Assembly: GCF_024758505.1 (NCBI RefSeq)
Contig: NZ_CP077970.1
Span: 2,914,001-2,978,000 of the forward strand
Direction: 5' to 3'
DNA: 64,000 bases
Origin: Bradyrhizobium arachidis
Lineage (GTDB): Bacteria; Pseudomonadota; Alphaproteobacteria; Rhizobiales; Xanthobacteraceae
Of the stretch, positions 1 through 64,000 are shown piece after piece (position 1 is the stretch's first letter; the number at the start of each line of letters is the position of its first letter). The notes under the pieces are model-generated. The model was not told the DNA's origin. It did no database searches and worked only from the letters and a program-made list of their open reading frames with translations. The translations under genes were made by a program, and so were the position numbers.

Positions 1-357
1 ACGTTGCGCATGCACCAGGAGTCCTTCAACTTTTTCGAACGAACGCTCAAGCAGCCGTTCGAGGGAATTTCCGTCTGCATTTCGCATTTCGGCCCGGCGT
101 CGAGCGTGGAGGCCGGCGCCCATTCGTGGCTCTACGGCAGCACGGATATCGAGGCTCTGATGAACGGCCCGAACGCGCCGCAGTTCTGGCTGCACGGGCA
201 CGTCCACAAGAGCTGCGACCACGTGATTGGTGGCACGCGCGTGCTCTGCAACCCGCGCGGCTATCCCGGACCGCGCGGCACGCGCGAAAATCCAGCGTTC
301 GATCCGCACCTTCTCCTTGACATCGAACCGGCCATGTCGCCGAGCAAGAGGATCTAA
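1..357 (+). CDS. Metallophosphoesterase, C-terminal part (cut by window edge)
   Basis: The reading frame is open at the first base, so the gene starts before the window and only its last 118 or so codons are present. The visible part carries the C-terminal metal-binding pattern of calcineurin-like phosphoesterases: SHFGP (His of the fourth block), then WLHGHVHKS, the GHxH block, and RVLCNPRGYPG, a common ending of the fold. The substrate cannot be told. Its stop lies 3 bp before the next phosphoesterase gene, so the two are probably co-transcribed. It sits in the integrated element, so a role in phage or island biology is possible. Confidence 0.75.
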   Translation, partial: TLRMHQESFNFFERTLKQPFEGISVCISHFGPASSVEAGAHSWLYGSTDIEALMNGPNAPQFWLHGHVHKSCDHVIGGTRVLCNPRGYPGPRGTRENPAFDPHLLLDIEPAMSPSKRI

Positions 358-360
358 CGG

Positions 361-972
361 ATGGCGTGGAAGTCGACGGACGAAAAAGGCCGATCAGTGC
401 GTACTTTCTTCACCGCTGATGAACATTATGGCCATGCGGCTATCATCAAGCACACCAATCGGATTGATCCGCGAACCGGTGAGCAATTCGCGGACGTCAA
501 CCGCCACGACGCGCACCTTATCGACATGCACAACGCGATTGTCGGTCCAAGGGACAGAGTGATCCATGTTGGTGACTTCGCTTTCAGGTGCGACAGTTCT
601 CGAATGCGAGCGATCCTGCAACGATTGAACGGGCAGCATTTCTTGGTCGTTGGAAATCACGATTCCGCGGAAACGTTGGCGCTCCCCTGGGCTGCGGTGC
701 CGAAGCAGATCATGGTCGTCAACCTCGGCGAAGCCACGGTAACTTGCTGCCACTACGCAATGCGGGTTTGGCCGGCCTTTGACAAGTCCATCCACGCGTT
801 CGGACATTCCCACGGACGCTTACCGGGAAATACTAAATCCTGCGATGTCGGAGTTGACTGCTGGAATCTTCGGCCTGTGTCGCTGCCGGAGATCCAGGCA
901 CGACTTGCCGCGACGCCGACGCCTGCAGAGGTTGAGGTAGAGCGCGAGCCGGACGGAGGGCTCGCGCCCTAG
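361..972 (+). CDS. Calcineurin-like metallophosphoesterase
   Basis: A 203-residue predicted cytoplasmic phosphoesterase. The metal-binding blocks are in order: FTADEHYGH near residue 18, the DxH block; HVGDFAF near residue 70, the GD block; LVVGNHD near residue 97, the GNHD block; CCHYAMRVW near residue 124; and FGHSHG near residue 147, the GHxH block. All expected ligands are present, so it is likely active. Proteins of this size and layout are common in phages and islands and act on nucleotides, phosphodiesters or protein phosphates; the substrate cannot be assigned. It follows another phosphoesterase by 3 bp. The last 30 residues are rich in Pro, Glu and Ala and look disordered. Confidence 0.8.
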   Translation: MAWKSTDEKGRSVRTFFTADEHYGHAAIIKHTNRIDPRTGEQFADVNRHDAHLIDMHNAIVGPRDRVIHVGDFAFRCDSSRMRAILQRLNGQHFLVVGNHDSAETLALPWAAVPKQIMVVNLGEATVTCCHYAMRVWPAFDKSIHAFGHSHGRLPGNTKSCDVGVDCWNLRPVSLPEIQARLAATPTPAEVEVEREPDGGLAP

Positions 973-1035
973 GCAAGTCAATCGGCGGCAAGCCGTCGGA
1001 TCCATTCAAAAAACGTGACGTCGAGAAGGAAGCAA

Positions 1036-1953
1036 ATGAAGTACGTTGAAGACGAAACACTGACGCCGGGACGGGTGGAGGTCATCGAGAATGGCGTGGT
1101 CGTAGCTGCGGCAGCCAACCTGCGCATGCTGGAGGTTATCCGCAAGGCGCTCGAAACCGGCGACGAGGCGCGCGTGCACCCGGACACGAAGCCCAGACTT
1201 CTTCTGTCCTTGCTCAAGATGCGAGCGCGTGGTGCGGATCTTGATCACCTGAACCTGGACCGGCCGCCGTGGCCGCCTGAGATCCGGGCCTTCATGCAAA
1301 AGTTCCCGCCTCATGACGTGCTCCTTGCAATGGAGCCCGAGCACTTGGGTAAGCACCTGTTGAAATACTTCAATACCGAGCCCGATGCTGTGCGCCACTG
1401 GTTCGACTTCATGCAACGGGTCATGCCGGGGAAGATCGCCGATGCTTTCACGGAGGCGTGGCACTGGATGGCGTTGCAGGGTTTCATTGTTCATCCAGGC
1501 GACGTCAACGGACAGGAATCTTTCATGATCGGGAAGGACCGGAAGGCCACGATGGTGAAGGGCTTCGACGCCTTGCAGCGGGAAGTGATCTTTCCCAGCG
1601 GGCTCGATGCTGACCTTGTGACGAAGGTCAAGCCGGCCTTCATCCGCGGCGACTACAGCGTCGCCGTCAATCGCGCCTTCACGGAAGTGACGGCTCGCGT
1701 TCGCGAGAAGGATCCGTCGCTCGCTAACAAGTCGGGAGAAGATCTCCTGAAGTCAGCGTTTGGCCCGACTGGTCCGCTGATGCGAGCTGCCGATCAAAAG
1801 GAGAGGTCCATGATGTGCGACCTGTTCGTCAGCGCGTACCATCTCTTCCGCAGGCCGGCTGCGCAGAGCGGCATCAAGCTCGAAGATTCGCGCGAAGTTC
1901 TGAACATCATCAGCCTCGCCGATCAGCTCCTCCGGATGGTGGCTAGACTCTAG
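1036..1953 (+). CDS. Hypothetical protein of the integrated element
   Basis: Product unrecognised. I chose the ATG at 1036 because AAGGA lies a few bases upstream; an in-frame ATG at 1015 lacks such a site. The protein would be 305 residues, soluble, without a signal peptide or membrane segment, and mainly helical with alternating charged stretches. The N-terminal 40 residues (TPGRVEVIENGVVVAAA) look like a small beta unit, followed by helices. It has codon use like its neighbours and is followed by a strong terminator, so it appears to be a real, expressed gene. No catalytic motif is visible. Confidence 0.6.
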   Translation: MKYVEDETLTPGRVEVIENGVVVAAAANLRMLEVIRKALETGDEARVHPDTKPRLLLSLLKMRARGADLDHLNLDRPPWPPEIRAFMQKFPPHDVLLAMEPEHLGKHLLKYFNTEPDAVRHWFDFMQRVMPGKIADAFTEAWHWMALQGFIVHPGDVNGQESFMIGKDRKATMVKGFDALQREVIFPSGLDADLVTKVKPAFIRGDYSVAVNRAFTEVTARVREKDPSLANKSGEDLLKSAFGPTGPLMRAADQKERSMMCDLFVSAYHLFRRPAAQSGIKLEDSREVLNIISLADQLLRMVARL

Positions 1954-1984
1954 TTTGGGATCTGAAGGCGCGCGATAGGTTTAC

Positions 1985-2197
1985 GGAAGAAGGCCCTGCA
2001 TCATGCAGGGCCTTCTTCTTATGTCTGTAGCGCCGAGCTCTGATCTCCCGTCCCATGAGATCGGCGTCGAGCAGAGCCCGGTCGTCCGCGGTGGCCTTCG
2101 TCGACCATTTGTCGTGATATGCTGTCTAATCCTTCCTCATCGCGCTTTCGCCTGATCTGCGGGTCTGACAAATAGAACTGGCCAGTTACGTCGCGCG
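1985..2197 (-). pseudogene. Remnant of a tyrosine integrase C-terminus
   Basis: Reading the minus strand gives DVTGQFYLSDPQIRRKR, then after a frameshift DKWSTKATADDRALLDADL, then MGREIRARRYRHKKKA. These match the last 60 residues of the intact integrase of this window (DVTGQFYSSDPQISRKR, DEW.AKAIKDDRTLLNADL, IGRTIRDERYKHKKKK). The copy has a frameshift after the first block and a TAG where the intact gene has a Trp codon. Nothing upstream of the DVTG stretch is recognisable, so only the 3' end survives. It includes the catalytic tyrosine motif GQFY. It is a fossil of an earlier, related element inserted at the same place. Confidence 0.75.
1987..2020 (+). terminator. Rho-independent terminator
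   Basis: A perfect 14-bp inverted repeat (AAGAAGGCCCTGCA, loop TCA, and its complement) is followed by CTT. It lies about 35 bp after the unknown gene ending at 1953 and overlaps the decayed integrase C-terminus on the opposite strand. The intact integrase further right ends over an equivalent hairpin, so the arrangement is conserved between the two copies. Confidence 0.75.
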
Positions 2198-2231
2198 CGG
2201 CTTCCCTGCACGGAAGCGGGGCGGAGGCACC

Positions 2232-2449
2232 ATGAAAACATCATCGCACTCATCGCCATCCTCATCGCTGCGCCCGCCGCCGCAAAGCCCTGCCGCTGGA
2301 GTGCCAACCGGCCGGCGATAGACGCCGTGACGACCAACCGCATCGATACGAACGCGCCGCAGATGCGCTGCGACATGACCGTCACGGAACGCGTCGAAGC
2401 GCAAGGCAACGTCCGCCGCGCCGGAAACTGGAATTTCAGCATCAAGTAG
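2232..2449 (+). pseudogene. Small secreted-protein gene with an apparent 1-nt frameshift
   Basis: A ribosome site (GGAGG) precedes an ATG at 2232, but that frame stops after about 27 codons. The adjacent frame, open from 2234 to the TAG at 2447, encodes a convincing product: a hydrophobic leader IIALIAILIAAPAAA, then a 50-residue domain with two Cys (KPCRWS and QMRCDM) ending in NWNFSIK. If the run of four A after the ATG had one more A, the product would start MKNIIALIAILIAAPAAA, a textbook signal peptide. It is a recent frameshift, a sequencing error in the A-run, or slippage at it. Confidence 0.55.
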
Positions 2450-2492
2450 CCGTCAACAGGCTGTGGATTCTGTGGACGACGATCGGCCGGGA

Positions 2493-2549
2493 TGTCCGAT
2501 ATATCGTTCATTTTAGGCCAATCGCGCTGCTTTGCGGATATATCGGACA
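2493..2549. promoter_or_regulatory. Paired inverted-repeat operator (TGTCCGATATATC)
   Basis: TGTCCGATATATC at 2493-2505 and its exact complement at 2537-2549 form a 13-bp inverted repeat with a 31-bp spacer. The centres are about 44 bp apart, four helical turns. Each half contains a local palindrome (GATATATC), so each could be a separate dimer site of consensus TGTCCGATATATCGGACA with one degenerate arm. The pair lies upstream of the small gene at 2678 and looks like the operator region of an element-encoded regulator. Confidence 0.5.
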
Positions 2550-2590
2550 ATTAACCTTCTAAGGGCAGCTAAGTCGTCAGAGCGCGTGTT

Positions 2591-2610
2591 GATTCACGCG
2601 CGCGTGAATC
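2591..2610. promoter_or_regulatory. 20-bp perfect palindrome, probable operator
   Basis: GATTCACGCGCGCGTGAATC reads the same on both strands. It lies 67 bp upstream of the start of the small gene at 2678 and 41 bp after the paired repeat at 2493-2549, in a stretch without coding signal. Dimeric regulator binding is the simplest explanation; no tail of T residues suggests a terminator. Confidence 0.5.
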
Positions 2611-2677
2611 CGATTGTGCTTTGCGTATCGCTCGGATTGTAGACGTTGTGTCAATACGAAGACGACAGGAGAGACAG

Positions 2678-2893
2678 ATGGCGACGATCAGTCTGGAAAG
2701 CTGGATCAACAATGCGATGACTTACCAGCTCAACGCCTGGGGCGCCGAGCCCCACCCACACGGCCGCGACGCCTATGCCTGGGCCTGCGACTTCTACGAA
2801 TACGCCTACGACCTGCCGGAGGACGCGACGCCCCACACGATGGCGCCGCTGATCTTCGAGTGGTTCGCCCGTCAGGATCTCGCCGTCGCCTAA
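2678..2893 (+). CDS. Small hypothetical protein of the integrated element
   Basis: A 71-residue protein starting at an ATG preceded by AGGAGAG; in-frame ATGs further upstream lack a comparable site. It is rich in aromatic and acidic residues (YAWACDFYEYAYDLPED) and has no signal peptide, membrane segment or known motif. GC-rich third positions support coding. It is the first gene of a small plus-strand group (2678, 2985, 3299) downstream of two dyad operators, which may be its control region. Function unknown. Confidence 0.5.
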   Translation: MATISLESWINNAMTYQLNAWGAEPHPHGRDAYAWACDFYEYAYDLPEDATPHTMAPLIFEWFARQDLAVA

Positions 2894-2984
2894 CGGCAAA
2901 CACATCGGCGTCACGCCCCGGCGGCCTCGCGGCCCCCGGGCTCGGGGCCGTAGAAGCGCCATGTCGGCGCGGAGGAGGTTTAGG

Positions 2985-3251
2985 GTGCCGATTCTGAATA
3001 AGATCACCGAATTCGTCGACGGCGTAGAGATGACCATGGAGGAGCAGGTGTACGTCGTCCGCATCGAAAACGGCGGACAGTCCTATTGGCTCCGGAACAC
3101 CGTAATGACATCGGACATCGACCGAGCCGACGGGTTCGAGACCATCGAACGCGCCGCCGCGGCCTTGCGCAACGCGGAGAAGTTCATGGCTCCGGCGATC
3201 CGCAAGAAATGCGTGATCGTTCCCTACGGCGGTGACTTCGTCGCCGCCTGA
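2985..3251 (+). CDS. Small hypothetical protein
   Basis: I place the start at a GTG preceded by GGAGGAGG with a 6-bp gap, which gives 88 residues; an ATG at 2961 in the same frame lacks a ribosome site. The N-terminal half alternates beta-like stretches (EEQVYVVRIENGGQSYWLRN), the middle is helical (ETIERAAAALRNAEKF), and it ends in beta (KKCVIVPYGGDFVAA). There is no catalytic motif or membrane segment. It lies between two other small genes in the same direction. Function unknown. Confidence 0.5.
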   Translation: MPILNKITEFVDGVEMTMEEQVYVVRIENGGQSYWLRNTVMTSDIDRADGFETIERAAAALRNAEKFMAPAIRKKCVIVPYGGDFVAA

Positions 3252-3298
3252 CCGCACCGACATCGACCTCACCTGCGGGCGCTCGCGGCCTGTTTCGC

Positions 3299-3484
3299 AT
3301 GGCCAACACCGCCGGCATCTCGAAGCAGCTGCTGTCGTTTATCATCGCCGGCGACCGCGAGGTGGCTGACGACGTCCACCGCCGCTTCGCCGAGGCGCTG
3401 CTGCGCGAGGCCGATCGCCAGCCCGCAGCGGCGGCGAAGATCGACCACATCGCGGGACATGGGCTCGCGGAGTTGGACAAGTAG
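3299..3484 (+). CDS. Small helix-turn-helix-like protein
   Basis: A 61-residue frame with strong GC-rich third positions. Residues 3 to 40 (ANTAGISKQLLSFIIAGDR, then EVADDVHRRFAEALL) have the spacing of a Cro/XRE helix-turn-helix: a short turn, a recognition helix starting SKQLLS, a GxR turn and a following helix. The start is uncertain: the frame continues upstream without a stop for at least 12 codons, and the ATG lacks a clear ribosome site. A terminator follows at 3598. It may be a small element regulator acting on the dyads at 2493 to 2610; that link is a guess. Confidence 0.45.
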   Translation: MANTAGISKQLLSFIIAGDREVADDVHRRFAEALLREADRQPAAAAKIDHIAGHGLAELDK

Positions 3485-3597
3485 AATGTCGCAGCGCCGC
3501 CACAATCTGGCGGCATTATCTCGATTGCCGCGTTCGCGCGGGTTGTCCTGCCGACTGCAATTTGGATGTTTTTGCTTTCCGGGTTCGCCCGGGTAAG

Positions 3598-3630
3598 AAG
3601 CCCCGGTCATCCCGGGGCTTTCTTCTTTTT
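3598..3630 (+). terminator. Rho-independent terminator
   Basis: AAGCCCCGG, loop TCATC, CCGGGGCTT, followed by TCTTCTTTTT. It ends the plus-strand group of small genes and overlaps the last codons of the convergent integrase. It is equivalent in position to the hairpin at 1987. Confidence 0.75.
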
Positions 3631-5061
3631 GTGCTTGTAGCGCTCGTCCCTGATCGTTCGGCCTATCAGATCGGCGTTCAGCAGTGTACGGTCATCCTTG
3701 ATTGCCTTCGCCGTCCACTCGTCGCACCACGCCGTCCAAGCCTTCATCATCGCTCGCTTGCGCGAGATCTGCGGGTCGCTGCTGTAGAACTGGCCCGTGA
3801 CATCGGTTGGCTCAACGCCCTCGAGGTGATCCAGGATCAACTTGCCTTCGGCCTGGGCGAAGCCGAGATCGCGCTCGCCGTGGGTGGTGAATGCGTAGCG
3901 CCCGCCATGGGTCGAGAACGACACGCCCGGGATCGCGGAGAGCCAGTCGTTGAAAAGGCCGCTCTCGGCGTGACCTCGGTCGGCGCGCGTCGACTTGCCG
4001 GCTGGGAACAGCCAGCCTTCGCTTCCTTCGAAGTCGCTCAGCTTGTCGAGACGCGCGGCGGCAAGTGCGGCGTAGCCGACCACTGGGACGAGGTGGCTTC
4101 GATTGCCGCGCTTCGTTCCCGACTTCCTGAAGTAGGGCGGTACGTACCAGGCCTGCTCGCCCTTGACCTCGGCGTATTCCTTGAAGCGCCAGCGGCTGGC
4201 TCCTGTGACGGCTCGCCGGCGCTGCACCGTGCCGATCATCAGCTCGAGGCCGAGCCCGATGCGTTCCGGAAGGCAGCCAAGCCTGGCGACCGCCAGGGCG
4301 CGGCCGATCTCGATGGGATCCGGCGTATAGCCGTCCTCGTCGTCGGGGTCGAACGCCTCCTCGCCGAGTTCAACGCGGGTGCGCTCCGGCGCCTCGAGCT
4401 TGAGCATAACGCCGTCGGCGACGCTGGTCGCGTTCTGCCTGGTCGCCTCTGCAAGCCAATTCCACATCCGGCGGATCACGCGCACCATGCCCTCGGCCAT
4501 GGCCTCCTTGCCGCGAGCGTGAACGTCGGCGATCGCGGCCGCCATCTCATTTCTTGAGATCGTGTTGACCAGCCGGCCGTCGAACCGCGATAGTTCGGGC
4601 GGCTGGAGCTTGCCGTTGTAGTCGCGGTGAGTGTCCTCGCGGCGGGTGCGCAGCGTCTCGGCCAAGAACGCCTTCTTCGCATCTTCCCAGGTCCACGACG
4701 GCTGCGGGCGTTCGCGCTCGATCCGGATCTGCGTCTCCATCGAGACGCCGGCGGCGAGGGCGGCGAGGTAAGTGGCCGGGTTGTGGCCCTGCCGTGTCAT
4801 CTCCGCCACCCGGGATGCGCGCGCCCGAGCGCCGTCGATCGACAGTCCGTCGATGTCCTGGTCACCGGCGACAGCGGGGCCGAGGTCATAGCGCCGCTGA
4901 TCGCCGTGCAGCCTAGCGCGCATCGACCAGCGCACGCCTGCGTCCGGCTTTACGCGGAGCTGCAGGCCGGCGATCCGACTGTCGGAGACGTCGTAGCGGC
5001 CGCCGTCGCGATGGTCCTTGAAGGCCTTCTTCAAGATCTTGGCGGTGATCAGTTCAGGCAT
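3607..5061 (-). CDS. Tyrosine-type site-specific integrase
   Basis: A 484-residue integrase of the kind that moves genomic islands in and out of tRNA genes. The N-terminal 75 residues (GRYDVSDSRIAGLQLRV, then a strand-rich stretch) resemble the DUF4102 arm-binding domain of P4-type integrases; a SAM-like core-binding domain follows. The catalytic domain shows Arg in QRRRAVTG, the HxxR box in STHGGRYAF, LDHLEG, and the Tyr nucleophile in GQFYSSDPQ. All are intact, so the enzyme is probably active. It is transcribed away from the att-like tRNA fragment, 189 bp from it. Three TGGGTCAC repeats lie at its start. A decayed relative lies at 1985-2197. Confidence 0.9.
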   Translation of the reverse strand: MPELITAKILKKAFKDHRDGGRYDVSDSRIAGLQLRVKPDAGVRWSMRARLHGDQRRYDLGPAVAGDQDIDGLSIDGARARASRVAEMTRQGHNPATYLAALAAGVSMETQIRIERERPQPSWTWEDAKKAFLAETLRTRREDTHRDYNGKLQPPELSRFDGRLVNTISRNEMAAAIADVHARGKEAMAEGMVRVIRRMWNWLAEATRQNATSVADGVMLKLEAPERTRVELGEEAFDPDDEDGYTPDPIEIGRALAVARLGCLPERIGLGLELMIGTVQRRRAVTGASRWRFKEYAEVKGEQAWYVPPYFRKSGTKRGNRSHLVPVVGYAALAAARLDKLSDFEGSEGWLFPAGKSTRADRGHAESGLFNDWLSAIPGVSFSTHGGRYAFTTHGERDLGFAQAEGKLILDHLEGVEPTDVTGQFYSSDPQISRKRAMMKAWTAWCDEWTAKAIKDDRTLLNADLIGRTIRDERYKHKKKKAPG

Positions 5062-5096
5062 GGGTCACGCAGTCAGCTGGGTCACAACTGGGTCAC
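5061..5096. repeat. Three direct repeats TGGGTCAC before the integrase
   Basis: TGGGTCAC occurs at 5061-5068, 5078-5085 and 5089-5096, all in the same orientation, between the integrase start and the att-like site. Arm-type binding sites for the integrase N-terminal domain, or an excisionase or autoregulation site, would be expected here. The assignment is by position only. Confidence 0.45.
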
Positions 5097-5249
5097 ATCA
5101 ACGCCTCCGACGCTCGGAGTCAATCCGAGGCCTGTGGTTGTTCAACAGGTACAATTCTCAGGTCTAACGTACTGATTACACTTGACTATCGTCTGAGGCT
5201 TTAGCTTCACATAGATCCCTTGGTAGGCAGCTGACTCTCGATATACCCT

Positions 5250-5298
5250 CTGACTCTTAATCAGCGGGTCCCAGGTTCGAGCCCTGGTGCGCCCACCA
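5250..5298 (+). other. att site: 3' half of a tRNA-Lys(CUU) gene
   Basis: The sequence has the anticodon loop CTCTTAA (anticodon CTT), variable loop, a complete T arm (CCAGG, GTTCGAG, CCTGG) and acceptor strand ending GCGCCCA-CCA. The 5' acceptor strand, D arm and first base pair of the anticodon stem are missing, so no tRNA can fold from it. This is what remains after integration into a tRNA gene; identity begins in the anticodon stem, the usual crossover region. An eight-base copy, CTGACTCT, lies 19 bp upstream at 5231, preceded by TTGGTAGGCAG, which resembles the D-loop side of the same tRNA. Confidence 0.75.
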
Positions 5299-5412
5299 AG
5301 CATCTCCTTGAAATTGCGGAAGTAGCTCGGCGCTCCTTCGCGAAGAACCTGAGCGCGCCTCTGGGGGCGAACCGGGGGCAATTGAGCGCAGATCACGAGG
5401 AGAATTGCCGTC

Positions 5413-6495
5413 CTAGCCGGACCTCGCGCCTCGGGATGAACGGCCGCGACTCTTCCGCGGCGGGCGCGTGCTGTCGCGCAACATTAGCGTGGCTGGAAGC
5501 TTGATGTCCTTCCGCGGCCCGGCCCTGCCGTTCGTCATTAGCGTGATCAGTTCGGCCGCGGCGGTGGCTCCGAGGTCGCGACGGGGCTGGACGATGGTCG
5601 TCAAGGTCGGCTCGCAATAGTCGGCATAGGCGATGCCGTCGAAGCCAATGACGGAGAGATCGTCCGGGATCTGGAGGCCGGCGGCGCGCACGGTCTTGAT
5701 CAGACCGATTGCCATTTCGTCATTGGCCGCAAACAGCGCGGTGGGACGCGCCGCGGGCTCGAGCGTCAGAAGCGCCCGGCCGGCCTCGACGCCGGTGTGG
5801 AAGGTGAAATCGCCGGGCAGTATCAAGCTCGCATCGGCCGCAATTCCCGCCTCGCGCAAGGCCTGCCGATAGCCTTCGAGACGCTGCTGCTCCAAGATGT
5901 TGGGGGTCGGCCCCGACAAATAGGCGATGCTTGTGTGGCCCAGCTCGACCAGGTGTCGCACCGCCTCGCGCGCAGTGCCGACATTGTCGATTGTGACCTG
6001 CGGGAAGTCTTCGCTGGGGATATACTCGCAAGCGGCGACTAAAGGCACGTGCGCGTCGCGCAGGTCGCGGTCCGGGCTGCGCATCACGTGGCCACACAAG
6101 AGCAGCACGCCGTCAGCCTGGCCGGCGCAGACTAGGTCGACGTAGCGCGCCTCCTTCTCCGGCGAGCCGGCCAGATTGGCAATGATGAGTCCGTAGCCGG
6201 CGGCCGACAGAGTGTCGTCGATGCCTTGTAGAACTTCAGCGAAGAACGGGTTGGCGATATCAGGCACCGCCACCAGCACGACCATGGTTTTGCGGACGCG
6301 CAGGTTCCTTGCGGAAATGTTCGGCGTGTAGCCGGTGTCGCGCACTGCGGCGAGGACGCGGGTGCGGGTCTCTTCAATCACGACCTCGGGGCGGGCCAGC
6401 GTCCGGCTGACGGTCGCAACCGAGACTCCCGCCAGTCGCGCGACGTCGGCGATTTTGGCCGCCTTCTGACGTGTCACTCTGGTTCGTTTGGCCAT
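5413..6495 (-). CDS. LacI-family transcriptional repressor
   Basis: A 360-residue repressor. Residues 12 to 60 are the LacI helix-turn-helix: KIADVARLAGVSVATVSRTLA followed by the hinge helix region GYTPNISARNLR. The rest is a periplasmic-binding-protein-like sensor domain starting VVLVAVPDIANPFFAEVLQGI. I start it at MAKRTRV; an alternative ATG five codons upstream (6510) is possible, and frames further upstream run into the operator. It is divergent from the importer at 6659, with a 20-bp palindromic operator between. It probably represses that importer and the linked isomerase and dehydrogenase genes until a sugar is present. Confidence 0.9.
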   Translation of the reverse strand: MAKRTRVTRQKAAKIADVARLAGVSVATVSRTLARPEVVIEETRTRVLAAVRDTGYTPNISARNLRVRKTMVVLVAVPDIANPFFAEVLQGIDDTLSAAGYGLIIANLAGSPEKEARYVDLVCAGQADGVLLLCGHVMRSPDRDLRDAHVPLVAACEYIPSEDFPQVTIDNVGTAREAVRHLVELGHTSIAYLSGPTPNILEQQRLEGYRQALREAGIAADASLILPGDFTFHTGVEAGRALLTLEPAARPTALFAANDEMAIGLIKTVRAAGLQIPDDLSVIGFDGIAYADYCEPTLTTIVQPRRDLGATAAAELITLMTNGRAGPRKDIKLPATLMLRDSTRPPRKSRGRSSRGARSG

Positions 6496-6559
6496 ATCGA
6501 GGCTCGCCATCTCGGCGTCATGACGGGACTTGCAAAATCCTGAAGTTCTGCTAGCATCG

Positions 6560-6579
6560 GAATGTAATCGATTACATTC
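6560..6579. promoter_or_regulatory. LacI-type operator palindrome
   Basis: GAATGTAATCGATTACATTC is a perfect 20-bp palindrome with the central CG typical of LacI-family operators (TGTAANCGNTTACA pattern). It lies 65 bp from the repressor start and 80 bp from the importer start, so it can serve both divergent promoters. Confidence 0.85.
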
Positions 6580-6658
6580 GGCATGTAAAGCCGCAACGAG
6601 CCCATAAGGGCCGCAAGTCGAACACACAGGCCTGCAAAGGCATATCCGGGAGGGAATG

Positions 6659-7900
6659 ATGAAGCGCGCGCTGTTCGCATCGGTGGCGATTGTCGCCACG
6701 GCTTGGGCCTCGATACCCGTCTCCGCACAAGAGATGAAGGCCGAGGTTATCCACTGGTGGACCTCCGGCGGCGAGGCCGCCGCGGTCAAGGTGTTTGCCG
6801 ATCAGTTCACCAAGGCAGGCGGAACATGGGTCGACAGCGCCGTCGCCGGTGCTGCGAATGCACGAAACGCCGCGATCACCCGCACCGTCGCCGGCAATCC
6901 GCCGACCGCCATGCAGCTCAACACCGGCAAGCAGTTCGACGAGTTGGTGGAGGGTGACCTGCTCGCCGATGTCAATGGGATCGCAACCGAAGGCAATTGG
7001 ATAGGCGTGATGCCCGCCGCGATCATTGCCGCGGCGACCCGCAAGGGCAAGATGTATGCGGTGCCGATCAACATCCACGGTCAGAATTGGCTCTGGTACA
7101 ACAAGGCTGTGCTCGCCTCCGTCGGCGCCGATGAGCCGAAGACCTGGAATGACGCGCTCGCCACTCTCGACAAGCTCAAGGCTGAGGGCAAGGTGATCCC
7201 GCTGGCGTTCTCGGGCCAGAAGAACTGGGAGCAAAATCTGTTCAACTCGGTCATGATCGGCGTCGGCGGTGCGCAGATGTGGACCGGCATCCTCGGCAAG
7301 CGCGACGTGTCGCTGGCGCAGAGCGCAGAGTTCAAGGCGGTCGCCGTCACCTACAAGAAGCTCAAGGACTATGTCGATGCCGGCGCGCCCGGCCGCAACT
7401 GGAATGATGCGACCAACATGGTCATCCAGGGCAAGGCCGGAATGCAGATCATGGGCGACTGGGCCAAAGGCGAGTTCGTCGCCGCCGGCAAGGTCCCCGA
7501 GAAGGATTATGGCTGCACCGTGCTGTCCAATGGCAGCGGCGGATATGTGATGGGCGGCGACGTCTTCGTATTCCCGAAGGCAAAGGACCCGGCCACCACA
7601 AAGGCGCAGATGACCCTGGCGAAGCTGATGCTGACGCCTGAGACCCAGATCCAGTTCGCGCTGAAGAAGGGCTCGATCCCGGTGCGTAGCGATGTTGATA
7701 CGTCCGCACTCGACGCTTGCGCCCAGAAGGGCATGCGCTATGTCGCAGACAAGGCCCAGCAAATGCCGTCCGGCGACATGCTGGCGCCGCCCGCGCTGAT
7801 CGGTGCACTACAGGATGCCATCTCGCAATATTGGAACACCAGTATGAGCGCCGATGAATTCTCCGCCAAGGTCGCTGCGGTGCTGAAGTCCGCGGAGTGA
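6659..7900 (+). CDS. Sugar ABC transporter, periplasmic binding protein
   Basis: A 413-residue extracellular solute-binding protein family 1 member, similar in pattern to the glucose/mannose-type GtsA group. It has a Sec signal peptide (KRALFASVAIVATAWASIPVSA, cleavage near AQE). The mature start EVIHWWTSGGEAAAVKVF and GNPPTAMQLNTGKQFDEL are hallmarks of that group. A second ATG lies 3 bp upstream (6656); I prefer 6659 because it is better spaced from AGGG. It is the first gene of a binding protein-permease-permease-ATPase operon. A hairpin just after the stop may raise its expression relative to the permeases. Confidence 0.9.
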   Translation: MKRALFASVAIVATAWASIPVSAQEMKAEVIHWWTSGGEAAAVKVFADQFTKAGGTWVDSAVAGAANARNAAITRTVAGNPPTAMQLNTGKQFDELVEGDLLADVNGIATEGNWIGVMPAAIIAAATRKGKMYAVPINIHGQNWLWYNKAVLASVGADEPKTWNDALATLDKLKAEGKVIPLAFSGQKNWEQNLFNSVMIGVGGAQMWTGILGKRDVSLAQSAEFKAVAVTYKKLKDYVDAGAPGRNWNDATNMVIQGKAGMQIMGDWAKGEFVAAGKVPEKDYGCTVLSNGSGGYVMGGDVFVFPKAKDPATTKAQMTLAKLMLTPETQIQFALKKGSIPVRSDVDTSALDACAQKGMRYVADKAQQMPSGDMLAPPALIGALQDAISQYWNTSMSADEFSAKVAAVLKSAE

Positions 7901-7910
7901 TGCATCACAG

Positions 7911-7944
7911 AAGGCGGCTCACGAACTGTCGGCCGCCTTTCTTA
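7911..7944 (+). terminator. Intercistronic hairpin after the binding protein gene
   Basis: AAGGCGGC and GCCGCCTT pair across a 13-base loop and are followed by TCTT. Such a hairpin between binding-protein and permease genes commonly stabilises the upstream message or partly terminates transcription. Confidence 0.5.
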
Positions 7945-7975
7945 CCCGTCGACCTCTCCTCAATCCGGCGATGCG

Positions 7976-8854
7976 ATGCGTCTTTCGCTGAACTCCCGAC
8001 TTTCCGCGATCTCCGCGCTCTTGCCGGCGCTGCTCGTGATGCTCGTCGTCTATATCGGCGCCACCAGTTGGACCGTGTGGATGTCGCTGACCAATTCGCG
8101 GATGCTGCCGAACAACAATTTCGTCGGGCTTCGGCAATACGCGATGTTGTTCAATAACGATCGCTGGATCACCTCCGTCCACAATATCGTTATCTACGGC
8201 GTGCTGTTGGTTTCGCTCGCGCTCCTGATCGGCTTCCTGCTGGCGGTTGCGATCGACCAGAGGGTGAGGGCCGAGGACACGATCCGTTCGATCTTTCTTT
8301 ACCCATATTCGATGTCCTTCGTCGTTACGGGCCTCGTCTGGCAATGGCTGCTCAATCCGACGCTGGGCATCCAGCACGTATTGCGCAGCTGGGGTTTCGA
8401 GGGCGCGACGTTCGACTGGATCGTGCGGCCGGAGACCGCGATCTATTGCCTGGTCATCGCAGGTGTCTGGCAAGCTTCCGGGCTGGTGATGGCGATCATG
8501 CTCGCCGGGTTGCGTGGCATTGACGATGAGATCTGGAAAGCGGCGCGGGTCGACGGCCTGCCGAAATGGCGGGTCTATGTCTCGATCATCATTCCAATGA
8601 TGGGGGCGAGCTTCGCGACCGCCGCGGTGCTGCTGTCGACCGCTGTGGTGCGCCTCTACGACCTCTCGGTCGCGATGACCAATGGCGGGCCCGGCATCGC
8701 CTCGGAGGTGCCCGCCAAATTCGTCATGGATCATTTGTTCGAACGCGCCAATATCGGGCTTGCGACGGCGGCGGCCACCACCATGCTGATCACGGTCATC
8801 GCGGTGGTCGCGCCTTACCTCTATTGGCGCGCGCGCAGGGGAGAGGTGCGATGA
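7976..8854 (+). CDS. Sugar ABC transporter permease 1
   Basis: A 292-residue inner-membrane permease of the CUT1 (MalF-like) type. Six hydrophobic segments are visible, starting with SALLPALLVMLVVYIGA and ending with TTMLITVIAVVAPYLYW. The EAA loop that contacts the ATPase reads DEIWKAARVDGLPKWRVYVSIIIP near residue 183. Its stop overlaps the ATG of the next permease gene by 4 bp (ATGA), which indicates translational coupling. The ribosome site is weak, consistent with lower expression than the preceding binding protein. Confidence 0.9.
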   Translation: MRLSLNSRLSAISALLPALLVMLVVYIGATSWTVWMSLTNSRMLPNNNFVGLRQYAMLFNNDRWITSVHNIVIYGVLLVSLALLIGFLLAVAIDQRVRAEDTIRSIFLYPYSMSFVVTGLVWQWLLNPTLGIQHVLRSWGFEGATFDWIVRPETAIYCLVIAGVWQASGLVMAIMLAGLRGIDDEIWKAARVDGLPKWRVYVSIIIPMMGASFATAAVLLSTAVVRLYDLSVAMTNGGPGIASEVPAKFVMDHLFERANIGLATAAATTMLITVIAVVAPYLYWRARRGEVR

Positions 8855-9744
8855 CCGCGATAGCGCAGCCCTTGCCCGCCGCCCGCCGGCCGAAGCGCAT
8901 GACCCCGGCGCGCTGGGGCCTCTATGCCTTCATCTTCATTGCCGCGCTCTACTTTCTGCTGCCGCTCTATGTGATGGTCGTCACCTCGCTGAAGCCGATG
9001 GCGGAGATCCGGCAGGGCAATCTGTTGGCCTTGCCGGCAGCGCCCAGCATCGACGCGTGGGTCAAAGCGTGGACGTCGGCTTGTACCGGTCTGACCTGCC
9101 AGGGCATCAAGATCGGTTTTCTCAATTCGCTGCGCATCCTGGTGCCGTCGGTGGTCATCTCCATCCTGATCGGCTCGCTCACCGGCTATGCGCTGTCGCT
9201 GTGGCGTGTGCGCGGCGGCAACATCCTGTTCGGCGCGATGATGGTGGTCGCCTTCATCCCCTATCAGGTGTTCATCTATCCCTTGGTTCGCGTGTTCTCC
9301 TTCACCGGGCTCGGGCAGTCGCTCCTCACCATCGTGATCATCCACACGATCTTCGGCCTTCCCACGATGACGCTGCTGTTCCGCAACTATTTCGCGTCAC
9401 TGCCGGTCGAGTTGTTCAAGGCCGCCCGCGTCGACGGCGCCGGCTTCTACCAGATCTATGCGCGCATCATGATGCCGATGGCCACCCCCATGATCGTGGT
9501 CGCGGTGATCTTGCAGACCACCGGCATCTGGAACGATTTCATCCTGGGGCTCGTCTTCGCCGGCCGCGACAATTTGCCGATGACGGTACAGCTCAACAAC
9601 ATCGTCAATTCGACGCAAGGCGAGCGCGCCTACAACGTCGACATGGCGGCGACGCTGCTGACCGCGCTGTTGCCGCTCGTCGTTTATTTCGGCTCCGGCC
9701 GCTGGTTCGTGCGCGGCATTGCCGCCGGCGCAGTGAAGGGCTGA
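8851..9744 (+). CDS. Sugar ABC transporter permease 2
   Basis: A 297-residue MalG-like permease partner. The first membrane segment is LYAFIFIAALYFLLPLYVMVVTSLK, and the sequence continues with PMAEIRQGNL, as in other MalG-type proteins. The EAA loop is VELFKAARVDGAGFYQIYARIMMP near residue 187. I start it at the ATG of the ATGA overlap with the preceding gene. It pairs with the permease encoded upstream to form the channel of the importer. Confidence 0.9.
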   Translation: MTAIAQPLPAARRPKRMTPARWGLYAFIFIAALYFLLPLYVMVVTSLKPMAEIRQGNLLALPAAPSIDAWVKAWTSACTGLTCQGIKIGFLNSLRILVPSVVISILIGSLTGYALSLWRVRGGNILFGAMMVVAFIPYQVFIYPLVRVFSFTGLGQSLLTIVIIHTIFGLPTMTLLFRNYFASLPVELFKAARVDGAGFYQIYARIMMPMATPMIVVAVILQTTGIWNDFILGLVFAGRDNLPMTVQLNNIVNSTQGERAYNVDMAATLLTALLPLVVYFGSGRWFVRGIAAGAVKG

Positions 9745-9750
9745 CGCAAC

Positions 9751-10836
9751 ATGCAGAAATCGAGCGTCGATATCAGAAGCCTGCAGATCGGCTTTGGCGG
9801 CCTGAAGGTGCTGGAGAATCTCGATCTCCATGTTGGTGAGTCCGAGTTTCTCGTGCTGCTTGGGCCATCCGGCTGCGGCAAGTCGACATTGCTCAACGCC
9901 ATCGCCGGGTTGATCGACGTCAAGGGCGGAGAGATCCATATCGGCGGCCGCGATGTCACCTGGGCAGAACCGAAGGATCGCGGCATCGCGATGGTGTTCC
10001 AGAGCTACGCACTGTATCCGCGCATGAGCGTGCGCCGGAATATGTCGTTCGGGTTGACCGTCGCGGGCACGCCGCGCGACGAGATCGAGCGCCGCGTCGG
10101 AGAGGCCGCGCAAATGCTGCGGCTCAACAGCCTCCTCGATCGCCGTCCCAGTGAGCTCTCCGGCGGCCAGCGCCAGCGTGTCGCGATCGGACGGGCGCTG
10201 GTGCGTCATGCCGGCGTCTATCTGTTCGACGAGCCGCTCTCCAATCTGGACGCCCAACTGCGCGCCGAGCTCAGGGTCGAGATCAAGCGGCTGCATGCAC
10301 GGCTCGGTGCCACCATGATCTACGTGACGCACGATCAGATCGAGGCGCTGACGCTCGCGGACCGGATCGCGGTGATGCAGGGTGGCGTGATCCAGCAGCT
10401 CGATACGCCGAAGAAGATCTATCGCGAACCCGTCAACCGATTCGTCGCTTCTTTCGTCGGCTCGCCCGCGATGAACTTCATTCCCGGCCGGCTCACGCGC
10501 GGCAGCGAGGCCGCCTTCATCGCCGGCGTGAACCGGCTCAGCTTGAACGGTTATGTCTTTCGCAGCCAGCCGACCGACGCGCCGGCCGTTCTCGGCATCC
10601 GGCCCGAGCATATCGAGTTGACTGCGTCCGACGATCCATCCGCCGTGTCCGCGCGCGTCGAGATGGTCGAGCCGATGGGCGCCGACACGCTGATCTGGTG
10701 CCGCCTTGCCGACGGCACCGCCTTCTCCTTCCGCCATGACGCCGACGCGCAGGTGCATGTCGGAGACACGCTCAACGTCCGGTTCCCCGCTGAAGCCCTG
10801 TCGCTGTTCGATGAGACAACCGGGCAGCGCCTCTAG
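9751..10836 (+). CDS. Sugar ABC transporter ATPase (MalK/UgpC type)
   Basis: A 361-residue ATPase for the importer encoded just upstream. It has Walker A GPSGCGKST near residue 36, Q-loop FQSYALYP, the signature LSGGQRQRVAIGRAL near residue 133, Walker B VYLFDEPLSNLD, and the switch His in YVTHDQIEAL. The C-terminal third is the regulatory TOBE/OB domain (GIRPEHIEL). ATPases of this type can serve several importers. It lies 6 bp after the second permease gene. Confidence 0.92.
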   Translation: MQKSSVDIRSLQIGFGGLKVLENLDLHVGESEFLVLLGPSGCGKSTLLNAIAGLIDVKGGEIHIGGRDVTWAEPKDRGIAMVFQSYALYPRMSVRRNMSFGLTVAGTPRDEIERRVGEAAQMLRLNSLLDRRPSELSGGQRQRVAIGRALVRHAGVYLFDEPLSNLDAQLRAELRVEIKRLHARLGATMIYVTHDQIEALTLADRIAVMQGGVIQQLDTPKKIYREPVNRFVASFVGSPAMNFIPGRLTRGSEAAFIAGVNRLSLNGYVFRSQPTDAPAVLGIRPEHIELTASDDPSAVSARVEMVEPMGADTLIWCRLADGTAFSFRHDADAQVHVGDTLNVRFPAEALSLFDETTGQRL

Positions 10837-10862
10837 ATCCTCCACTCAGCAGAAAGCGAGAC

Positions 10863-11624
10863 ATGACCAAGCCGATCGACCGATTCTCCATCCAGCTCTA
10901 TTCTGCTCGCTCCATCACCCCGCTCGAGGCGCAATTCGCGCTGCTGTCCAGTCTCGGCTACACGATGGTCGAGCCCTGGGGCGCACTCTTCAGCGATCCC
11001 GAGACGCTGAAGGGGCTCCTCGATGTCCACGGGATGACAGCGCCGAGCGCCCATGTCGGCCTCGACCGACTGCGAGAGGATGCGGTCGGCACGGCGAGGA
11101 TGTGCAAGGGACTCGGCATCGAGACCGTCTTCGCGCCGGCCCCACCTTTGGGTGAGCGCGAGGGCGGCGAAAAGGAATGGCGCGGGATCGGGCGCGAGCT
11201 TGCGGAAATCGGCAAGGCGGTGACCGGCGCGGGGCTCAAATTCGGCTGGCACAACCATCATTGGGAATATGGCCGCACCGAAAGCGGCAAGACATATCTC
11301 GAATGCCTGTTCGAAGAGGCTCCCGATCTCGTCTGGGAGGCCGATCTCGCATGGATCGTGCGCGGTGGCGGCGATCCGGTCGCCGAGATTAAGAAACATG
11401 CGCAGCGCCTGGTCGCCTGCCATATCAAGGATCTCGCACCATCGGGACAATGCGCCGACGAGGACGGATGGGCCGATCCCGGCCACGGCGCCATGAATTG
11501 GGCGGCGCTGCGCGCGGCAATGCAGGAGGCCGGGGTCTCGCTGTTCGTCGCCGAGCACGACAAGCCGAACGACGTCGCCCGCTTCGCGCGCCGGGCGCGT
11601 GAGACCGTGGCCGCATGGACGTGA
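10863..11624 (+). CDS. Sugar phosphate isomerase/epimerase family TIM barrel
   Basis: A 253-residue xylose-isomerase-like AP endonuclease family 2 protein. The metal-site motifs are FGWHNHHWEY near residue 122, DLVWEADLAWIVRGG near residue 155, ACHIKDLAP near residue 186, and a C-terminal FVAEHDKP. Such enzymes epimerise, isomerise or dehydrate sugars and cyclitols. It is followed 13 bp later by a Gfo/Idh/MocA dehydrogenase, a pairing seen in sugar oxidation-epimerisation routes. The exact reaction is not readable from sequence. Confidence 0.8.
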   Translation: MTKPIDRFSIQLYSARSITPLEAQFALLSSLGYTMVEPWGALFSDPETLKGLLDVHGMTAPSAHVGLDRLREDAVGTARMCKGLGIETVFAPAPPLGEREGGEKEWRGIGRELAEIGKAVTGAGLKFGWHNHHWEYGRTESGKTYLECLFEEAPDLVWEADLAWIVRGGGDPVAEIKKHAQRLVACHIKDLAPSGQCADEDGWADPGHGAMNWAALRAAMQEAGVSLFVAEHDKPNDVARFARRARETVAAWT

Positions 11625-11637
11625 CGGGGAGGGGGTC

Positions 11638-12798
11638 ATGAGCAAGCTCGGAGTCGGCGTCGTCGGGTGCGGCAACATCTCGACGATTTATATGCACAAC
11701 ATGCCGAAATTCCGCGATCTCAGGCTGGTCGCCTGCGCCGATCAGCGGCCGGAGGCCGCACAAGCTCAGGCGGCGAAGTTCGAGATCGAGGCGTTGTCGA
11801 TCGAGGCGCTGCTGGCGCGTCCCGACATCCAGATCATCGTCAATCTTACGACGCCGGAGGCGCATTTCGCGATCAGCCACGCCGCGTTGACCGCGAACAA
11901 GCACGTGTTCGGCGAAAAGCCGATTACGATCGAGGCCAATGACGCCGCGACGCTGGTGGCGGAGGCGACCCGTCGCGGCCTGAAGCTCGGTTGCGCGCCG
12001 GATACTTTCCTTGGTGGCGGCGGGCGGATGGCGCGCGAACTCGTGGATGCGGGGCGGATCGGCAAAGTGCTCTATGGCACTTGCTTTCTAATGTCGCATG
12101 GCATGGAGCACTGGCACCCCGATCCGACCTTCTTCTTCAAGCGAGGCGGCGGGCCGATCCTCGACATGGGGCCGTATTACCTTGCGGCCCTCATCAACCT
12201 GTTGGGGCCGGTTGCTGCGGTGCAGGGACGTGCGAGCGCCGGTTTCGCCACGCGGCTTGTTACCTCGAAGGGGCCGATGAACGGCAAGACCATTGCGGTG
12301 GAAACGCCGACGACGGTGATGTCGCTGCTGCATTTCGAGTCAGGCGCCGACATCATCTTTGCGATGAGCTGGGACGTTTGGAAGCACGGACACCCGCCGA
12401 TCGAGCTTTACGGCACCGAGGGCTCGCTGCGGGTGCCGGACCCCAACTTCTTCGGCGGCGCCCTGCAATACACCGAGAAAGGTGGCGACTGGATCTCGGT
12501 CGCAGCCGACGACCGGCCGTTCGGCAAGCCCAACTGGCGCTCGCCGAATTGGGCCGATCACATGCCGAACCAGGCCAACTATCGTTGTCTGGGCGTCGCC
12601 GAACTCGCAAGTGCGGTGCTGCGCGGCACGCCACACCGCTCCTCTGGAGCGCTGGCGAGCCACGCGCTGGAGGTGAAGCACGCGATCCTCAAGGCCAGCG
12701 TCGAAGGCGGAGAGATCGCAGTGCGCTCGCGCGTCGAGCGACCGGAGCCGCTGTCCGACGGTGATGCGATGGCGTTGTGGGCCGGGGAGACGTTCTAA
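11638..12798 (+). CDS. Gfo/Idh/MocA-family oxidoreductase
   Basis: A 386-residue NAD(P)-dependent dehydrogenase. The Rossmann motif is GVGVVGCGNIS at the N-terminus, and the family EKP motif is in FGEKPITIE near residue 99. A GxxLDMGPYYL stretch near residue 175 carries the catalytic-type Asp. I start it at the ATG after GGGAGGGGG; an earlier ATG at 11599 lies inside the preceding gene. Probably oxidises a sugar or glycoside hydroxyl as part of the sugar pathway served by the upstream importer. Confidence 0.85.
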   Translation: MSKLGVGVVGCGNISTIYMHNMPKFRDLRLVACADQRPEAAQAQAAKFEIEALSIEALLARPDIQIIVNLTTPEAHFAISHAALTANKHVFGEKPITIEANDAATLVAEATRRGLKLGCAPDTFLGGGGRMARELVDAGRIGKVLYGTCFLMSHGMEHWHPDPTFFFKRGGGPILDMGPYYLAALINLLGPVAAVQGRASAGFATRLVTSKGPMNGKTIAVETPTTVMSLLHFESGADIIFAMSWDVWKHGHPPIELYGTEGSLRVPDPNFFGGALQYTEKGGDWISVAADDRPFGKPNWRSPNWADHMPNQANYRCLGVAELASAVLRGTPHRSSGALASHALEVKHAILKASVEGGEIAVRSRVERPEPLSDGDAMALWAGETF

Positions 12799-12848
12799 AG
12801 CGGGACTGCCCCGCCAGATGGGGTGTTCAGGGTAGAAGGAAGCATTCG

Positions 12849-13904
12849 ATGAAGATGATCAAGGGACCAGCGATATTCCTCGCTCAGTTCGCTGCCGACG
12901 TGGCACCGTTCAACTCCTTCGACTCGATCTGCGGATGGGCCGCCTCGCTCGGCTACAAGGGCGTCCAGATTCCGAGCTGGGATGGGCGGCTCTTCGATCT
13001 GAAGAAGGCCTCGGAATCGCAGACCTATGCCGACGAGGTGAAGGGTATCGCAGCCCGTCACGGCCTTTCCATCACCGAGCTCTCGACCCATTTGCAGGGT
13101 CAACTCGTCGCCGTTCATCCGGCCTATGACGCGGCCTTCGACGGTTTCGCGGCACCCGAGGTTCGCGGCAATCCGAAGGCGCGCACCGAATGGGCCGTCG
13201 ACCAGGTCAAGCGCGCGATCCTGGCATCCAGTCGCCTCGGGCTCACAGCGCACGCGACCTTCTCTGGCGCACTTGCGTGGCCCTACATTTATCCGTGGCC
13301 GCAACGTCCGGCCGGCCTCATCGAGGCTGCCTTCGACGAGCTCGCGAAGCGCTGGCGGCCGATCCTCGACCACGCGGACCAGCACGGCGTCGATCTCGCC
13401 TATGAGATCCACCCCGGCGAGGATCTTCACGACGGCGTCTCCTACGAGATGTTCCTCGATCGGGTGAATAACCACAAGCGCGCCAACCTGCTCTACGACC
13501 CCTCGCACTTCGTGTTGCAGCAGCTCGACTATCTCGACTACATCGACATCTACCACCAGCGCATCAAGGCCTTCCACGTCAAGGACGCCGAGTTCAATCC
13601 GACCGGTCGCCAGGGCGTCTATGGTGGGTTCCAAGGCTGGGTGGACCGTGCCGGTCGCTTCCGCTCGCTCGGCGATGGCCAGGTCGATTTCGGCGCGATC
13701 TTCTCAAAGCTCACGCAGTACGATTTCGGGAGCTGGGCGGTGCTCGAATGGGAGTGTGCGCTGAAGCATCCCGAACAGGGCGCGCGCGAAGGTGCGGAGT
13801 TCATCAAGAACCACATCATCCGCGGCACCGAAAAAGCCTTCGACGATTTCGCAGGTTCCGGTGCTGACCAGCAGGCGAACCGGAAGATGCTCGGCATCTC
13901 CTGA
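12849..13904 (+). CDS. Sugar phosphate isomerase/epimerase family TIM barrel
   Basis: A 351-residue xylose-isomerase-like protein, longer than the usual 280 residues of the family. The metal-ligand motifs are YEIHPGEDLHDG near residue 184, LYDPSHFVLQ near residue 212, AFHVKDAEF near residue 239 and LEWECALK near residue 297. An insertion at about residues 245 to 275 (GRQGVYGGFQGWVDRAGRFR) is characteristic of a subgroup seen beside Gfo/Idh/MocA dehydrogenases. The start follows AGAAGGAAG. It lies between two such dehydrogenase genes and is part of the same operon. Confidence 0.8.
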   Translation: MKMIKGPAIFLAQFAADVAPFNSFDSICGWAASLGYKGVQIPSWDGRLFDLKKASESQTYADEVKGIAARHGLSITELSTHLQGQLVAVHPAYDAAFDGFAAPEVRGNPKARTEWAVDQVKRAILASSRLGLTAHATFSGALAWPYIYPWPQRPAGLIEAAFDELAKRWRPILDHADQHGVDLAYEIHPGEDLHDGVSYEMFLDRVNNHKRANLLYDPSHFVLQQLDYLDYIDIYHQRIKAFHVKDAEFNPTGRQGVYGGFQGWVDRAGRFRSLGDGQVDFGAIFSKLTQYDFGSWAVLEWECALKHPEQGAREGAEFIKNHIIRGTEKAFDDFAGSGADQQANRKMLGIS

Positions 13905-13918
13905 GCGAGGGAAGCAAT

Positions 13919-15094
13919 ATGGCTATCGAAGCAAGCAATGAAGCTGGCGGTCATCGTCGCATCCGGCTCGGCATGGTCGGTGGTGGCCAGGGAGCCTTTA
14001 TCGGTGCCGTGCACCGCATCGCGGCCCGCATCGACGATCAATTCGAGCTCGTTGCCGGGGCGCTCGCGTCCGATCCGGTCCGGGCGAAGGCCTCGGCGAA
14101 GGAGCTCGGCATTGCCGACGATCGCGCCTATGGCTCCTTCGAAGAGATGGCGATGCGTGAGGCCGCGCGAGCTGATGGCATCGAGGCGGTCTCGATCGTA
14201 ACGCCAAACCACATGCACAGCCCGGTCGCGAAGGCCTTCCTTGAAGCCGGCATTCACGTCATCTGCGACAAGCCGCTGACGACGACCGTGGCGGAGGCCG
14301 AAGAGCTGGTGGCGCTCGTCAAGAAGAGCGGCAAGGTATTCGTGGTGACGCACAACTACACGGGCTATCCCATGATCCGGCAGGCCCGCGCCATGATCGC
14401 GAATGGCGAGCTCGGCGAGATCCGGCTGGTCCATGCCGAATATCTCCAGGATTGGCTGACCGAGCGATTGGAGGCGAGCAGCCACAAACAGGCGGCGTGG
14501 CGCACGGATCCGGCCCGGTCCGGCGCCGGCGGCTGCATCGGCGACATCGGCACGCACGCCTATAATCTTGCCTGCTTCGTCACCGGGCTCGAGCTCGACG
14601 AATTGCTCGCGCAACTGTCGACCTTCGTCGAAGGGCGGCGGCTCGATGACGATGTCCAGATCCTGCTCAAGTGGAAAGGCGGCGCGAAGGGCACGCTCTG
14701 GGCGAGCCAGGTCGCCGTCGGCAATGAAAACGCCCTCACGCTGCGCGTTTACGGCAGCAAGGGCGGCCTAGAATGGGCGCAGGAGAATCCGAACCAGCTC
14801 TGGTTCACGCCGTACGGCCGGCCGAAGCAGCTCCTGACCCGCGGCGGCGCCGGCGTCGTGAGCGAAGCGGGTCGGGTCAGCCGCATCCCCTCCGGTCACC
14901 CCGAGGGTTACCTCGAAGGTTTCGCGACCATCTATGCCGAGGCGGCGCGCGCCATCCGCGCGGCAGAGGCCGGCCAAAAGCCCGATCCCGAGGTGATCTT
15001 CCCGACCGTTGGAGATGGCCTAGCAGGCGTGAAGTTCATCGATGCTGCCGTGAAGTCCGCAACATGCAATGGCGCCTGGGTTCGGATGACGTAA
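13919..15094 (+). CDS. Gfo/Idh/MocA-family oxidoreductase
   Basis: A 391-residue dehydrogenase of the long subgroup. Rossmann motif RLGMVGGGQGAFIGAVH near residue 16, substrate loop SIVTPNHMH, the family lysine in CDKPLTTT near residue 118, and the catalytic His region GDIGTHAYNLACF near residue 208. It follows the isomerase by 14 bp and is the last gene of the LacI-linked operon. The reaction is NAD(P)-dependent oxidation or reduction of a sugar-like substrate; the substrate is unknown. Confidence 0.85.
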   Translation: MAIEASNEAGGHRRIRLGMVGGGQGAFIGAVHRIAARIDDQFELVAGALASDPVRAKASAKELGIADDRAYGSFEEMAMREAARADGIEAVSIVTPNHMHSPVAKAFLEAGIHVICDKPLTTTVAEAEELVALVKKSGKVFVVTHNYTGYPMIRQARAMIANGELGEIRLVHAEYLQDWLTERLEASSHKQAAWRTDPARSGAGGCIGDIGTHAYNLACFVTGLELDELLAQLSTFVEGRRLDDDVQILLKWKGGAKGTLWASQVAVGNENALTLRVYGSKGGLEWAQENPNQLWFTPYGRPKQLLTRGGAGVVSEAGRVSRIPSGHPEGYLEGFATIYAEAARAIRAAEAGQKPDPEVIFPTVGDGLAGVKFIDAAVKSATCNGAWVRMT

Positions 15095-15283
15095 TCGCCG
15101 ACGCCTCCATGAGGCAGTCGGTCGATGCGGCGCTCGCTGCGATGAAAGGGCTCATCTTGGCGTCCCGGTCGGCGGAGGATTATTTCGATGCCGAAGAAAA
15201 GAGTGCACCATTGCGGCTCCGTTTCACGAAGTCGGATGGCCCGGTCTGACGCCAGCCACGGCCGAAAACACGATGAGAATTTC

Positions 15284-16414
15284 TCAAGGAACGTCCTTCC
15301 ACGTTCCAGCGCGATTCGATGCGTGAATGGTCTCGACGAGCGTTTGAATGCGCAGGCCAGCGCGGAAGTTGAATGGCTCCGATCGACGTCCAGCGATAGC
15401 GTCCAGGTAGCCCGCGGCTTCGATCGCCTTCAGGTCGTTGAAACCAAGCTGGTGGCCTGGCGCAACGCAGAACAGGCCGTATGGCGGATGCTCGGGGCCT
15501 GCCTCGATCCGGCGGAATCCCTGACGGCCACGGTGGTCATCGGTCGAGAAGAAATACAACTCGTTGAATCGTTCCTGGCTGAAGGCGAGGGTGCCTCTGC
15601 TTCCATAGACCTCGAAGTCGTGTTGCATCTTTCGCCCTGTCGCAATCCAATTCCCCTCGATAGAGCCGGAGGCGCCGTTGGCGAAACGGAGGAAAGCTCG
15701 GCCAACATCATCGACTTCGACGGGCCTCCGGCCGCTTTTGCCATCTGGACGTTCCTTGATCATCGTGACGCAATCGCCCATGACCCGGATGATCGGTCCG
15801 GCGGCTTGACCCAACAGGAATTCGGCGGTGGCTAGTGCGTGGCTGCCAATGTCGGCCAGCGCGCCGCCGCCCGTCGGGTCATGCCGGAAGGTGAACGGCC
15901 CGGTGTTGTCGGCCATGTAGTCTTCGGCGTGGACACCGCGGTAGCCGCGTATCTCGCCGAGTTCTCCCGCCGCGATCATATCGCGTGCGAGGCCCAGCAT
16001 GGGGTTGCAAAGGTAGTTGAAACCGACCTGCGTCTTGACTCCGGCCGCTTCGGCGGCCTCGGCCATTTCGCGAGCGTCTGTCGCAAGCGGCGCCAGCGGC
16101 TTTTCGCAATACACATGCTTGCCCTCGGCAATCGCAGCCAAGGCCATTTGCTTGTGGAGTGCGTTGGGCGTGGTGATGTTCACGACGTCGATACCCGGAT
16201 CCGCCACGAGCGAGTGCCAGTCCGAGGTCGCGCGCGCGAAGCCTAGGGCCGAGGCTGCTTTCGCGGCTGCCTCGTCGCTAATATCCGCGATCATATGCAG
16301 TTCCAGCTCGAAGGGGAGGTCGAAGACACGCGCGGCGATGGAGTAACCGAAAGCGTGGGTCTTACCCATGAATCCGCTACCGATGAGGCCGATGCGAAGC
16401 TTCGGTTTAGTCAT
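15284..16414 (-). CDS. Gfo/Idh/MocA-family oxidoreductase
   Basis: A 376-residue dehydrogenase with Rossmann motif RIGLIGSGFMGKTHA, VNITTPNALH, the EKP motif in YCEKPLAPL near residue 95, and GGGALADIGSHALATAEF near residue 180. It is transcribed divergently from iolD, and the shared 170-bp intergenic region carries an RpiR-type box, so it likely belongs to the inositol regulon. Its C-terminal end faces the LacI-linked operon with a 190-bp gap that holds no convincing gene. Confidence 0.85.
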   Translation of the reverse strand: MTKPKLRIGLIGSGFMGKTHAFGYSIAARVFDLPFELELHMIADISDEAAAKAASALGFARATSDWHSLVADPGIDVVNITTPNALHKQMALAAIAEGKHVYCEKPLAPLATDAREMAEAAEAAGVKTQVGFNYLCNPMLGLARDMIAAGELGEIRGYRGVHAEDYMADNTGPFTFRHDPTGGGALADIGSHALATAEFLLGQAAGPIIRVMGDCVTMIKERPDGKSGRRPVEVDDVGRAFLRFANGASGSIEGNWIATGRKMQHDFEVYGSRGTLAFSQERFNELYFFSTDDHRGRQGFRRIEAGPEHPPYGLFCVAPGHQLGFNDLKAIEAAGYLDAIAGRRSEPFNFRAGLRIQTLVETIHASNRAGTWKDVP

Positions 16415-16497
16415 GTCGGAAATCCCTGTTCACGATGAGGTCCGAGTTGAGGCGACCTACGAAACAATCGAGCACGTTTCTGAATGGAAGAGGCGCT

Positions 16498-16513
16498 GGC
16501 AATAATTGTTGCG
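16498..16513. promoter_or_regulatory. RpiR-type box 1 (GCAA-N6-TTGC)
   Basis: GGCAATAATTGTTGCG fits the pattern shared with boxes at 22680 and 24801: GCAA, six bases, TTGC. It lies 71 bp upstream of iolD and 84 bp upstream of the divergent dehydrogenase gene. An AT-rich stretch with a possible second half-site follows at 16520. Confidence 0.6.
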
Positions 16514-16583
16514 GAAAGATATTATTGTCAATATTCAATGCAGGTGGTTATGTTCCTCGCAAACCGTCGAAGGAGGAGATCAC

Positions 16584-18455
16584 ATGACCGGCCCGACAAT
16601 CCGACTCACCATGGCCCAGGCCGTGGTGCGGTGGCTGACTCAACAATTCACCGAAATCGATGGTGTTCGCGTGCCCCTGTTCGCCGGCGTCTTCGGCATT
16701 TTTGGTCATGGGAACGTGACCTGCCTGTCCGAGGCCCTGGAGGCGGTGCAGGACCAGCTGCCGACCTGGCGCGGACAGAACGAGCAGTCGATGGCATTGG
16801 CGGCTATCGGTTTCGCGAAGGCCAAGCTTCGGCGGCAAATCATGGTAGCGACGTCGTCCATTGGCCCCGGAGCCCTGAACATGGTGACGGCGGCGGGCAC
16901 AGCTCACGCAAACCGCTTGCCCGTCCTTCTCATCTCCGGCGATACGTTCACCAACCGGCTGCCGGATCCAGTTCTCCAGCAGGTCGAGCATTTTGGCGAC
17001 CCGACCGTCACTGTGAATGACGCTTTCAAGGCGGTCACGCGTTACTGGGATCGGATCACTCATCCCGCGCAGATCATTTCTTCGCTGCCGCAGGCAGTGG
17101 CCGCCATGCTCGATCCGGCTGATTGCGGCCCGGCCTTTCTTGCGCTGCCACAGGACACTCAGGAGGTAGCCTTCGACTACCCCGGGGTCTTCTTCGAATC
17201 TCGAACTTGGACCATCCCGCGTCTGCGTCCCGATCGTCAGAAACTCGCGGAAGCAGCCGCGCTGCTCAAAACCGCGAAGAAGCCGCTTCTCATCTCTGGC
17301 GGCGGCGTGCGGTACTCGCTGGCGGGAAATGTCGTCGCAGATTTTGCGGTCAAGCGTGGAATTCCTATTGTGGAGACGGTCGCCGGCAAGGGCGCGGTGA
17401 CCCACTATCACCCGGCCCATGCGGGGCCGATCGGAATTATCGGCTCAACCTCTGCGAATGCACTCGCAGCCGAAGCCGACGTTATCCTTGCGGTGGGTAC
17501 GCGCCTTCAGGATTTCACGACAGGGTCATGGACCGCCTTCAGCCCGGACGCGCGCTTCATCTCGATCAACGCGGCCAGGTTCGATGCTGTGAAGCATCGT
17601 GCGCTGGCCGTGGTGGGCGACGCGCGGGAGACGATTGAAGAACTCGATGCGTCGCTCGGCGCGTGGCGCGTCGACCCTGCCCACATGGCGCGTGCTCAGA
17701 TGCTCTTTAGGGAATGGGACGCGCTGCTCGAGTCACTGCAGGCCCCCAGCAACGCTCCGGTGCCGACCTACGCGCAGATAGTCCAGGCCGTGAATGCATC
17801 CGCCGGCGAGAGAGATACCTTGATTTCAGCCGCTGGCGGGCTGCCCGGCGAAGTGGCAAAGGGCTGGCGCGTCAAGGCGCCGAACACCTTTGACCTTGAG
17901 TTCGGCTTCTCTTGCATGGGCTACGAGGTCGCGGCCGGTTGGGGCCATGCGATGGCCAATTCCGGGCCCGGCGGACTCGGCGGCACGCCGATCGTGATGG
18001 TCGGCGACGGCACCTATTTGATGATGAACTCGGACATCTATTCGACAGTTCTGAGTGGTCACAAGATGATTGTTGTGGTCTGCGACAATGGCGGGTTCGC
18101 GGTGATCAACCGGTTGCAACAATTCAAAGGCGTGCCGGGATTCAATAATTTGTTGACCGATTGTCGAGTTCAGAATCGCGACAGTCCTCTTCACGTTGAT
18201 TTTGCCAAGCACGCCGAGTCCATGGGGGCGGCTGCACGACTTTGCGAGAGCCTTGCCGATTTTGTTGCCGCGCTCGAATGGGCCAAAGGCAACGACCGCA
18301 CCACCGTGCTTTCGATCGCCTCGGACGCTTTTTCGTGGGTTCCTGGCGATGCGGATTGGGACGTAGGCGTGCCCCAAGTATCGTCGCGCGAGACGGTTCG
18401 AAGCGCGCGCAAACAGCAAGACGCGATCCGCGCGAAGCAGCGCATCGGAGTGTGA
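16584..18455 (+). CDS. iolD: 3D-(3,5/4)-trihydroxycyclohexane-1,2-dione hydrolase
   Basis: A 623-residue thiamine-diphosphate enzyme that opens the ring of diketo-inositol in the inositol pathway. The N-terminal domain has the family glutamate in GQNEQSMALAAIGFAKA and the IolD signature region SSIGPGALNMVTAAGTAHANR; the C-terminal domain has the cofactor motif MVGDGTYLMMNSDIYSTV, a GDG-N30-type block. Length matches characterised IolD proteins. The ATG follows AGGAGGA. Six bases separate it from iolE. An RpiR-type box lies upstream. Confidence 0.92.
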   Translation: MTGPTIRLTMAQAVVRWLTQQFTEIDGVRVPLFAGVFGIFGHGNVTCLSEALEAVQDQLPTWRGQNEQSMALAAIGFAKAKLRRQIMVATSSIGPGALNMVTAAGTAHANRLPVLLISGDTFTNRLPDPVLQQVEHFGDPTVTVNDAFKAVTRYWDRITHPAQIISSLPQAVAAMLDPADCGPAFLALPQDTQEVAFDYPGVFFESRTWTIPRLRPDRQKLAEAAALLKTAKKPLLISGGGVRYSLAGNVVADFAVKRGIPIVETVAGKGAVTHYHPAHAGPIGIIGSTSANALAAEADVILAVGTRLQDFTTGSWTAFSPDARFISINAARFDAVKHRALAVVGDARETIEELDASLGAWRVDPAHMARAQMLFREWDALLESLQAPSNAPVPTYAQIVQAVNASAGERDTLISAAGGLPGEVAKGWRVKAPNTFDLEFGFSCMGYEVAAGWGHAMANSGPGGLGGTPIVMVGDGTYLMMNSDIYSTVLSGHKMIVVVCDNGGFAVINRLQQFKGVPGFNNLLTDCRVQNRDSPLHVDFAKHAESMGAAARLCESLADFVAALEWAKGNDRTTVLSIASDAFSWVPGDADWDVGVPQVSSRETVRSARKQQDAIRAKQRIGV

Positions 18456-18461
18456 GAAGTC

Positions 18462-19361
18462 ATGAAAGCGAAACTTGGAATTGCTCCCATTGCCTGGTGG
18501 AACGACGATCTCGCCGAGCTGTCCGATGACGTGAGCCTGGAAGAATGCTTACGGCAGGCGAGTGTCGCGGGTTTCACGGGAATGGAGACCGGACGGCGTT
18601 TCCCCATGAACATGAAGGAGCTCGGGCCGATACTCGCCCGGTTCGGCATCTCCGTGTGCGGCGGCTGGTTCTCTGGCCTTCTGCTCGACGGTGACATCGA
18701 ACGGGAAAAGGACCGCGTTCGCGCCCAGATGGATTTTTTCATTGCGGCGAAGGCGCCTTGCATCGTCTACGGCGAAACTGCGCGCTCGATCCAGGGCATT
18801 CGCTCCGCGCCGCTCGATACCAAACCCAGGCTTTCGGACGAGGAGATGAAGGGCTATGGACGCAAGATGACCGTTTTCGCCGAGTGGTGTGCCGAGCAGG
18901 GAATGCCGATCGCTTACCATCACCACATGGCTGCGGCGATCGAGACCGAAGCTGAACTCGACCTCCTCATGGCGAATTCTGGTGAGGCGTTAGCGCTGTT
19001 GTTCGATGCTGGCCACATGGCTTTTGCCGGCGGTAACGTCTTGCACGTCATCGACAAACATCATTCCCGCATCAGTCATGTGCATACCAAAGACGTCCGC
19101 AGCAGCGTCATCGACAAGCTCGACCGGAAACGGGAGAGCTTCCTCGACGCGGTGGTGAAAGGGGCGTTCACCGTGCCGGGCGACGGCTCGCTCGACTTTG
19201 CCACGATCATCGCCCGCCTTGCGTCTTACGGCTACGAGGGATGGTTCGTCGTCGAAGCTGAGCAGGATCCTAAGGTCAGTCCGCCGTTGGAAATGGCCAA
19301 GAAAGGCCACGCGGAACTGATGCGCTTGATGGCATCTTCCGGATACGAAGTCGTGCAATGA
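18462..19361 (+). CDS. iolE: myo-Inosose-2 dehydratase
   Basis: A 299-residue TIM-barrel dehydratase that converts 2-keto-myo-inositol to the diketone used by IolD. The N-terminus KLGIAPIAWWNDDL is diagnostic of IolE. Metal ligands are seen in IAYHHHMAAAIE near residue 148, LLFDAGHMAFAGG near residue 181 and SHVHTKDVR near residue 208. It lies between iolD and a dehydrogenase, in step order of the pathway. It is tightly spaced from iolD, so the two are co-transcribed. Confidence 0.92.
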   Translation: MKAKLGIAPIAWWNDDLAELSDDVSLEECLRQASVAGFTGMETGRRFPMNMKELGPILARFGISVCGGWFSGLLLDGDIEREKDRVRAQMDFFIAAKAPCIVYGETARSIQGIRSAPLDTKPRLSDEEMKGYGRKMTVFAEWCAEQGMPIAYHHHMAAAIETEAELDLLMANSGEALALLFDAGHMAFAGGNVLHVIDKHHSRISHVHTKDVRSSVIDKLDRKRESFLDAVVKGAFTVPGDGSLDFATIIARLASYGYEGWFVVEAEQDPKVSPPLEMAKKGHAELMRLMASSGYEVVQ

Positions 19362-19386
19362 GCCGTATCGATCGGGAGGGAGTGAA

Positions 19387-20361
19387 ATGAGCATCGGGAT
19401 CGGAGTCATCGGGACGGGTGTCATGGGCGCCGAGCATGCTCGGATACTCCGACACGAGACTCCCGGTGCTCATCTTGCCGGGATTTGTGACGCCGACGCG
19501 ACTCGGGCGCAGGCAGTTGCCTCTGGAGCAACCGTCTTTTCGGATCCTCAATCGTTGATCGCGTCGGATCAGATCGACGCAATCGTGATTGCATCGCCCG
19601 ACGCCACACATGCGGCGTTAACACTAGCCTGTATCGAGGCGGGGAAGCCTGTTCTCTGCGAAAAGCCTTTGGCGTCGTCAGCAGCGGATGCCTTGGACGT
19701 GGTGCAGGCGGAAGTCGCTTTGGGTCGCAGGCTCATCCAGGTCGGATACATGCGTCGGTTTGACCCCGGCTATCAGCAGATCAAGCGCGTCAAAGACGCC
19801 GGTGAATTGGGTGGCCCGGTGTTGTTGCACAACGTGCATCGAAATGTGCGCGCGCCGGAGTGGTTCAACGGTTCGATGGCCATCACGAATTCGTTCGTCC
19901 ACGAGATCGACATCAGCCGTTGGCTTTTGGGGTCGGAGATGGTTTCGGTGCACGTGGAGGCAGGCCCCGGCGGTGAACCCCTCATGATCACGATGAAGAC
20001 CGACAAGAACGAGATTGTTTCGACCGAGGTCTTCGTGAATGCCAGCTACGGCTATCACGTCTATGTCGAACTGGTCGGCCGGCAGGGCACGATCTCGCTG
20101 GCTCCTGCATCGCTGACGCTGGTGAACAGAGACAGAGCCGGCGGTCATTCGTATCCGGACAATTGGGTGCCGAGGTTCGAGGAGGCGTATCGCAGGCAGA
20201 TGGCTGATTGGGTCAGCGCTGTGAAGACCGGAGCGTCGGTTGGAGCGAGCGCATGGGACGGCTATGTCGCCTCGGCCATCGCAGAGCAAGTCGCTGGGGC
20301 TCTCGCCGGAAATGGTGTGACAACCCTGAAATATGGACCGCGCCCCTCGCTGTATGACTGA
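19387..20361 (+). CDS. iolG: Inositol 2-dehydrogenase-like Gfo/Idh/MocA protein
   Basis: A 324-residue NAD-dependent dehydrogenase. Rossmann motif GIGVIGTGVMGAEHA, EKP motif LCEKPLAS near residue 96, IQVGYMRRFDPGY near residue 120, and the catalytic block NSFVHEIDISRWLLG near residue 172 resemble IolG enzymes that oxidise myo-inositol to inosose. The ribosome site GGGAGGGAG is strong. It follows iolE in the operon. Another IolG-like gene lies at 22721, so one of the two may prefer a different inositol isomer. Confidence 0.75.
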   Translation: MSIGIGVIGTGVMGAEHARILRHETPGAHLAGICDADATRAQAVASGATVFSDPQSLIASDQIDAIVIASPDATHAALTLACIEAGKPVLCEKPLASSAADALDVVQAEVALGRRLIQVGYMRRFDPGYQQIKRVKDAGELGGPVLLHNVHRNVRAPEWFNGSMAITNSFVHEIDISRWLLGSEMVSVHVEAGPGGEPLMITMKTDKNEIVSTEVFVNASYGYHVYVELVGRQGTISLAPASLTLVNRDRAGGHSYPDNWVPRFEEAYRRQMADWVSAVKTGASVGASAWDGYVASAIAEQVAGALAGNGVTTLKYGPRPSLYD

Positions 20362-20438
20362 CAGATAGCAAGCGAACGAGGCTGGAAGGAATTCGACCAG
20401 CCGCTCACGCGATCCAAATGAGAATCCCGGGAGAGGAA

Positions 20439-21512
20439 ATGATGATCAAGTATGCAGTTGTCGGCGCAGGCTGGATTTCGCAACAGGCCTTCTTGCCGGG
20501 CGTTGGACAGTCCGCAAACTCGAAGGTCACCGCGATCGTGACCGGTGATCGAGACAAGGCCGCGCGGTTGGCGGAGTTCCATGGTGTTGGCCAGATCGTC
20601 GGTTATGACGGATACGATGCCCTTTTGAGAGGCTCCGACGTCGACGCGGTGTATATTGCTCTGCCCAACCACCTGCATGCGGACTACGCTGTTCGGGCGG
20701 CGCGCGCCGGCAAGCACGTCTTGGTCGAGAAGCCGCTGGCAACCAACGAGCAAGACGCGCTCGTCATGATCGCCGCTGCGCGTGAAGCCGGCGTGTTTCT
20801 GATGACCGCCTACCGGCTCCACAACGAACCCGGAACTGTTGCGGTCCTTGAACACATTCGCAATGACGCAATCGGCCGGCCGCTCTTCTTTCAATCGGTG
20901 TTCAGTTTCCAGGCGCCGCCAGAGAACCACAGACTGAAAGCTGCGAGTTGGGGCGGACCGCTCCAGGACGTAGGGGTTTACTGCGTCAATGCGGCTCGTC
21001 ACATCTTTGCTGAAGAGCCGATCGAGGCCATGGCGATGGCGCATCGACCGAACGACGATCCGCGTTTTCGTGAGGTGGAAGCGTCCGTTGCAGCTTTGCT
21101 GCGTTTCCCTTCGGGCGGTTTGGCGCAATTCGTCGCCAGCTTCGGGGCGGCCGCCGCCGACAATTATCGGGTCGTCGGGACGGCCGGCGAGCTCGAACTC
21201 GATCCCGGCTTCAGGTTCGAGGCTGCAACAAAACTACGTCTGCGCCGCGACGGCGAGGTCCGCGAAACGCAGTTTCCGCAAATCGACCATTTTGGCGCGC
21301 AGGTGGAATATTTTTCAGATTGCATCAAGACTGGAACGCCGCCCGAGGCTGATGGCGAGGAGGGGTTGGCCGACTTGCGCGCACTGGTCGCAATTGAAAC
21401 GGCGGCCTTGACCGGACAACCGCAAACCATCACATCCCGTCCACGTGCCCGCCATCCGACGCCCGATATGGTGCGAGTTACCCCGGTGACCGATCGACGA
21501 CTGGTTTTATGA
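20439..21512 (+). CDS. Gfo/Idh/MocA-family oxidoreductase
   Basis: A 357-residue dehydrogenase with Rossmann motif KYAVVGAGWISQQAF, YIALPNHLH, EKP motif LVEKPLATN near residue 94, and GPLQDVGVYCVNAARH near residue 176 with the catalytic Asp-Val-Gly-x-Tyr pattern typical of glucose-fructose oxidoreductase relatives. The start is one of two adjacent ATGs after GAGAGG. It is the last gene of the iolDE operon. Its substrate may be another inositol or a linked sugar; this cannot be read from sequence. Confidence 0.82.
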   Translation: MMIKYAVVGAGWISQQAFLPGVGQSANSKVTAIVTGDRDKAARLAEFHGVGQIVGYDGYDALLRGSDVDAVYIALPNHLHADYAVRAARAGKHVLVEKPLATNEQDALVMIAAAREAGVFLMTAYRLHNEPGTVAVLEHIRNDAIGRPLFFQSVFSFQAPPENHRLKAASWGGPLQDVGVYCVNAARHIFAEEPIEAMAMAHRPNDDPRFREVEASVAALLRFPSGGLAQFVASFGAAAADNYRVVGTAGELELDPGFRFEAATKLRLRRDGEVRETQFPQIDHFGAQVEYFSDCIKTGTPPEADGEEGLADLRALVAIETAALTGQPQTITSRPRARHPTPDMVRVTPVTDRRLVL

Positions 21513-21554
21513 GAGCGTGACGAGGTACCTTAGCGTAAGCCAGTTCGAGTCACT

Positions 21555-22427
21555 CTACTTACCGGTAACGGTTGGAATCCGCGGATTGACGTCGTTTTTC
21601 TGTAGTCTCGCTGCCAGCGCCACGGTCAAAGCCTGTGCAAGGCACATCGGAGCGGCGAGTGAACGCGAGAACGTGTATTCATGCTCTGGAACAGCGAATA
21701 GAACGCGGGCGCTCTTAGCCAGCGGCGACAGCGTGCTATCCGACATCGCAATGATGGGAACGCCATTGCGCCCGGCTTCCTCCACAACGTTGACGACCTC
21801 GTTTGCGTAGAATCGGAACGACACCGCAACGAGTACGTCCTTCTTGCGGATCGTACGCGCGATGTGCGTAGCAAGTCCGCCGCCCGCGTCGAGCAACACG
21901 CAACGTTTGCCCAGCATGGTCAATATGTAGCGAAGGAATTCAACTACGGGCGCTGAACGCAGTTGCCCGATCAGAAAAACCGAGTCGGCTCTCTCAAGGA
22001 GGTTCACCGCTTCCGAGAGAGCCTTTGGGGAAATCTCCGTGAGCATGTCCTGAAGGGAGGCAATGTCACGGACGACCAGGTCGCGCAGAAAGCCAACTTC
22101 GCTACGATCGGTACGAGCGCCCAACTCGATTTCCAGAGCTTTAATCCGCGCCTCGAAACCCGGGGCGGCGGTTGACAAGCGCCGTTGAAACAACGCCTGA
22201 AGCTCCTTGAAACCTTCGTAGCCAAGTGATTGGGCGAAGCGCACGAAGCTCGAGGCATGGATGCCGCAGCGGTCGGCGATGGAGTTCACCGACAGGACCG
22301 CGACATCATTCGGGTTCTGGGTCAGATAAACGGCTATCTTTTGATAGGACTTGCTCATGTCATCGTAGCGATCGTGGATGACACGGATCAATTCCTCATA
22401 GTCTTCCGGCGTCTTCACGTCCTGCAT
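21555..22427 (-). CDS. RpiR-family transcriptional regulator
   Basis: A 290-residue regulator. Residues 20 to 80 are the RpiR helix-turn-helix (QKIAVYLTQNPNDVAVLSVNSIADRCGIHASSFVRFAQSLG), and residues 120 to 260 the SIS sugar-isomerase-like sensor (SVFLIGQLRSAPVVEFLRYIL). RpiR proteins with this layout control inositol catabolism in rhizobia. It is divergent from the iolG-like gene at 22721, with a TTGCAA-N6-TTGCAA box between, which suggests autoregulation. The same box precedes iolD and the ribose-type importer, so it is the likely regulator of all three units. Confidence 0.9.
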   Translation of the reverse strand: MQDVKTPEDYEELIRVIHDRYDDMSKSYQKIAVYLTQNPNDVAVLSVNSIADRCGIHASSFVRFAQSLGYEGFKELQALFQRRLSTAAPGFEARIKALEIELGARTDRSEVGFLRDLVVRDIASLQDMLTEISPKALSEAVNLLERADSVFLIGQLRSAPVVEFLRYILTMLGKRCVLLDAGGGLATHIARTIRKKDVLVAVSFRFYANEVVNVVEEAGRNGVPIIAMSDSTLSPLAKSARVLFAVPEHEYTFSRSLAAPMCLAQALTVALAARLQKNDVNPRIPTVTGK

Positions 22428-22662
22428 CTAAGGTGCTCTCGTCATTGGTTTCATCGTGTGCGGATGCTGACAACTTCACTCTCGTTCGGAAGGTTGTCCT
22501 CTCTAAAAGTCAGCAGTGCCAAGGCGTCGGCATTGGTCGAGCATCCAGAAACACAGCCTGGCCGTTGACCGGACGGGCCAAGGACCCAAAGGGACTCGCG
22601 CGCCCTCGCATCACCATCCCTGGCGGCGGGGCACAATCATCGATAGTACCGGCGAACAATTA

Positions 22663-22697
22663 TTGACACTTTTGCATATTTGCAATAACTCTTGCAA
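22663..22697 (+). promoter_or_regulatory. RpiR-type box 2 with a TTGACA promoter element
   Basis: TTGCAA-TAACTC-TTGCAA at 22680-22697 is the best copy of the box; a third half, TTGCA, starts at 22672. TTGACA at 22663 is a possible -35 element with the -10 region falling inside the box, an arrangement suited to repression. It lies between the divergent RpiR gene and the inositol dehydrogenase gene. Confidence 0.65.
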
Positions 22698-22720
22698 GCA
22701 AATAGAACATTCGTCGGCGG

Positions 22721-23734
22721 GTGGAAACGGTGGCGATCAAATTCGCATTGCTCGGGTGCGGGCGTATTGGCGTATTGCACGCCCGGAATCTTGCCAAGGC
22801 GGACGGAGCGCGCCTGGAGACGGTATTCGATCCAAATACAGCTGCCGCTGAAGCGGTCGCAAGAGCGTATAGCTGCGGAGTATCCGCAAGCGTGGAAGAT
22901 GCGATCGGTAAGGCCGACGCGGTTCTCATTGCGACATCGACTGCCACCCATTCCGATCTAATCGAGCTCACGGCAAAGGCCGGCAAGGCGATTTTGTGTG
23001 AGAAGCCGATCGATCTCAGCCTCGATCGGGTGCGAGCATGCCGCAAGGCCATTGAAGGCTGCAACGTACCAATTCAGATTGGCTTCAATCGCCGCTTCGA
23101 CCCCGGGCACCGAGCTGCGCGCGACGCCTGTGCCGCCGGCAAGATCGGAAAACTTGAGCAGGTGGTTATCACGTCGCGTGATCCAGGAATGCCGCCGCGA
23201 GGTTACACTGCGGTCTCGGGCGGTATCTTTCGAGACATGACGATTCACGATTTTGACGTGGCGCGCTTCATGTTGAACGACGAGCCGACCGAGGTCTTCG
23301 CGACCGGCAGCGCGCTTGTCGATCCCTCTATTGGACCGGATTTCGGCGACTTCGACTCCATCATGGTGATCATGCGCACTGCTGACGGAAAGCTGTGCCA
23401 CATCAACAACTCTCGACGGGCTGCCTTTGGCTATGACCAGCGGATCGAGCTCCTTGGCAGCGATGGGATGGTCATCTCCAATAACAAGAAGGCGCACGAG
23501 CTGAAGTTTTACGGCTCGACCACGACTGAAGGGGCTGAGCCCTACCTCAACTTCTTTATCGAGCGTTATGCGGAGGCCTACGAAACCGAGATCGCGGCCT
23601 TCATTGCGGCCGTTCGCGACGCTGCGCCGACCCAGGCAACTTTCGACGACGGATACCGCGCGCTCATGCTCGCGGAGGCGGCGGTCGAGTCCGCCAGGAC
23701 CGGCAAGATGGTCGAAGTCCACGATATCGTGTGA
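22721..23734 (+). CDS. iolG: Inositol 2-dehydrogenase
   Basis: A 337-residue dehydrogenase with Rossmann motif KFALLGCGRIGVLHA, EKP motif LCEKPIDLS near residue 91, IQIGFNRRFDPGH near residue 116, and the block SGGIFRDMTIHDFDVARF near residue 165 that carries the catalytic Asp and His of bacterial inositol dehydrogenases. It matches the IdhA/IolG pattern better than the copy at 19387. It starts at GTG; a second in-frame GTG nine bases on is equally possible. An RpiR-type box lies just upstream, and an SDR gene follows. Confidence 0.85.
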   Translation: METVAIKFALLGCGRIGVLHARNLAKADGARLETVFDPNTAAAEAVARAYSCGVSASVEDAIGKADAVLIATSTATHSDLIELTAKAGKAILCEKPIDLSLDRVRACRKAIEGCNVPIQIGFNRRFDPGHRAARDACAAGKIGKLEQVVITSRDPGMPPRGYTAVSGGIFRDMTIHDFDVARFMLNDEPTEVFATGSALVDPSIGPDFGDFDSIMVIMRTADGKLCHINNSRRAAFGYDQRIELLGSDGMVISNNKKAHELKFYGSTTTEGAEPYLNFFIERYAEAYETEIAAFIAAVRDAAPTQATFDDGYRALMLAEAAVESARTGKMVEVHDIV

Positions 23735-23811
23735 CATTGAAGGTGCCTATGGCGTCGAGCAGCAGTAGCGACACGCCAAGCAGCGCTCGGACCGACTCTT
23801 GGAGAACCTAA

Positions 23812-24621
23812 ATGACTTCGATGCATGGAAAGATCGCGATTGTCACGGGCGGGACCCAGGGGCTCGGTGCCGCCATCGCCAAACTCTTCGCCGAGCGCGG
23901 CGCGAAGGGCATCGTCACGTGCGGTCGAGACGAGACGAAGGGGCGAGCAAAGGCCGATGCAATTGCCACAGCCACGGGCGCAGCAGTGGTATTTGTGCGC
24001 GCTGATCTGACGAAGACCGAGGATTGCGCCAGAGTCGTGGCTGAGGCGGACAGGGCCTTCGGGCGCGTCGACGCCTTGGTGAACGCCGCGGGTGACACGA
24101 GCCGCGGCACGATCATCGACACAAGCCCAGAATTGTTCGACAAGATCTTCGCCGTCAACACGCGTGCCCCGTTCTTTCTGATGCAGGACGCGATCAAGCT
24201 GATGCGCCGCGACAAGGTGCAGGGCACGATCGTCAACGTCTCTTCAATGTCGGCGATGGGTGGCCAGTCCTTCATTGCCGCCTATTGCGCATCGAAGGGC
24301 GCGCTCGACACGCTGACGCGAAATACTGCCCATGCGCTGCTGCGCAACCGCATCCGTGTGAACGGTCTCAACATTGGTTGGATGGCCTCGGAAGGCGAGC
24401 TCAACACGCAGCAGGTCTATCATGGCCGGTCCGCGAGTTGGCTCGAAGAAGCCGCCGCGCGGCAGCCCTTCGGGCGATTGCTCGATCCCATCGAGGTGGC
24501 GCGCGCCGTTGCGTTCCTGTCCTGCGATGAGTCTGGAATGATGACGGGGGCCACCATCAACTTCGATCAAAGCATCTGGGGCGCCTATGATACGTCACCG
24601 CACCCGGAAGCGCCGCTCTGA
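23812..24621 (+). CDS. Short-chain dehydrogenase/reductase
   Basis: A 269-residue classical SDR. Cofactor motif TGGTQGLGAAIA near residue 13, NAAG near residue 90, catalytic Ser in NVSSMSAMG and the YCASKG motif with Tyr and Lys near residue 160. The long variable loop (residues 190 to 225, EGELNTQQVYHGRSASWL) is typical of sugar-alcohol or inositol dehydrogenases in SDR form. It follows the inositol dehydrogenase by 77 bp and precedes the ribose-type importer, so a role in the same pathway is likely. The ribosome site is TTGGAGAA. Confidence 0.85.
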   Translation: MTSMHGKIAIVTGGTQGLGAAIAKLFAERGAKGIVTCGRDETKGRAKADAIATATGAAVVFVRADLTKTEDCARVVAEADRAFGRVDALVNAAGDTSRGTIIDTSPELFDKIFAVNTRAPFFLMQDAIKLMRRDKVQGTIVNVSSMSAMGGQSFIAAYCASKGALDTLTRNTAHALLRNRIRVNGLNIGWMASEGELNTQQVYHGRSASWLEEAAARQPFGRLLDPIEVARAVAFLSCDESGMMTGATINFDQSIWGAYDTSPHPEAPL

Positions 24622-24872
24622 GACGGTTCGAGGCCAAAGGCTTTTCTCTGTGACAAGCGAGCGACGGCATGGACGGCATCGCGCCAGGCAAGCTGGACGT
24701 GGTCTCCTATACTCCCGATCACGTTCTGGCCAAGCCGCGACGAGCGTCCATGCAAGAGCCCCCGCCAGTATGTGAAATAGGTGTTGCAGGATTATAGGTT
24801 ATGCAATATTAGTTGCAAAAAAGAAACGATGTGAAGCGGCCGGATAGAGCCGCCACCGCATGGAGGGAACGC
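24622..24872. other. Intergenic region with RpiR-type box 3
   Basis: No convincing gene. A 43-codon frame from 24669 (starting MDGIAPGKLDVVSYTPDH) has acceptable codon use but no ribosome site and no recognisable product; it may be a gene fragment. The distal part contains the regulatory box at 24801. Confidence 0.4.
24801..24818. promoter_or_regulatory. RpiR-type box 3 (ATGCAA-N6-TTGCAA)
   Basis: ATGCAATATTAGTTGCAA matches the other two boxes, with one mismatch in the outer base. It is 55 bp upstream of the ATPase gene of the ribose-type importer and puts that importer in the same regulon as iolD and iolG. Confidence 0.6.
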
Positions 24873-25613
24873 GTGGCTTTGCTTGATGTGCGAAGCATCT
24901 CGAAGAGCTTTGGTGCTATTCGGGCGCTGTCCGATGTCAGCTTTTCGGTTGATGCGGGGGAAGTGGTCGGGCTGATGGGCGACAACGGCGCCGGCAAGTC
25001 GACCATGGTGAAGCTGATTGCCGGAAACTTCCCGCCGACCGAGGGCGCTATCGTCGTCGATGGCAAGGCATGCCATTTCCACAGGCCGATCGAGGCCCGG
25101 GCGGAGGGCATCGAGGTTGTGTATCAGGAGCTCGCGCTCGCCGACAACCTCACCGCCGCGGAGAACGTCTTCCTCGGACGCGAAATCAAGAAGGGGTTCT
25201 GGCCGTTCCGCATTCTCGACAAGCAGTCGATGATCGGGCGTGCCGGCGAGCTCTTTGCCGAGCTCAAATCGGAGACGCGTCCCCGGGACCTCGTGAAGAA
25301 GATGTCGGGAGGACAGCGCCAGGCTGTTGCGATTGCCCGGGCCCGGCTGTCCAATGCCAAGCTCGTCCTGATGGACGAGCCGACCGCAGCGATTTCTGTG
25401 CGACAGGTCGCCGAGGTGCTCGAGCTCATCCGCCGGCTGAAGTCTCGTGGAGTATCGGTGATGCTGATCAGCCACCGCATGCCTGACGTCTTTACCGTCT
25501 GCGATCGTATCATTGTGCTCCGGCGTGGCTCAAAAGTGGCCGACAAGGAGACCGCGATGACCTCGCCGGAGCAGATCACCGGCCTGATTACGGGGGCGAT
25601 CCGTGAAGCCTAG
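24873..25613 (+). CDS. Ribose/inositol-type ABC transporter ATPase (single domain)
   Basis: A 246-residue ATPase with Walker A GDNGAGKST near residue 39, signature MSGGQRQAVAIARA near residue 143, Walker B LVLMDEPTAAIS and switch His LISHRMPD. It has one ATPase domain; most RbsA proteins have two fused (about 500 residues), so this is the short form seen in rhizobial FrcA-type systems. I start it at GTG after GGAGGG; an earlier in-frame TTG lies inside the regulatory box. Its end overlaps the permease gene by 11 bp. Confidence 0.88.
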   Translation: MALLDVRSISKSFGAIRALSDVSFSVDAGEVVGLMGDNGAGKSTMVKLIAGNFPPTEGAIVVDGKACHFHRPIEARAEGIEVVYQELALADNLTAAENVFLGREIKKGFWPFRILDKQSMIGRAGELFAELKSETRPRDLVKKMSGGQRQAVAIARARLSNAKLVLMDEPTAAISVRQVAEVLELIRRLKSRGVSVMLISHRMPDVFTVCDRIIVLRRGSKVADKETAMTSPEQITGLITGAIREA

Positions 25614-26706
25614 TTCCGCCAAAGCGATCGAAGAAACACACGCCGCAATCAGCGACGTCGTCAGCATTCGCGAGCAGACCACCTTCCAGCGACTGATGAC
25701 CAATCAGGCAATCTGGGTGGCCGTCGCACTCCTTGCTCTGGTGGTGTTCATGACCTGGCTGGAACCGAGCTTCGGTACCGCCGATAACGTGACAAACATC
25801 ACGCGCAACTTCGCTCCGCTCGCGATCATGAGTCTCGGCATGACCGTGGTGATCATCACGGGGGGCATCGATCTGTCCGTCGGCTCGGTCATGGGGCTCG
25901 TTGCCATTGTCACCGGGATCCTGCTGACCTGGAATTATCCCTGGTACGTTGCCTTCGCAGCCGGGCTCCTGTCGGGACTGGCATGCGGAGCCTTCAACGG
26001 CTTCTTCGTTGCTTACATTGGCATGCCGTCTTTCGTCGTGACGCTCGGCATGCTGTCGATCGCGCGCTCGCTGGCCGTCGTGATCTCCGGCAACCAGATG
26101 CTGTACAAGTTTGGTCCGGACGCACCCATCGTCAGGGCAATTGGCCAGGCGAAATGGCCGCTGCGTGCGCCGGCCGGGTGGGCGCCATCCTGGATTCCGG
26201 AGTTCTCTTCCCACTTTTGGGTGATGGTGATCCTTGCCCTCATTCTCGGTGCCATCTTCATGTTCACCGCCTGGGCGCGCCACCTCTATGCGATCGGCTC
26301 CAATGAAAGCGCCGCGCGTCTAACCGGCGTGCCGGTCGACTGGATCAAGTTCCAAGCCTATGTGTTCTCGTCTTTCACGGCCTCCATCGCCTCGCTGCTG
26401 CTCCTCGGCTACAGCGGCTCGGCCATCAACGCGATGGGGACCGGCTACGAGCTCCGTGTGATCGCCGGCACCGTCATCGGTGGCGCCAACCTGATGGGCG
26501 GCTATGGAACCGCCTTCGGTGCCGTGATTGGCTCAGCCTTCCTCGAGGTGATCCGCAACGCCCTCCTGATGGCTGGCATCGACTCGAACTGGCAAGGCGC
26601 ATTCGTTGGCATGTTCATCGTCATTGCCGTGCTGCTCGGCATGCAGACGAGTGGGACGTCGCTTCTTGCTACGATCCGCGAGTGGGTCGTCTGGAAGCGT
26701 AGGTAG
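25603..26706 (+). CDS. Ribose/inositol-type ABC transporter permease
   Basis: A 367-residue RbsC-like inner-membrane permease. Multiple hydrophobic segments are evident, and the family motif GMTVVIITGGIDLSVGSVMGLVAI is near residue 85. The late motif VIAGTVIGGANLMGGYGTAFGAVIGS near residue 283 is also characteristic. It starts at GTG inside the end of the ATPase gene. It has an extended loop around residues 165 to 195 (KFGPDAPIVRAIGQAKWPL), longer than in RbsC. Its partner proteins are encoded on either side. Confidence 0.9.
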   Translation: MKPSSAKAIEETHAAISDVVSIREQTTFQRLMTNQAIWVAVALLALVVFMTWLEPSFGTADNVTNITRNFAPLAIMSLGMTVVIITGGIDLSVGSVMGLVAIVTGILLTWNYPWYVAFAAGLLSGLACGAFNGFFVAYIGMPSFVVTLGMLSIARSLAVVISGNQMLYKFGPDAPIVRAIGQAKWPLRAPAGWAPSWIPEFSSHFWVMVILALILGAIFMFTAWARHLYAIGSNESAARLTGVPVDWIKFQAYVFSSFTASIASLLLLGYSGSAINAMGTGYELRVIAGTVIGGANLMGGYGTAFGAVIGSAFLEVIRNALLMAGIDSNWQGAFVGMFIVIAVLLGMQTSGTSLLATIREWVVWKRR

Positions 26707-26761
26707 GAATCCGATGGCAGTAAGGTCGGAGACTTGGAGTCAACAAAAAGGGAGGAGAAAC

Positions 26762-27766
26762 GTGCATAAACATCTATTGATGGCCGCCGTGGCGTTTTCA
26801 GCGCTCATGGGAGGACAGGCCTTCGCGCAGCAGAAGTTTACCTTTGCGCTCGTTCCCAAGAACATGAACAATCCGTTCTTCGACCAGGCGCGGGACGGCT
26901 GCAAGAAGGCGGAAGCGGAGTCCAAGGGCGCCTTCCAGTGCATGTATATCGGCCCCGGCGAGCACGGAGGCGGCGAGGAGCAGGTGCAGATCGTGCAGGA
27001 CCTCGTGGCCAAGAAGGTGGACGGCATCGCCGTGGCACCGGCCAACGCGGCAGCGATGGCCGTTGCGCTGCAGGCCGCCAAGGGCGCCGGCATTCCCGTG
27101 TTGACCTGGGACTCCGACGTTCTCCCCGAGAACAAGGAGCTGCGTCTTGCCTATATTGGCACCCACAACTACGAGATCGGCGTCAACATCGCCAAGATCG
27201 TGCAGACCATCAAGCCGAAGGGCGGCACGATCTGTATCCAGTCCGGTGGCGCAGCTGCAGCCAACCACAACGAGCGCATGAAGGGTATCCGTGATACGCT
27301 CTCCGGCAAGGAGTCCGCCCAATCGCCCGGGGAGCGGCTGACTGGACAGAATGGCTGGAAGGAGATCGACGGCTGCCCGCTCTACACCAACGACGATTTC
27401 CCTCTGTCGGTGCAGCAATTCCAGGACATCATGGCAAAGAACCCGAGCCTGGACGCGTTCACGCCGACGGGCGGTTTCCCGCAATTCGTGCCAGACGCTA
27501 ACCGCGCTGCGGTCGCGCCCTTCAAGGACAAGATCGGCAAGAAGGACTTGGCGTTGGTGGTTGCCGATACGCTGCCGGTTCAGATCGATCAGATGAAGGA
27601 GGGGCTGTCGCTCGGCCAGGTCGGGCAGCGACCGTTCGAGATGGGCTACAAGACCATGTTCGCTTTGAAGGACGTCAAGGAAGGCAAGGCTCCGCCTAAA
27701 GATCCGACCTATACCGGCCTCGACGTCTGCACATCCAAGAACGTCGATAGCTGCATCGCGAAGTAG
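26762..27766 (+). CDS. Ribose/inositol-type ABC transporter binding protein
   Basis: A 334-residue periplasmic binding protein 4-type receptor. Signal peptide HKHLLMAAVAFSALMGGQAFA with cleavage before QQKF. The mature start FALVPKNMNNPFFDQARDGC is typical of ribose, galactose and inositol receptors. Four or more Cys residues (near 52, 61, 146 and 200) are unusual for this family and may form disulfides. It starts at GTG after GGGAGGAG. Linked to iolDE and RpiR boxes, it probably binds an inositol or inositol-derived compound. A hairpin follows the stop. Confidence 0.88.
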   Translation: MHKHLLMAAVAFSALMGGQAFAQQKFTFALVPKNMNNPFFDQARDGCKKAEAESKGAFQCMYIGPGEHGGGEEQVQIVQDLVAKKVDGIAVAPANAAAMAVALQAAKGAGIPVLTWDSDVLPENKELRLAYIGTHNYEIGVNIAKIVQTIKPKGGTICIQSGGAAAANHNERMKGIRDTLSGKESAQSPGERLTGQNGWKEIDGCPLYTNDDFPLSVQQFQDIMAKNPSLDAFTPTGGFPQFVPDANRAAVAPFKDKIGKKDLALVVADTLPVQIDQMKEGLSLGQVGQRPFEMGYKTMFALKDVKEGKAPPKDPTYTGLDVCTSKNVDSCIAK

Positions 27767-27782
27767 TTCGTGCGTGACGGCA

Positions 27783-27804
27783 GCGGGCTAGGCGACTAGC
27801 CCGC
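27783..27804 (+). terminator. Hairpin after the binding protein gene
   Basis: GCGGGCTAG, loop GCGA, CTAGCCCGC: a perfect 9-bp stem 16 bp after the stop. No T-run follows, so it is either a rho-assisted end or a message-stabilising hairpin. Confidence 0.5.
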
Positions 27805-28371
27805 CCCGGCGGCAGCGTCCGGCTGATCTCCCGCCTTGGGCACCATGGACTTCGATCGTCGAACTGCCGACCTGAGCAGGATCGTCGAGATGCAGCGTAA
27901 TCAAGTCCGAAAAGATTATGAGGCTCCTCAAGACCCGGGGGCGTCGGATCGGAGCTTGTCCGGATCGTGGTGGTAGGCCGCGATGTTGCCCCGCGGTGTG
28001 ACAGCTCGGCTCCCACAGCGTGCTGACGCCCCTTTCCCGCAGGGTCGCCGGCTACCGCGTGGTGGGCATTGCCCTTCAGCTGGAAGGCAATGTGATGAAC
28101 TCAGCGCGCGGCGCGCCGAGCTTGATCTGATTGTGTCTATCTGCCTCTAGTTGGCTCAAATTGGCCAATGATGGACTGGACGGACTGACGTGCAGTGAGA
28201 AAGCGTCAATCCAAAACGCACGACGCTTAAAGCAGATCCTCGTAAGAGTTCTCAAAGACTTGGGTCCGGGGGCTGATCGTTGGTGAGCCAAAACATCCGG
28301 GTCGCAGCGCCGAGTTGCTTCCCGTTACCAATCGTACGATTTTTGCGCGCTGATGGACGATTTCCTGCGAT
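27805..28371. other. Non-coding or unresolved stretch
   Basis: About 570 bases between convergent operons. Frames here are short, overlap in several phases, lack ribosome sites and show no codon bias. The stretch is less GC-rich than its surroundings near 28120-28370. I see no RNA gene or mobile element; it may be decayed sequence. Confidence 0.4.
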
Positions 28372-31017
28372 TCACACGCTAGCTGATTCAGCCTTCTGCA
28401 GAATAAGCGGCAGAAGCCCGCCAATGCGAAGGGTTTCGCATTCCAGATTCGTCTCGATCGCGGCTGCCGCGACAAAGCTGTCAAGCTGAGTACCGTCCCT
28501 CAGGATCCTGACTGTCACCGGAGCCCGCGGCGCGATGGCCTCGAGGCCGGCGTCGATCTCCAGGCTGTCGCCCGGCCTCAGTCCGAGATCCTGCGGCCGA
28601 TGATCGGTCGGCAGGCGCAGCGGCAGGATGCCCATTCCAATCAGGTTGGAGCGGTGGATGCGCTCGAAGCTCAGCGCGAGCACGGCGCGGACGCCGAGAA
28701 GGGCCACACCCTTGGCCGCCCAGTCGCGCGAGGACCCCATGCCGTAGCGCTCGCCCGCAATAACAACGACTGAGCGATCCTCTTCGGCGTAACGCTCGGC
28801 GGTCGCGCGCAGCGACATGCGGTCGCCGGAGTCAGCGTGAATCGTGGTGCCGGGCGGCAGATCAGCGCCGAGCAGATTGCGAACGCTCTTGTTGGTGAAG
28901 AGGCCCCGCAGCATCACCTCCCAATTGCCCCGCCGCGACGCGAAAACGTTGAGGTCATGTCGATCTTCGCCGTGCGCGATGAGATAGGCGGCCGCCTCAC
29001 TTGCGGGCGGGACCGCGCCGGCGGGCGAGATGTGATCGGTGGTGATGTCGTCGCCGAGGACGAGAAGAGGCACGGCCGCATAGGAGCCCAGCCGCGTACC
29101 GTTGCTGAAGCCCGCAAACGGTGGCCGCCGAATATAGGTGGAGCCCTTTTCCCACGGGAATAGCGCAGAGTCAGGTGCTTCGAAGCCCGCCCAATCGGCG
29201 CTCGCTTCCGCGGCGTCATAGGCCTCAGCGTAGTCGCCGGCGTCTCGCGCCTGCGCGAGTGCTGCATCGATTTCGGCTCCGGTCGGCCAGATGTCCCTGA
29301 GACGGACGTCGTGGCCTGACGCGCTGCGTGCAATCGGGTCGCGCAGAATGTTGCGACATACATCGCCGGCGAGAGCGAAGGCGACGACGAGCGGAGGCGA
29401 TGCCAGGAAGGCCAGCTCGATTTGCGAATGCACACGGCCTGGAAAATTGCGATTGCCGGACAGAATCGCGACCGGCGCGATCGTGCGGTCCGCAAGCGCA
29501 TGCGTCATGGCCGGCGCCAGCGGCCCGGAGTTGCCGATGCACGTCGTGCAGCCATAGCCGACAATGCCGAAGCCGAGCGCTTCGAAGTCCGCGAGGAGGC
29601 CGGCCCGCCGCAGATAACGCTCGGCCGTGGGCGAGCCCGGCGCCAGCGATGTTTTCACCCAGGCCGGAGGTGTCGATCCGAGCAGCCGAGCCTTGCGGGC
29701 GAGAAGGCCGGCGGCGACCAGAAGCCTCGGGTCCGACGTGTTGGTGCAACTCGTGATCGCTGCAATCGCGACAGCCCCGTCAGCCGGCCGACCTGCAACG
29801 GTGATGTCGCGGACTGCCGCTGCGGCGTCGCCGCCGCCAAGCGCCGGTCCCAGCGCTTCGATGGTTTTGCCGGCCGCAATTCGATCCTGCGGCCGCCGCG
29901 GACCGGCGAGGCTGACCTCGACGGCGTCGAGATCGACATCGATCGTTTCGGTGTAGCGCGGATTGGCCTCGGGATCGAACCAGAGCCCCTGGCGGCGCGC
30001 ATAGGCTTCGACCAGCGCGATCTGCTCGCACGAGCGTCCGGTCTGCGCGAGATAGTCGAGCGTCCGACCGTCGATTGGAAAGAAGCCGGAATTGGCGCCG
30101 AACTCCGGAGTCATGTTGGCAACCACGGCGCGATCGCCGGCCGAAAGCGAGGAGACGCCCGGTCCGAAGAACTCCACAAAGCGGTCGGCGAGATCGATCT
30201 TTCGCAGGCATTCGGTAACCGTCAGCGCAAGGTCGGTTGCCAGGACGCCTTCACGCAGGCGCCCCGTGAGGCGCACGCCGACTACATCGGGGACCCGCAT
30301 CATCACCGGCATGCCGAACATCACGCTTTCAGCTTCGAGTCCGCCGACCCCCCAGGCGAGCACGCCGATCCCGTTGATCATCGGGGTGTGGCTGTCGGTG
30401 CCGATCAATGTATCCGGGGCAGCCCACAACTCGCCATCACGACTGGCGGTCGTCACGACGCTGGCGAGGCGCTCCAGGTTGAGCGTGTGCATGATGCCGG
30501 TGCCGGGCGGATGCACACGGACGCCCTTGAGTGCATGGCTCGCCCACTTCATGAAGCGATAGCGCTCGCCATTGCGCTTGAGCTCATGCGCCATGTTCAG
30601 CTTCATGGCGTCCGGGCGGGCGAACACGTCGACGCCGATGGAATGGTCGGTAGAGACGTCGACTGGCAGCACCGGATTGAGGCGATTGGGGTCACCGCCC
30701 GCTTCCGCGAGCGAGGCGCGCAAGCCGGCGATATCGACCAGCGCCGGTCCGCAGGTCGTGTCGTGCATCAGAACGCGTGACGGCTGAAAGGCGATTTCGC
30801 GGTCACTGCGGCCACAGTCAAGCCAGTCGAGCAGTGCGGAGACCGCCGTGTCCTTGTCATCGCGCGAATTGCGCAGGACGTTTTCGAGCAGAATGCGCAG
30901 GATCACGGGCAGGCGAGGGAGATCGCTGCCTGCCGCCGCAACGATGTCTGCGATACGCCAGGTCTTGTCCCCGACGGTCAGCGTGGCGAAACCGGTAATG
31001 GCTGGATATTCTGTCAC
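28372..31017 (-). CDS. Aconitate hydratase homologue (AcnA type)
   Basis: An 881-residue aconitase. The iron-sulfur cysteines are in ITSCTNTSDPR near residue 407 and GYGCTTCIGNSGPL near residue 475; other active-site blocks are IGTDSHTPMINGIGV near residue 199 and, in the swivel domain, GERYGMGSSRDWAAKG near residue 755. It starts at a GTG directly after the stop of the MFS transporter gene, implying coupling. Because it is linked to a transporter and a GntR regulator rather than to central metabolism, it probably acts on an imported tricarboxylate or a substituted aconitate; a redundant AcnA is the alternative. Confidence 0.88.
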   Translation of the reverse strand: MTEYPAITGFATLTVGDKTWRIADIVAAAGSDLPRLPVILRILLENVLRNSRDDKDTAVSALLDWLDCGRSDREIAFQPSRVLMHDTTCGPALVDIAGLRASLAEAGGDPNRLNPVLPVDVSTDHSIGVDVFARPDAMKLNMAHELKRNGERYRFMKWASHALKGVRVHPPGTGIMHTLNLERLASVVTTASRDGELWAAPDTLIGTDSHTPMINGIGVLAWGVGGLEAESVMFGMPVMMRVPDVVGVRLTGRLREGVLATDLALTVTECLRKIDLADRFVEFFGPGVSSLSAGDRAVVANMTPEFGANSGFFPIDGRTLDYLAQTGRSCEQIALVEAYARRQGLWFDPEANPRYTETIDVDLDAVEVSLAGPRRPQDRIAAGKTIEALGPALGGGDAAAAVRDITVAGRPADGAVAIAAITSCTNTSDPRLLVAAGLLARKARLLGSTPPAWVKTSLAPGSPTAERYLRRAGLLADFEALGFGIVGYGCTTCIGNSGPLAPAMTHALADRTIAPVAILSGNRNFPGRVHSQIELAFLASPPLVVAFALAGDVCRNILRDPIARSASGHDVRLRDIWPTGAEIDAALAQARDAGDYAEAYDAAEASADWAGFEAPDSALFPWEKGSTYIRRPPFAGFSNGTRLGSYAAVPLLVLGDDITTDHISPAGAVPPASEAAAYLIAHGEDRHDLNVFASRRGNWEVMLRGLFTNKSVRNLLGADLPPGTTIHADSGDRMSLRATAERYAEEDRSVVVIAGERYGMGSSRDWAAKGVALLGVRAVLALSFERIHRSNLIGMGILPLRLPTDHRPQDLGLRPGDSLEIDAGLEAIAPRAPVTVRILRDGTQLDSFVAAAAIETNLECETLRIGGLLPLILQKAESASV

Positions 31018-32337
31018 TCAGGCGTGCTGCTCGGCCGGCTGGGTTCGTGTTGCGGCTGAGTTCTCCATTCTCGTGAACCAGGTCATCAGGAACGAGACGA
31101 ACAGCAATCCGCTCAGGAACAGCAGGCCGCCATAGGTGCTCCCGGTTGCGTCCTTGATTGCGCCGATGGCGTAGGGGCCGGCGAAGCCGCCGAGATTGCC
31201 GATCGAGTTGATGGCCGCAATCGACACCGCGGCCGTGGAACGGGAGAGAAACAGGCCGGGCAGCGACCAGAACGGTGACTTGAAGGCGTAGATGCCGGCG
31301 AGCGAGAGCGAGATCAACGTCATCGCGACCGCGGGCTGTGCGACGAGGCCGGTGAGCGCAAGCGCTGCCGCACCCCAGAGCAGGGGAATTGCCGAGTGCT
31401 TTTGCCGCTCGCCGGTGCGGTCCGAATTGCGCGACCACAAGACCATCACCACCGTCGCGAAGGCGTACGGCAGCATGGCGACAAGGCCGACCTCGAAATT
31501 CGTGAGCGAGGCGGACAGGCCTTTGATGATCTGCGGCATCCACAGGCCGATGCCGAGGTTACCGACCTGGTAGATGAAGTAGATCACCGACAGGAACAGC
31601 ACCTTCGGATTGGTGATCGCCGCGACGATTCCGAGATGCTCCACATTGCTCCGCGCGGTGTGATCCTTGCGCAGCTCCTCCGTCAGCCAGTCGCGCTCTT
31701 CGGGAGCAAGCCATTTGGCCTGTTCGGGGCGGTCGGTCATGATGAAGTAGTTGAGGATGCCGGCGATGACGGCGGGGCCGCCTTCGAGCAGCAGCATCCA
31801 GCGCCAGCCGCTGAGACCGAAGCCGGAGACGTGATCCATGATCCACGTGCTCAAGGGCGCGCCGATCAGGTACGACACCGGAATGGCTGCGGTGAACAGC
31901 GCCACGGTTGTCGCCTGCTCCTTGGCGCGGAACCAATAGGTCAGATAGATGATGATGCCGGGAAAGAAGCCGGCTTCGGCGACGCCGAGCAGGAAGCGCA
32001 GCATATAGAGCTGCATCGCGCTCTGCACGAAGGCGCTGGCGGTCGCGACGATGCCCCAGCTGATCAGGATCCGCGAAATCCAGATGCGTGCGCCGTATTT
32101 GTTGAGCGCGACGTTGCTCGGCACCTCGAACAGGAAATAGCCGATGAAGAAGATGCCGGCGGCGAAGCCGAAGGCCTCGCTCGTCAGCGCGAGCTCCTTG
32201 TTCATCTGCAGCGCCGCGTAACCGATATTGGCGCGGTCGAGATAGGAAATGACGTAGAGGACAAAGCAATAGGGCACGATGCGCCAGAACACTTTGCGCG
32301 TCGTGGTTTGCTCTGTTGTCGATGTGGTGGCGGACAT
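31018..32337 (-). CDS. MFS transporter, anion:cation symporter family
   Basis: A 439-residue transporter with about twelve membrane segments. The N-terminal pattern VFWRIVPYCFVLYVISYLDRANIGYAALQMNKEL and LGVAEAGFFPGIIIYLTYWF are hallmarks of the ACS group that imports organic anions such as tartrate, glucarate or tricarboxylates. The ATG follows AAGGGAA. Upstream, a TTTTAT-AGA-ATAAAA box lies 79 bp away, matching one beside the GntR gene. It is translationally coupled to the aconitase gene. Confidence 0.9.
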   Translation of the reverse strand: MSATTSTTEQTTTRKVFWRIVPYCFVLYVISYLDRANIGYAALQMNKELALTSEAFGFAAGIFFIGYFLFEVPSNVALNKYGARIWISRILISWGIVATASAFVQSAMQLYMLRFLLGVAEAGFFPGIIIYLTYWFRAKEQATTVALFTAAIPVSYLIGAPLSTWIMDHVSGFGLSGWRWMLLLEGGPAVIAGILNYFIMTDRPEQAKWLAPEERDWLTEELRKDHTARSNVEHLGIVAAITNPKVLFLSVIYFIYQVGNLGIGLWMPQIIKGLSASLTNFEVGLVAMLPYAFATVVMVLWSRNSDRTGERQKHSAIPLLWGAAALALTGLVAQPAVAMTLISLSLAGIYAFKSPFWSLPGLFLSRSTAAVSIAAINSIGNLGGFAGPYAIGAIKDATGSTYGGLLFLSGLLFVSFLMTWFTRMENSAATRTQPAEQHA

Positions 32338-32415
32338 GGCGGCGTTCCCTTGAGGGGATTTTGATATGACGCCGGCCTCCCCTGCAGGCGGGCACCTTGC
32401 AGGGGCATATATGCA

Positions 32416-32430
32416 TTTTATAGAATAAAA
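32416..32430. promoter_or_regulatory. GntR box A (TTTTAT-AGA-ATAAAA)
   Basis: A perfect 6-bp inverted repeat with a 3-bp spacer, followed by AGCAATGCTGGGA. It lies 79 bp before the MFS start and has a close match at 33444, also followed by CAAT and GGGA, which makes chance unlikely. Confidence 0.6.
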
Positions 32431-32459
32431 AGCAATGCTGGGATTCTGGATTTTGATTT

Positions 32460-33344
32460 CTAGACCTTGGGGACCTTGATCAGGCCCGCCCCCTCGATGT
32501 GGACACGGAGAAAGTCGGAGGCCTCCTGTCTCAAGCCTTTTTCCAGCAAGGTCAGGATGTTGATGTGCTCTCGGCACTGGATGGGGAGCCGACTGCGATC
32601 CACGGTGATGCGGTACTCGACCAGCCGGCGCAGCCGGTTCACCCGCTTGACGGCATCGAGAAAGAACGGGTTGTGCGCGCAGCCCACTAGCATCTCGTGG
32701 AACTCTGCGTTGGCCGCGAAGATTTCCGAACGCGAGGCGCGCTTGTAGCCGCCCTCGAGCAACCATTGCTGCTGCTCGCGGGCCGCTGCAAACGCGGCGC
32801 GGTCGATCTCGAAGCTCGGCAGGAGCAGCGCCTGCGGCTCCAGCGCGACGCGGAGCTGATAACCCTGCCGATAGCTCTCCTGCGATGTCAGGAGCGGACC
32901 GAATTCCCAGCCATTGCCGGGCAACCGCTCGATCCATCCTTCATCGGCAATGTCGTTGAGAATCTTCAAGAGGCGCGTGCGCGACAGACCATAGCGCCGC
33001 ATCAGCTCATTCTCGCTGACGCGGTCCGGCAGCTTGCCCTCCAGCCGATCCTCAGCGATCGCGAAATACCATCGATCCTCGCGCTCCGACGCGTCGCTCT
33101 CCGCCTCGTCCGGTTCGGGAAGGTCACTGGCACCCTTCACCAGGAAGAAGCCGCGGTTGGGCTCAGAGCGAACGATCTTCATCTCTTCGAGGATCTGCAG
33201 CGCGCCGTTGATTGGCGCGCGTGAAACCTTGAGCGCATCGGCCAGCGTCTGGCTGGGCAGGTGCTGGTCGGGCTTGAGATTGTTGTCGCGGATGTAGTCT
33301 AGAATCCGCGATGTCATCTGGGTCGCGAGGCTAGGGCGGGGCAT
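32460..33344 (-). CDS. GntR-family regulator with two DNA-binding domains
   Basis: A 294-residue regulator. Residues 1 to 70 form a GntR winged helix (SRILDYIRDNNLKPDQHLPSQTLADALKVSRAPINGALQIL). Residues 95 to 150 form a second one (LPDRVSENELMRRYGLSRTRLLKILNDIADEGWIERLPG). The remaining 140 residues are an FCD-type all-helical sensor (FHEMLVGCAHNPFFLDAVKRVNRLRRLVEY). Ordinary FadR/FCD proteins have one winged helix. I start it at MPRPSL; a frame further upstream runs across the divergent promoter. It likely controls the MFS-aconitase unit and the lactonase through boxes A and B. Confidence 0.85.
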   Translation of the reverse strand: MPRPSLATQMTSRILDYIRDNNLKPDQHLPSQTLADALKVSRAPINGALQILEEMKIVRSEPNRGFFLVKGASDLPEPDEAESDASEREDRWYFAIAEDRLEGKLPDRVSENELMRRYGLSRTRLLKILNDIADEGWIERLPGNGWEFGPLLTSQESYRQGYQLRVALEPQALLLPSFEIDRAAFAAAREQQQWLLEGGYKRASRSEIFAANAEFHEMLVGCAHNPFFLDAVKRVNRLRRLVEYRITVDRSRLPIQCREHINILTLLEKGLRQEASDFLRVHIEGAGLIKVPKV

Positions 33345-33443
33345 GCGGCGACTCGGGTTCTCCTGCCTGAACAGCTTTCGCTCACAGGCACGGTCGGCAC
33401 AAGCGGCCGTTCCAGACGGGATTGCGTTCTCACCGAAATTGTG

Positions 33444-33458
33444 TTTTAGAAAATAAAA
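33444..33458. promoter_or_regulatory. GntR box B (TTTTAG-AAA-ATAAAA)
   Basis: A near-copy of box A with one mismatch in the left arm, followed by ATCAATATCGGGA. It lies 20 bp upstream of the lactonase GTG start and 100 bp from the GntR start, so binding would interfere with the divergent promoters. Confidence 0.6.
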
Positions 33459-33477
33459 ATCAATATCGGGAGGAGCC

Positions 33478-34725
33478 GTGAAGCCCCCAGAGCTTGCGCC
33501 CTGTTGCGCATCCGACGTCACCGCCGATCCCCAGATGACCCGTCGCGCCATCGCGCATCTCGCCGTGGCCGGCGTTCTCTCGAGTGCCTTGCCCGCCCGT
33601 GCCTCACAGGCTCAAGTCAAGACAGGCTCCCCATCGGAGGACCGCCCCATGCCCGCCAGTTCCAGCTCATTCGTTTATGTCGGTGCGCGCACCACCAGGG
33701 AGCGAAATGCGCGCGGCGATGGGCTCAACGTCTACCGGATGGACAACGCGACGGGGCGGTGGGCGCATCTCCAGCTCCTCGGCGATCTCGTCAATCCCTC
33801 GTTCCTGGCCTTTGATCGAAGCCAGCGCTTTCTCTACACGGTGCATGGCGATCTCAGCGATATCACGGCCATGGCGATCGACCCGGCCGCCGGCACGCTG
33901 CGCGTGATTAACCGGCAGAGCACCGAAGGCAAGAACCCGGTCCACCTTGCGGTCGATCCAACCAACCGTTTCGTGGTGGTCGCCAACCACATCACCTCGA
34001 CACTCGCGCTCCTGCCGCGCCATGATGACGGCTCGCTCGGCGCCGTGATCGATCTCGTCAAGCTCGAGGGCAAGAACGGCCCGCACCGGGTAGAGCAGCC
34101 CTTCGCCAAGCCGCACCAGGTCGAGTTCGATCCGTCCGGGCGCTTCATCGTCGTGCCGGACAAGGGGCTGGACCTCGTCTTCACCTATCGGATCGATGCC
34201 GAGAAGGGAAAGCTGGTGCAGGCCGGCAAGCCGGCGCAGGCGCGCGAAGGCGCTGGCCCCCGCCATGTGGCGTTCCATCCGGCACGCCAGCTCGCCTACG
34301 TCGTCAATGAGCTGGATTCCACGGTGACGGCCTATCGCTTCGATCCGGCCGATGGTGCGCTCCAGCCGTTCCAGGTGCTCTCGGTCGTCCCGGATGCGTT
34401 CACGGGTAACAGCCGCGCGGCCGAGATTGCCGTCTCAGCGGACGGACGCTTCGTCTACGCCTCCAACCGCGGCAATGACGGCATCGCCACCTTCGCAATA
34501 GATCCCGCGACCGGCAGACTGTCTCCCGCAACCTGGACGCCGAGCGGCGGCAAGACCCCGCGCTTCTTCGCACTCGGCCCGTCTGATGCATTCCTGTTCG
34601 CGGCCAATGAAGACAGCGATACCGTGATCGCCTTCAGGCGCGACGCCGCCAATGGCGGCCTCAGCGCAACAAGCGAGGTCGTGCGTGTCGGAAGCCCGGT
34701 CTGCATCCTGTTCAGGATGGCGTGA
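33478..34725 (+). CDS. Lactonase-like seven-bladed beta-propeller protein, exported
   Basis: A 415-residue protein of the 6-phosphogluconolactonase/YncE-like Lactonase family. The first 45 residues hold a twin-arginine export signal (TRRAIAHLAVAGVLSSALPARA). The mature part shows repeated propeller strands such as FLAFDRSQRFLYTVHGD, HLAVDPTNRFVVVANH, VEFDPSGRFIVVPDK, HVAFHPARQLAYVVNE and EIAVSADGRFVYASNRG. It starts at GTG after GGGAGGAG. With the aconitase and transporter, it may hydrolyse a lactone of an organic acid in the periplasm; a non-enzymatic role is possible. Confidence 0.8.
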   Translation: MKPPELAPCCASDVTADPQMTRRAIAHLAVAGVLSSALPARASQAQVKTGSPSEDRPMPASSSSFVYVGARTTRERNARGDGLNVYRMDNATGRWAHLQLLGDLVNPSFLAFDRSQRFLYTVHGDLSDITAMAIDPAAGTLRVINRQSTEGKNPVHLAVDPTNRFVVVANHITSTLALLPRHDDGSLGAVIDLVKLEGKNGPHRVEQPFAKPHQVEFDPSGRFIVVPDKGLDLVFTYRIDAEKGKLVQAGKPAQAREGAGPRHVAFHPARQLAYVVNELDSTVTAYRFDPADGALQPFQVLSVVPDAFTGNSRAAEIAVSADGRFVYASNRGNDGIATFAIDPATGRLSPATWTPSGGKTPRFFALGPSDAFLFAANEDSDTVIAFRRDAANGGLSATSEVVRVGSPVCILFRMA

Positions 34726-35132
34726 ACGCCGGTCTGTAAATCAAGGCGGACCACCGATCAGGTGTCGGGCCGCCTAACGGTCAGTCCGAAAGGACGGACA
34801 GTCCGCAAAACGGATATGGCCCTACATCCGGTGCACCATCGCAAAGCGTGCGGTCGCCGTGACTCGTGGCGGCCGAGAACCATCAGACGATCAGGTGTGG
34901 GACAATCAGAAGTGAGCCGTTACCAGGACGAAGCTCCGTCCGGTTGCGAAGTCGAAGTTGCGTGCCCGCCATAAAAATTCGCTATGGCGGCAGAGGACAG
35001 TCGTGCTTCCCCTGTCATCAAACCTAAATCATTTTTTTCCCGCCGGCCGCAGCAAAAAAATTCCAAGGGCAAGCCCACGAAAGCGGCGCAGTTGATAGAC
35101 GCATAATCCTGTAGCAGCAACGGAGCGGGGAA
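34726..35132. other. Intergenic region before the amino-acid-type importer
   Basis: No gene seen. It contains an imperfect hairpin (AGGCGG...CCGCCT, 34745-34775) that may end the lactonase message, and the LysR-type dyad at 34966-34990. The last 100 bases are AT-richer and probably hold the promoter of the importer operon. Confidence 0.5.
34966..34990. promoter_or_regulatory. LysR-type operator A (CCGCCATA-N9-TATGGCGG)
   Basis: Perfect 8-bp arms with a 9-bp spacer, containing the ATA-N9-TAT core known from Nac/Cbl-type LysR regulators. It is 143 bp upstream of the importer's first gene. The copy at 42119 shares the same core and 12 identical bases at its right side (TATGGCGGCAGA). Confidence 0.7.
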
Positions 35133-36317
35133 ATGACAATCGAATTGAGCCGGCGCGGATTTTGTATCGGAACGGCCCTGATTGGACTTCAGACCGTCTC
35201 CTCCAGTGCTTTCGCCCGAAGCGAGGACGGCACCGTCAAGCTCGGCCTTGTCGCGCCGATGAGCGGACCGAATGCCCGCTACGGCGCCTTCTCGCTGCGC
35301 GGCGCCCAGATGGCGGCAAAGGAGATCAACGGTGCCGGCGGCATCGGGGGGCGCAAGATCAACATTCTGGCGGGTGACAGCCAGGGGACGCCGGTCGAGG
35401 GCGTCTCGGCGACCCGGCGGCTGATCGACCAGGACCAGGTCGACTTCATCATCGGCGACGTCTCGAGCTCGGTGACGCTGGCGATGCAGCCAGTTGCCGA
35501 GGATGCCGGCGTGCTGCTCCTCAATGCCGCCTCGTCGAACCCGAAGATCACCTACAAGGCGGGTGTCGGCGGTTTCAAATGGACCTACCGCAACTATCCG
35601 ACCGATGAGAACCGCGCCCTGATCGTGCTGCAATACGCCGCCGAGAAGAAGGGCTTTACCAAGTACGCCGTGCTCTCGGTCGACAGCGACTACGGGCGCG
35701 CGGCCATTGAGTTTACCAAGAAGTACCTGCCGCGTTTCAAGAGCCAGATCCTGACGGAAGACTACTACAAGGAGGGCGAGGTGGATTTCCGCAGCGTGCT
35801 GTCCAAGATCCGCGATTCCGGCGCCCAGGCCATCATCATGTACGGCAACGCCGATTCCACGCCCATCGTCGGGCGCCAGATGATGGAGGTCGGGATCGCC
35901 GGCAAGATCCCGCTGATCGGAAACGCCGAGTTCAACACCGAGAAGACCATCAAGGCTGCGCCGAAAGCGCTCGAGGGCGCCATCGAGGCGGCGGCCTGGC
36001 TTCCGGCCTACGAGTCCGAGAAGAGCAAGGCCTTCGTCGACAAGTTTACCGCCGAGTACCGTGAAGCGCCCAACAATCACGCCTATGTGCACTGGGAAAC
36101 GACGCATCTTCTGGCCAAGGCGATCGACCAGGCCCAGAGCATCGACCGCGAGAAGGTCCGTGCCGCGCTGTCCAAGATCCATTATGCGAGCGCGGTCGGC
36201 GAGGTGACCTTCGACGACCACAATCAGGCGCGCCTGCCGATGATCCTCCTCGAGATCGAGAACGGCAAGCCTGCCATCAAGGGAGCCTATTCGGCCGAGA
36301 TCGATTATCCCAAATAG
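35133..36317 (+). CDS. Branched-chain-type ABC transporter binding protein
   Basis: A 394-residue LivK-like receptor (periplasmic binding protein 6 type). The N-terminus has a twin-arginine-like leader (LSRRGFCIGTALIGLQTVSSSAFA). The mature start VKLGLVAPMSGPNARYGAFSLRGAQMAAKEIN is typical. GDVSSSVTLAMQPVAEDAGVLLLNAASSNPKI lines the binding cleft. Strong ribosome site GGAGCGGGGAA. It is the first of a five-gene importer operon behind LysR operator A. The ligand is probably an amino acid, amide or related compound given the hydantoinase genes downstream. Confidence 0.9.
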   Translation: MTIELSRRGFCIGTALIGLQTVSSSAFARSEDGTVKLGLVAPMSGPNARYGAFSLRGAQMAAKEINGAGGIGGRKINILAGDSQGTPVEGVSATRRLIDQDQVDFIIGDVSSSVTLAMQPVAEDAGVLLLNAASSNPKITYKAGVGGFKWTYRNYPTDENRALIVLQYAAEKKGFTKYAVLSVDSDYGRAAIEFTKKYLPRFKSQILTEDYYKEGEVDFRSVLSKIRDSGAQAIIMYGNADSTPIVGRQMMEVGIAGKIPLIGNAEFNTEKTIKAAPKALEGAIEAAAWLPAYESEKSKAFVDKFTAEYREAPNNHAYVHWETTHLLAKAIDQAQSIDREKVRAALSKIHYASAVGEVTFDDHNQARLPMILLEIENGKPAIKGAYSAEIDYPK

Positions 36318-36329
36318 GGCGCCACTCAC

Positions 36330-37202
36330 ATGTTCTACACGATCATCGAGCAGGTCGTTAACGGCATCGTATCCGGATCGGTCTATGCGATCGTTGCCGT
36401 CGGCATGACGATGATTTTTGGTGTGCTGCGCGCCATCAACTTCGCCCACGGCGAATATTACATGCTCGGCACATTCGGGGCCTGGTTCGCCATCGAGTAT
36501 TTCGACCTGCCTTATCCGGTCGCGATCGTGATCGGCGTGGTGGCGACGGCTGTCATTGCCGTCGTCGTCGGCAATTTCGTGATGCAGCGGATCGTCGGGG
36601 CGCCGGCCGAGGCCGGCGTGCTCGCGACCCTCGGCGTCGCACTGATCCTGCAGAACACGGTCATCCTGGTGTTCGGCGGCAGCTACAAGTTCTTCTCCGG
36701 CGGCTATATCGAGCCCGTGACGCTGTTCGGCTTCACGCTGGCCGAGCAGCGCATCCTGATCATCATCGTCGGCCTCATCGTGTTCGTCGGCCTCGAGCTG
36801 ATGGTCACCTACAGCCGGATGGGCAAGGCGATGCGCGCGGTGTCGCAGAACATCGAGTGCTGCGCGGTGGTCGGCATCGATGTCCGCCATATTGCACTCT
36901 GGACCTTCATCCTCGGCGCGGGTCTCGCAGCGCTTTCGGGCGTGCTGACCGCGCCCGTGAATGTCAGCGTCTATGGCGGCATGGGCGAGCTCATCACCTT
37001 CAAGACGCTGCCGATCATCATCATGGGCGGGCTCGGCAACGTCCGCGGCACGTTCGTCGCGGCGATGATCCTTGGCATCGCGGAGAGCCTGGTCGCCACC
37101 TATGTCGGCCTGCAATTCCGCGACACCGTCGGCTTTGCGACCCTGATGCTGGTGTTGATGTGGCGTCCGCACGGGCTGTTCTCCGCGCAGGCCCGCTTCT
37201 GA
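36330..37202 (+). CDS. Branched-chain-type ABC transporter permease (LivH)
   Basis: A 290-residue permease. The pattern QVVNGIVSGSVYAIVAVGMTMIFGVLRAINFAHGEYYMLG at the N-terminus and GMGELITFKTLPIIIMGGLGNVRGTFVAAMILGIAE near residue 215 are diagnostic of LivH. It has about eight membrane segments. It lies 12 bp after the binding protein gene and forms the channel with the LivM-type partner encoded next. Confidence 0.92.
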   Translation: MFYTIIEQVVNGIVSGSVYAIVAVGMTMIFGVLRAINFAHGEYYMLGTFGAWFAIEYFDLPYPVAIVIGVVATAVIAVVVGNFVMQRIVGAPAEAGVLATLGVALILQNTVILVFGGSYKFFSGGYIEPVTLFGFTLAEQRILIIIVGLIVFVGLELMVTYSRMGKAMRAVSQNIECCAVVGIDVRHIALWTFILGAGLAALSGVLTAPVNVSVYGGMGELITFKTLPIIIMGGLGNVRGTFVAAMILGIAESLVATYVGLQFRDTVGFATLMLVLMWRPHGLFSAQARF

Positions 37203-37218
37203 TTGCCATGGATGTGAC

Positions 37219-38232
37219 ATGACTGAGATCGTCCGAGACCAGACCATGACAACGGCGGAAAGCTCAGCTGCGCCGACGGGCCGGGATCTCCGCATTCCCT
37301 TCGGCCTCATGCTCATCGCGCTGGCTTGCGTCGCACCGCTATTCCTCGGCAATTACCCGCTGCACGCGATCATCATCGCGCTGATCTTCCTGCTGCCGGC
37401 CCATGGTCTCAACCTGCTGCTGGGATACACCGGGCTGTTGTCGCTGGCGCAGGCGGCGTTCTTCGGCATCGGCGCGTATACGTCTGCCTTGCTGGCGGTG
37501 CATTTCGGTACGCCATTCTATGTGAATTTCCTCGCAGCTGGCCTCGTGACCGGCGCGATCGCGGCGCCGCTCGGAATTCCTGCGCTGCGGCTACGCGCGA
37601 CATCGTTCGTGATGTGCACGCTCGGTTTCGTCATCATCGGCCAGGCCATTGCCAAGAACTGGATCAGCCTGACGCGCGGCGACATGGGGCTGGCGGCAAT
37701 TCCCAAGCCTTACTTCGCACTGGGGCCGGCCTCGTTCACGGTATCGGGAACCGTCGGCTTCTATTATTTGGTGCTCGTCATCGCTGCGCTGGCGACTCTG
37801 GCCGTCTACCTGATCGTGCGGTCGCCGGCCGGCCGCAACATGATTGCCATTCGCGAGAACGAGACGCTTGCTGAATCCGTGGGTATCCCGACCTGGTATT
37901 ACAAGCTGGTCGTGTTCATGATCAGCGCTGCCTTTGCCGGGCTCGGCGGCAGCCTCTATGCGCATTACCTGACCGTCGTCAGCCCGCTGACCTTCCAGAT
38001 GTACTACTCGACGACGATGCTGATCATCGTGCTCGGCGGCGGGGCGGGGACCATCTCGGGCGTCATCTTCGGCAGCTTGTTGTTTGTCGGCCTCACCGAA
38101 GCCCTGCGCGTAGCCCCAGAGCTGCGCATGATCGCCTACGGGTTCTTCCTGCTCGGGTTGGTGTTTTGGTTCCCGAGCGGATTCGCACCGCTGATCGGCC
38201 GCTTCTGGTCATTCTTGGAGAAGCGCAAATGA
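37219..38232 (+). CDS. Branched-chain-type ABC transporter permease (LivM)
   Basis: A 337-residue permease with the LivM pattern: AHGLNLLLGYTGLLSLAQAAFFGIGAYTSALL near residue 60, IRENETLAESVGIPTWYYKLVVFMISAAFAGLGGSLYAHY near residue 212, and GGAGTISGVIFGSLLFVGLTEALR near residue 275. About eight to ten membrane segments. A hydrophilic N-terminus of 30 residues precedes the first. Its stop overlaps the start of the ATPase gene by 4 bp. Confidence 0.92.
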   Translation: MTEIVRDQTMTTAESSAAPTGRDLRIPFGLMLIALACVAPLFLGNYPLHAIIIALIFLLPAHGLNLLLGYTGLLSLAQAAFFGIGAYTSALLAVHFGTPFYVNFLAAGLVTGAIAAPLGIPALRLRATSFVMCTLGFVIIGQAIAKNWISLTRGDMGLAAIPKPYFALGPASFTVSGTVGFYYLVLVIAALATLAVYLIVRSPAGRNMIAIRENETLAESVGIPTWYYKLVVFMISAAFAGLGGSLYAHYLTVVSPLTFQMYYSTTMLIIVLGGGAGTISGVIFGSLLFVGLTEALRVAPELRMIAYGFFLLGLVFWFPSGFAPLIGRFWSFLEKRK

Positions 38233-38999
38233 GCGGGCTGCCGATCCTCGATATCTCTGGCCTCTGCAAATCGTACGGCGCCGTGCGTGCGGTCGACGGT
38301 GTCGACCTGCATGTCGACCGCGGCGAAATCTGCGGCCTCATCGGTCCCAACGGTTCGGGCAAGTCCACCTTCTTCGACTGCGTGACCGGGCTCGCGAGGC
38401 CAAGCGCGGGCGCGGTGAAGCTCGATGGGCAGGACATCACCGGCTGGTCGCTGAACGATATCGCGCGGGAGGGGCGCATGCTGCGCTCGTTCCAGAAGAC
38501 AGTGGTGTTCTCCGCGCTCGACATCGAGGAGAACCTCGTCATCGCCGGCCAGATGTTCACCTTTCCCGGCATTTTGTCGACTTTCGGGATCGGCGCCGCC
38601 GCCCGCAATCGCGTCGCGGCGCTGCGGGAACGAGCACGCGAGCTGATCAAGATTGCAGGTCTCTGGGACGTGCGTTTCCAGCCAGCCGGAAAACTCTCCG
38701 GCGGACAGCAGAAGCTGATCCAGTTTGCCTCGATGCTGATGCCCGAGCCAAAGCTCATCCTGCTCGACGAGCCGATGGCCGGCATCAACCCGAAGCTGAT
38801 CGAGCGTGTGGTCGACAGCATCCGTCTCGCCAATACCTCCTTTGGCGTCAGCTTCCTGATCATCGAGCATAACATCGACGTGGTCACGAGCCTGTGCAAG
38901 CGCGTGGTCGTACTCGACCAGGGCCGCAAGCTCGCCGAAGGAACACCGGACGAGATCGTCCAGAACCAGGCAGTGCGGGAGGCCTATCTCGGTGGCTGA
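38229..38999 (+). CDS. Branched-chain-type ABC transporter ATPase (LivG)
   Basis: A 256-residue ATPase. Walker A GPNGSGKST near residue 38, a FQKTVVFSALDIEENL Q-loop region, signature LSGGQQKLIQFASML near residue 155, Walker B LILLDEPMAGINPKLIERV and switch His LIIEHNIDVV. It starts at an ATG that overlaps the LivM stop, showing coupling. The 3' end overlaps the LivF gene by 8 bp. Confidence 0.92.
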   Translation: MSGLPILDISGLCKSYGAVRAVDGVDLHVDRGEICGLIGPNGSGKSTFFDCVTGLARPSAGAVKLDGQDITGWSLNDIAREGRMLRSFQKTVVFSALDIEENLVIAGQMFTFPGILSTFGIGAAARNRVAALRERARELIKIAGLWDVRFQPAGKLSGGQQKLIQFASMLMPEPKLILLDEPMAGINPKLIERVVDSIRLANTSFGVSFLIIEHNIDVVTSLCKRVVVLDQGRKLAEGTPDEIVQNQAVREAYLGG

Positions 39000-39732
39000 A
39001 CCCTCTCTCTCGATCAAGGGCTTGCGCGCCGGCTACGGCTCGCTCGATATCCTCAACGGCGTGGATCTCGACGTGCCGCAGGGGCAGTTCGTCGCGTTGA
39101 TGGGGCCGAACGGCGCCGGCAAGTCGACGCTGCTCAAGACGCTCTACGGCATGACGACCGTCAAGGGCGGGGCCATCGGCTGGCAGGGCAAGGATATCAC
39201 CGCCTACAAGTCGCGCGCGATTCTGGCCGAGGGCATCTCCTACGTGCCGCAGGGACGCTGCAACTTTCCGGTCATGACGGTCGACGAGAACCTCCAGATG
39301 GCCGCCTACACGCTTCGCGACAGCAGGGTGAAGGCGGAGCGCGATTATGTCTATGACCTGTTTCCGATCCTGAAGACGCGCCGCAGCACGCTCGCCGGTA
39401 ACATGTCGGGCGGCGAGCAGCAGCTGCTCGAAGTCGCGATGGCCGTGTTGCAGCGGCCAAAGATCCTGCTGGTCGACGAGCCGTCGGTCGGTCTGTCGCC
39501 GACCGCGATCGGCATCGTCTTCGACGAGCTGTTGCGCATCAACGCCGCCGGCCAGACCATTTTGCTCGTCGAGCAGAACACCAAGAAGGCGATGGCAGTG
39601 GCGCAGCGCGCCGTCATTCTTCGACTCGGCAAGGTAATCTGGGACGGTCGTCCCGCCGATATCACCCACGACGAGCTCGGCGAGCTCTTCCTCACCGGCC
39701 GCATGCGCGGCGAGACCGACGTCGAACATTGA
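38992..39732 (+). CDS. Branched-chain-type ABC transporter ATPase (LivF)
   Basis: A 246-residue ATPase with Walker A GPNGAGKST near residue 38, YVPQGRCNFPVMTVDENL, signature MSGGEQQLLEVAMAVL near residue 138, Walker B ILLVDEPSVGLSP and LLVEQNTKKAM in place of the usual switch His, a normal LivF feature. It starts at GTG inside the LivG end. It completes the importer of five proteins. Confidence 0.92.
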   Translation: MAEPSLSIKGLRAGYGSLDILNGVDLDVPQGQFVALMGPNGAGKSTLLKTLYGMTTVKGGAIGWQGKDITAYKSRAILAEGISYVPQGRCNFPVMTVDENLQMAAYTLRDSRVKAERDYVYDLFPILKTRRSTLAGNMSGGEQQLLEVAMAVLQRPKILLVDEPSVGLSPTAIGIVFDELLRINAAGQTILLVEQNTKKAMAVAQRAVILRLGKVIWDGRPADITHDELGELFLTGRMRGETDVEH

Positions 39733-39787
39733 TTTACGCGCTCGCTCGGCGGGCGCGGACACATTCGCAACGCAAAGGACGACCACA

Positions 39788-40996
39788 GTGACGATCTTCG
39801 TGCCGGCCGCGCGCGTCTCGCGCATCAAGATATCTCCGACCACAGCGGCGTCTGCGCGCGTGCGTGAGCTGAAGGCCGCCGGCCGCGACATCGTCGATAT
39901 GGCGATCGGCGAACCTGACTTCGACACGCCCGATCACGTCAAGGCGGCGGCGCACGAGGCGATCGACCGCGGCGAGACGAAATACACCGCCGTCAATGGC
40001 ACCGTCGCGCTGCGCAAGGCTGTTATCGCCGACTACAGGCGGCGCCTCGGTCTTGAATATGCCGACAACGAGATCTGCGTCGGCGGCGGCGCCAAGCAGA
40101 TCCTGTTCCTCGCGCTGATGGCGAGCGTGGAGGAGGGGGCGGAGGTCATCATTCCCGCACCCTATTGGGTCTCCTATCCCGACATGGTCATCGCTAATGA
40201 CGGCAAGCCCGTTATCGTCCGCTGCTCGGAAAATCAGGGCTTCAAGCTGACGGCGGAAGCGCTGGAGGCCGCGATCACGCCGAAGACGCGTTGGCTGATC
40301 CTCAATGCGCCCTCGAACCCGACCGGCGCGGCCTATTCCCGCGCGGACCTCAAGGCGATCGGTGATGTGCTGCTGCGCCATCCCAACGTCCTCGTGCTCT
40401 CGGACGATATCTACGACCAGATCTGGTATCGTGACGAGGCCGCGACGACACTTGCCGCCGCAGTGCCCGCGCTCAGGGATCGCATCCTGCTCACCAATGG
40501 CGTATCAAAAACCTATGCCATGACCGGCTGGCGGATCGGTTATGCCGCGGGTCCCGCGCCGCTGGTCGCCGCCATCAACAAGCTGCAATCGCAGATGTCA
40601 TCCTGTCCGTCGTCGATCAGCCAGGCGGCCGCTGCCCATGCACTGGCGAGCGACCAGTCGTTTGTTCGCGACAGCGTCAAGCTCTACAAGGAGCGCCGCG
40701 ACTATGCCTGCGCCCGGCTGAATGCGATTCCCGGCCTCTCGTGCCTGGTGCCGGATGGTGCGTTCTACCTCTATCCCGGATGTGCTGGCGTGATCGGCAA
40801 GACGACCCCGGGCGGCAAGGTCATCGAGAACGATCTCGATTTCGTGCTCTATCTGCTGGACGACGTCGGTGTCGCCGCCGTTCAGGGGGCGGCCTATGGG
40901 CTCTCGCCTTATTTCCGGCTGTCGATTGCGACCTCGATGGAGGCGATCAAGGACGCCTGCGACCGCATCGAGAAGGCCTGCAGGGCGCTGCGCTGA
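39788..40996 (+). CDS. Class I aminotransferase (aspartate type)
   Basis: A 402-residue PLP enzyme of the aspartate/aromatic aminotransferase I-gamma group. Motifs: AIGEPDFDTPDHV near residue 40, KYTAVNGTVALRKAV, NAPSNPTGAAYS near residue 175 with the Asn of the active site, SDDIYDQIWY near residue 207 with the Asp and Tyr, and the PLP lysine in NGVSKTYAMTGWRIGYAAGP near residue 240. It starts at GTG after AAAGGA. It follows the importer operon and is a paralogue of the aminotransferase at 49375. It probably removes the amino group from the imported compound. Confidence 0.9.
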   Translation: MTIFVPAARVSRIKISPTTAASARVRELKAAGRDIVDMAIGEPDFDTPDHVKAAAHEAIDRGETKYTAVNGTVALRKAVIADYRRRLGLEYADNEICVGGGAKQILFLALMASVEEGAEVIIPAPYWVSYPDMVIANDGKPVIVRCSENQGFKLTAEALEAAITPKTRWLILNAPSNPTGAAYSRADLKAIGDVLLRHPNVLVLSDDIYDQIWYRDEAATTLAAAVPALRDRILLTNGVSKTYAMTGWRIGYAAGPAPLVAAINKLQSQMSSCPSSISQAAAAHALASDQSFVRDSVKLYKERRDYACARLNAIPGLSCLVPDGAFYLYPGCAGVIGKTTPGGKVIENDLDFVLYLLDDVGVAAVQGAAYGLSPYFRLSIATSMEAIKDACDRIEKACRALR

Positions 40997-41110
40997 CGAA
41001 ACCGATTGAAATCAAGGGGCTAGATAAAGGATAGTGTCGATCCAGACCGTGCTTTCATGAACGGCCGCCCGGGCGTTGCCCGCTCGGTTCAGGACCAGCG
41101 TTCGACACAG

Positions 41111-42049
41111 ATGAGCGTCGATTTCAGGAAGCTGAAGAGCTTCGTCAAGGTGGTCGATGCCGGCAGCGTTTCGCGCGCCGCCGGCCTCTTGCGCACGGCG
41201 CAGCCGGCGCTGTCGCAGCAGATCGCAGCGCTCGAGAGTCACTTCAAGCACAAGCTGCTGCTGCGCAGCAATCACGGCATCGTCCCGACCGAAGCGGGCC
41301 TGATCCTCTACCGCCACGCGCAATTGCTGCTGAAACAGATCGAGCAGGCGCAGATCGACATCGATCAATCGACCAAGGCGCTGGCCGGGCGGGTGTCGAT
41401 CGGGCTTGCGACCTATTCAGCATCGAGCACGCTGTCGCTGCCGATCCTGAAGGAAATGTCGACGCTGCATCCGCAGATCATCGTCCATATCAACGACAGC
41501 TTTGGCCATGTGCTGAGCGAGCTGATCATGACCGGCAAGATGGACATGGCCATGATCTATGGCTCAGGTCCAATCAAGGGCGTCAAGCTCCAGCCGCTGT
41601 TTCGCGAGGAGCTGTATCTGGTGTCACGCGCGGAACCGGCGGCGAAGAAGCCGACGGACGAACCGCTGCCGCTGTCGGCGCTGGCCGACGTCAAGCTGCT
41701 GCTGCCGAGCCAGGGACATTTCCTGCGGCGCTTGATCGACGAATCGCTGGCGCGGGCCCGGGTGACGCCGAACGTTGCGTCAGAGATCGAATCCGTCTCC
41801 GCGCTCGGCGCGGCCGTGACCGAGGGCCTCGGCTCGACCATCCTGCCGGCCTCGGTCGCCGCGACCGCGTCAAGCTTTGGCGGTGTCGAAGTGCGGCGGC
41901 TGGTGCGTCCTGCGATCGAGGCGACCGTCTCCTTGTGCGTCTCCGACCATCTTCCGCTGTCGGAGCCCGCGCTCGCCACGCGCTCGGTGCTCCTGACCGT
42001 GGTCGAGAAGCTGATGCGCAGCCATCCGCAGGGCATCAAAGCGGTCTAA
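41111..42049 (+). CDS. LysR-family regulator (Nac/Cbl-like)
   Basis: A 312-residue regulator. The N-terminal helix-turn-helix reads DFRKLKSFVKVVDAGSVSRAAGLLRTAQPALSQQIAALE; the rest is the LysR effector domain (AGRVSIGLATYSASSTLSLPIL onward). I start it at the ATG that gives MSVDFRK, the usual length; an ATG 18 codons upstream is an alternative. ATA-N9-TAT sites lie both upstream of the importer (34966) and just downstream of this gene before hyuA (42119), so it likely controls both. A paralogue is encoded at 62213. Confidence 0.88.
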   Translation: MSVDFRKLKSFVKVVDAGSVSRAAGLLRTAQPALSQQIAALESHFKHKLLLRSNHGIVPTEAGLILYRHAQLLLKQIEQAQIDIDQSTKALAGRVSIGLATYSASSTLSLPILKEMSTLHPQIIVHINDSFGHVLSELIMTGKMDMAMIYGSGPIKGVKLQPLFREELYLVSRAEPAAKKPTDEPLPLSALADVKLLLPSQGHFLRRLIDESLARARVTPNVASEIESVSALGAAVTEGLGSTILPASVAATASSFGGVEVRRLVRPAIEATVSLCVSDHLPLSEPALATRSVLLTVVEKLMRSHPQGIKAV

Positions 42050-42118
42050 GCAACACTGCTGGACGTCAAAGCCTGCGCCCCGGCGCGCGCGGTGGCTGCA
42101 TCGCGCCGGCTTCGTCAG

Positions 42119-42139
42119 GCCATAAACAAAACCTATGGC
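42119..42139. promoter_or_regulatory. LysR-type operator B (GCCATA-N9-TATGGC)
   Basis: Perfect 6-bp arms with a 9-bp spacer, 74 bp upstream of hyuA. Core and spacing equal those of operator A, and the right flank GGCAGA is shared. Confidence 0.7.
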
Positions 42140-42212
42140 GGCAGACTGGAGTTGTGGTGGTCCCCTGTAACCGCATTTCCTACGCTCGAAGACAATCGCT
42201 TCGAGGAAACAG

Positions 42213-44279
42213 ATGGCCAAGCTCGCATTCGATACCGGGGGAACTTTCACCGATTTCGCGCTGCTCGACGACAAGGGCGAGCTGCATCTTCACAAGGTGC
42301 TGAGCACGCCAACCAATCCGGCCGAAGCCGTGGTTCGCGGCGTGTCCGAACTGCTCGAACAGTTCGGCGACGTCGTCGATCTCGACGGGCTGCAGGTGCT
42401 GGGTGCCACCACCGTCGTCACCAATGCGGTGCTGGAGCGCAAGGGCGTCAAGACCGGGTTCGTTTCGACCGCCGGCTTCCAGGACATGCTGCGCATCCGC
42501 AACGAAGGACGTTACGACCTCTACGATCTGAACCTGAAATATCCGGATCCGCTGGTGACGCGCGCCAACAGCTTTGGCGCGGTCGAGCGCATCGCTGCCG
42601 ACGGCGAGGTCATCACGGCGCTGGAGGAGGACACGGTCCGCGAGATCGCCGGGCGGTTGCGCGAAGAGGGCATCAAGTCCGTCGCCGTCTGTCTGCTGCA
42701 CGCCTACAAATATCCGACCCACGAGCAGCGCATCGCGGCGCTGCTTCGGGAAGAGAACCCCGACATCTTCGTCTCGCTATCCTCGGAGGTCTGCCCGGAG
42801 GTGCGTGAGTTCGACCGCGCCTCAACCACGGTCGTCAACGCCTATACGCGGCCGCAGATGTCGGGACACGTCGCCCATCTCGAACGCGAATTCGCCGCCA
42901 GGGGCATCGAGCGCCAGGTGCTCTGGATGACCTCGTCGGGCGGCCTCGTGCCGAGCAGCCGCGCCGCGGAATTGCCCGTGCGCCTGATCGAATCCGGTCC
43001 GGCTGCGGGCGCGGTCGCCGCTGCCGAATTCGGCCGCATCGCCGGCGAGGGCAGCGTGCTGTCCTTCGACATGGGCGGCACCACCGCAAAACTGTGCCTG
43101 ATCCCGAATGGCGAGCCGACCGTCGGCACCGATCTCGAAGTCGCGCACTATCATCGCTTCCGCAAGGGCTCCGGCTTTCCGTTAAAAATCCAGTCGATCC
43201 GCATGATCGAGATCGGCGCCGGCGGCGGCTCGATCGCGGCGAAGAACCCGCTCGGCTTGCTCGACGTCGGGCCGCGTTCGGCAGGCGCGATGCCCGGGCC
43301 GGCCGCCTACCAGCGTGGCGGCACCGAACCCACCGTCACCGACGCCGATATCCTGCTCGGCTATATGGGCACGGAATCCTTCGTCGGCGGCTCGTTCAAG
43401 GTGTCGAAGGATGCCGCGCTCACGGCCATGACGAAGCTCGCAGCTTCCCTCGACGTCAGCGTGCCCCGGTGCGCCTGGGGTATCCACGATCTCGTCAACG
43501 AATCCATGAGCAAGGCGGCGGCGGTGCATGCGACCGACCTCGGCGTCGATCCGCGGAGCCTGCCGATGGTCGCGTTCGGCGGCGCCGGTCCCGTGCATGC
43601 CTATGGCATCGCGCGCAAGCTCGGCATCAAGCGCATCATCTGCCCGACGGGCGCCGGCGTCACCTCGGCGATCGGCCTACTGATCGCACCCGTCGCCGTC
43701 GACCTCTCCGCGAGCTTTCCGATGCAGGTCGACAATTGGGACTCTGCCGCGATGGATCGGCTGCTCGGCGATCTCGCGGCCCAGGGGGCCGAGGTCGTCC
43801 GTGCCGCAGGCGTCGCGCCGGAGACGATCAGCAACACTTATACCGTCGACATGCGTCACGTCGGCCAGGGCCACGAGATCACGGTCGCGCTGCCGGATCG
43901 TAAGCTCCCGCCAAAGCAGTTCCACGAGGAGTTGCTCGGCAACTTCTACAAGCTCTACCGCGAGCTGTTCGGCCGCACCGTAGCGGGCTCATCGGTCGAG
44001 GTGATCACTTGGCGCCTGCGCTCCAGCGGTCAGAAGGATCAGGTGACCCGCCCGCACACACGACACGCCGCCGAGGCCAGAAAGGGCACGCGCTCCGTCT
44101 ATTTCAACGAGCGCGGCGGCTTCGTCGAAACGCCAGTCTATGATCACTACAAGCTGCCGGTCGGCGAGGAGATCAAGGGACCGGCGATCGTCGAGCAGCG
44201 CGAGTCGACCGCAGTCGTCGGACCGAGCGGCACGGCTCACGTCGACACCAATGGCAATCTCATGATCAACCTCGCCTGA
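42213..44279 (+). CDS. hyuA: Hydantoinase/oxoprolinase subunit A
   Basis: A 688-residue ATP-binding subunit of the N-methylhydantoinase/5-oxoprolinase/acetone carboxylase superfamily. The N-terminus KLAFDTGGTFTDFALLDDKG is the phosphate-binding loop of the actin-like fold. Other family blocks are LGATTVVTNAVLERKG near residue 70, SLSSEVCPEVREFDRASTTVVNAY near residue 190 and SVLSFDMGGTTAKLCLI near residue 282. Length matches stand-alone HyuA. It acts with HyuB, encoded 13 bp downstream, to hydrolyse or carboxylate a cyclic amide or ketone at the cost of ATP. Operator B precedes it. Confidence 0.9.
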   Translation: MAKLAFDTGGTFTDFALLDDKGELHLHKVLSTPTNPAEAVVRGVSELLEQFGDVVDLDGLQVLGATTVVTNAVLERKGVKTGFVSTAGFQDMLRIRNEGRYDLYDLNLKYPDPLVTRANSFGAVERIAADGEVITALEEDTVREIAGRLREEGIKSVAVCLLHAYKYPTHEQRIAALLREENPDIFVSLSSEVCPEVREFDRASTTVVNAYTRPQMSGHVAHLEREFAARGIERQVLWMTSSGGLVPSSRAAELPVRLIESGPAAGAVAAAEFGRIAGEGSVLSFDMGGTTAKLCLIPNGEPTVGTDLEVAHYHRFRKGSGFPLKIQSIRMIEIGAGGGSIAAKNPLGLLDVGPRSAGAMPGPAAYQRGGTEPTVTDADILLGYMGTESFVGGSFKVSKDAALTAMTKLAASLDVSVPRCAWGIHDLVNESMSKAAAVHATDLGVDPRSLPMVAFGGAGPVHAYGIARKLGIKRIICPTGAGVTSAIGLLIAPVAVDLSASFPMQVDNWDSAAMDRLLGDLAAQGAEVVRAAGVAPETISNTYTVDMRHVGQGHEITVALPDRKLPPKQFHEELLGNFYKLYRELFGRTVAGSSVEVITWRLRSSGQKDQVTRPHTRHAAEARKGTRSVYFNERGGFVETPVYDHYKLPVGEEIKGPAIVEQRESTAVVGPSGTAHVDTNGNLMINLA

Positions 44280-44292
44280 GGACGATGAATTC

Positions 44293-45975
44293 ATGTCCGT
44301 GAACGCTGCCGATTTCAATGATCCCATCAATCTCCAGGTGATGTGGAATCGCCTGATCTTCATCGCCGACCAGGCCGACATCGTGCTCGGCCGCACCGCG
44401 TTCTCGCCAATCGTGCGCGAGAACCACGACTATGTAACCGTGTTGCTCGACAGCCGCGGCCGCGCGCTTGCGCAATGCACCTGGTCGATCCCGGTGTTCA
44501 TCACCTCACTGCCGGTCGCCGCGCAAAAATACTTTCTACCCAAATTCCCGGTCGAGACCTTGGAAGAAGGCGACGTGCTCGCCACCAACGATCCGGAGAT
44601 CGGCACCGGGCACCTGCCTGACGTGACGATGATCACGCCGATCTTCAAGAAGGGCAAGGTCGTGGCCTATGCCGGCTCGATCGCCCATCTGCCCGACATC
44701 GGCGGCGCTCCCTTGCATTCCGAGGCCAGCGACATCTTTGAGGAAGGCATCCGCTTCCCGATCGTGAAGCTGCACAAGGCCGGCGTTCCCAACCAGGACG
44801 TGCTCGACATTATCGCCGCCTCAGTCCGCCTGCCGACCGAAGTGATGGGCGATCTCGAATCCATGGTTGCGGCCAACAATGTGATGGGCCGCGAGTTGCT
44901 GAAGTTCCTTGACGAGTACGATCTCGACGGCATCGACGAGCTCGCCGATGCGATCCATACACGCTCCGAAGCGCAGACCCGGCGCGCGATCCGGCAATGG
45001 CCGAACGGGACCTATGCCGCCGAGGTTTTGCTCGACGGCTACGACACTGACGTGACGCTGAAGGCCTCCGTCATCGTTGGCGACGATTCCATCCACGTCG
45101 ACTATGCCGGGACGTCCGACCAGGTGCTTCACTCCATCAACTGCCGGACCAACTACCGCTACGCCCATTCGGTCTACGCGCTGAAATGCCTGCTCGACCC
45201 GGACACGCCGAACAATGAGGGGTGCATCACCCCGATCACCGATGAGGCGCCGCTCGGCTCGATCCTCAATCCGCAGCAATGGACAGCGGGCAATTCGCGC
45301 AATCTGATCGGGCACGTGATCCCGTCGTTGATCTTCAAGGCGCTGGAAGGCGTGGTCCCGGACAAGGTGATGGGTGACAGCGGCGGTGCGCCGATCTGGG
45401 CCGCCAACTGCGTCGGCCGGCGCGACGATGGCACGCAGTATGGCTCAGTGCAGAATTTTCACGGCGGGCAGGGCGCCCGCGCCGAATTCGACGGTCTCGA
45501 CACGCTGAGCTTCCCGTCCAATTGCAGGGTCACCGCGATCGAGATGTTCGAGATTGCCGTGCCTGCGCTCACCGAATGCAAGGAGCTCATTCCGGACTCC
45601 GGCGGCGCCGGCAAGAGCCGGGGCGGCCTTGGCCAGCGCGTCGTGCTGCGCAATCTCGGGCGCAATCCGATGAACATCTATCTGGCGTCCGAGCGTGTGC
45701 GTCACCCCTGCTTCGGTGTCGTCAATGGCAAGTCCGGTAGCGCTGGCAAGGTCTACAAGAACGGTGAGCCGCAATTTCCCAAGGGCAAGGTCGTCCTGAA
45801 GACGGGCGATCGGCTGGAGGTCGAGACGCCCGGCGGCGGCGGATGGGGACGTACATCCGAGCGTGCGGCAGCCTCGATCGAACTCGACCTTGCGGAAGGG
45901 TTGATTACGCCGGCGGCTGCGAGGCAGATTTACGGCTATCAGCGCTCAAGCCTGGCGGCGACCGCCGCCGAATAG
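44293..45975 (+). CDS. hyuB: Hydantoinase/oxoprolinase subunit B
   Basis: A 560-residue catalytic partner of HyuA. The N-terminus NLQVMWNRLIFIADQADIVLGRTAFSPIVRENHDYV, the block VLATNDPEIGTGHLPDVTMITPIFKKGKVVAYAGSIAHLPDIGG near residue 95 (metal-binding region) and the end VETPGGGGWG are typical of the family. Subunit size is in the normal range. The exact reaction is open: hydantoin or 5-oxoproline hydrolysis, or carboxylation. Confidence 0.9.
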   Translation: MSVNAADFNDPINLQVMWNRLIFIADQADIVLGRTAFSPIVRENHDYVTVLLDSRGRALAQCTWSIPVFITSLPVAAQKYFLPKFPVETLEEGDVLATNDPEIGTGHLPDVTMITPIFKKGKVVAYAGSIAHLPDIGGAPLHSEASDIFEEGIRFPIVKLHKAGVPNQDVLDIIAASVRLPTEVMGDLESMVAANNVMGRELLKFLDEYDLDGIDELADAIHTRSEAQTRRAIRQWPNGTYAAEVLLDGYDTDVTLKASVIVGDDSIHVDYAGTSDQVLHSINCRTNYRYAHSVYALKCLLDPDTPNNEGCITPITDEAPLGSILNPQQWTAGNSRNLIGHVIPSLIFKALEGVVPDKVMGDSGGAPIWAANCVGRRDDGTQYGSVQNFHGGQGARAEFDGLDTLSFPSNCRVTAIEMFEIAVPALTECKELIPDSGGAGKSRGGLGQRVVLRNLGRNPMNIYLASERVRHPCFGVVNGKSGSAGKVYKNGEPQFPKGKVVLKTGDRLEVETPGGGGWGRTSERAAASIELDLAEGLITPAAARQIYGYQRSSLAATAAE

Positions 45976-45982
45976 GAGCACC

Positions 45983-46786
45983 ATGGGTCTGCTCGATGGA
46001 AAGATCGCGCTCGTCACCGGCGCCGGTACGGGGATCGGGCGTGAGACCGCGATCCTGCTCGCGAGGGAAGGCGCAACCGTCGTTCTGACGGGACGCCGGA
46101 TCGGTCCGCTGCGCGACGTCGTAACTGTCATCGAGAAGGCAGGTGGCAAGGCCGTCGCCCACGTGCTGGATGTAGCGTCGCGCGAGGCGATCCTGGAGAC
46201 GGTCGCCTGGGTGAAGAGCAATGTCGGATCGATCGAAATCCTCGTCAACAACGCCGGCAGTGCCAGCAAGGTGCTCAACGCGCGCTTCATCAGCGAGGCC
46301 GAATGGAACGCCACGGTGAACGTCAATCTCACCGCGGTGTTCAGTCTGACCCAGGCGGTGCTGGAGGACATGATTGCGAAAAAGGAAGGCACGGTGATCA
46401 CCGTGTCGTCGCTCGCCGTCGTCAATCCGAACCTGCTTGGTGGTGCCGCCTACGGGGCGGCCAAGGCCGGCGTGAAGAATTTCATGACCTTCCTGCACAA
46501 CACCTATCGCAATCAGGGCATCCGCGCGACGACCATCCTGCCCGGCGAGACCGATACCCCGATCATGGACAATCGCGCGCGGCCGCCGCTCGAAGGTGAG
46601 CGCGCCGTGATGCTCAATCCGCACGACGTCGCGCGCGCGGTGCTGCTCTGCGCAAGCCTGCAAAAGGGCGCGATGATCCCCGAACTGCACATCTGCCCGA
46701 CCTTCATGCGCGACACCTCCGCCGACATCGAGACGGCCCGCTGGGTCGGCGCGCCCGCGGGCCTTGCCGACAAGCCCAAGACCTGA
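45983..46786 (+). CDS. Short-chain dehydrogenase/reductase
   Basis: A 267-residue SDR with cofactor motif TGAGTGIGRETA near residue 12, NNAG near residue 91, Ser in VSSLAVVN near residue 140 and YGAAKAG with catalytic Tyr and Lys near residue 156. The TAGGAG ribosome site is strong. It lies 7 bp after hyuB and 28 bp before the aldolase gene, so it acts in the same pathway, perhaps on the product after ring opening and deamination. Confidence 0.87.
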   Translation: MGLLDGKIALVTGAGTGIGRETAILLAREGATVVLTGRRIGPLRDVVTVIEKAGGKAVAHVLDVASREAILETVAWVKSNVGSIEILVNNAGSASKVLNARFISEAEWNATVNVNLTAVFSLTQAVLEDMIAKKEGTVITVSSLAVVNPNLLGGAAYGAAKAGVKNFMTFLHNTYRNQGIRATTILPGETDTPIMDNRARPPLEGERAVMLNPHDVARAVLLCASLQKGAMIPELHICPTFMRDTSADIETARWVGAPAGLADKPKT

Positions 46787-46814
46787 GAGCAAGAGCTAGA
46801 GAAGAGGATTTTTC

Positions 46815-47516
46815 ATGAACGGAGCCAAGTTGCGCGAGCGCCTTGCCAGGGGCGAGGCGGTCACCATGTTCACGCCGCACCACGCCTCATCGGGCCTCGC
46901 GGTCCGCCTGGTCGAGCTCGGTGCGGATGCCATCTTTGTCGATTGCGAGCACGGCACCTGGAGTTTTGACGACGTGCGCGTGACAGCCCAGGCCATCCGC
47001 GGCGCGGGCGGTGCGGCAATCGTCCGCCCGCATTCGCATGAGCGACCGATCCTGATCCGCTATCTCAATGCCGGCGCCGACGGGTTGATGGTGCCGATGG
47101 TCGATACCGCCGACCAGGCGCGCGCCATCGTGGACGCGGTGCGCTATGCGTGCCCGGCCGATCACGAGAAGCGGCTCGTTATCGCCATGATCGAAACGCC
47201 CAAGGCGATTGACGGCATCGAGGCCCTGCTTGCTGTTGAAGGCATTGACGTGTTCTTCATCGGGCCCGGCGACCTGTCTCAGAACATGGGCTATCCGCCG
47301 GCCCCGCCGTTCGGACAGCCGCGGCCGCAGGCCGTGATGGAGCGGGTTGCCTATGCCGTGAAGAAGATTCGCGCGGCCGGCAAGGTTGCCGGAACGCTCG
47401 TGACGTCGGACGAACTGGCGTCCCTGCTCGAACAAGGCGTTCGATATTTCTACATCCACTCCGATCCGTTCCTTCGCGTCGGTCTGGCCGGCGTCAAGAA
47501 GTTGCTCGCCCGCTGA
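46815..47516 (+). CDS. HpcH/HpaI-type class II aldolase
   Basis: A 233-residue metal-dependent aldolase of pyruvate or acetaldehyde type. Motifs: LGADAIFVDCEHGTWSFDD near residue 32 with the metal ligand Glu and Asp, VRPHSHERPILIRYLNAGADGLMVPMVDTADQARAIV near residue 72, MIETPKAIDGIEALLAVEGIDVFFIGPGDLS near residue 125 with the second metal ligand. Complete for the family. Last gene of the hyu operon; it may cleave the 2-oxo-4-hydroxy acid formed from the imported substrate. Confidence 0.87.
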   Translation: MNGAKLRERLARGEAVTMFTPHHASSGLAVRLVELGADAIFVDCEHGTWSFDDVRVTAQAIRGAGGAAIVRPHSHERPILIRYLNAGADGLMVPMVDTADQARAIVDAVRYACPADHEKRLVIAMIETPKAIDGIEALLAVEGIDVFFIGPGDLSQNMGYPPAPPFGQPRPQAVMERVAYAVKKIRAAGKVAGTLVTSDELASLLEQGVRYFYIHSDPFLRVGLAGVKKLLAR

Positions 47517-47649
47517 GTGCGGACGATATGTCCGTGCTGCGAGATTGTCCCCATGGCATTCGTATTGTTCCGGTGCGGAGCGGCGGTTGCCGAGTCGTCG
47601 TCCGATTCGGTCTCTGCCGTCATCTTTAGTCGTTCCGCCCGAGCTTGGA

Positions 47650-48342
47650 CTAGAGCATCGGCTCGAACTGGCAGTGCACGAGCATTTCGGAAACTGAAGC
47701 ATTGTTCGGCAGCATGAGCGCGGTCTCTGCCAGACGCGCGATGTCGTCCGGCTGGCTCATCTCATGGCGAGGAATCTCGTCGTCATTCAGCGTCATGTCG
47801 GTAGCAACATAGCCCGGGCAGATCACCGTCGCCCGAATGCCGGCCGCGCGTCCTTCCCGGCGAATGCCGTGCGTGAGTGCGACCACGGCGAACTTGGTCA
47901 TGGCGTAGCCGACGTTGCTCCCCACGCGCTTTCCGGAGAGGGACCCCAGGTTGATGACCCGCCCGTGACCGCAGACGGCCAGATGAGGTAGGGTGGCTCT
48001 GACGAGGCGCAGAGGGCCCTTGACGTTCACGCGCCACATTTCATCCAGTTCGCTCTCGCCCTCGTCGGAGACACGGACCTTCGGATTGATGCCGGCAGCG
48101 TTGACGATGGCGTCGATGCCGCCCCACCGTGCGACTGTAGCGTTGACCCACGAGATCGGGCTCTTGGCATCTTCGGCGTCATAGCGGTGCGTCATGAGTC
48201 TTTCGCTCTCCTCGAGGCGGCTCGGATCGCGAAGTCCTGCCGACACGCGGAAGCCTGACGACAGGAGCCGGTCGACGACGGCGCGTCCGATGCCGCGCGA
48301 AGCCCCCGAGACCATGACGATCCGATTGCCGACCTCCAACAT
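47650..48342 (-). CDS. Short-chain dehydrogenase/reductase
   Basis: A 230-residue SDR with cofactor motif SGASRGIGRAVV near residue 12, VNAAGINPK near residue 80, Ser in NLGSLSGKRVG near residue 132 and YAMTKFAVVALTHGIRRE with catalytic Tyr and Lys near residue 147. I start it at MLEVGNRIVMVSGASRG; an upstream extension lacks coding character. It is on the opposite strand to its neighbours and convergent with the hyu operon. It is unlike the SDR pair at 48579 and 61270. Substrate unknown. Confidence 0.8.
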   Translation of the reverse strand: MLEVGNRIVMVSGASRGIGRAVVDRLLSSGFRVSAGLRDPSRLEESERLMTHRYDAEDAKSPISWVNATVARWGGIDAIVNAAGINPKVRVSDEGESELDEMWRVNVKGPLRLVRATLPHLAVCGHGRVINLGSLSGKRVGSNVGYAMTKFAVVALTHGIRREGRAAGIRATVICPGYVATDMTLNDDEIPRHEMSQPDDIARLAETALMLPNNASVSEMLVHCQFEPML

Positions 48343-48430
48343 CCGAGTCCGTCTCCTATGGGTGAGCCAAGAGCATCGCGAAATGTAAGGGGACGCGACT
48401 GAAGGCGAGTAAGAGAAATTCGCTCTGCCG

Positions 48431-48450
48431 GCATTGTGCGTGCTTATGGC
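48431..48450. promoter_or_regulatory. Possible degenerate LysR-type site (GCATT-N9-TATGGC)
   Basis: The right arm TATGGC is identical to operators A and B and the spacer is 9 bp, but the left arm reads GGCATT instead of GCCATA. It lies about 130 bp before the SDR gene at 48579. Confidence 0.3.
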
Positions 48451-48578
48451 TCGCGAACAGACGACTCCGGCCGGGATATTGGATGTCCTTATGAGGGCAG
48501 AACAAATCCGCTCTATGCGTGCGTCCACCTGTGCACGTAGCTTTCCGCCGCTCCGCTTGACCGCAAGAGAGCCCGCGG

Positions 48579-49382
48579 ATGGGATTTTCGGACTATCGAA
48601 CGGCGTTGGTGACGGGCGCATCCTCGGGTATCGGGGCTGCGACGGTTCGGCGCCTCCGCGCCGAGGGGCTCGAGGTTCACGCGCTGGCGCGCGACGTTCG
48701 CCGGCTAGCAAGCCTGTCGGCCGAGACCGGATGCCACGCATGTGCCGTCGATGTGAACGATCTCGACGCCTTGATGCGACTTGCGAGCTCGGCCGAGTTC
48801 GACGTTCTCATCAACAATGCAGGCCAGTCGCGGCGCGGCAATATCCTGGATACTGCGCCTGATGATGTCGATACGCTGGTCGACGTCAACCTGCGCGCGG
48901 TCCTGCACCTGACGCGGCTGATCGCGCCAGGCATGGCGAGGCGCAATTGCGGTCACGTGGTCAATGTCTCGTCGATCGCCGGCCATTATGCCTTCGGTGA
49001 GAATGCGACGACATTCAACTCATCCGTGGCCTATCACGCAACGAAGGCGGGCATTCACTCGCTGTCGCAGCAGTTACGTGTCGATCTCTACGGGACCCGC
49101 GTTCGCGTCACCGAAGTATCGCCCGGACGCGTGGCGACGAGCATCTTTCAGAACCAGAACGCCGCCGACAATCCGGATGCCCGCTTCGTTGGGGCGTTCG
49201 AGACGCTCCAGCCCGAAGACATCGCGGATGCCATCGCGTTCGCGGTGGGGGCGCCGGCGCGGACGAACGTCGCGATGATCGAGGTCGTACCCACGTTTCA
49301 GGTCGTCGGCGAACTGCGATTCGCGAGGCGATTCGAGGCCGCGCGATTGAAAGAAATGAGAAGTGGAGCTGACAATGCCTGA
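48579..49382 (+). CDS. Short-chain dehydrogenase/reductase (paralogue of 61270 gene)
   Basis: A 267-residue SDR with cofactor motif TGASSGIGAATV near residue 12, NNAGQSRRG near residue 86, Ser in NVSSIAGHYAF near residue 130 and AYHATKAGIHSLSQQLR with catalytic Tyr and Lys near residue 152. It shares long identical stretches with the protein encoded at 61270-62028 in protein and DNA, so the two arose by duplication. It has four extra residues before the catalytic Tyr (NATTFNSS) relative to that copy. Its end overlaps the aminotransferase gene by 8 bp. Confidence 0.88.
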   Translation: MGFSDYRTALVTGASSGIGAATVRRLRAEGLEVHALARDVRRLASLSAETGCHACAVDVNDLDALMRLASSAEFDVLINNAGQSRRGNILDTAPDDVDTLVDVNLRAVLHLTRLIAPGMARRNCGHVVNVSSIAGHYAFGENATTFNSSVAYHATKAGIHSLSQQLRVDLYGTRVRVTEVSPGRVATSIFQNQNAADNPDARFVGAFETLQPEDIADAIAFAVGAPARTNVAMIEVVPTFQVVGELRFARRFEAARLKEMRSGADNA

Positions 49383-50577
49383 CCTCGCAAACCGCCTCAA
49401 GACCGTGAAGGTGTCGGCCTCGGCGGCGATGACGGACAAGGCGCGCGAGCTCCGTGACGCGGGCGTCAAGATCGTCGGCCTGTCGTCCGGGGAGCCCGAC
49501 TTTCCGACGCCGCCGCATGCGATCGATGCCGCGCATCGGGCGGCTCTTGCCGGCGACACCAAATATCCGGCGCAGCCTGGGACCGTCGCGCTCAGGACCG
49601 CGGTCCAGCGCAAGTTCAAGCGCGAGAACAATCTCGACTACGCCCTCGACGAGATCCTGATCGCCAATGGCGGCAAGCAAATCATCTTCAACGCGCTGTT
49701 TGCCACCTGCAATCCCGGCGACGAGGTGGTCATTCCAGCGCCCGGCTGGATCACCTACGCGGACATCGTGCTCCTTGCCGAGGCGACGCCTATTGCCGTG
49801 CCGTGCCCGGAGAACAACCAGTTCAAGCTCCGCCCGGCGGACCTGGAAGCGGCGATCACGCCCAGAACGAAGTGGCTGATCCTGAATTTTCCCAACAATC
49901 CGACCGGCGCGGCATGCACGCGCGAGGAGATGCGCGCGATCGCCGACGTCATGCTGAAATATCCCGACGTCTGGATCCTCACCGACGACATCTATGAACA
50001 CCTCACCTATGACGGGTTCGAGTTCTGCACCATCGCGGAGGTTGAGCCGAGGCTGAAGAATCGCGTCGTGACCGTCAATGGCGCGTCCAAGGCGTACGCC
50101 ATGACGGGCTGGCGGGTCGGCTATTGCGGTGGCCCAAAGGACCTGATCGCCGCCATGAACAATGTCCACGGTCAGGCGACCGGCGGAATCTGTACCCTGA
50201 GCCAGGCGGCGGCCGTCGCGGTCCTGGACGGCCCGCAAGAGTTCCTGAAGGAACGCGCGGACATCTATCGCGATCGGCGCGATCTGGTGGTCAAGCTCCT
50301 CAATCAGATCCCCGGCATCACTTGTCACAAGCCCCAGGGGGCATTCTACGTGTTTCCGAACATCGCCGGTTGCATCGGTAAGACCACAAAAGCCGGGCGG
50401 CGGCTGGAGACCGATGCCGACTTCATTTCGGCGCTGCTGGAAGAGCAGCATGTCGCCGCCGTGCCCGGCGGCGCCTACGGCATGAGCCCGTACTTTCGCA
50501 TTTCCTACGCGACCGATACCGAATCGCTGAGGGAAGGCTGCCGGCGCATCGCGAGCTTCTGCGAAAGCCTGCGCTGA
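49375..50577 (+). CDS. Class I aminotransferase (aspartate type)
   Basis: A 400-residue PLP enzyme, paralogous to the one at 39788. Motifs: LSSGEPDFPTPPHAID near residue 35, KYPAQPGTVALR, LNFPNNPTGAACT near residue 172, TDDIYEHLTY near residue 205, and the PLP lysine in NGASKAYAMTGWRVGYCGGP near residue 236. It overlaps the SDR gene upstream and precedes the polyamine-type importer by 220 bp. Probably transaminates the substrate of this second module. Confidence 0.9.
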   Translation: MPDLANRLKTVKVSASAAMTDKARELRDAGVKIVGLSSGEPDFPTPPHAIDAAHRAALAGDTKYPAQPGTVALRTAVQRKFKRENNLDYALDEILIANGGKQIIFNALFATCNPGDEVVIPAPGWITYADIVLLAEATPIAVPCPENNQFKLRPADLEAAITPRTKWLILNFPNNPTGAACTREEMRAIADVMLKYPDVWILTDDIYEHLTYDGFEFCTIAEVEPRLKNRVVTVNGASKAYAMTGWRVGYCGGPKDLIAAMNNVHGQATGGICTLSQAAAVAVLDGPQEFLKERADIYRDRRDLVVKLLNQIPGITCHKPQGAFYVFPNIAGCIGKTTKAGRRLETDADFISALLEEQHVAAVPGGAYGMSPYFRISYATDTESLREGCRRIASFCESLR

Positions 50578-50798
50578 CGGGCATCGAGATGTCAGGGGAG
50601 GGCTTGGCCCTGGCGGAGGACGATAGATGCAGCCAGCGGCGTTCGTCGATCAAGATCGGAGCAGTATGCCGAACCCATTGTCATAACCGTTCGTAATGCC
50701 CCTAAACGAAGATGTTCTTGGTCCTGTAGGATGCCGACGCATAAGCTTCGTGGAAAGAGGGGTAGGCCTTGGTATCGCGCAGTCGAGGACGGCCAGCG

Positions 50799-51731
50799 AT
50801 GACCACCAGCGAGGATGCGGTGGCGGTTTTGGGTGCCCAGGCTCCACCGGCGGCCCGGTGGGGATCGCGCTGGCGTCTGGCTTTGCCGGTCGGGCTCCTG
50901 GCCGTCCCGATGCTGGCATTCCTCGCGTACTTCTTCTTTTATCCAGCGATCCAGCTGTTGCTTTCGAGTATCCAGACGCAGGACAGTCGCGGTATCATCG
51001 GGCGCCCGTTCACGCTTGCGCACTACACACGTCTGATCAACGTCGAGCTTTACGCGCGCGTGCTTTGGACGACGCTGCGGATCAGCATCATCACCTCGGT
51101 GCTCGCGACGGTACTCGCCTATCCGGTCGCGCTGGTGATGGTCAAGAGCCGTCCGATGATCACGCGGATCATTACGCTGATCGTCATTGCGCCCTTGATC
51201 GTCAGTGTGGTCGTGCGCGGATATGGATGGCAGCTGATCCTTCAGAATGGTCCGAAGGGGATGTTGAACTGGATCCTCATGACGCTGCATGTCGTCGACG
51301 CGCCCTTGTCGGTTCTGTACACCGAAGCGGCCGTCGTCATTGGGTCGCTGCACGTGTTCTTCCCGATGATGGTTCTGCCGCTGGCGTCAGCGCTCGGCAA
51401 GATCGATCCCAACCTCGAAGACGCGGCCCGAATGCTCGGCGCGCCATGGTGGAGGGTGTTCCTCCGGGTGACGCTCCCATTGAGCATGCCCGGCTTCGTG
51501 GCGGGCTTTACCCTGGTATTTTCGCTCACCGCCGGCTCCTTCGTCATTCCCGCGATCCTGGGCGGCGCCTCGGCGGTCATGCTCGGTAACCTGATCGAGC
51601 AGCAGATCTTCGTCGTCTACGACTGGCCGTTTGGCGCCGCGATTGCCGTCGTTCTCGTCGGCCTCGTCCTCGCCATCAATGGCGTCTCGATGTGGCTGCT
51701 GGAAGGTCGGCGTCTCAGGAGGCCCGAGTGA
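50799..51731 (+). CDS. Polyamine-type ABC transporter permease 1 (PotB-like)
   Basis: A 310-residue permease. The first membrane segment is LPVGLLAVPMLAFLAYFFFYPAIQLLLSSI; the EAA loop is DPNLEDAARMLGAPWWRVFLRVTLP near residue 215. About six membrane segments. I start it at MTTSED; a frame ten codons longer starts at a GTG without support. Its stop overlaps the next start (ATG at 51731). First gene of the importer-pxp operon. Confidence 0.88.
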   Translation: MTTSEDAVAVLGAQAPPAARWGSRWRLALPVGLLAVPMLAFLAYFFFYPAIQLLLSSIQTQDSRGIIGRPFTLAHYTRLINVELYARVLWTTLRISIITSVLATVLAYPVALVMVKSRPMITRIITLIVIAPLIVSVVVRGYGWQLILQNGPKGMLNWILMTLHVVDAPLSVLYTEAAVVIGSLHVFFPMMVLPLASALGKIDPNLEDAARMLGAPWWRVFLRVTLPLSMPGFVAGFTLVFSLTAGSFVIPAILGGASAVMLGNLIEQQIFVVYDWPFGAAIAVVLVGLVLAINGVSMWLLEGRRLRRPE

Positions 51732-52534
51732 TGGACGAGCGATTTTCCGGCTTCGGCGCCTTCATCCTCTCCACGATCACCGCCGGCATGATGGTGTTCA
51801 TCCTGGCGCCGCTTCTCCTCGTCATGGCCGTGTCGGTCTCCGATTCCTATTTCGTGACGTTTCCTCCGCAAGGGTTCACGCTGAAATGGTATGCCAAGGT
51901 TCTCCAGGACCGCGACTTCCTCGAGGCGATGAGACTGAGCATCCTGCTTGCGCTCGGCACGACGGCGGGATCGCTGCTGCTCGGCGTGCCCGCCGCCTTT
52001 GCGCTGGTACGCGGCAACTTCTTCGGTCTGGCGGCGATCAAGGGGTTCTTGCTCTCGCCACTGATCTTCCCGGCACTGATAACAGGTCTGGCGCTGCTTC
52101 AGGTCCTGACCAAGCTTGGTTCCCAGGATGCGCGGCTCAATCTCCTGATCGGGCACGTGGTCGTGACATCGCCCTATGTCATCCGCACGGTCGTCACCAG
52201 CCTTCAGCTCGTGGACGAGAATCTGGAGGATGCCGCGCGCACGCTCGGGGCGAACCGGCTCACGACCTTCTGGCGTGTGACGCTGCCGCAGATCGCCTCC
52301 GGCGTCGCCGCCGGCGGCCTGTTCGCCTTCATGGTGTCGTTTGACAATTACCCGGTCACGATGTGGCTGGCGAACTCGGAATACTCGCCCGTGCCGCTCG
52401 TCCTGATGCGGCAACTGGTCAACGTCTTTGACCCTTCCGTGCCTGCGATGTCGACCATCATCATCCTCATGGCGATGGTTGGCGTCCTGTTGCTGGAGAA
52501 GCTGGTGGGCCTTCGCCGCGCGTTGGCCGCCTGA
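51731..52534 (+). CDS. Polyamine-type ABC transporter permease 2 (PotC-like)
   Basis: A 267-residue permease with six membrane segments, starting FGAFILSTITAGMMVFILAPLLLVMAVSVSD. The EAA loop is DENLEDAARTLGANRLTTFWRVTLP near residue 165. It pairs with the preceding permease to form the channel. The start ATG overlaps the last base of the previous gene. Confidence 0.88.
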   Translation: MDERFSGFGAFILSTITAGMMVFILAPLLLVMAVSVSDSYFVTFPPQGFTLKWYAKVLQDRDFLEAMRLSILLALGTTAGSLLLGVPAAFALVRGNFFGLAAIKGFLLSPLIFPALITGLALLQVLTKLGSQDARLNLLIGHVVVTSPYVIRTVVTSLQLVDENLEDAARTLGANRLTTFWRVTLPQIASGVAAGGLFAFMVSFDNYPVTMWLANSEYSPVPLVLMRQLVNVFDPSVPAMSTIIILMAMVGVLLLEKLVGLRRALAA

Positions 52535-52562
52535 TGTGCATTGGTAGATGGAGATTGAAATC

Positions 52563-53627
52563 ATGAACCTGACACGTAGGACTCTCATTAAAGCCGGTGC
52601 ATCCGCGGTTGCCTTCCCGACGATCATCAGCCGTTCGTGGGCGCAGGACGCCAAGCAACTGCATGTCGGCGTCTACAACTCGGCGCTCGGCAAACTGGTC
52701 CAGAAGGAGGTCATTCCCAAGTTCGAGGCCGAGTTCAAATGCCGCGTCTTCACGATCGAAGGCGCGACGCTCTCCAACATCGCCGCGCTGCGCGCGACCC
52801 GCGATACGCCGCGCTTCAGCATGATGATGATGGATGACGTCGGCATCCCCCAGGCCAAGCAGGAAGGGCTGATCGACAAGCTCGACGCGGCCAAAATTCC
52901 CAATCTCGCGAAGGTCTATCCGCGCTATCTCTTCGAGGACGGCTATGGCGTCGGCTTCTCGATCTCCAGCGCGGCCATGTTCATCAATCCGCAGGTGACG
53001 AAGCCGCTCGAGAGCTATGAGCAGATCTTCGAGGCAAAATATCGCAAGCAGATCCTGCTGAATACGCCCAAGAACACCCAGAGCGTGCTGATGCTCATCG
53101 TGGCGACGGCGCTCACGACGGGCAAGCCACTGAAGGAGGCGCAATACCTCGTCGATAGCGGCTGGGACAAGCTCGCTGCGCTCAAGCCCAACGTCCTGAC
53201 GATTTACGACAGCGAGGCGCAGGTGCTGCAGGTGGCCCAGGGCCAGGCGACGATCGGCGGCATCGAATATTCCAAGGCGATCTATCCGCACACGGCCAAG
53301 GGCATGCCGATCGACATGACCTTCCCCAAGGAAGGCGCGTTCACCGGCATCAACAGCATGACTCTGGTCAAGAATGCGCCCGAGCCCGAGCTCGCGTGTG
53401 CCCTGATCAACCGCATTCTGGAGCCATCGGTCGCCAAGATGCTGTCCGAGCAGACGCTCAGCGCGCCCTCGGTCGGCGGCATCGACTTCAAGCCGGAAAC
53501 GGCCAAGTTCCTTGCCTATCCGGACACCAAGGCGACCGATCTCGGGCTGTTCACGCCGGACTGGAAGTTCATCGTTCCGCGCCGCGGGCCGTGGCTGGAG
53601 CGTTATAATCAGGTGTTCACAAGCTGA
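52563..53627 (+). CDS. Polyamine-type ABC transporter binding protein
   Basis: A 354-residue periplasmic binding protein of the spermidine/putrescine (PotD) class. The N-terminus MNLTRRTLIKAGASAVAFP, with cleavage near SWAQD, is a twin-arginine-type leader. The mature part starts KQLHVGVYNSALGKLVQKEV. I start it at MNLTRR; an ATG five codons upstream is possible. The ligand is unknown, and the pxp genes that follow suggest 5-oxoproline or a related lactam rather than a polyamine. Confidence 0.87.
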   Translation: MNLTRRTLIKAGASAVAFPTIISRSWAQDAKQLHVGVYNSALGKLVQKEVIPKFEAEFKCRVFTIEGATLSNIAALRATRDTPRFSMMMMDDVGIPQAKQEGLIDKLDAAKIPNLAKVYPRYLFEDGYGVGFSISSAAMFINPQVTKPLESYEQIFEAKYRKQILLNTPKNTQSVLMLIVATALTTGKPLKEAQYLVDSGWDKLAALKPNVLTIYDSEAQVLQVAQGQATIGGIEYSKAIYPHTAKGMPIDMTFPKEGAFTGINSMTLVKNAPEPELACALINRILEPSVAKMLSEQTLSAPSVGGIDFKPETAKFLAYPDTKATDLGLFTPDWKFIVPRRGPWLERYNQVFTS

Positions 53628-53637
53628 GCAGGCTGCC

Positions 53638-54732
53638 ATGAAGTCTTCCGAAGTCAGGCTCGATCGCCTCAGCAAGAACTACACCCGCATGGTCGCGGTC
53701 GACGAGGTGTCGCTCGCGATCGAGCCGGGTCACATGGTCGCGCTGCTCGGTCCGAGCGGATGCGGCAAGACGACATGCCTCCGCATGATCGCGGGGCTGA
53801 TCCGTCCGACATCCGGCGATGTCTTCGTGAACGACAAGAGGATGACCGACGTTCCGGTACATCGGCGCAACGTCGGGATGCTGTTCCAGAACTACGCGCT
53901 GTTTCCTCATCTGACCGTCGAGGAGAACATCGCATTTGGCCTCGAGATGCGCGGGATAGCCAAGGCGGATGCGGCAAGGAAGGTGAGCGAAGCCCTCAAT
54001 CTCGTCCAGTTGTCCAGCTTCGGAAAGCGCTATCCGTCGCAGCTCTCGGGCGGCCAGCAACAGCGCGTCGCACTGGGGCGGGCCCTGGTGATCGAGCCGG
54101 CGATGCTGCTGCTCGACGAGCCGCTGGGAGCGCTGGACAAGGGACTCCGCGAAAGCATGCAGGTCGAGCTGCGCGCCCTTCAGCGCAGGCTCGGCCTGAC
54201 CACCATCATGGTGACCCACGATCAGGACGAAGCCCTGACCATGGCGGACAAGATCGTGGTGATGCGCGATGGCAAGCTCGAGCAGGTCGGCTCGGCCACT
54301 GAGATCTACCAGCGGCCGGCCTCGAAGTTCGTTGCGCAGTTCATCGGTGCCTCAAATCTGTTCGAGGGCCCCGTCGAGCAGCGCAACGGCAGCGGAGCGG
54401 TCATTCGTGTCTCGCCCGAGTTGAGCCTTCAGGTTGACCGGATACCGCCGTCGGCGAACGACGTGATGGTCTCGATCAGGCCCGAGGCGATCGTGGTCGA
54501 GAGGGCCGGGCAGAATCCGGCGGCCCAACGCGCGAACAGCGTGATGGCGCGCGTCGACCAGGCGATCTATCGCGGATTCGTCAGCCACTACTACCTCAAG
54601 ACGCCGAGTGGCGGACAGATCATCGTGTTCGAGCAAAATCAATCGCAGCACGCGGGACTTCGATACGCGGTGGGCGAGGAGGTCATCGCGCGGTGGGAGT
54701 CTCCCAGCAATCACGTTATCGCTCGTCATTGA
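53638..54732 (+). CDS. Polyamine-type ABC transporter ATPase (PotA-like)
   Basis: A 364-residue ATPase. Walker A GPSGCGKTT near residue 39, FQNYALFPHLTVEENI, signature LSGGQQQRVALGRAL near residue 136, Walker B MLLLDEPLGALDKGLRE, switch His in VTHDQDEAL, and a C-terminal TOBE domain (VSIRPEAIVVE). It starts 10 bp after the binding protein gene. A frame extending upstream into that gene is not supported. Confidence 0.9.
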   Translation: MKSSEVRLDRLSKNYTRMVAVDEVSLAIEPGHMVALLGPSGCGKTTCLRMIAGLIRPTSGDVFVNDKRMTDVPVHRRNVGMLFQNYALFPHLTVEENIAFGLEMRGIAKADAARKVSEALNLVQLSSFGKRYPSQLSGGQQQRVALGRALVIEPAMLLLDEPLGALDKGLRESMQVELRALQRRLGLTTIMVTHDQDEALTMADKIVVMRDGKLEQVGSATEIYQRPASKFVAQFIGASNLFEGPVEQRNGSGAVIRVSPELSLQVDRIPPSANDVMVSIRPEAIVVERAGQNPAAQRANSVMARVDQAIYRGFVSHYYLKTPSGGQIIVFEQNQSQHAGLRYAVGEEVIARWESPSNHVIARH

Positions 54733-54867
54733 AATGCGAGCCGCGTAACTCATGGGAAGCGATCGACATCGCTTATACCCGCAGATGAACATCGTCTTGG
54801 ATCGAGCTCGGCTGTTTGGCTAGCTTTGGGCGGCGGCCGCGTCGTGACCTGCACGTCGAATTGCGAG

Positions 54868-55569
54868 ATGTCCTTGTCGATCAATCACCCCGCTGCACCC
54901 TTTGTCGGCGCGATAGAGAAAAGCCCGAAGATCAGCCTGATCGGCACGCTGGCGATGCTGATCGAGGCGCCGGGCGACTTTGATCTGGTTCAGCAGGGAC
55001 GCGTCTGGGCTCTGGCCGATGTGCTGTCGTCCTGGCCGAATGTCGAGGAAGCTGTCATTGGCGTCACCAATGTGATGCTGGTCTTCGAGCAGCCGCCCGA
55101 CGATATCGGAGTGGTCAGCGCTTCGATCGTCGAGTTGTGGCATCGCCTGCCGAGCCGCAAGGCGGACGGCAAGATGATCGAGATTCCCGTCGTCTACGGT
55201 GGCGAGCACGGGTTCGATTTGCCTGCGGTCGCTACGCGCGTGGGATTGTCCGAACGCGACGTGATCAGGATTCACAGCGACGGCGAATATACGGTCTGCG
55301 CGGTCGCGAGCTCGCCGGGGTTCGGCTACCTCCATGGTCTCGATCCGCGCATCTACATGCCCCGAAAGTCCGTACCCTCGCTGAACATGATTGCGGGATC
55401 GGTCACCATTGGCGGGATGCAGACCGGTGTCGCGGTCCTGACCAGTCCGAACGGGTGGAATGCGATCGGCTGGGCCTCGGTTACGTCGTTCGATCCGCAA
55501 CGAGCACAGCCGTCTCTCATGCTGCCGGGTGACCGTGTCAGGTTCAGGATCGATCGGATCGAGCTGTGA
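54868..55569 (+). CDS. pxpB: 5-oxoprolinase subunit B (KipI/AHS1 family)
   Basis: A 233-residue subunit of the PxpABC 5-oxoprolinase. The family blocks are present: IEIPVVYGGEHGFDL near residue 105, then SPGFGYLHGLDPRIYMPRKSVPSLNMIAGSVTIGGMQTGV near residue 150 and NGWNAIGWAS near residue 195. I start it at MSLSINH; an upstream TTG is weaker. It overlaps pxpC by 4 bp. A second pxpB lies at 58738. Confidence 0.88.
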   Translation: MSLSINHPAAPFVGAIEKSPKISLIGTLAMLIEAPGDFDLVQQGRVWALADVLSSWPNVEEAVIGVTNVMLVFEQPPDDIGVVSASIVELWHRLPSRKADGKMIEIPVVYGGEHGFDLPAVATRVGLSERDVIRIHSDGEYTVCAVASSPGFGYLHGLDPRIYMPRKSVPSLNMIAGSVTIGGMQTGVAVLTSPNGWNAIGWASVTSFDPQRAQPSLMLPGDRVRFRIDRIEL

Positions 55570-56543
55570 TCGAGATCCTGACCAGCCACGCGTTCAATAC
55601 CGTTCAGGATCATGGCCGACGTGGCGCGCGTCACCTCGGTGTGAGCATGTCCGGTGCCATGGATCCCGTCGCGCTCGAAGCCGGCAATGCGCTGCTCGCG
55701 AACGATCGCGATGCCGCCGGCATCGAAATCCAGACGTTTCCCTTCCGCCTGCGCTTTTTGTCCGACACCGCGTTCGCGCTCACAGGCGCCGATCACGAGT
55801 CGACACTGGCGGGATCATCCGTTCGGCCGTGGTGGTGCACACGGGCGAAGGCGGGCGACATTCTCGCGATCGAGACTCCCCGGCGCGGTGCGCGCGTCTA
55901 CGCGACGTTCGGCGGCGGCATCGATGTTCCGCGCGTGCTTGGCTCGCGCAGTACGCATCTGCGCGCCGGCTTCGGTGGGTTCGATGGACGTACCTTGCAG
56001 GCGGGCGATGTCGTGCCGATCGGGAGCACGCAGGGCAAGAGCGACGGGCGCTTCGACTTCGGCGTCGCGCCGCCGGATGTCGCGATCGCGGGCGCTGCTT
56101 CAGCGGAAGACCGTGTGCTGCGGATACGCGTGATGCGGGCCGGCGAGTATGATCTGTTTTCGGAGGCGATGCAGACAACGTTCTGGTCCACCACATGGAA
56201 GATCAGTGCCCGGAGCGATCGGGGCGGCTACCGCCTCACCGGCGGCAACCTGACATTGGACGCACCGGTCGAGATGCGCTCGCATGGCGTCGTGGCCGGC
56301 GTCGTGCAGGTGCCGCCGGCCGGCGAGCCGATCATCCAGATGAGCGATGCCAATACGGCAGGCGGTTATCCGAAGATGGCCGCCGTGATCGAGGCCGATC
56401 TCTGGCGCCTCGGTCAGGCGCCGCCGGGGTCATTCATCGCCTTCAGCGAGGTGAGCTACCAGGCCGCGGTCGCGGCCATGGCTCCCGTCAACGACTATCT
56501 CGCGAAGTTGCGAGCGACCGCGGACCTCTATCGAGCGCTTTGA
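55566..56543 (+). CDS. pxpC: 5-oxoprolinase subunit C (KipA/AHS2 family)
   Basis: A 325-residue KipA-family protein. Diagnostic blocks: VQDHGRRGARHLGVSMSGAMDPVALEAGNALLAND near residue 13, TFGGGIDVPRVLGSRSTHLRAGFGGFDGRTLQAGD near residue 118, and the C-terminal GGYPKMAAVIEADLWRLGQAPPG near residue 265. It starts at GTG overlapping the stop of pxpB. It pairs with PxpB in the complex that opens 5-oxoproline with ATP. Confidence 0.9.
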   Translation: MIEILTSHAFNTVQDHGRRGARHLGVSMSGAMDPVALEAGNALLANDRDAAGIEIQTFPFRLRFLSDTAFALTGADHESTLAGSSVRPWWCTRAKAGDILAIETPRRGARVYATFGGGIDVPRVLGSRSTHLRAGFGGFDGRTLQAGDVVPIGSTQGKSDGRFDFGVAPPDVAIAGAASAEDRVLRIRVMRAGEYDLFSEAMQTTFWSTTWKISARSDRGGYRLTGGNLTLDAPVEMRSHGVVAGVVQVPPAGEPIIQMSDANTAGGYPKMAAVIEADLWRLGQAPPGSFIAFSEVSYQAAVAAMAPVNDYLAKLRATADLYRAL

Positions 56544-56578
56544 GTGGACGTGAACAAGAACAAGAGCAGGGTGCGAAC

Positions 56579-57346
56579 ATGAAAATCGGCATCAATTCAG
56601 ACATGGGCGAAGGTTTTGGCAATTATCGCATCTGCGATGACGAGGCGCTGATGAGTATCATCTCGTCCGCCAACGTGGCGTGCGGCTTCCATGCCGGTGA
56701 TCCCATCATCATGGATCGTATGGTCCGCTTGGCGAAGCAGAAGGGAGTCGAGGTCGGCGCCCATCCGGGCCTGCCCGATCTGCTCGGATTTGGCCGCCGC
56801 GTGATCCAGATGGATGCCGCCGAACTCGAGAAGCACATGGTCTATCAGATCGGCGCCTTGCAGGCGATCGCGGCCAATGCCGGCCACCGCGTGACCCATG
56901 TCAGCTTCCATGCCGCGATGGGCAATATGGTGAATGCGGATCCCGACATGGCCGACGTCGTCGCCCGCGCCATTGCGACCATCAATCGCGATTTCATTGT
57001 TTTCTCGCAGCCCGACGCCGAGATCGTGCGCGCCGCGCGCAAGGTCGGCCTGCGCGTCCTGACGCTGTTCCTGGCCGATCGTGCCTATGACGAGAACGCC
57101 CATCTGGTGTCCCGTAAGCTTCCGAACTCCGTCATTACCTCTTCGGAGGCCGTGGCCGAGCGGGTCAAGCGCTTTCTGGACAGCGGAACGGTGAAGACCA
57201 TCGAGGGCAAATCGATCAAGGTCGAGGCACGCTCCATCCTGATCCACAGCGACACGCCTGGATCGGTCAATCTCGCCGGCACGGTGCGCCGCGTGATCGA
57301 GCAGGGCGGCGGCGAAGTCACGCCCGCAACCGTTTTGCTCAATTGA
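56579..57346 (+). CDS. pxpA: 5-oxoprolinase subunit A (LamB/YcsF family)
   Basis: A 255-residue PxpA. Diagnostic blocks: INSDMGEGFGNYRICDDEALM at the start, ANVACGFHAGDPIIMDRMVRLAKQKGVEVGAHPGLPDLLGFGRR near residue 36, RVTHVSFHAAMGNMVNADPDMA near residue 105, and IEVLVHSDTPGS-like ILIHSDTPGSVNLA near residue 220. Together with PxpB and PxpC upstream it completes a 5-oxoprolinase. Its 3' end overlaps the last 8 bases of the convergent carrier-like gene. Confidence 0.92.
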   Translation: MKIGINSDMGEGFGNYRICDDEALMSIISSANVACGFHAGDPIIMDRMVRLAKQKGVEVGAHPGLPDLLGFGRRVIQMDAAELEKHMVYQIGALQAIAANAGHRVTHVSFHAAMGNMVNADPDMADVVARAIATINRDFIVFSQPDAEIVRAARKVGLRVLTLFLADRAYDENAHLVSRKLPNSVITSSEAVAERVKRFLDSGTVKTIEGKSIKVEARSILIHSDTPGSVNLAGTVRRVIEQGGGEVTPATVLLN

Positions 57347-57773
57347 TCGGGCTGCTCTCGGCCTGCGGGCGGATGCGCACAATCGGTGTGCCGTAGCCGA
57401 CGGTGGCGCCGGTCTCCGCGATCACGGCATCGACGGTGCCGGCAGCCGGCGCAACGATGGGTGCATACAATAATCCAATCTGGACCAGGCCGACGATCGC
57501 GCCGGCCTCGACGCGCTGGCCGGGCGCGACGAACGGCTGGTCCCGCCAGGGATGAGCCGCAAGGAAATGTCCTGCAACATCGGCTTTCGCAACGACGGCG
57601 TGATCTCTGGGAGGGGCGGTCGCGGCGGCAAGCGTTGCAGATGCAGCCATTCGGGCGCCCCTGTCCACGACGAGCTTCAGGGACAGTCCCGGCTCCTCGA
57701 TCTCGATCGCGTCGACGCCGGACCTTTCGAGGATCTGCGCCAGACGCGTGATATCGGTCATCTCTATCGGCAT
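57339..57773 (-). CDS. Biotin-carrier-like protein lacking the biotin lysine
   Basis: A 144-residue protein with the layout of acetyl-CoA carboxylase carrier protein: an N-terminal 35 residues like AccB (DITRLAQILERSGVDAIEIEEPGLSLKLV), a linker rich in Ala and Pro, and a biotinyl-type domain FVAPGQRVEAGAIVGLVQIG onward with GTVDAVIAETGATVGYGTPIVRI. The motif EAMK that takes biotin is absent: aligned to the true carrier at 60752, Glu-Ala-Met-Lys becomes Gln98-Ile-Gly-Leu101. It overlaps pxpC (57764) by 10 bp and lies at the end of the accBC-pxpBC operon. The fold is kept but biotinylation at that site cannot occur, so it may be structural or regulatory. Confidence 0.8.
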   Translation of the reverse strand: MPIEMTDITRLAQILERSGVDAIEIEEPGLSLKLVVDRGARMAASATLAAATAPPRDHAVVAKADVAGHFLAAHPWRDQPFVAPGQRVEAGAIVGLVQIGLLYAPIVAPAAGTVDAVIAETGATVGYGTPIVRIRPQAESSPIN

Positions 57774-58741
57774 GTTCGGATCTCCTCGACAAGACGCACG
57801 TTGGTCCTTAGCCGATCGAGATAGGCCGACATCTCGTCCTCGGCTGCAAGCGCATCGGCGTAGGCGGTTTGCTCGAACCGCAGCTTTCCGCCGAGCCGCG
57901 CCTGCCCGACGCGCCACAGGTCGGCCCGGATCACGGTCGCGATCTTCGGATAGCCGCCGGACGTCTGCGCGTCGCGCATCTGGATGATGGGCTGTCCATT
58001 CGGCGGGATCTGGATGACGCCGGGGACGATGCCGTGCGAGCGCTTCTCGATCGGCGCCTTCGGCTTCACGGCGGGGCCTTGCAGGCGGTAGCCATAGCGG
58101 TTGCTTTGCGGCGTGATCTTCCACCTGCTGGACCAGAACAGCGCCTGCGTGGCGGCATCGAACCCGTCATATTCGCCGGCGATTACGACCCTCACGATGG
58201 TCTCGTCCGCGGTAGCGTTCGACCGCGCCAGGGTGATCTCGGCCGGTTCGACTCCGAGTTCGCCGATGGTCGCGGTAGACGCGGCGCAGGGCAGGATGTC
58301 GCCGGGCTGGAGCGGCCGTCCGTGCAAGCCGCCGAATTCGCCGCGAAACTGCGTGCTGCGCGAGCCCAGCACCATGGGCACGTCGATGCCGCCGCCGACG
58401 GTCAGATAGCTTCGTGCGCCGTGGGACATCGCCCTGATGTTCAAGATATCTCCCGCGCGGGCGTGCAACCGCCACCATGGCGGGATTGCGCGTCCTGCGA
58501 TCTCGGCCTCGATACCGGCGCCGGTGAGCGCAAAGGCCATGTCGCGACCGAACCGGAGGCGGAACGGCATCATCGGGATTTCGACGCCGGCGGCGTTCTC
58601 GTTGTTGCCGAGAACGATGTTGCCGGCGCGCAGGGCGACGTCGTCCATCGCACCCGACGTGCCGACCCCGGAGCGATACTGGTCGAAGCGGCCGAGATCC
58701 TGGACGCTGGCGGGACCTGTGACTGACAGGATCTCGATCAC
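57764..58741 (-). CDS. pxpC: Second KipA/AHS2 (PxpC-like) subunit
   Basis: A 325-residue KipA-family protein, paralogous to that at 55566: VQDLGRFDQYRSGVGTSGAMDDVALRAGNIVLGNNENAAGVE near residue 12, TVGGGIDVPMVLGSRSTQFRGEFGGLHGRPLQPGD near residue 118 and GGYPKIATVIRADLWRVGQARLGG near residue 262. It starts at GTG overlapping the stop of the PxpB-like gene. Found with biotin carboxylase and carrier genes, so it may serve as the carboxyltransferase half of a split urea-carboxylase-type enzyme rather than in 5-oxoprolinase. Confidence 0.88.
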   Translation of the reverse strand: MIEILSVTGPASVQDLGRFDQYRSGVGTSGAMDDVALRAGNIVLGNNENAAGVEIPMMPFRLRFGRDMAFALTGAGIEAEIAGRAIPPWWRLHARAGDILNIRAMSHGARSYLTVGGGIDVPMVLGSRSTQFRGEFGGLHGRPLQPGDILPCAASTATIGELGVEPAEITLARSNATADETIVRVVIAGEYDGFDAATQALFWSSRWKITPQSNRYGYRLQGPAVKPKAPIEKRSHGIVPGVIQIPPNGQPIIQMRDAQTSGGYPKIATVIRADLWRVGQARLGGKLRFEQTAYADALAAEDEMSAYLDRLRTNVRLVEEIRTCR

Positions 58742-59400
58742 CGGATCACCCGTTCGATCTCGAAACGGATCGTATCGCCCGGCGCGAGCGCGGCCGGCGT
58801 GGGCCAGGACGGGTCGAAGAACGTCCAGCTCGTATGTCCGATGGCGTGCCAGCCGCTGGGGCCGGGCGAGGCGGAGACGCCGGTCTGCGATCCGCCGATC
58901 GACACTGAGCCGCCCGCGGAGCGCTGCAACGGCGTCTGGCGCCGCGGCATGGTGATGCGCGGGTCCATGCCGCCGAGGTAGCAGTAGCCGGGATGGCTCC
59001 CGAGCGCGAACACGGTGTAGAGCGGCGCGGCGTGGATCGACACCACGTCGTCGACGGACAGGCCGCAATGATCGGCGACCGACTGAAGCGACGATCCAAT
59101 CTCGCCGCCGTAGGTGACGGGCAGCCTGATTTCGCGGCCACCGATCGCAAGGCTTTCCGCCTCGTCCCAGCCGTCGTTGAGGGCGGCGACCAGGGTGTCC
59201 AGCTCGCGGGGAGGCGTCTCGAAGGTCAGCATCAAATTGGTGATGCCGGGGATGGCCTCGCGAATATCAGGCCATTTCGATGCGGTGGCCGCCAACGCCC
59301 AGATGCGCCGCTGATGCGGCAGGTCGAACGCGCCTGGCGCCTCGAACAGGAGGGCTGATGTCCCGAGCAGGCTGATCCGCGGCCGGTCCGGCGCCGTCAT
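58738..59400 (-). CDS. pxpB: Second KipI/AHS1 (PxpB-like) subunit
   Basis: A 220-residue KipI-family protein, with [25 protein letters not shown] near residue 92, [41 protein letters not shown] near residue 138 and [15 protein letters not shown] near residue 180. The start overlaps the stop of the biotin carboxylase gene (59397) by 4 bp, so the four genes accB, accC, pxpB, pxpC are coupled. Confidence 0.88.
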
Positions 59401-60752
59401 TGCGCGGCCACCCCCGCATTCATCCAGTGTTCGAGATGATGGATGTCGTAGCCGCCGCGGCAGAACGTCGGATCTGCCAGGATCGCCTGATGCAGCGGCA
59501 CATTGGTTCGGACGCCTTCGGCACGCAATTCGGACAAGGCAACGCGTGCGCGGGCCAGAGCCTCGTCGCGGGTGCCGCCATAGGCGATGAGCTTGCCGAT
59601 CAGTGAGTCATAGTGACGGGGAATGTTCGCGCCGGCAGTGATATGCGAATCGACGCGGATGCCGATACCACCCGGCAGGTCCCAGCGCGTCACGGTGCCG
59701 GGAGAGGGCGCGAAGCTGGTGGGGTCTTCGGCGTTGATGCGGAACTCGACCGCATGGCCGACACGCGCAATGTCGCCTTGCGCGATCCCCAGCGCATCGC
59801 CCCGGGCGATGCAAATCTGTTCCTTGACGATGTCGATCCCCGTCGTCATCTCGGTGACGGGATGCTCCACCTGGACGCGCGTGTTCATCTCGATGAAGAA
59901 GAATTGCCCGTCCTCGTAGAGGAATTCGAAGGTGCCGGCGCCGCGATAGCCGATCCGCCGGCAGGCTTCGACGCAGCTTGCGCCCACCCGCTCGATCAGC
60001 GCGCGGTCGATGCCGGGCGCGGGAGCTTCCTCGACGACCTTCTGGTTCCTGCGCTGGAGCGAGCAGTCGCGGTCGCCGAGCCAGAGATGATTGTCGTGCT
60101 GATCGCACAGCACCTGAATCTCGATATGGCGGGGCTTTTCGAGGAATTTCTCGATGTAGACCGCAGCGTTCCTGAAGGCCTTGCTCGCTTCCGCGCGGGT
60201 CAGCGCAAGCGCCTCGTCCAGTGCGCCTTCGTTGCGCACGATCCGCATGCCGCGCCCGCCGCCGCCACCGGCGGCCTTGATGATAACAGGATATCCGATG
60301 TCTCGCGCGATCGTGCGCACTTCCGCCGGATCATCCGGCAGGGCGCTGTCCGGCCCGGGCACGCAGGGCACGCCTGCCATCCGCATCGCGCGTTTGGCCG
60401 CGACCTTGTCGCCCATGGTCCGGATACACTCCGCGGGAGGGCCGATGAAGGTGAGACCGGCGCCTGCGACCCGTTCGGCGAACTCTGCACTCTCCGAGAG
60501 AAACCCGTAACCCGGGTGGATCGCCTGGGCGCCGCTGACCTCGGCCGCGAGCAGGATCGCCGCCACGTTGAGATAGGTGCTGCTCGCCGGCGCCGGCCCG
60601 ATGCAGAGCGCCTGATCGGCAAGCGCGACATAGCGCGCCTCGTTATCCGCCTCCGAGTGAATGACGACCGTCTTGAGACCCATGGCCCGACAGGCGCGCT
60701 GGATGCGAAGCGCGATCTCGCCGCGGTTGGCGATCAGGACCTTGTCGAACAT
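59397..60752 (-). CDS. accC: Biotin carboxylase subunit (AccC-like)
   Basis: A 451-residue ATP-grasp biotin carboxylase. Motifs: [36 protein letters not shown] at the start, [19 protein letters not shown] near residue 115, the glycine-rich ATP loop [23 protein letters not shown] near residue 160, [56 protein letters not shown] near residue 275, and [16 protein letters not shown]. Full length, all catalytic blocks present. It is a second AccC-type gene with pxp partners, not the acetyl-CoA carboxylase locus. It overlaps accB by 1 bp. Confidence 0.92.
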
Positions 60753-61273
60753 CAGGATGATCCCGCAGGACCGATCCGGAACAGGGCTTGCCCCGCTTCG
60801 ATCTCGTCACCGTTCTCCGCGAGGACTGCAAGCACGACACCCGGCACCTCGGCGGCGATATCGATGAAGGTCTTCATCGCCTCGATGATGCATATCTTCT
60901 GCCCGGCCTCGATCCTCGCGCCGACCTCGACCAGCGGCGGCTCGTCCGGCGCCGCAGACCGGTAGAAAACGCCATGCATCGGCGCGGGCACGACAACGTC
61001 CGCGGTGGCCGAGGCGGTCGCTTCGTGAGCGGGCCTCTCCTGGCGATCGGGGGCGGGGGCCTGCGTGCTGTCCCTGCTTGAAGGCTGTGCCGGGACCGGG
61101 GGCGCTGCCGCAGACGCACGCTTGAGGATGCGAATGCGGGTTCCGTCCTGCGTGAGATCCAGCTCCGCGATGGAAGAGCGCGCAACCAGATCCACGAGTT
61201 GTTCGATCTTGGGGAGGTCCACGGTCACGCTCCGCGTTGACGGCCTGTCGGATTCGGGGCGCTCATGCGTCAC
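60752..61273 (-). CDS. accB: Biotin carboxyl carrier protein (AccB-like)
   Basis: A 173-residue carrier. Residues 20 to 52 resemble AccB ([20 protein letters not shown]), a Pro-Ala linker covers residues 55 to 90, and the C-terminal biotinyl domain has the biotin lysine in [18 protein letters not shown] (Lys134). The gene lies between the SDR gene, whose stop overlaps its start by 4 bp, and accC. It can carry carboxybiotin for the split carboxylase of this operon. Confidence 0.9.
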
Positions 61274-62028
61274 TCTGCCGGCGGCCGGCTCTTCTGTGCG
61301 AAATTGAGCCCGCCGACGACTTGCTGGGTCGGCAGGACTTCGAGGAAGGCGACATTCATGCGCGCCGGCGATCCAACCGCGAATGCGATCGAATTGGCGA
61401 TGTCCTCGGGCTGGAGTGAATCATAGTCGTCGAAGAAGCGGCGCTTGGCTTCGGCCAGATCACCCAGCAGCCGTCCGAACACCTCCGTCTCGACCCGGGC
61501 CGGCGATATCTCGGTGACGCGAACCCTGGTTCCGTAGAGGTCAACGCGCAATTGCTGCGACAACGAATGAATGCCCGCTTTGGTGGCATGATACACGGTG
61601 TTTCCGCCGCCAAACGCGTAGTGGCCGGCGATGGAGGAGATGTTGACGACATGGCCAAGGTCGCGGCGCGCCATGCCCGGCACGATCAGCCGCGTCAGAT
61701 GCAGCACCGCGCGCAGATTGACGTCGATGAGCGCATCGACATCCTCCGGCGTCGTGTCCAGGATATTGCCGCGCCGGGACTGGCCGGCATTGTTGACCAG
61801 GACGTCGAACTCGGCCGACTTCGCCAGGGCCGCGAGCGCGTCGAGGTCGCTGATATCCACAGCGCAGGCGTGGCATCCGGTCTCCGCGGATAAAGCGCTC
61901 AGGCGAGCGGCGTCGCGTGCCACGGCGTAAACTTGGAGCCCTTCCGCGCTCAGGCGGCGAACCGTCGCAGCCCCGATCCCCGAGGACGCGCCCGTCACCA
62001 GCGCCGTTCGATAGTCCGAAAATCCCAT
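61270..62028 (-). CDS. Short-chain dehydrogenase/reductase (paralogue of 48579 gene)
   Basis: A 252-residue SDR with cofactor motif TGASSGIGAATV near residue 12, NNAGQSRRG near residue 86, Ser in NISSIAGHYAF near residue 130 and VYHATKAGIHSLSQQLR with catalytic Tyr and Lys. The first 25 codons are almost the same at DNA level as in the gene at 48579. First gene of the accB-accC-pxpB-pxpC operon, divergent from the LysR gene at 62213; the intergenic region holds an ATA-N9-TAT site. Confidence 0.88.
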   Translation of the reverse strand: MGFSDYRTALVTGASSGIGAATVRRLSAEGLQVYAVARDAARLSALSAETGCHACAVDISDLDALAALAKSAEFDVLVNNAGQSRRGNILDTTPEDVDALIDVNLRAVLHLTRLIVPGMARRDLGHVVNISSIAGHYAFGGGNTVYHATKAGIHSLSQQLRVDLYGTRVRVTEISPARVETEVFGRLLGDLAEAKRRFFDDYDSLQPEDIANSIAFAVGSPARMNVAFLEVLPTQQVVGGLNFAQKSRPPAE

Positions 62029-62154
62029 CCAAAGGGCTCCTCTGCTACCGTCCGACCTCCAAGGGCGTCGGCTGCGATGCGAGCGGCGGACGTGTTCATA
62101 GCTACCTATAGGCCCTCCGGGTTCCAGATGGTAAGAACGTTTCCTTCTGATCCC

Positions 62155-62169
62155 ATAGCTTCAGCCTAT
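62155..62169. promoter_or_regulatory. LysR-type site C (ATA-N9-TAT)
   Basis: CATA-GCTTCAGCC-TATC keeps the ATA-N9-TAT core of operators A and B, with divergent flanks. It lies 43 bp before the LysR start and 126 bp before the divergent SDR start, the usual place for a LysR autoregulatory site. Confidence 0.45.
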
Positions 62170-62212
62170 CGCTGTTGGATTGCTCTCTGCCTGGATATCC
62201 GGAGGCTCCGTA

Positions 62213-63187
62213 TTGGACACCAAACGTTTGGAGGCTTTCATCAAGGTCGTGGATCTCGGCAGCATGACGAGCGCGGCGAAGGTGCTGAATGTCGCGCAGC
62301 CGGCCCTGAGCCAGCACATTGCGAGCCTGGAGGCTGATTTCAAATGCAAGCTGCTCGACCGCAGCGCCCGCGGGGTCAAGCCCACCGAGGCCGGACGAAT
62401 CCTCTATCGCTATGCCAAGTCGATCCAGCGGCAGATCGAGGAGGCCAGGCGCACCATTCTGGACAACAAGCCGGAGTTGACCGGCAACGTCACGATCGGC
62501 CTGGCCCCACTCAGCTCAGCGGCATTGCTCGCGACGCCGCTGCTGATGCAGGTCCGTGAACGCTTTCCCGGCATCGTGCCGCACATTTACGACAGCTCCG
62601 GGATCATGCTCAGCGAAATGATGCTGAAGGGGAGCATGGATATGGCTGTCCTCTACGGCGAGCGCCCGGTGACCGGTCTCGATTACAAGCCGCTGATGCG
62701 CGAATACTTTTACCTTGTCGCACCCCGCAGCATGTATCCGGAGCAGATGCCTCCGGAGGAAGTTTCGGCGGCGGAGGTCGCGCAATTCGACCTGCTTCTC
62801 CCATATCGGGAATCCTTCCTGCGACAGACGGTCGAGCGGGTCTGCGCGGAGGTGGGGCTCCGCCCGCGCATCGTCGCCGAGATCCATTCCCAATCGACCC
62901 TCTCTTCGGCGATTGCAGCCGGAGTGGGGGCGGCCGTGCTGCCCATGTCGATCGCAAAGGAGTTGCCGAACCTCGACGAGCTCTGCATTCGGCGGATCGA
63001 TGCGCCGTCGGCCTCGCAGCAGATGTCGCTATGCATTTCCGATAACGCTGCCTTGTCCGACGCCGCATTCGCTGTTTACAAGATATTGCTCGAGATCATC
63101 GTCAAGACCTGGGGGCAGTTCGATTGTCCCCCCGGTTCGGCCGCCATCGCTGCGTCGCCGCTGAATGTCCCGAAGGACGAGCCATAA
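62213..63187 (+). CDS. LysR-family regulator (Nac/Cbl-like)
   Basis: A 324-residue regulator with helix-turn-helix DTKRLEAFIKVVDLGSMTSAAKVLNVAQPALSQHIASLE, and effector domain starting GNVTIGLAPLSSAALLATPLLMQVRE. It is clearly paralogous to the regulator at 41111. The TTG start is chosen because GGAGG lies 8 bp upstream and homology begins there. It is divergent from the accB-pxp operon and probably controls it. Confidence 0.87.
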   Translation: MDTKRLEAFIKVVDLGSMTSAAKVLNVAQPALSQHIASLEADFKCKLLDRSARGVKPTEAGRILYRYAKSIQRQIEEARRTILDNKPELTGNVTIGLAPLSSAALLATPLLMQVRERFPGIVPHIYDSSGIMLSEMMLKGSMDMAVLYGERPVTGLDYKPLMREYFYLVAPRSMYPEQMPPEEVSAAEVAQFDLLLPYRESFLRQTVERVCAEVGLRPRIVAEIHSQSTLSSAIAAGVGAAVLPMSIAKELPNLDELCIRRIDAPSASQQMSLCISDNAALSDAAFAVYKILLEIIVKTWGQFDCPPGSAAIAASPLNVPKDEP

Positions 63188-63284
63188 CGAAACACGATGT
63201 GGCAATCCTAAAATCTGAAATTCTCCGATGTGAGACGGTCGACTATCTCAGGTGAAGCGCAGATTGCGGACCCTTGGAGGGACC

Positions 63285-63956
63285 ATGGTTCACGTTGTCA
63301 GAACATTCGATCGGCCTGGTGCAGACCTCGTCGAGCGCATCAAGCAGTTTCCTCCATCCACTCTTCACGAGGCTCAGGGGCGATCGGGTGCGCTGACCTC
63401 CCGCATCAAGCCGATCTATTCCGGGATGCGCGCCTGCGGGCCGGCGCTGACGGTGAGTTGCCATCCGGCCGACAACATGATGTTGATCACGGCGATTTCG
63501 CTGGCCAAGCCGGGCGACGTGCTCGTGGTGAGCGCGGGCGATCATCCCGAGCAGGGCGGCTTCGGCGAGGTGCTGGCGACGGCCTGCGTTGCCAAGGGCA
63601 TCGTCGGCCTGGTCACCGATGCCGGCGTTCGCGACGGTCTGGCGGTGCGCGACACCGGCTTCAACGTCTTCTCCTACGGCCTGTGCATGAAGGGCACCGT
63701 CAAGGAGACCCTCGGCTACATCAATCAGCCGATCGTCATCGGCGGAATTGCCGTCCGCCCCGGCGATATCGTGAGTGCCGACGACGATGGAGTCGTCATC
63801 GTGCCGAAGGAGAACATCGCCGACGTCTGCGTCAAGTCGGCGGCGCGCGAGGAGAAGGAAGCCGGCGTGATGAAGGCGCTCAAGGCCGGCGGCGACATCC
63901 TCGAACTCTCCGGCATCGGCAAGGTGCTGGAGTCCAAGGGCTGCACCTTCGCCTGA
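63285..63956 (+). CDS. RraA-family aldolase (4-hydroxy-4-methyl-2-oxoglutarate aldolase-like)
   Basis: A 223-residue protein of the RraA/HMG aldolase family. Blocks: STLHEAQGRSGALTSRIKPIYSGMRACGPALTVSCHPADN near residue 25, GDVLVVSAGDHPEQGGFGEVLATACVAKGIVGLVTDAGVRD near residue 77 (with the conserved Gly-Gly-x-Gly-Glu and VTDAGVRD, which bind metal and pyruvate), and RPGDIVSADDDGVVIVPKE near residue 160. I start it at the ATG after TTGGAGGGA; an in-frame GTG 11 codons upstream is weaker. Possible pyruvate-forming aldolase step of the pathway. Confidence 0.85.
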   Translation: MVHVVRTFDRPGADLVERIKQFPPSTLHEAQGRSGALTSRIKPIYSGMRACGPALTVSCHPADNMMLITAISLAKPGDVLVVSAGDHPEQGGFGEVLATACVAKGIVGLVTDAGVRDGLAVRDTGFNVFSYGLCMKGTVKETLGYINQPIVIGGIAVRPGDIVSADDDGVVIVPKENIADVCVKSAAREEKEAGVMKALKAGGDILELSGIGKVLESKGCTFA

Positions 63957-64000
63957 GCGGTCGCGCGCCGCAAGCGGGCAATGACGGGAGATCAGGTGTC

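Follow-up and report, generated by a model that had tools for sequence, protein, structure and literature searches.

Gene content and conserved linkage

The window, a stretch of 64,000 nucleotides from the 9.43-Mb genome of Bradyrhizobium arachidis, carries a minus-strand operon of overlapping genes in the order SDR-BCCP-BC-PxpB/KipI-PxpC/KipA-CARR2 (Table 1). Counted from the SDR/BCCP junction, successive genes share 4, 1, 4, 4 and 10 bases, the last overlap being that of PxpC and CARR2, a second carrier-like protein. Genes, frames and order agree with the original prediction for this DNA. A PxpB-PxpC-PxpA set (54826-57346) on the plus strand, which lies outside the region that prediction covered (57339-61273), converges on the operon, and the 3' ends of PxpA and CARR2 overlap by 8 bases. 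The window carries two PxpB/PxpC pairs, the second at 54826-56543. An ABC transporter, the gene order of which is conserved, is encoded on the same strand; its binding protein was identified by Pfam, and the permeases and the ATPase were named by eye from their translations.

Table 1. Features of the locus, with bit scores and the cut-offs of the models.
Feature	Coordinates	Strand	Details
Aspartate-aminotransferase-like PLP enzyme	49363-50577	+	
ABC transporter	50769-54732	+	two permease-like frames; binding protein 52548-53627; ATPase from about 53632
Second PxpB	54826-55569	+	TIGR00370 176.6 bits (cut-off 145.55); start codon uncertain
Second PxpC	55566-56543	+	same clade as PxpC of CARR2 operons
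PxpA (LamB/YcsF), last gene of convergent operon	56579-57346	+	NF003814 332.8 bits (cut-off 226)
CARR2, lysine-less AccB paralogue (pseudo-carrier)	57339-57773	-	144 aa, ATG; Leu101, His74-Pro75, V125-G-Y-G128
PxpC/KipA-type carboxyltransferase subunit	57764-58741	-	PF02626; TIGR00724 314.5 bits (cut-off 230.2)
PxpB/KipI-type carboxyltransferase subunit	58738-59400	-	PF02682; TIGR00370 168.2 bits (cut-off 145.55)
BC, biotin carboxylase (AccC-like)	59397-60752	-	TIGR00514 651.1 bits (cut-off 626.5)
True BCCP, E-A-M-K motif	60752-61273	-	173 aa, GTG start; TIGR00531 120.2 bits (cut-off 115.2)
SDR, short-chain dehydrogenase, first gene of operon	61270-62028	-	
LysR regulator, NAC-like	62195-63187	+	303.7 bits, just under cut-off 309; start codon uncertain
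RraA-family 4-carboxy-4-hydroxy-2-oxoadipate aldolase/oxaloacetate decarboxylase	63252-63956	+	NF006731 220.1 bits (cut-off 179)

The same set of genes turns up across alpha-, beta- and gammaproteobacteria, in the last on one plasmid. BC and PxpA were each present in 35 of the 37 CARR2 loci, and matches to the SDR (33/37), the aminotransferase (32/37) and the NAC-like LysR regulator (31/37) were nearly as frequent. A survey of PxpC covered all but two partial ones of 81 places, several stretches ending at contig ends (e.g. L105, L116, L126). At the 48 PxpC places without BC, no carrier of either kind was found.

An RraA-like gene is not specific to CARR2 loci, as 34 of the 48 PxpABC-only loci have one as well, at 30-38% identity. 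CARR2 loci gave 22 RraA hits, of which 10 reached only 31-34% and 12 at least 53%; 7 of the latter were at 94% or above, as would suit the window plus six loci orthologous to it.

A carrier family without the biotin lysine

Residues 98-102 of CARR2 (Q-I-G-L-L) align without gaps to E-A-M-K-T of the BCCP in the window, which places Leu101 at the position of the biotin lysine, as originally predicted. On the BCCP model TIGR00531, CARR2 scores 47.4 bits, below the cut-off of 115.2. It is nevertheless an AccB paralogue at full length, in which the N-terminal region, the barrel and a thumb-length loop are kept. A CARR2 profile aligned to two parts of E. coli AccB (4hr7_B), the N-terminal one with an i-Evalue of 1.7e-4 and the barrel with one of 4.5e-13; with the CARR2 sequence of the window alone, the N-terminal match was weak (7.9 bits). 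Among PDB structures, the predicted CARR2 model came closest to 1bdo, the biotinyl domain of E. coli, with an rmsd of 1.2 across 75 columns and 27% identity.

Lysine does not occur at position 101 in any of 176 distinct family members, the protein of the window included, nor in any of the 120 matches listed out of 178 found, while it is there in each of the 51 sequences for which the BCCP model is the better fit. Orthologues with a lysine at this site, which had been named as evidence against the original prediction, were thus not found among the 176, and the loss is family-wide, not a local mutation. The expected conservation of Gln98-Leu101 held only as regards this absence: Gln98 is found in 34/176 members and Leu101 in 108/176, and the shared trait is the missing lysine. 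In the BCCP/CARR2 site comparison, two of 36 CARR2 rows (L021, L041) were gapped at the site, where other alignments give L and P. As position 98 is a lysine in 117/176 members, CARR2 might be modified there, or elsewhere, and still work as a carrier. We consider this very improbable, since the CARR2 of the window has Gln98, 59/176 members have a residue other than lysine, and the position lies three residues ahead of that of the BCCP lysine.

In the carrier tree, the 34 CARR2 rows fell on one side of a single branch (support 100/100); this tree was built without the CARR2 proteins of L021, L090, L098 and L041 (domain borders off, long open frames) and without carriers below 60 bits. His74 is invariant (176/176), Pro75 occurs in 175/176 and Gly128 in 170/176 members. 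The dN/dS ratio over 21 pairs was 0.273 for CARR2 compared to 0.268 for BCCP; CARR2 is under purifying selection and evolves as slowly as the true BCCP. Although the loss of the one catalytic lysine would also suit a decaying, functionless gene copy, this explanation is contradicted by a dN/dS equal to that of BCCP and by the invariance of His74 across 176 distinct members, and we regard it as practically untenable. The conservation of CARR2 as a lysine-less protein therefore makes a structural or regulatory subunit the best reading, and its retention, intact, in many bacteria suggests a structural role and not that of a carrier. This agrees with the structural subunit proposed originally, for which the plant protein BADC is a precedent.

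Searches of genomes with single proteins miss distant members: genome G018 was missed, yet the PxpC survey finds a CARR2 there (L100). Alignment A1, used as a class-wide profile, matched 364 of 385 genomes and was not used for distribution because it also finds ordinary AccB; a profile scan of the genomes' contigs with alignment A2 gave three loci, one of which (L035) was dropped, as its protein looks like a lipoyl E2 protein.

Descent of the biotin carboxylase and carboxyltransferase parts

The original prediction took the operon for a five-part urea carboxylase. The two systems do share a BC, a carrier and a KipI/KipA-type carboxyltransferase, and a multi-gene biotin carboxylase with such a carboxyltransferase, here of PxpB/PxpC type, is supported. 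However, urea carboxylase is a fused chain, whereas the genes are separate here, and to our knowledge it has neither a second carrier nor a PxpA. The BCs of CARR2 operons form one clade (34 rows, support 100/98), which adjoins housekeeping AccC, represented by two rows only, and stands apart from the fused urea carboxylases. Likewise, the PxpCs of CARR2 operons have a clade of their own (99/100), apart from both urea carboxylase and plain PxpABC, in a tree that took 12 of the 48 PxpABC-only rows and left out 36. PxpB and PxpC of the operon score nearer to PxpABC than to urea carboxylase, the PxpC reaching 314.5 bits on the general model and 298.4 on the PxpC model compared to 175.6 on the urea carboxylase model. 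Together with PxpA at nearly all CARR2 loci and the second PxpB/PxpC pair, these results speak against the urea carboxylase assignment.

The locus resembles PxpABC 5-oxoprolinase in having homologues of PxpA, PxpB and PxpC, the first two over their curated cut-offs. On the PxpC model NF045499 (cut-off 500 bits), the two PxpCs of the window score 298.4 and 286.6. The first exceeds the plain PxpCs that this genome also encodes, at 212.0 and 252.7 bits; since these fall short of 500 bits as well, the threshold cannot separate the two kinds in this case. Unlike the 48 PxpABC-only places surveyed, the operon has BC and BCCP, and its PxpC belongs to a separate clade. PxpB and PxpC of PxpABC are assumed to phosphorylate the lactam, according to PMC13274462. 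The operon probably marks a biotin-dependent lactam-type breakdown route that is distinct from both plain PxpABC and urea carboxylase.

AccC (TIGR00514) and AccB (TIGR00531) over their cut-offs link the operon to heteromeric acetyl-CoA carboxylase, and the AccB/AccC lineage is the likely source of BC, BCCP and CARR2. A pure acetyl-CoA carboxylase role, which would have refuted the original prediction, is nevertheless unlikely because the carboxyltransferase genes are PF02626/PF02682 and not AccA/AccD; the operon also differs in having two carriers.

Nine further loci with separate BC, BCCP and Pxp-type carboxyltransferase genes resemble the CARR2 operons in this respect, but have one carrier and no CARR2. 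Their BCs and PxpCs form clades of their own, the BCCP motif is E-V-M-K, PxpA is present and an aminotransferase is not linked. Two of these loci were inspected for PxpB, and both have a divergent copy; the single one compared with NCBIfam models was closer to urea carboxylase (120.8 bits) than to PxpB (78.3).

Proposed role of the pseudo-carrier

Overall, we lean, with confidence just on the favourable side of even, towards a biotin-dependent carboxylase of several subunits that acts on a lactam-like nitrogen compound, and in which CARR2 is a BADC-like non-catalytic subunit. With ATP and bicarbonate, BC would charge the biotin of BCCP with a carboxyl group, which would pass to the substrate amide via a PxpB/PxpC pair, of which the genome offers two alternatives. 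PxpA would then open the activated lactam, and the aminotransferase and the RraA-type aldolase might process the amino-acid product onward. CARR2 would have arisen from a duplicated AccB by loss of the biotin lysine, its thumb-length loop now carrying the invariant histidine, and may bind BC and/or BCCP and hold them on the Pxp carboxyltransferase, as BADC would. We infer complex formation, this glue role, N-carboxylation and the substrate class.

The glue subunits of some bacterial acyl-CoA carboxylases are small proteins not known to be related to BCCP. As described in PMC11926652, such non-catalytic subunits assemble and activate the biotin carboxylase, and plant BADC, reported there as unique to the plant enzyme, acts as glue for BC-BCCP, lacks the AMKL motif and shares 25-30% identity with BCCP, a distance similar to that of CARR2 from the E. 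coli biotinyl domain. With no lysine in 176 members and with the fold and architecture of AccB, CARR2 is, like BADC of the plastid heteromeric acetyl-CoA carboxylase, a BCCP paralogue family-wide without the biotin lysine that accompanies a genuine BCCP and a BC of AccC type, and that might help assembly. Unlike BADC, it is bacterial, has the invariant His74 and shares its operon with a carboxyltransferase of Pxp type, not with AccA/AccD. In the open-access papers searched, we found plant BADC as the only precedent and no bacterial lysine-less carrier subunit; PMC11077971 offers no precedent, as the carrier there is fused and biotinylated.

CARR2 could instead be an inhibitory decoy, as the original prediction also allowed, standing in for BCCP, either on BC or within the carboxyltransferase, and throttling the enzyme as its own level rises. 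Its complete AccB architecture would permit this, and in vivo studies at first suggested inhibition by BADC; in reconstitution and genetics, BADC acts as glue (both from PMC11926652), and the 10-base overlap couples CARR2 to PxpC as it would an ordinary subunit. We consider a decoy quite unlikely.

The assembly role is not required by every BC-BCCP-PxpC set, which counts against it: the nine one-carrier loci lack CARR2, and two CARR2 loci deviate. One of these, L032, keeps both carriers; it was rejected as a minimal BCCP-BC-CARR2 core, its BC being merely a 24-residue remnant. The other, L067, has CARR2 and PxpA/B/C, with no BC or BCCP match within the stretch, and an AccBC pair and a fused carboxylase are all that its genome (G815) offers. 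L067 would fit a CARR2 that belongs to the carboxyltransferase/PxpA side, where the substrate or Pxp proteins would be bound by His74 together with the V-G-[YF]-G loop and no dedicated BC would be needed. The conservation of His74 and Gly128 and the position of CARR2 directly beside PxpC or PxpB in many operons are consistent with this; however, CARR2 is missing from the 48 PxpABC-only places surveyed, and in L040, L041 and L044 it directly follows BC, apart from PxpB/PxpC, neither of which was found in the 14-kb stretch of L044. Such a placement seems unlikely to us.

Returning to the BADC-like subunit, a bolder and rather doubtful version would make CARR2 an independently arisen counterpart of BADC, an adaptor that re-targets an acetyl-CoA-carboxylase-type BC/BCCP to PxpBC through a re-purposed thumb with its invariant histidine. 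In lineages without a dedicated BC/BCCP, such as G815, it may lend housekeeping AccBC to lactam breakdown.

Lysine-less BCCP paralogues are described as unique to the plant enzyme in PMC11926652. The wide conservation of such a family in bacteria, as part of another carboxylase, would mean that pseudo-carriers serve more generally in building or re-targeting biotin enzymes, and the CARR2 operon offers a bacterial system for testing the glue idea. Our results also correct annotation, as databases list many CARR2 proteins as acetyl-CoA carboxylase or as biotin carboxyl carrier protein though they are without the usual biotin site.

The lysine-less carrier and its family

In the window, six head-to-tail genes on the minus strand encode a short-chain dehydrogenase (SDR), a biotin carboxyl carrier protein (BCCP), a biotin carboxylase (BC), PxpB/KipI, PxpC/KipA, and another carrier, termed CARR2 below, with successive overlaps of 4, 1, 4, 4, and 10 bases. 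A convergent plus-strand set comprises parts of an ABC transporter, a further copy each of PxpB and PxpC, and finally PxpA, the end of which overlaps that of CARR2 by 8 bases. The genome is a single contig of 9.43 Mb. While the BCCP scored above the curated BCCP cut-off and carries the motif E-A-M-K, CARR2 remained below it (47.4 bits versus 115.2) and has Q-I-G-L at this place.

A protein search with CARR2 yielded 178 proteins; all named close relatives among the matches listed belong to Bradyrhizobium. In the best 120 of the 178, window protein included, position 101 (CARR2 numbering), which aligns with the biotin lysine, was Leu in 95, Arg in 21, Gln in 3, Val in 1, and Lys in none. Together with new matches from a profile search (best 120 of 451) and 31 locus sequences, these formed a set of 176 distinct proteins (L 108, P 32, R 21, Q 3, A 3, E 3, H 3, S 2, V 1, K 0). 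His74 and Gly68 were invariant (176/176 each), Pro75 was found in 175/176 and Gly128 in 170/176; Lys98, present in 117/176, is missing from the window protein. We also sorted sequences of the fetched loci with BCCP and CARR2 models, both derived from loci of the kinds being sorted. Lys occupied the site in 51/51 distinct sequences scoring better on the BCCP model, among which are two AccB of the housekeeping type and a handful of weakly matching carrier or lipoyl domains of other kinds, and in none of the CARR2-type sequences. Judged by these alignments, the absent biotin lysine is a trait of the CARR2 family. Another carrier-like protein, on a Rhodococcus opacus plasmid (L051), has Thr (by eye) at the expected place of Lys, and a BC match is absent from the 12 kb stretch around it; this actinobacterial case may be separate from CARR2.

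Coordinates of the features discussed
Feature	Sequence	Position	Strand	Remarks
CARR2	window	57339-57773	-	144 aa
Caprolactamase/hydantoinase-like pair	window	within 42213-47516		NF050156 531 bits, NF050157 208 bits, cut-off 1000 each
SDR and HpaI-type aldolase (below cut-off)	window	within 42213-47516		with the pair
SDR paralogue	window	48579-49382		
SDR paralogue	window	61270-62028		
CARR2 with PxpA/B/C, aminotransferase, NAC-type regulator, transporter	L067 (genome G815)	1837-10931		
BCCP, BC remnant, CARR2	L032	7986-9002		BC remnant of 24 residues
Carrier-like protein	L051	5704-6252		
Hydantoinase/oxoprolinase-like pair (by eye)	L094	stretch start to 3583		adjoins one-carrier locus

Distribution and genomic companions

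The gene order on both strands is shared with six other genomes of the genus, identified in a search in which CARR2 occurred at E <= 1e-10 in 7/100 genomes, its own included. More distant loci were found in Bradyrhizobium, Rhizobium, Sinorhizobium, Agrobacterium, Shinella, Phyllobacterium, and Mesorhizobium, and further in Bosea, Microvirga, Terrarubrum, Burkholderia, Variovorax, and one Pseudomonas plasmid. CARR2 is rare in evenly drawn genome samples: single-query searches, which overlook distant members, detected it in 5/398 genomes of the phylum and, with another query, in 4/199 of the order (own genome included in both). Across 37 CARR2 loci (window included; stretches of unequal length), BC and PxpA were each present in 35, SDR in 33, and an aminotransferase in 32; a NAC-type regulator accompanied 31 and an RraA-like gene 22. 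The CARR2 locus is a unit.

As a control, we surveyed 81 PxpC places in 60 genomes, 79 of which were retrieved together with some 6 kb of flanking sequence per side, or less where a contig ended. These comprised 7 fused chains, 48 PxpABC stretches without BC or carrier, 9 in which BC accompanied a single K-type BCCP (one-carrier loci), 4 further stretches containing BC and weak carrier matches, and 11, representing 7 loci, with BCCP and CARR2. By this sorting, CARR2 is not a general companion of Pxp genes and is dispensable for some BC-BCCP-PxpC sets; it marks one subtype of such systems. In this survey, an aminotransferase accompanied 7/7 CARR2 loci (paired stretches of a locus pooled), 0/9 one-carrier loci, and 0/48 PxpABC-only loci.

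PxpB was detected in 0/9 one-carrier loci at the BLAST threshold, and Pfam revealed a divergent PxpB in both of two examined. In one of these loci, L097, the urea carboxylase model gave the higher score both for PxpB (120.8 bits, versus 78.3 on the PxpB model) and for PxpC (235.2 versus 223.6 on the PxpC model); the window PxpC scored 298.4 bits on the PxpC model versus 175.6 on urea carboxylase. These one-carrier loci (L082, L088, L094, L096, L097, L099, L102, L103, and L106) represent another type of split system, composed of BC, E-V-M-K BCCP, PxpC, and PxpA, in clades of its own and without CARR2.

Origin of the parts

The CARR2 structure model has a mean pLDDT of 79.6, with block means of 93-97 across residues 61-130, and its top structural match is the E. 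coli biotinyl domain 1bdo (rmsd 1.2, 75 columns, 27% identity). A profile from 36 CARR2 proteins matched E. coli AccB (4hr7_B) in both the N-terminal region (i-Evalue 1.7e-4) and the barrel (4.5e-13). In the carrier tree (n=80, several long branches flagged), a branch with support 100/100 separates the 34 CARR2 rows from all others. dN/dS over 21 pairs from seven orthologous loci was 0.273 for CARR2, 0.268 for BCCP, and 0.094 for BC, with no sign of decay of CARR2. CARR2 is an AccB paralogue under constraints of its own.

In a BC tree of 56 rows, 34 CARR2-operon BCs form one clade (100/98) beside the only two housekeeping AccC rows (midpoint root), and one-carrier BCs and fused urea carboxylases each occupy their own clades. 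In the PxpC tree, one clade (99/100) holds 39 PxpC rows from CARR2 loci, both window-locus copies included, together with L067; plain PxpABC, one-carrier, and fused forms fall outside it. These data are most simply explained if a Pxp-type carboxyltransferase was combined with an AccB/AccC pair, AccB was duplicated, and one of the copies lost its lysine.

Proposed role and contrary cases

For the ordinary PxpABC system, PMC13274462 presumes that the lactam is phosphorylated by PxpB/PxpC and opened by PxpA. Here, BC and BCCP would supply a carboxyl group in place of phosphorylation, as urea carboxylase does; since they could do so, a lactam or amide is likely carboxylated and then opened on PxpA. 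A 4-hydroxylated glutamate-type product would match both the aminotransferase linked to these genes and the window's CHA-aldolase-type RraA, a weak substrate guess of low probability; the RraA link is not specific to CARR2 loci, RraA-like genes also occurring at PxpABC-only loci. Such genes (30-38% identity) lie near ordinary PxpABC in 34/48 of these, such as L112-L117.

Judging from its sequence, CARR2 is unable to bear biotin at the established position. Its His-Pro aligns, in the profile comparison with 4hr7_B, within a stretch that we take to be the thumb of E. coli BCCP. According to PMC11926652, thumb residues of BCCP are important in E. coli and the plant BADC proteins perturb the BCCP thumb; in the same paper, non-catalytic glue subunits are mentioned for some bacterial acyl-CoA carboxylases. 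Like CARR2, BADCs are lysine-less BCCP paralogues, belonging to plastid acetyl-CoA carboxylase of plants, whereas CARR2 is bacterial; among the papers retrieved, such paralogues were described in plants only. By analogy with BADC, CARR2 would be expected to keep BC and BCCP joined to each other or to tether them to the carboxyltransferase.

Two loci count against this glue function. In the L067 stretch, no BC or BCCP match was found, and G815 encodes an AccBC pair and a fused carboxylase elsewhere; either this locus borrows AccBC by way of CARR2 or CARR2 acts with the Pxp side alone. In L032, the BCCP and CARR2 frames are intact, with only a BC remnant between them.

Upstream in the same island, the caprolactamase/hydantoinase-like pair and its neighbours are predicted to represent a second, unrelated ATP-dependent lactam-opening type. 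Two SDR paralogues, 73% identical by BLAST, flank the lactam genes, and the six orthologous loci have a similar SDR (61-72%) on the far side.
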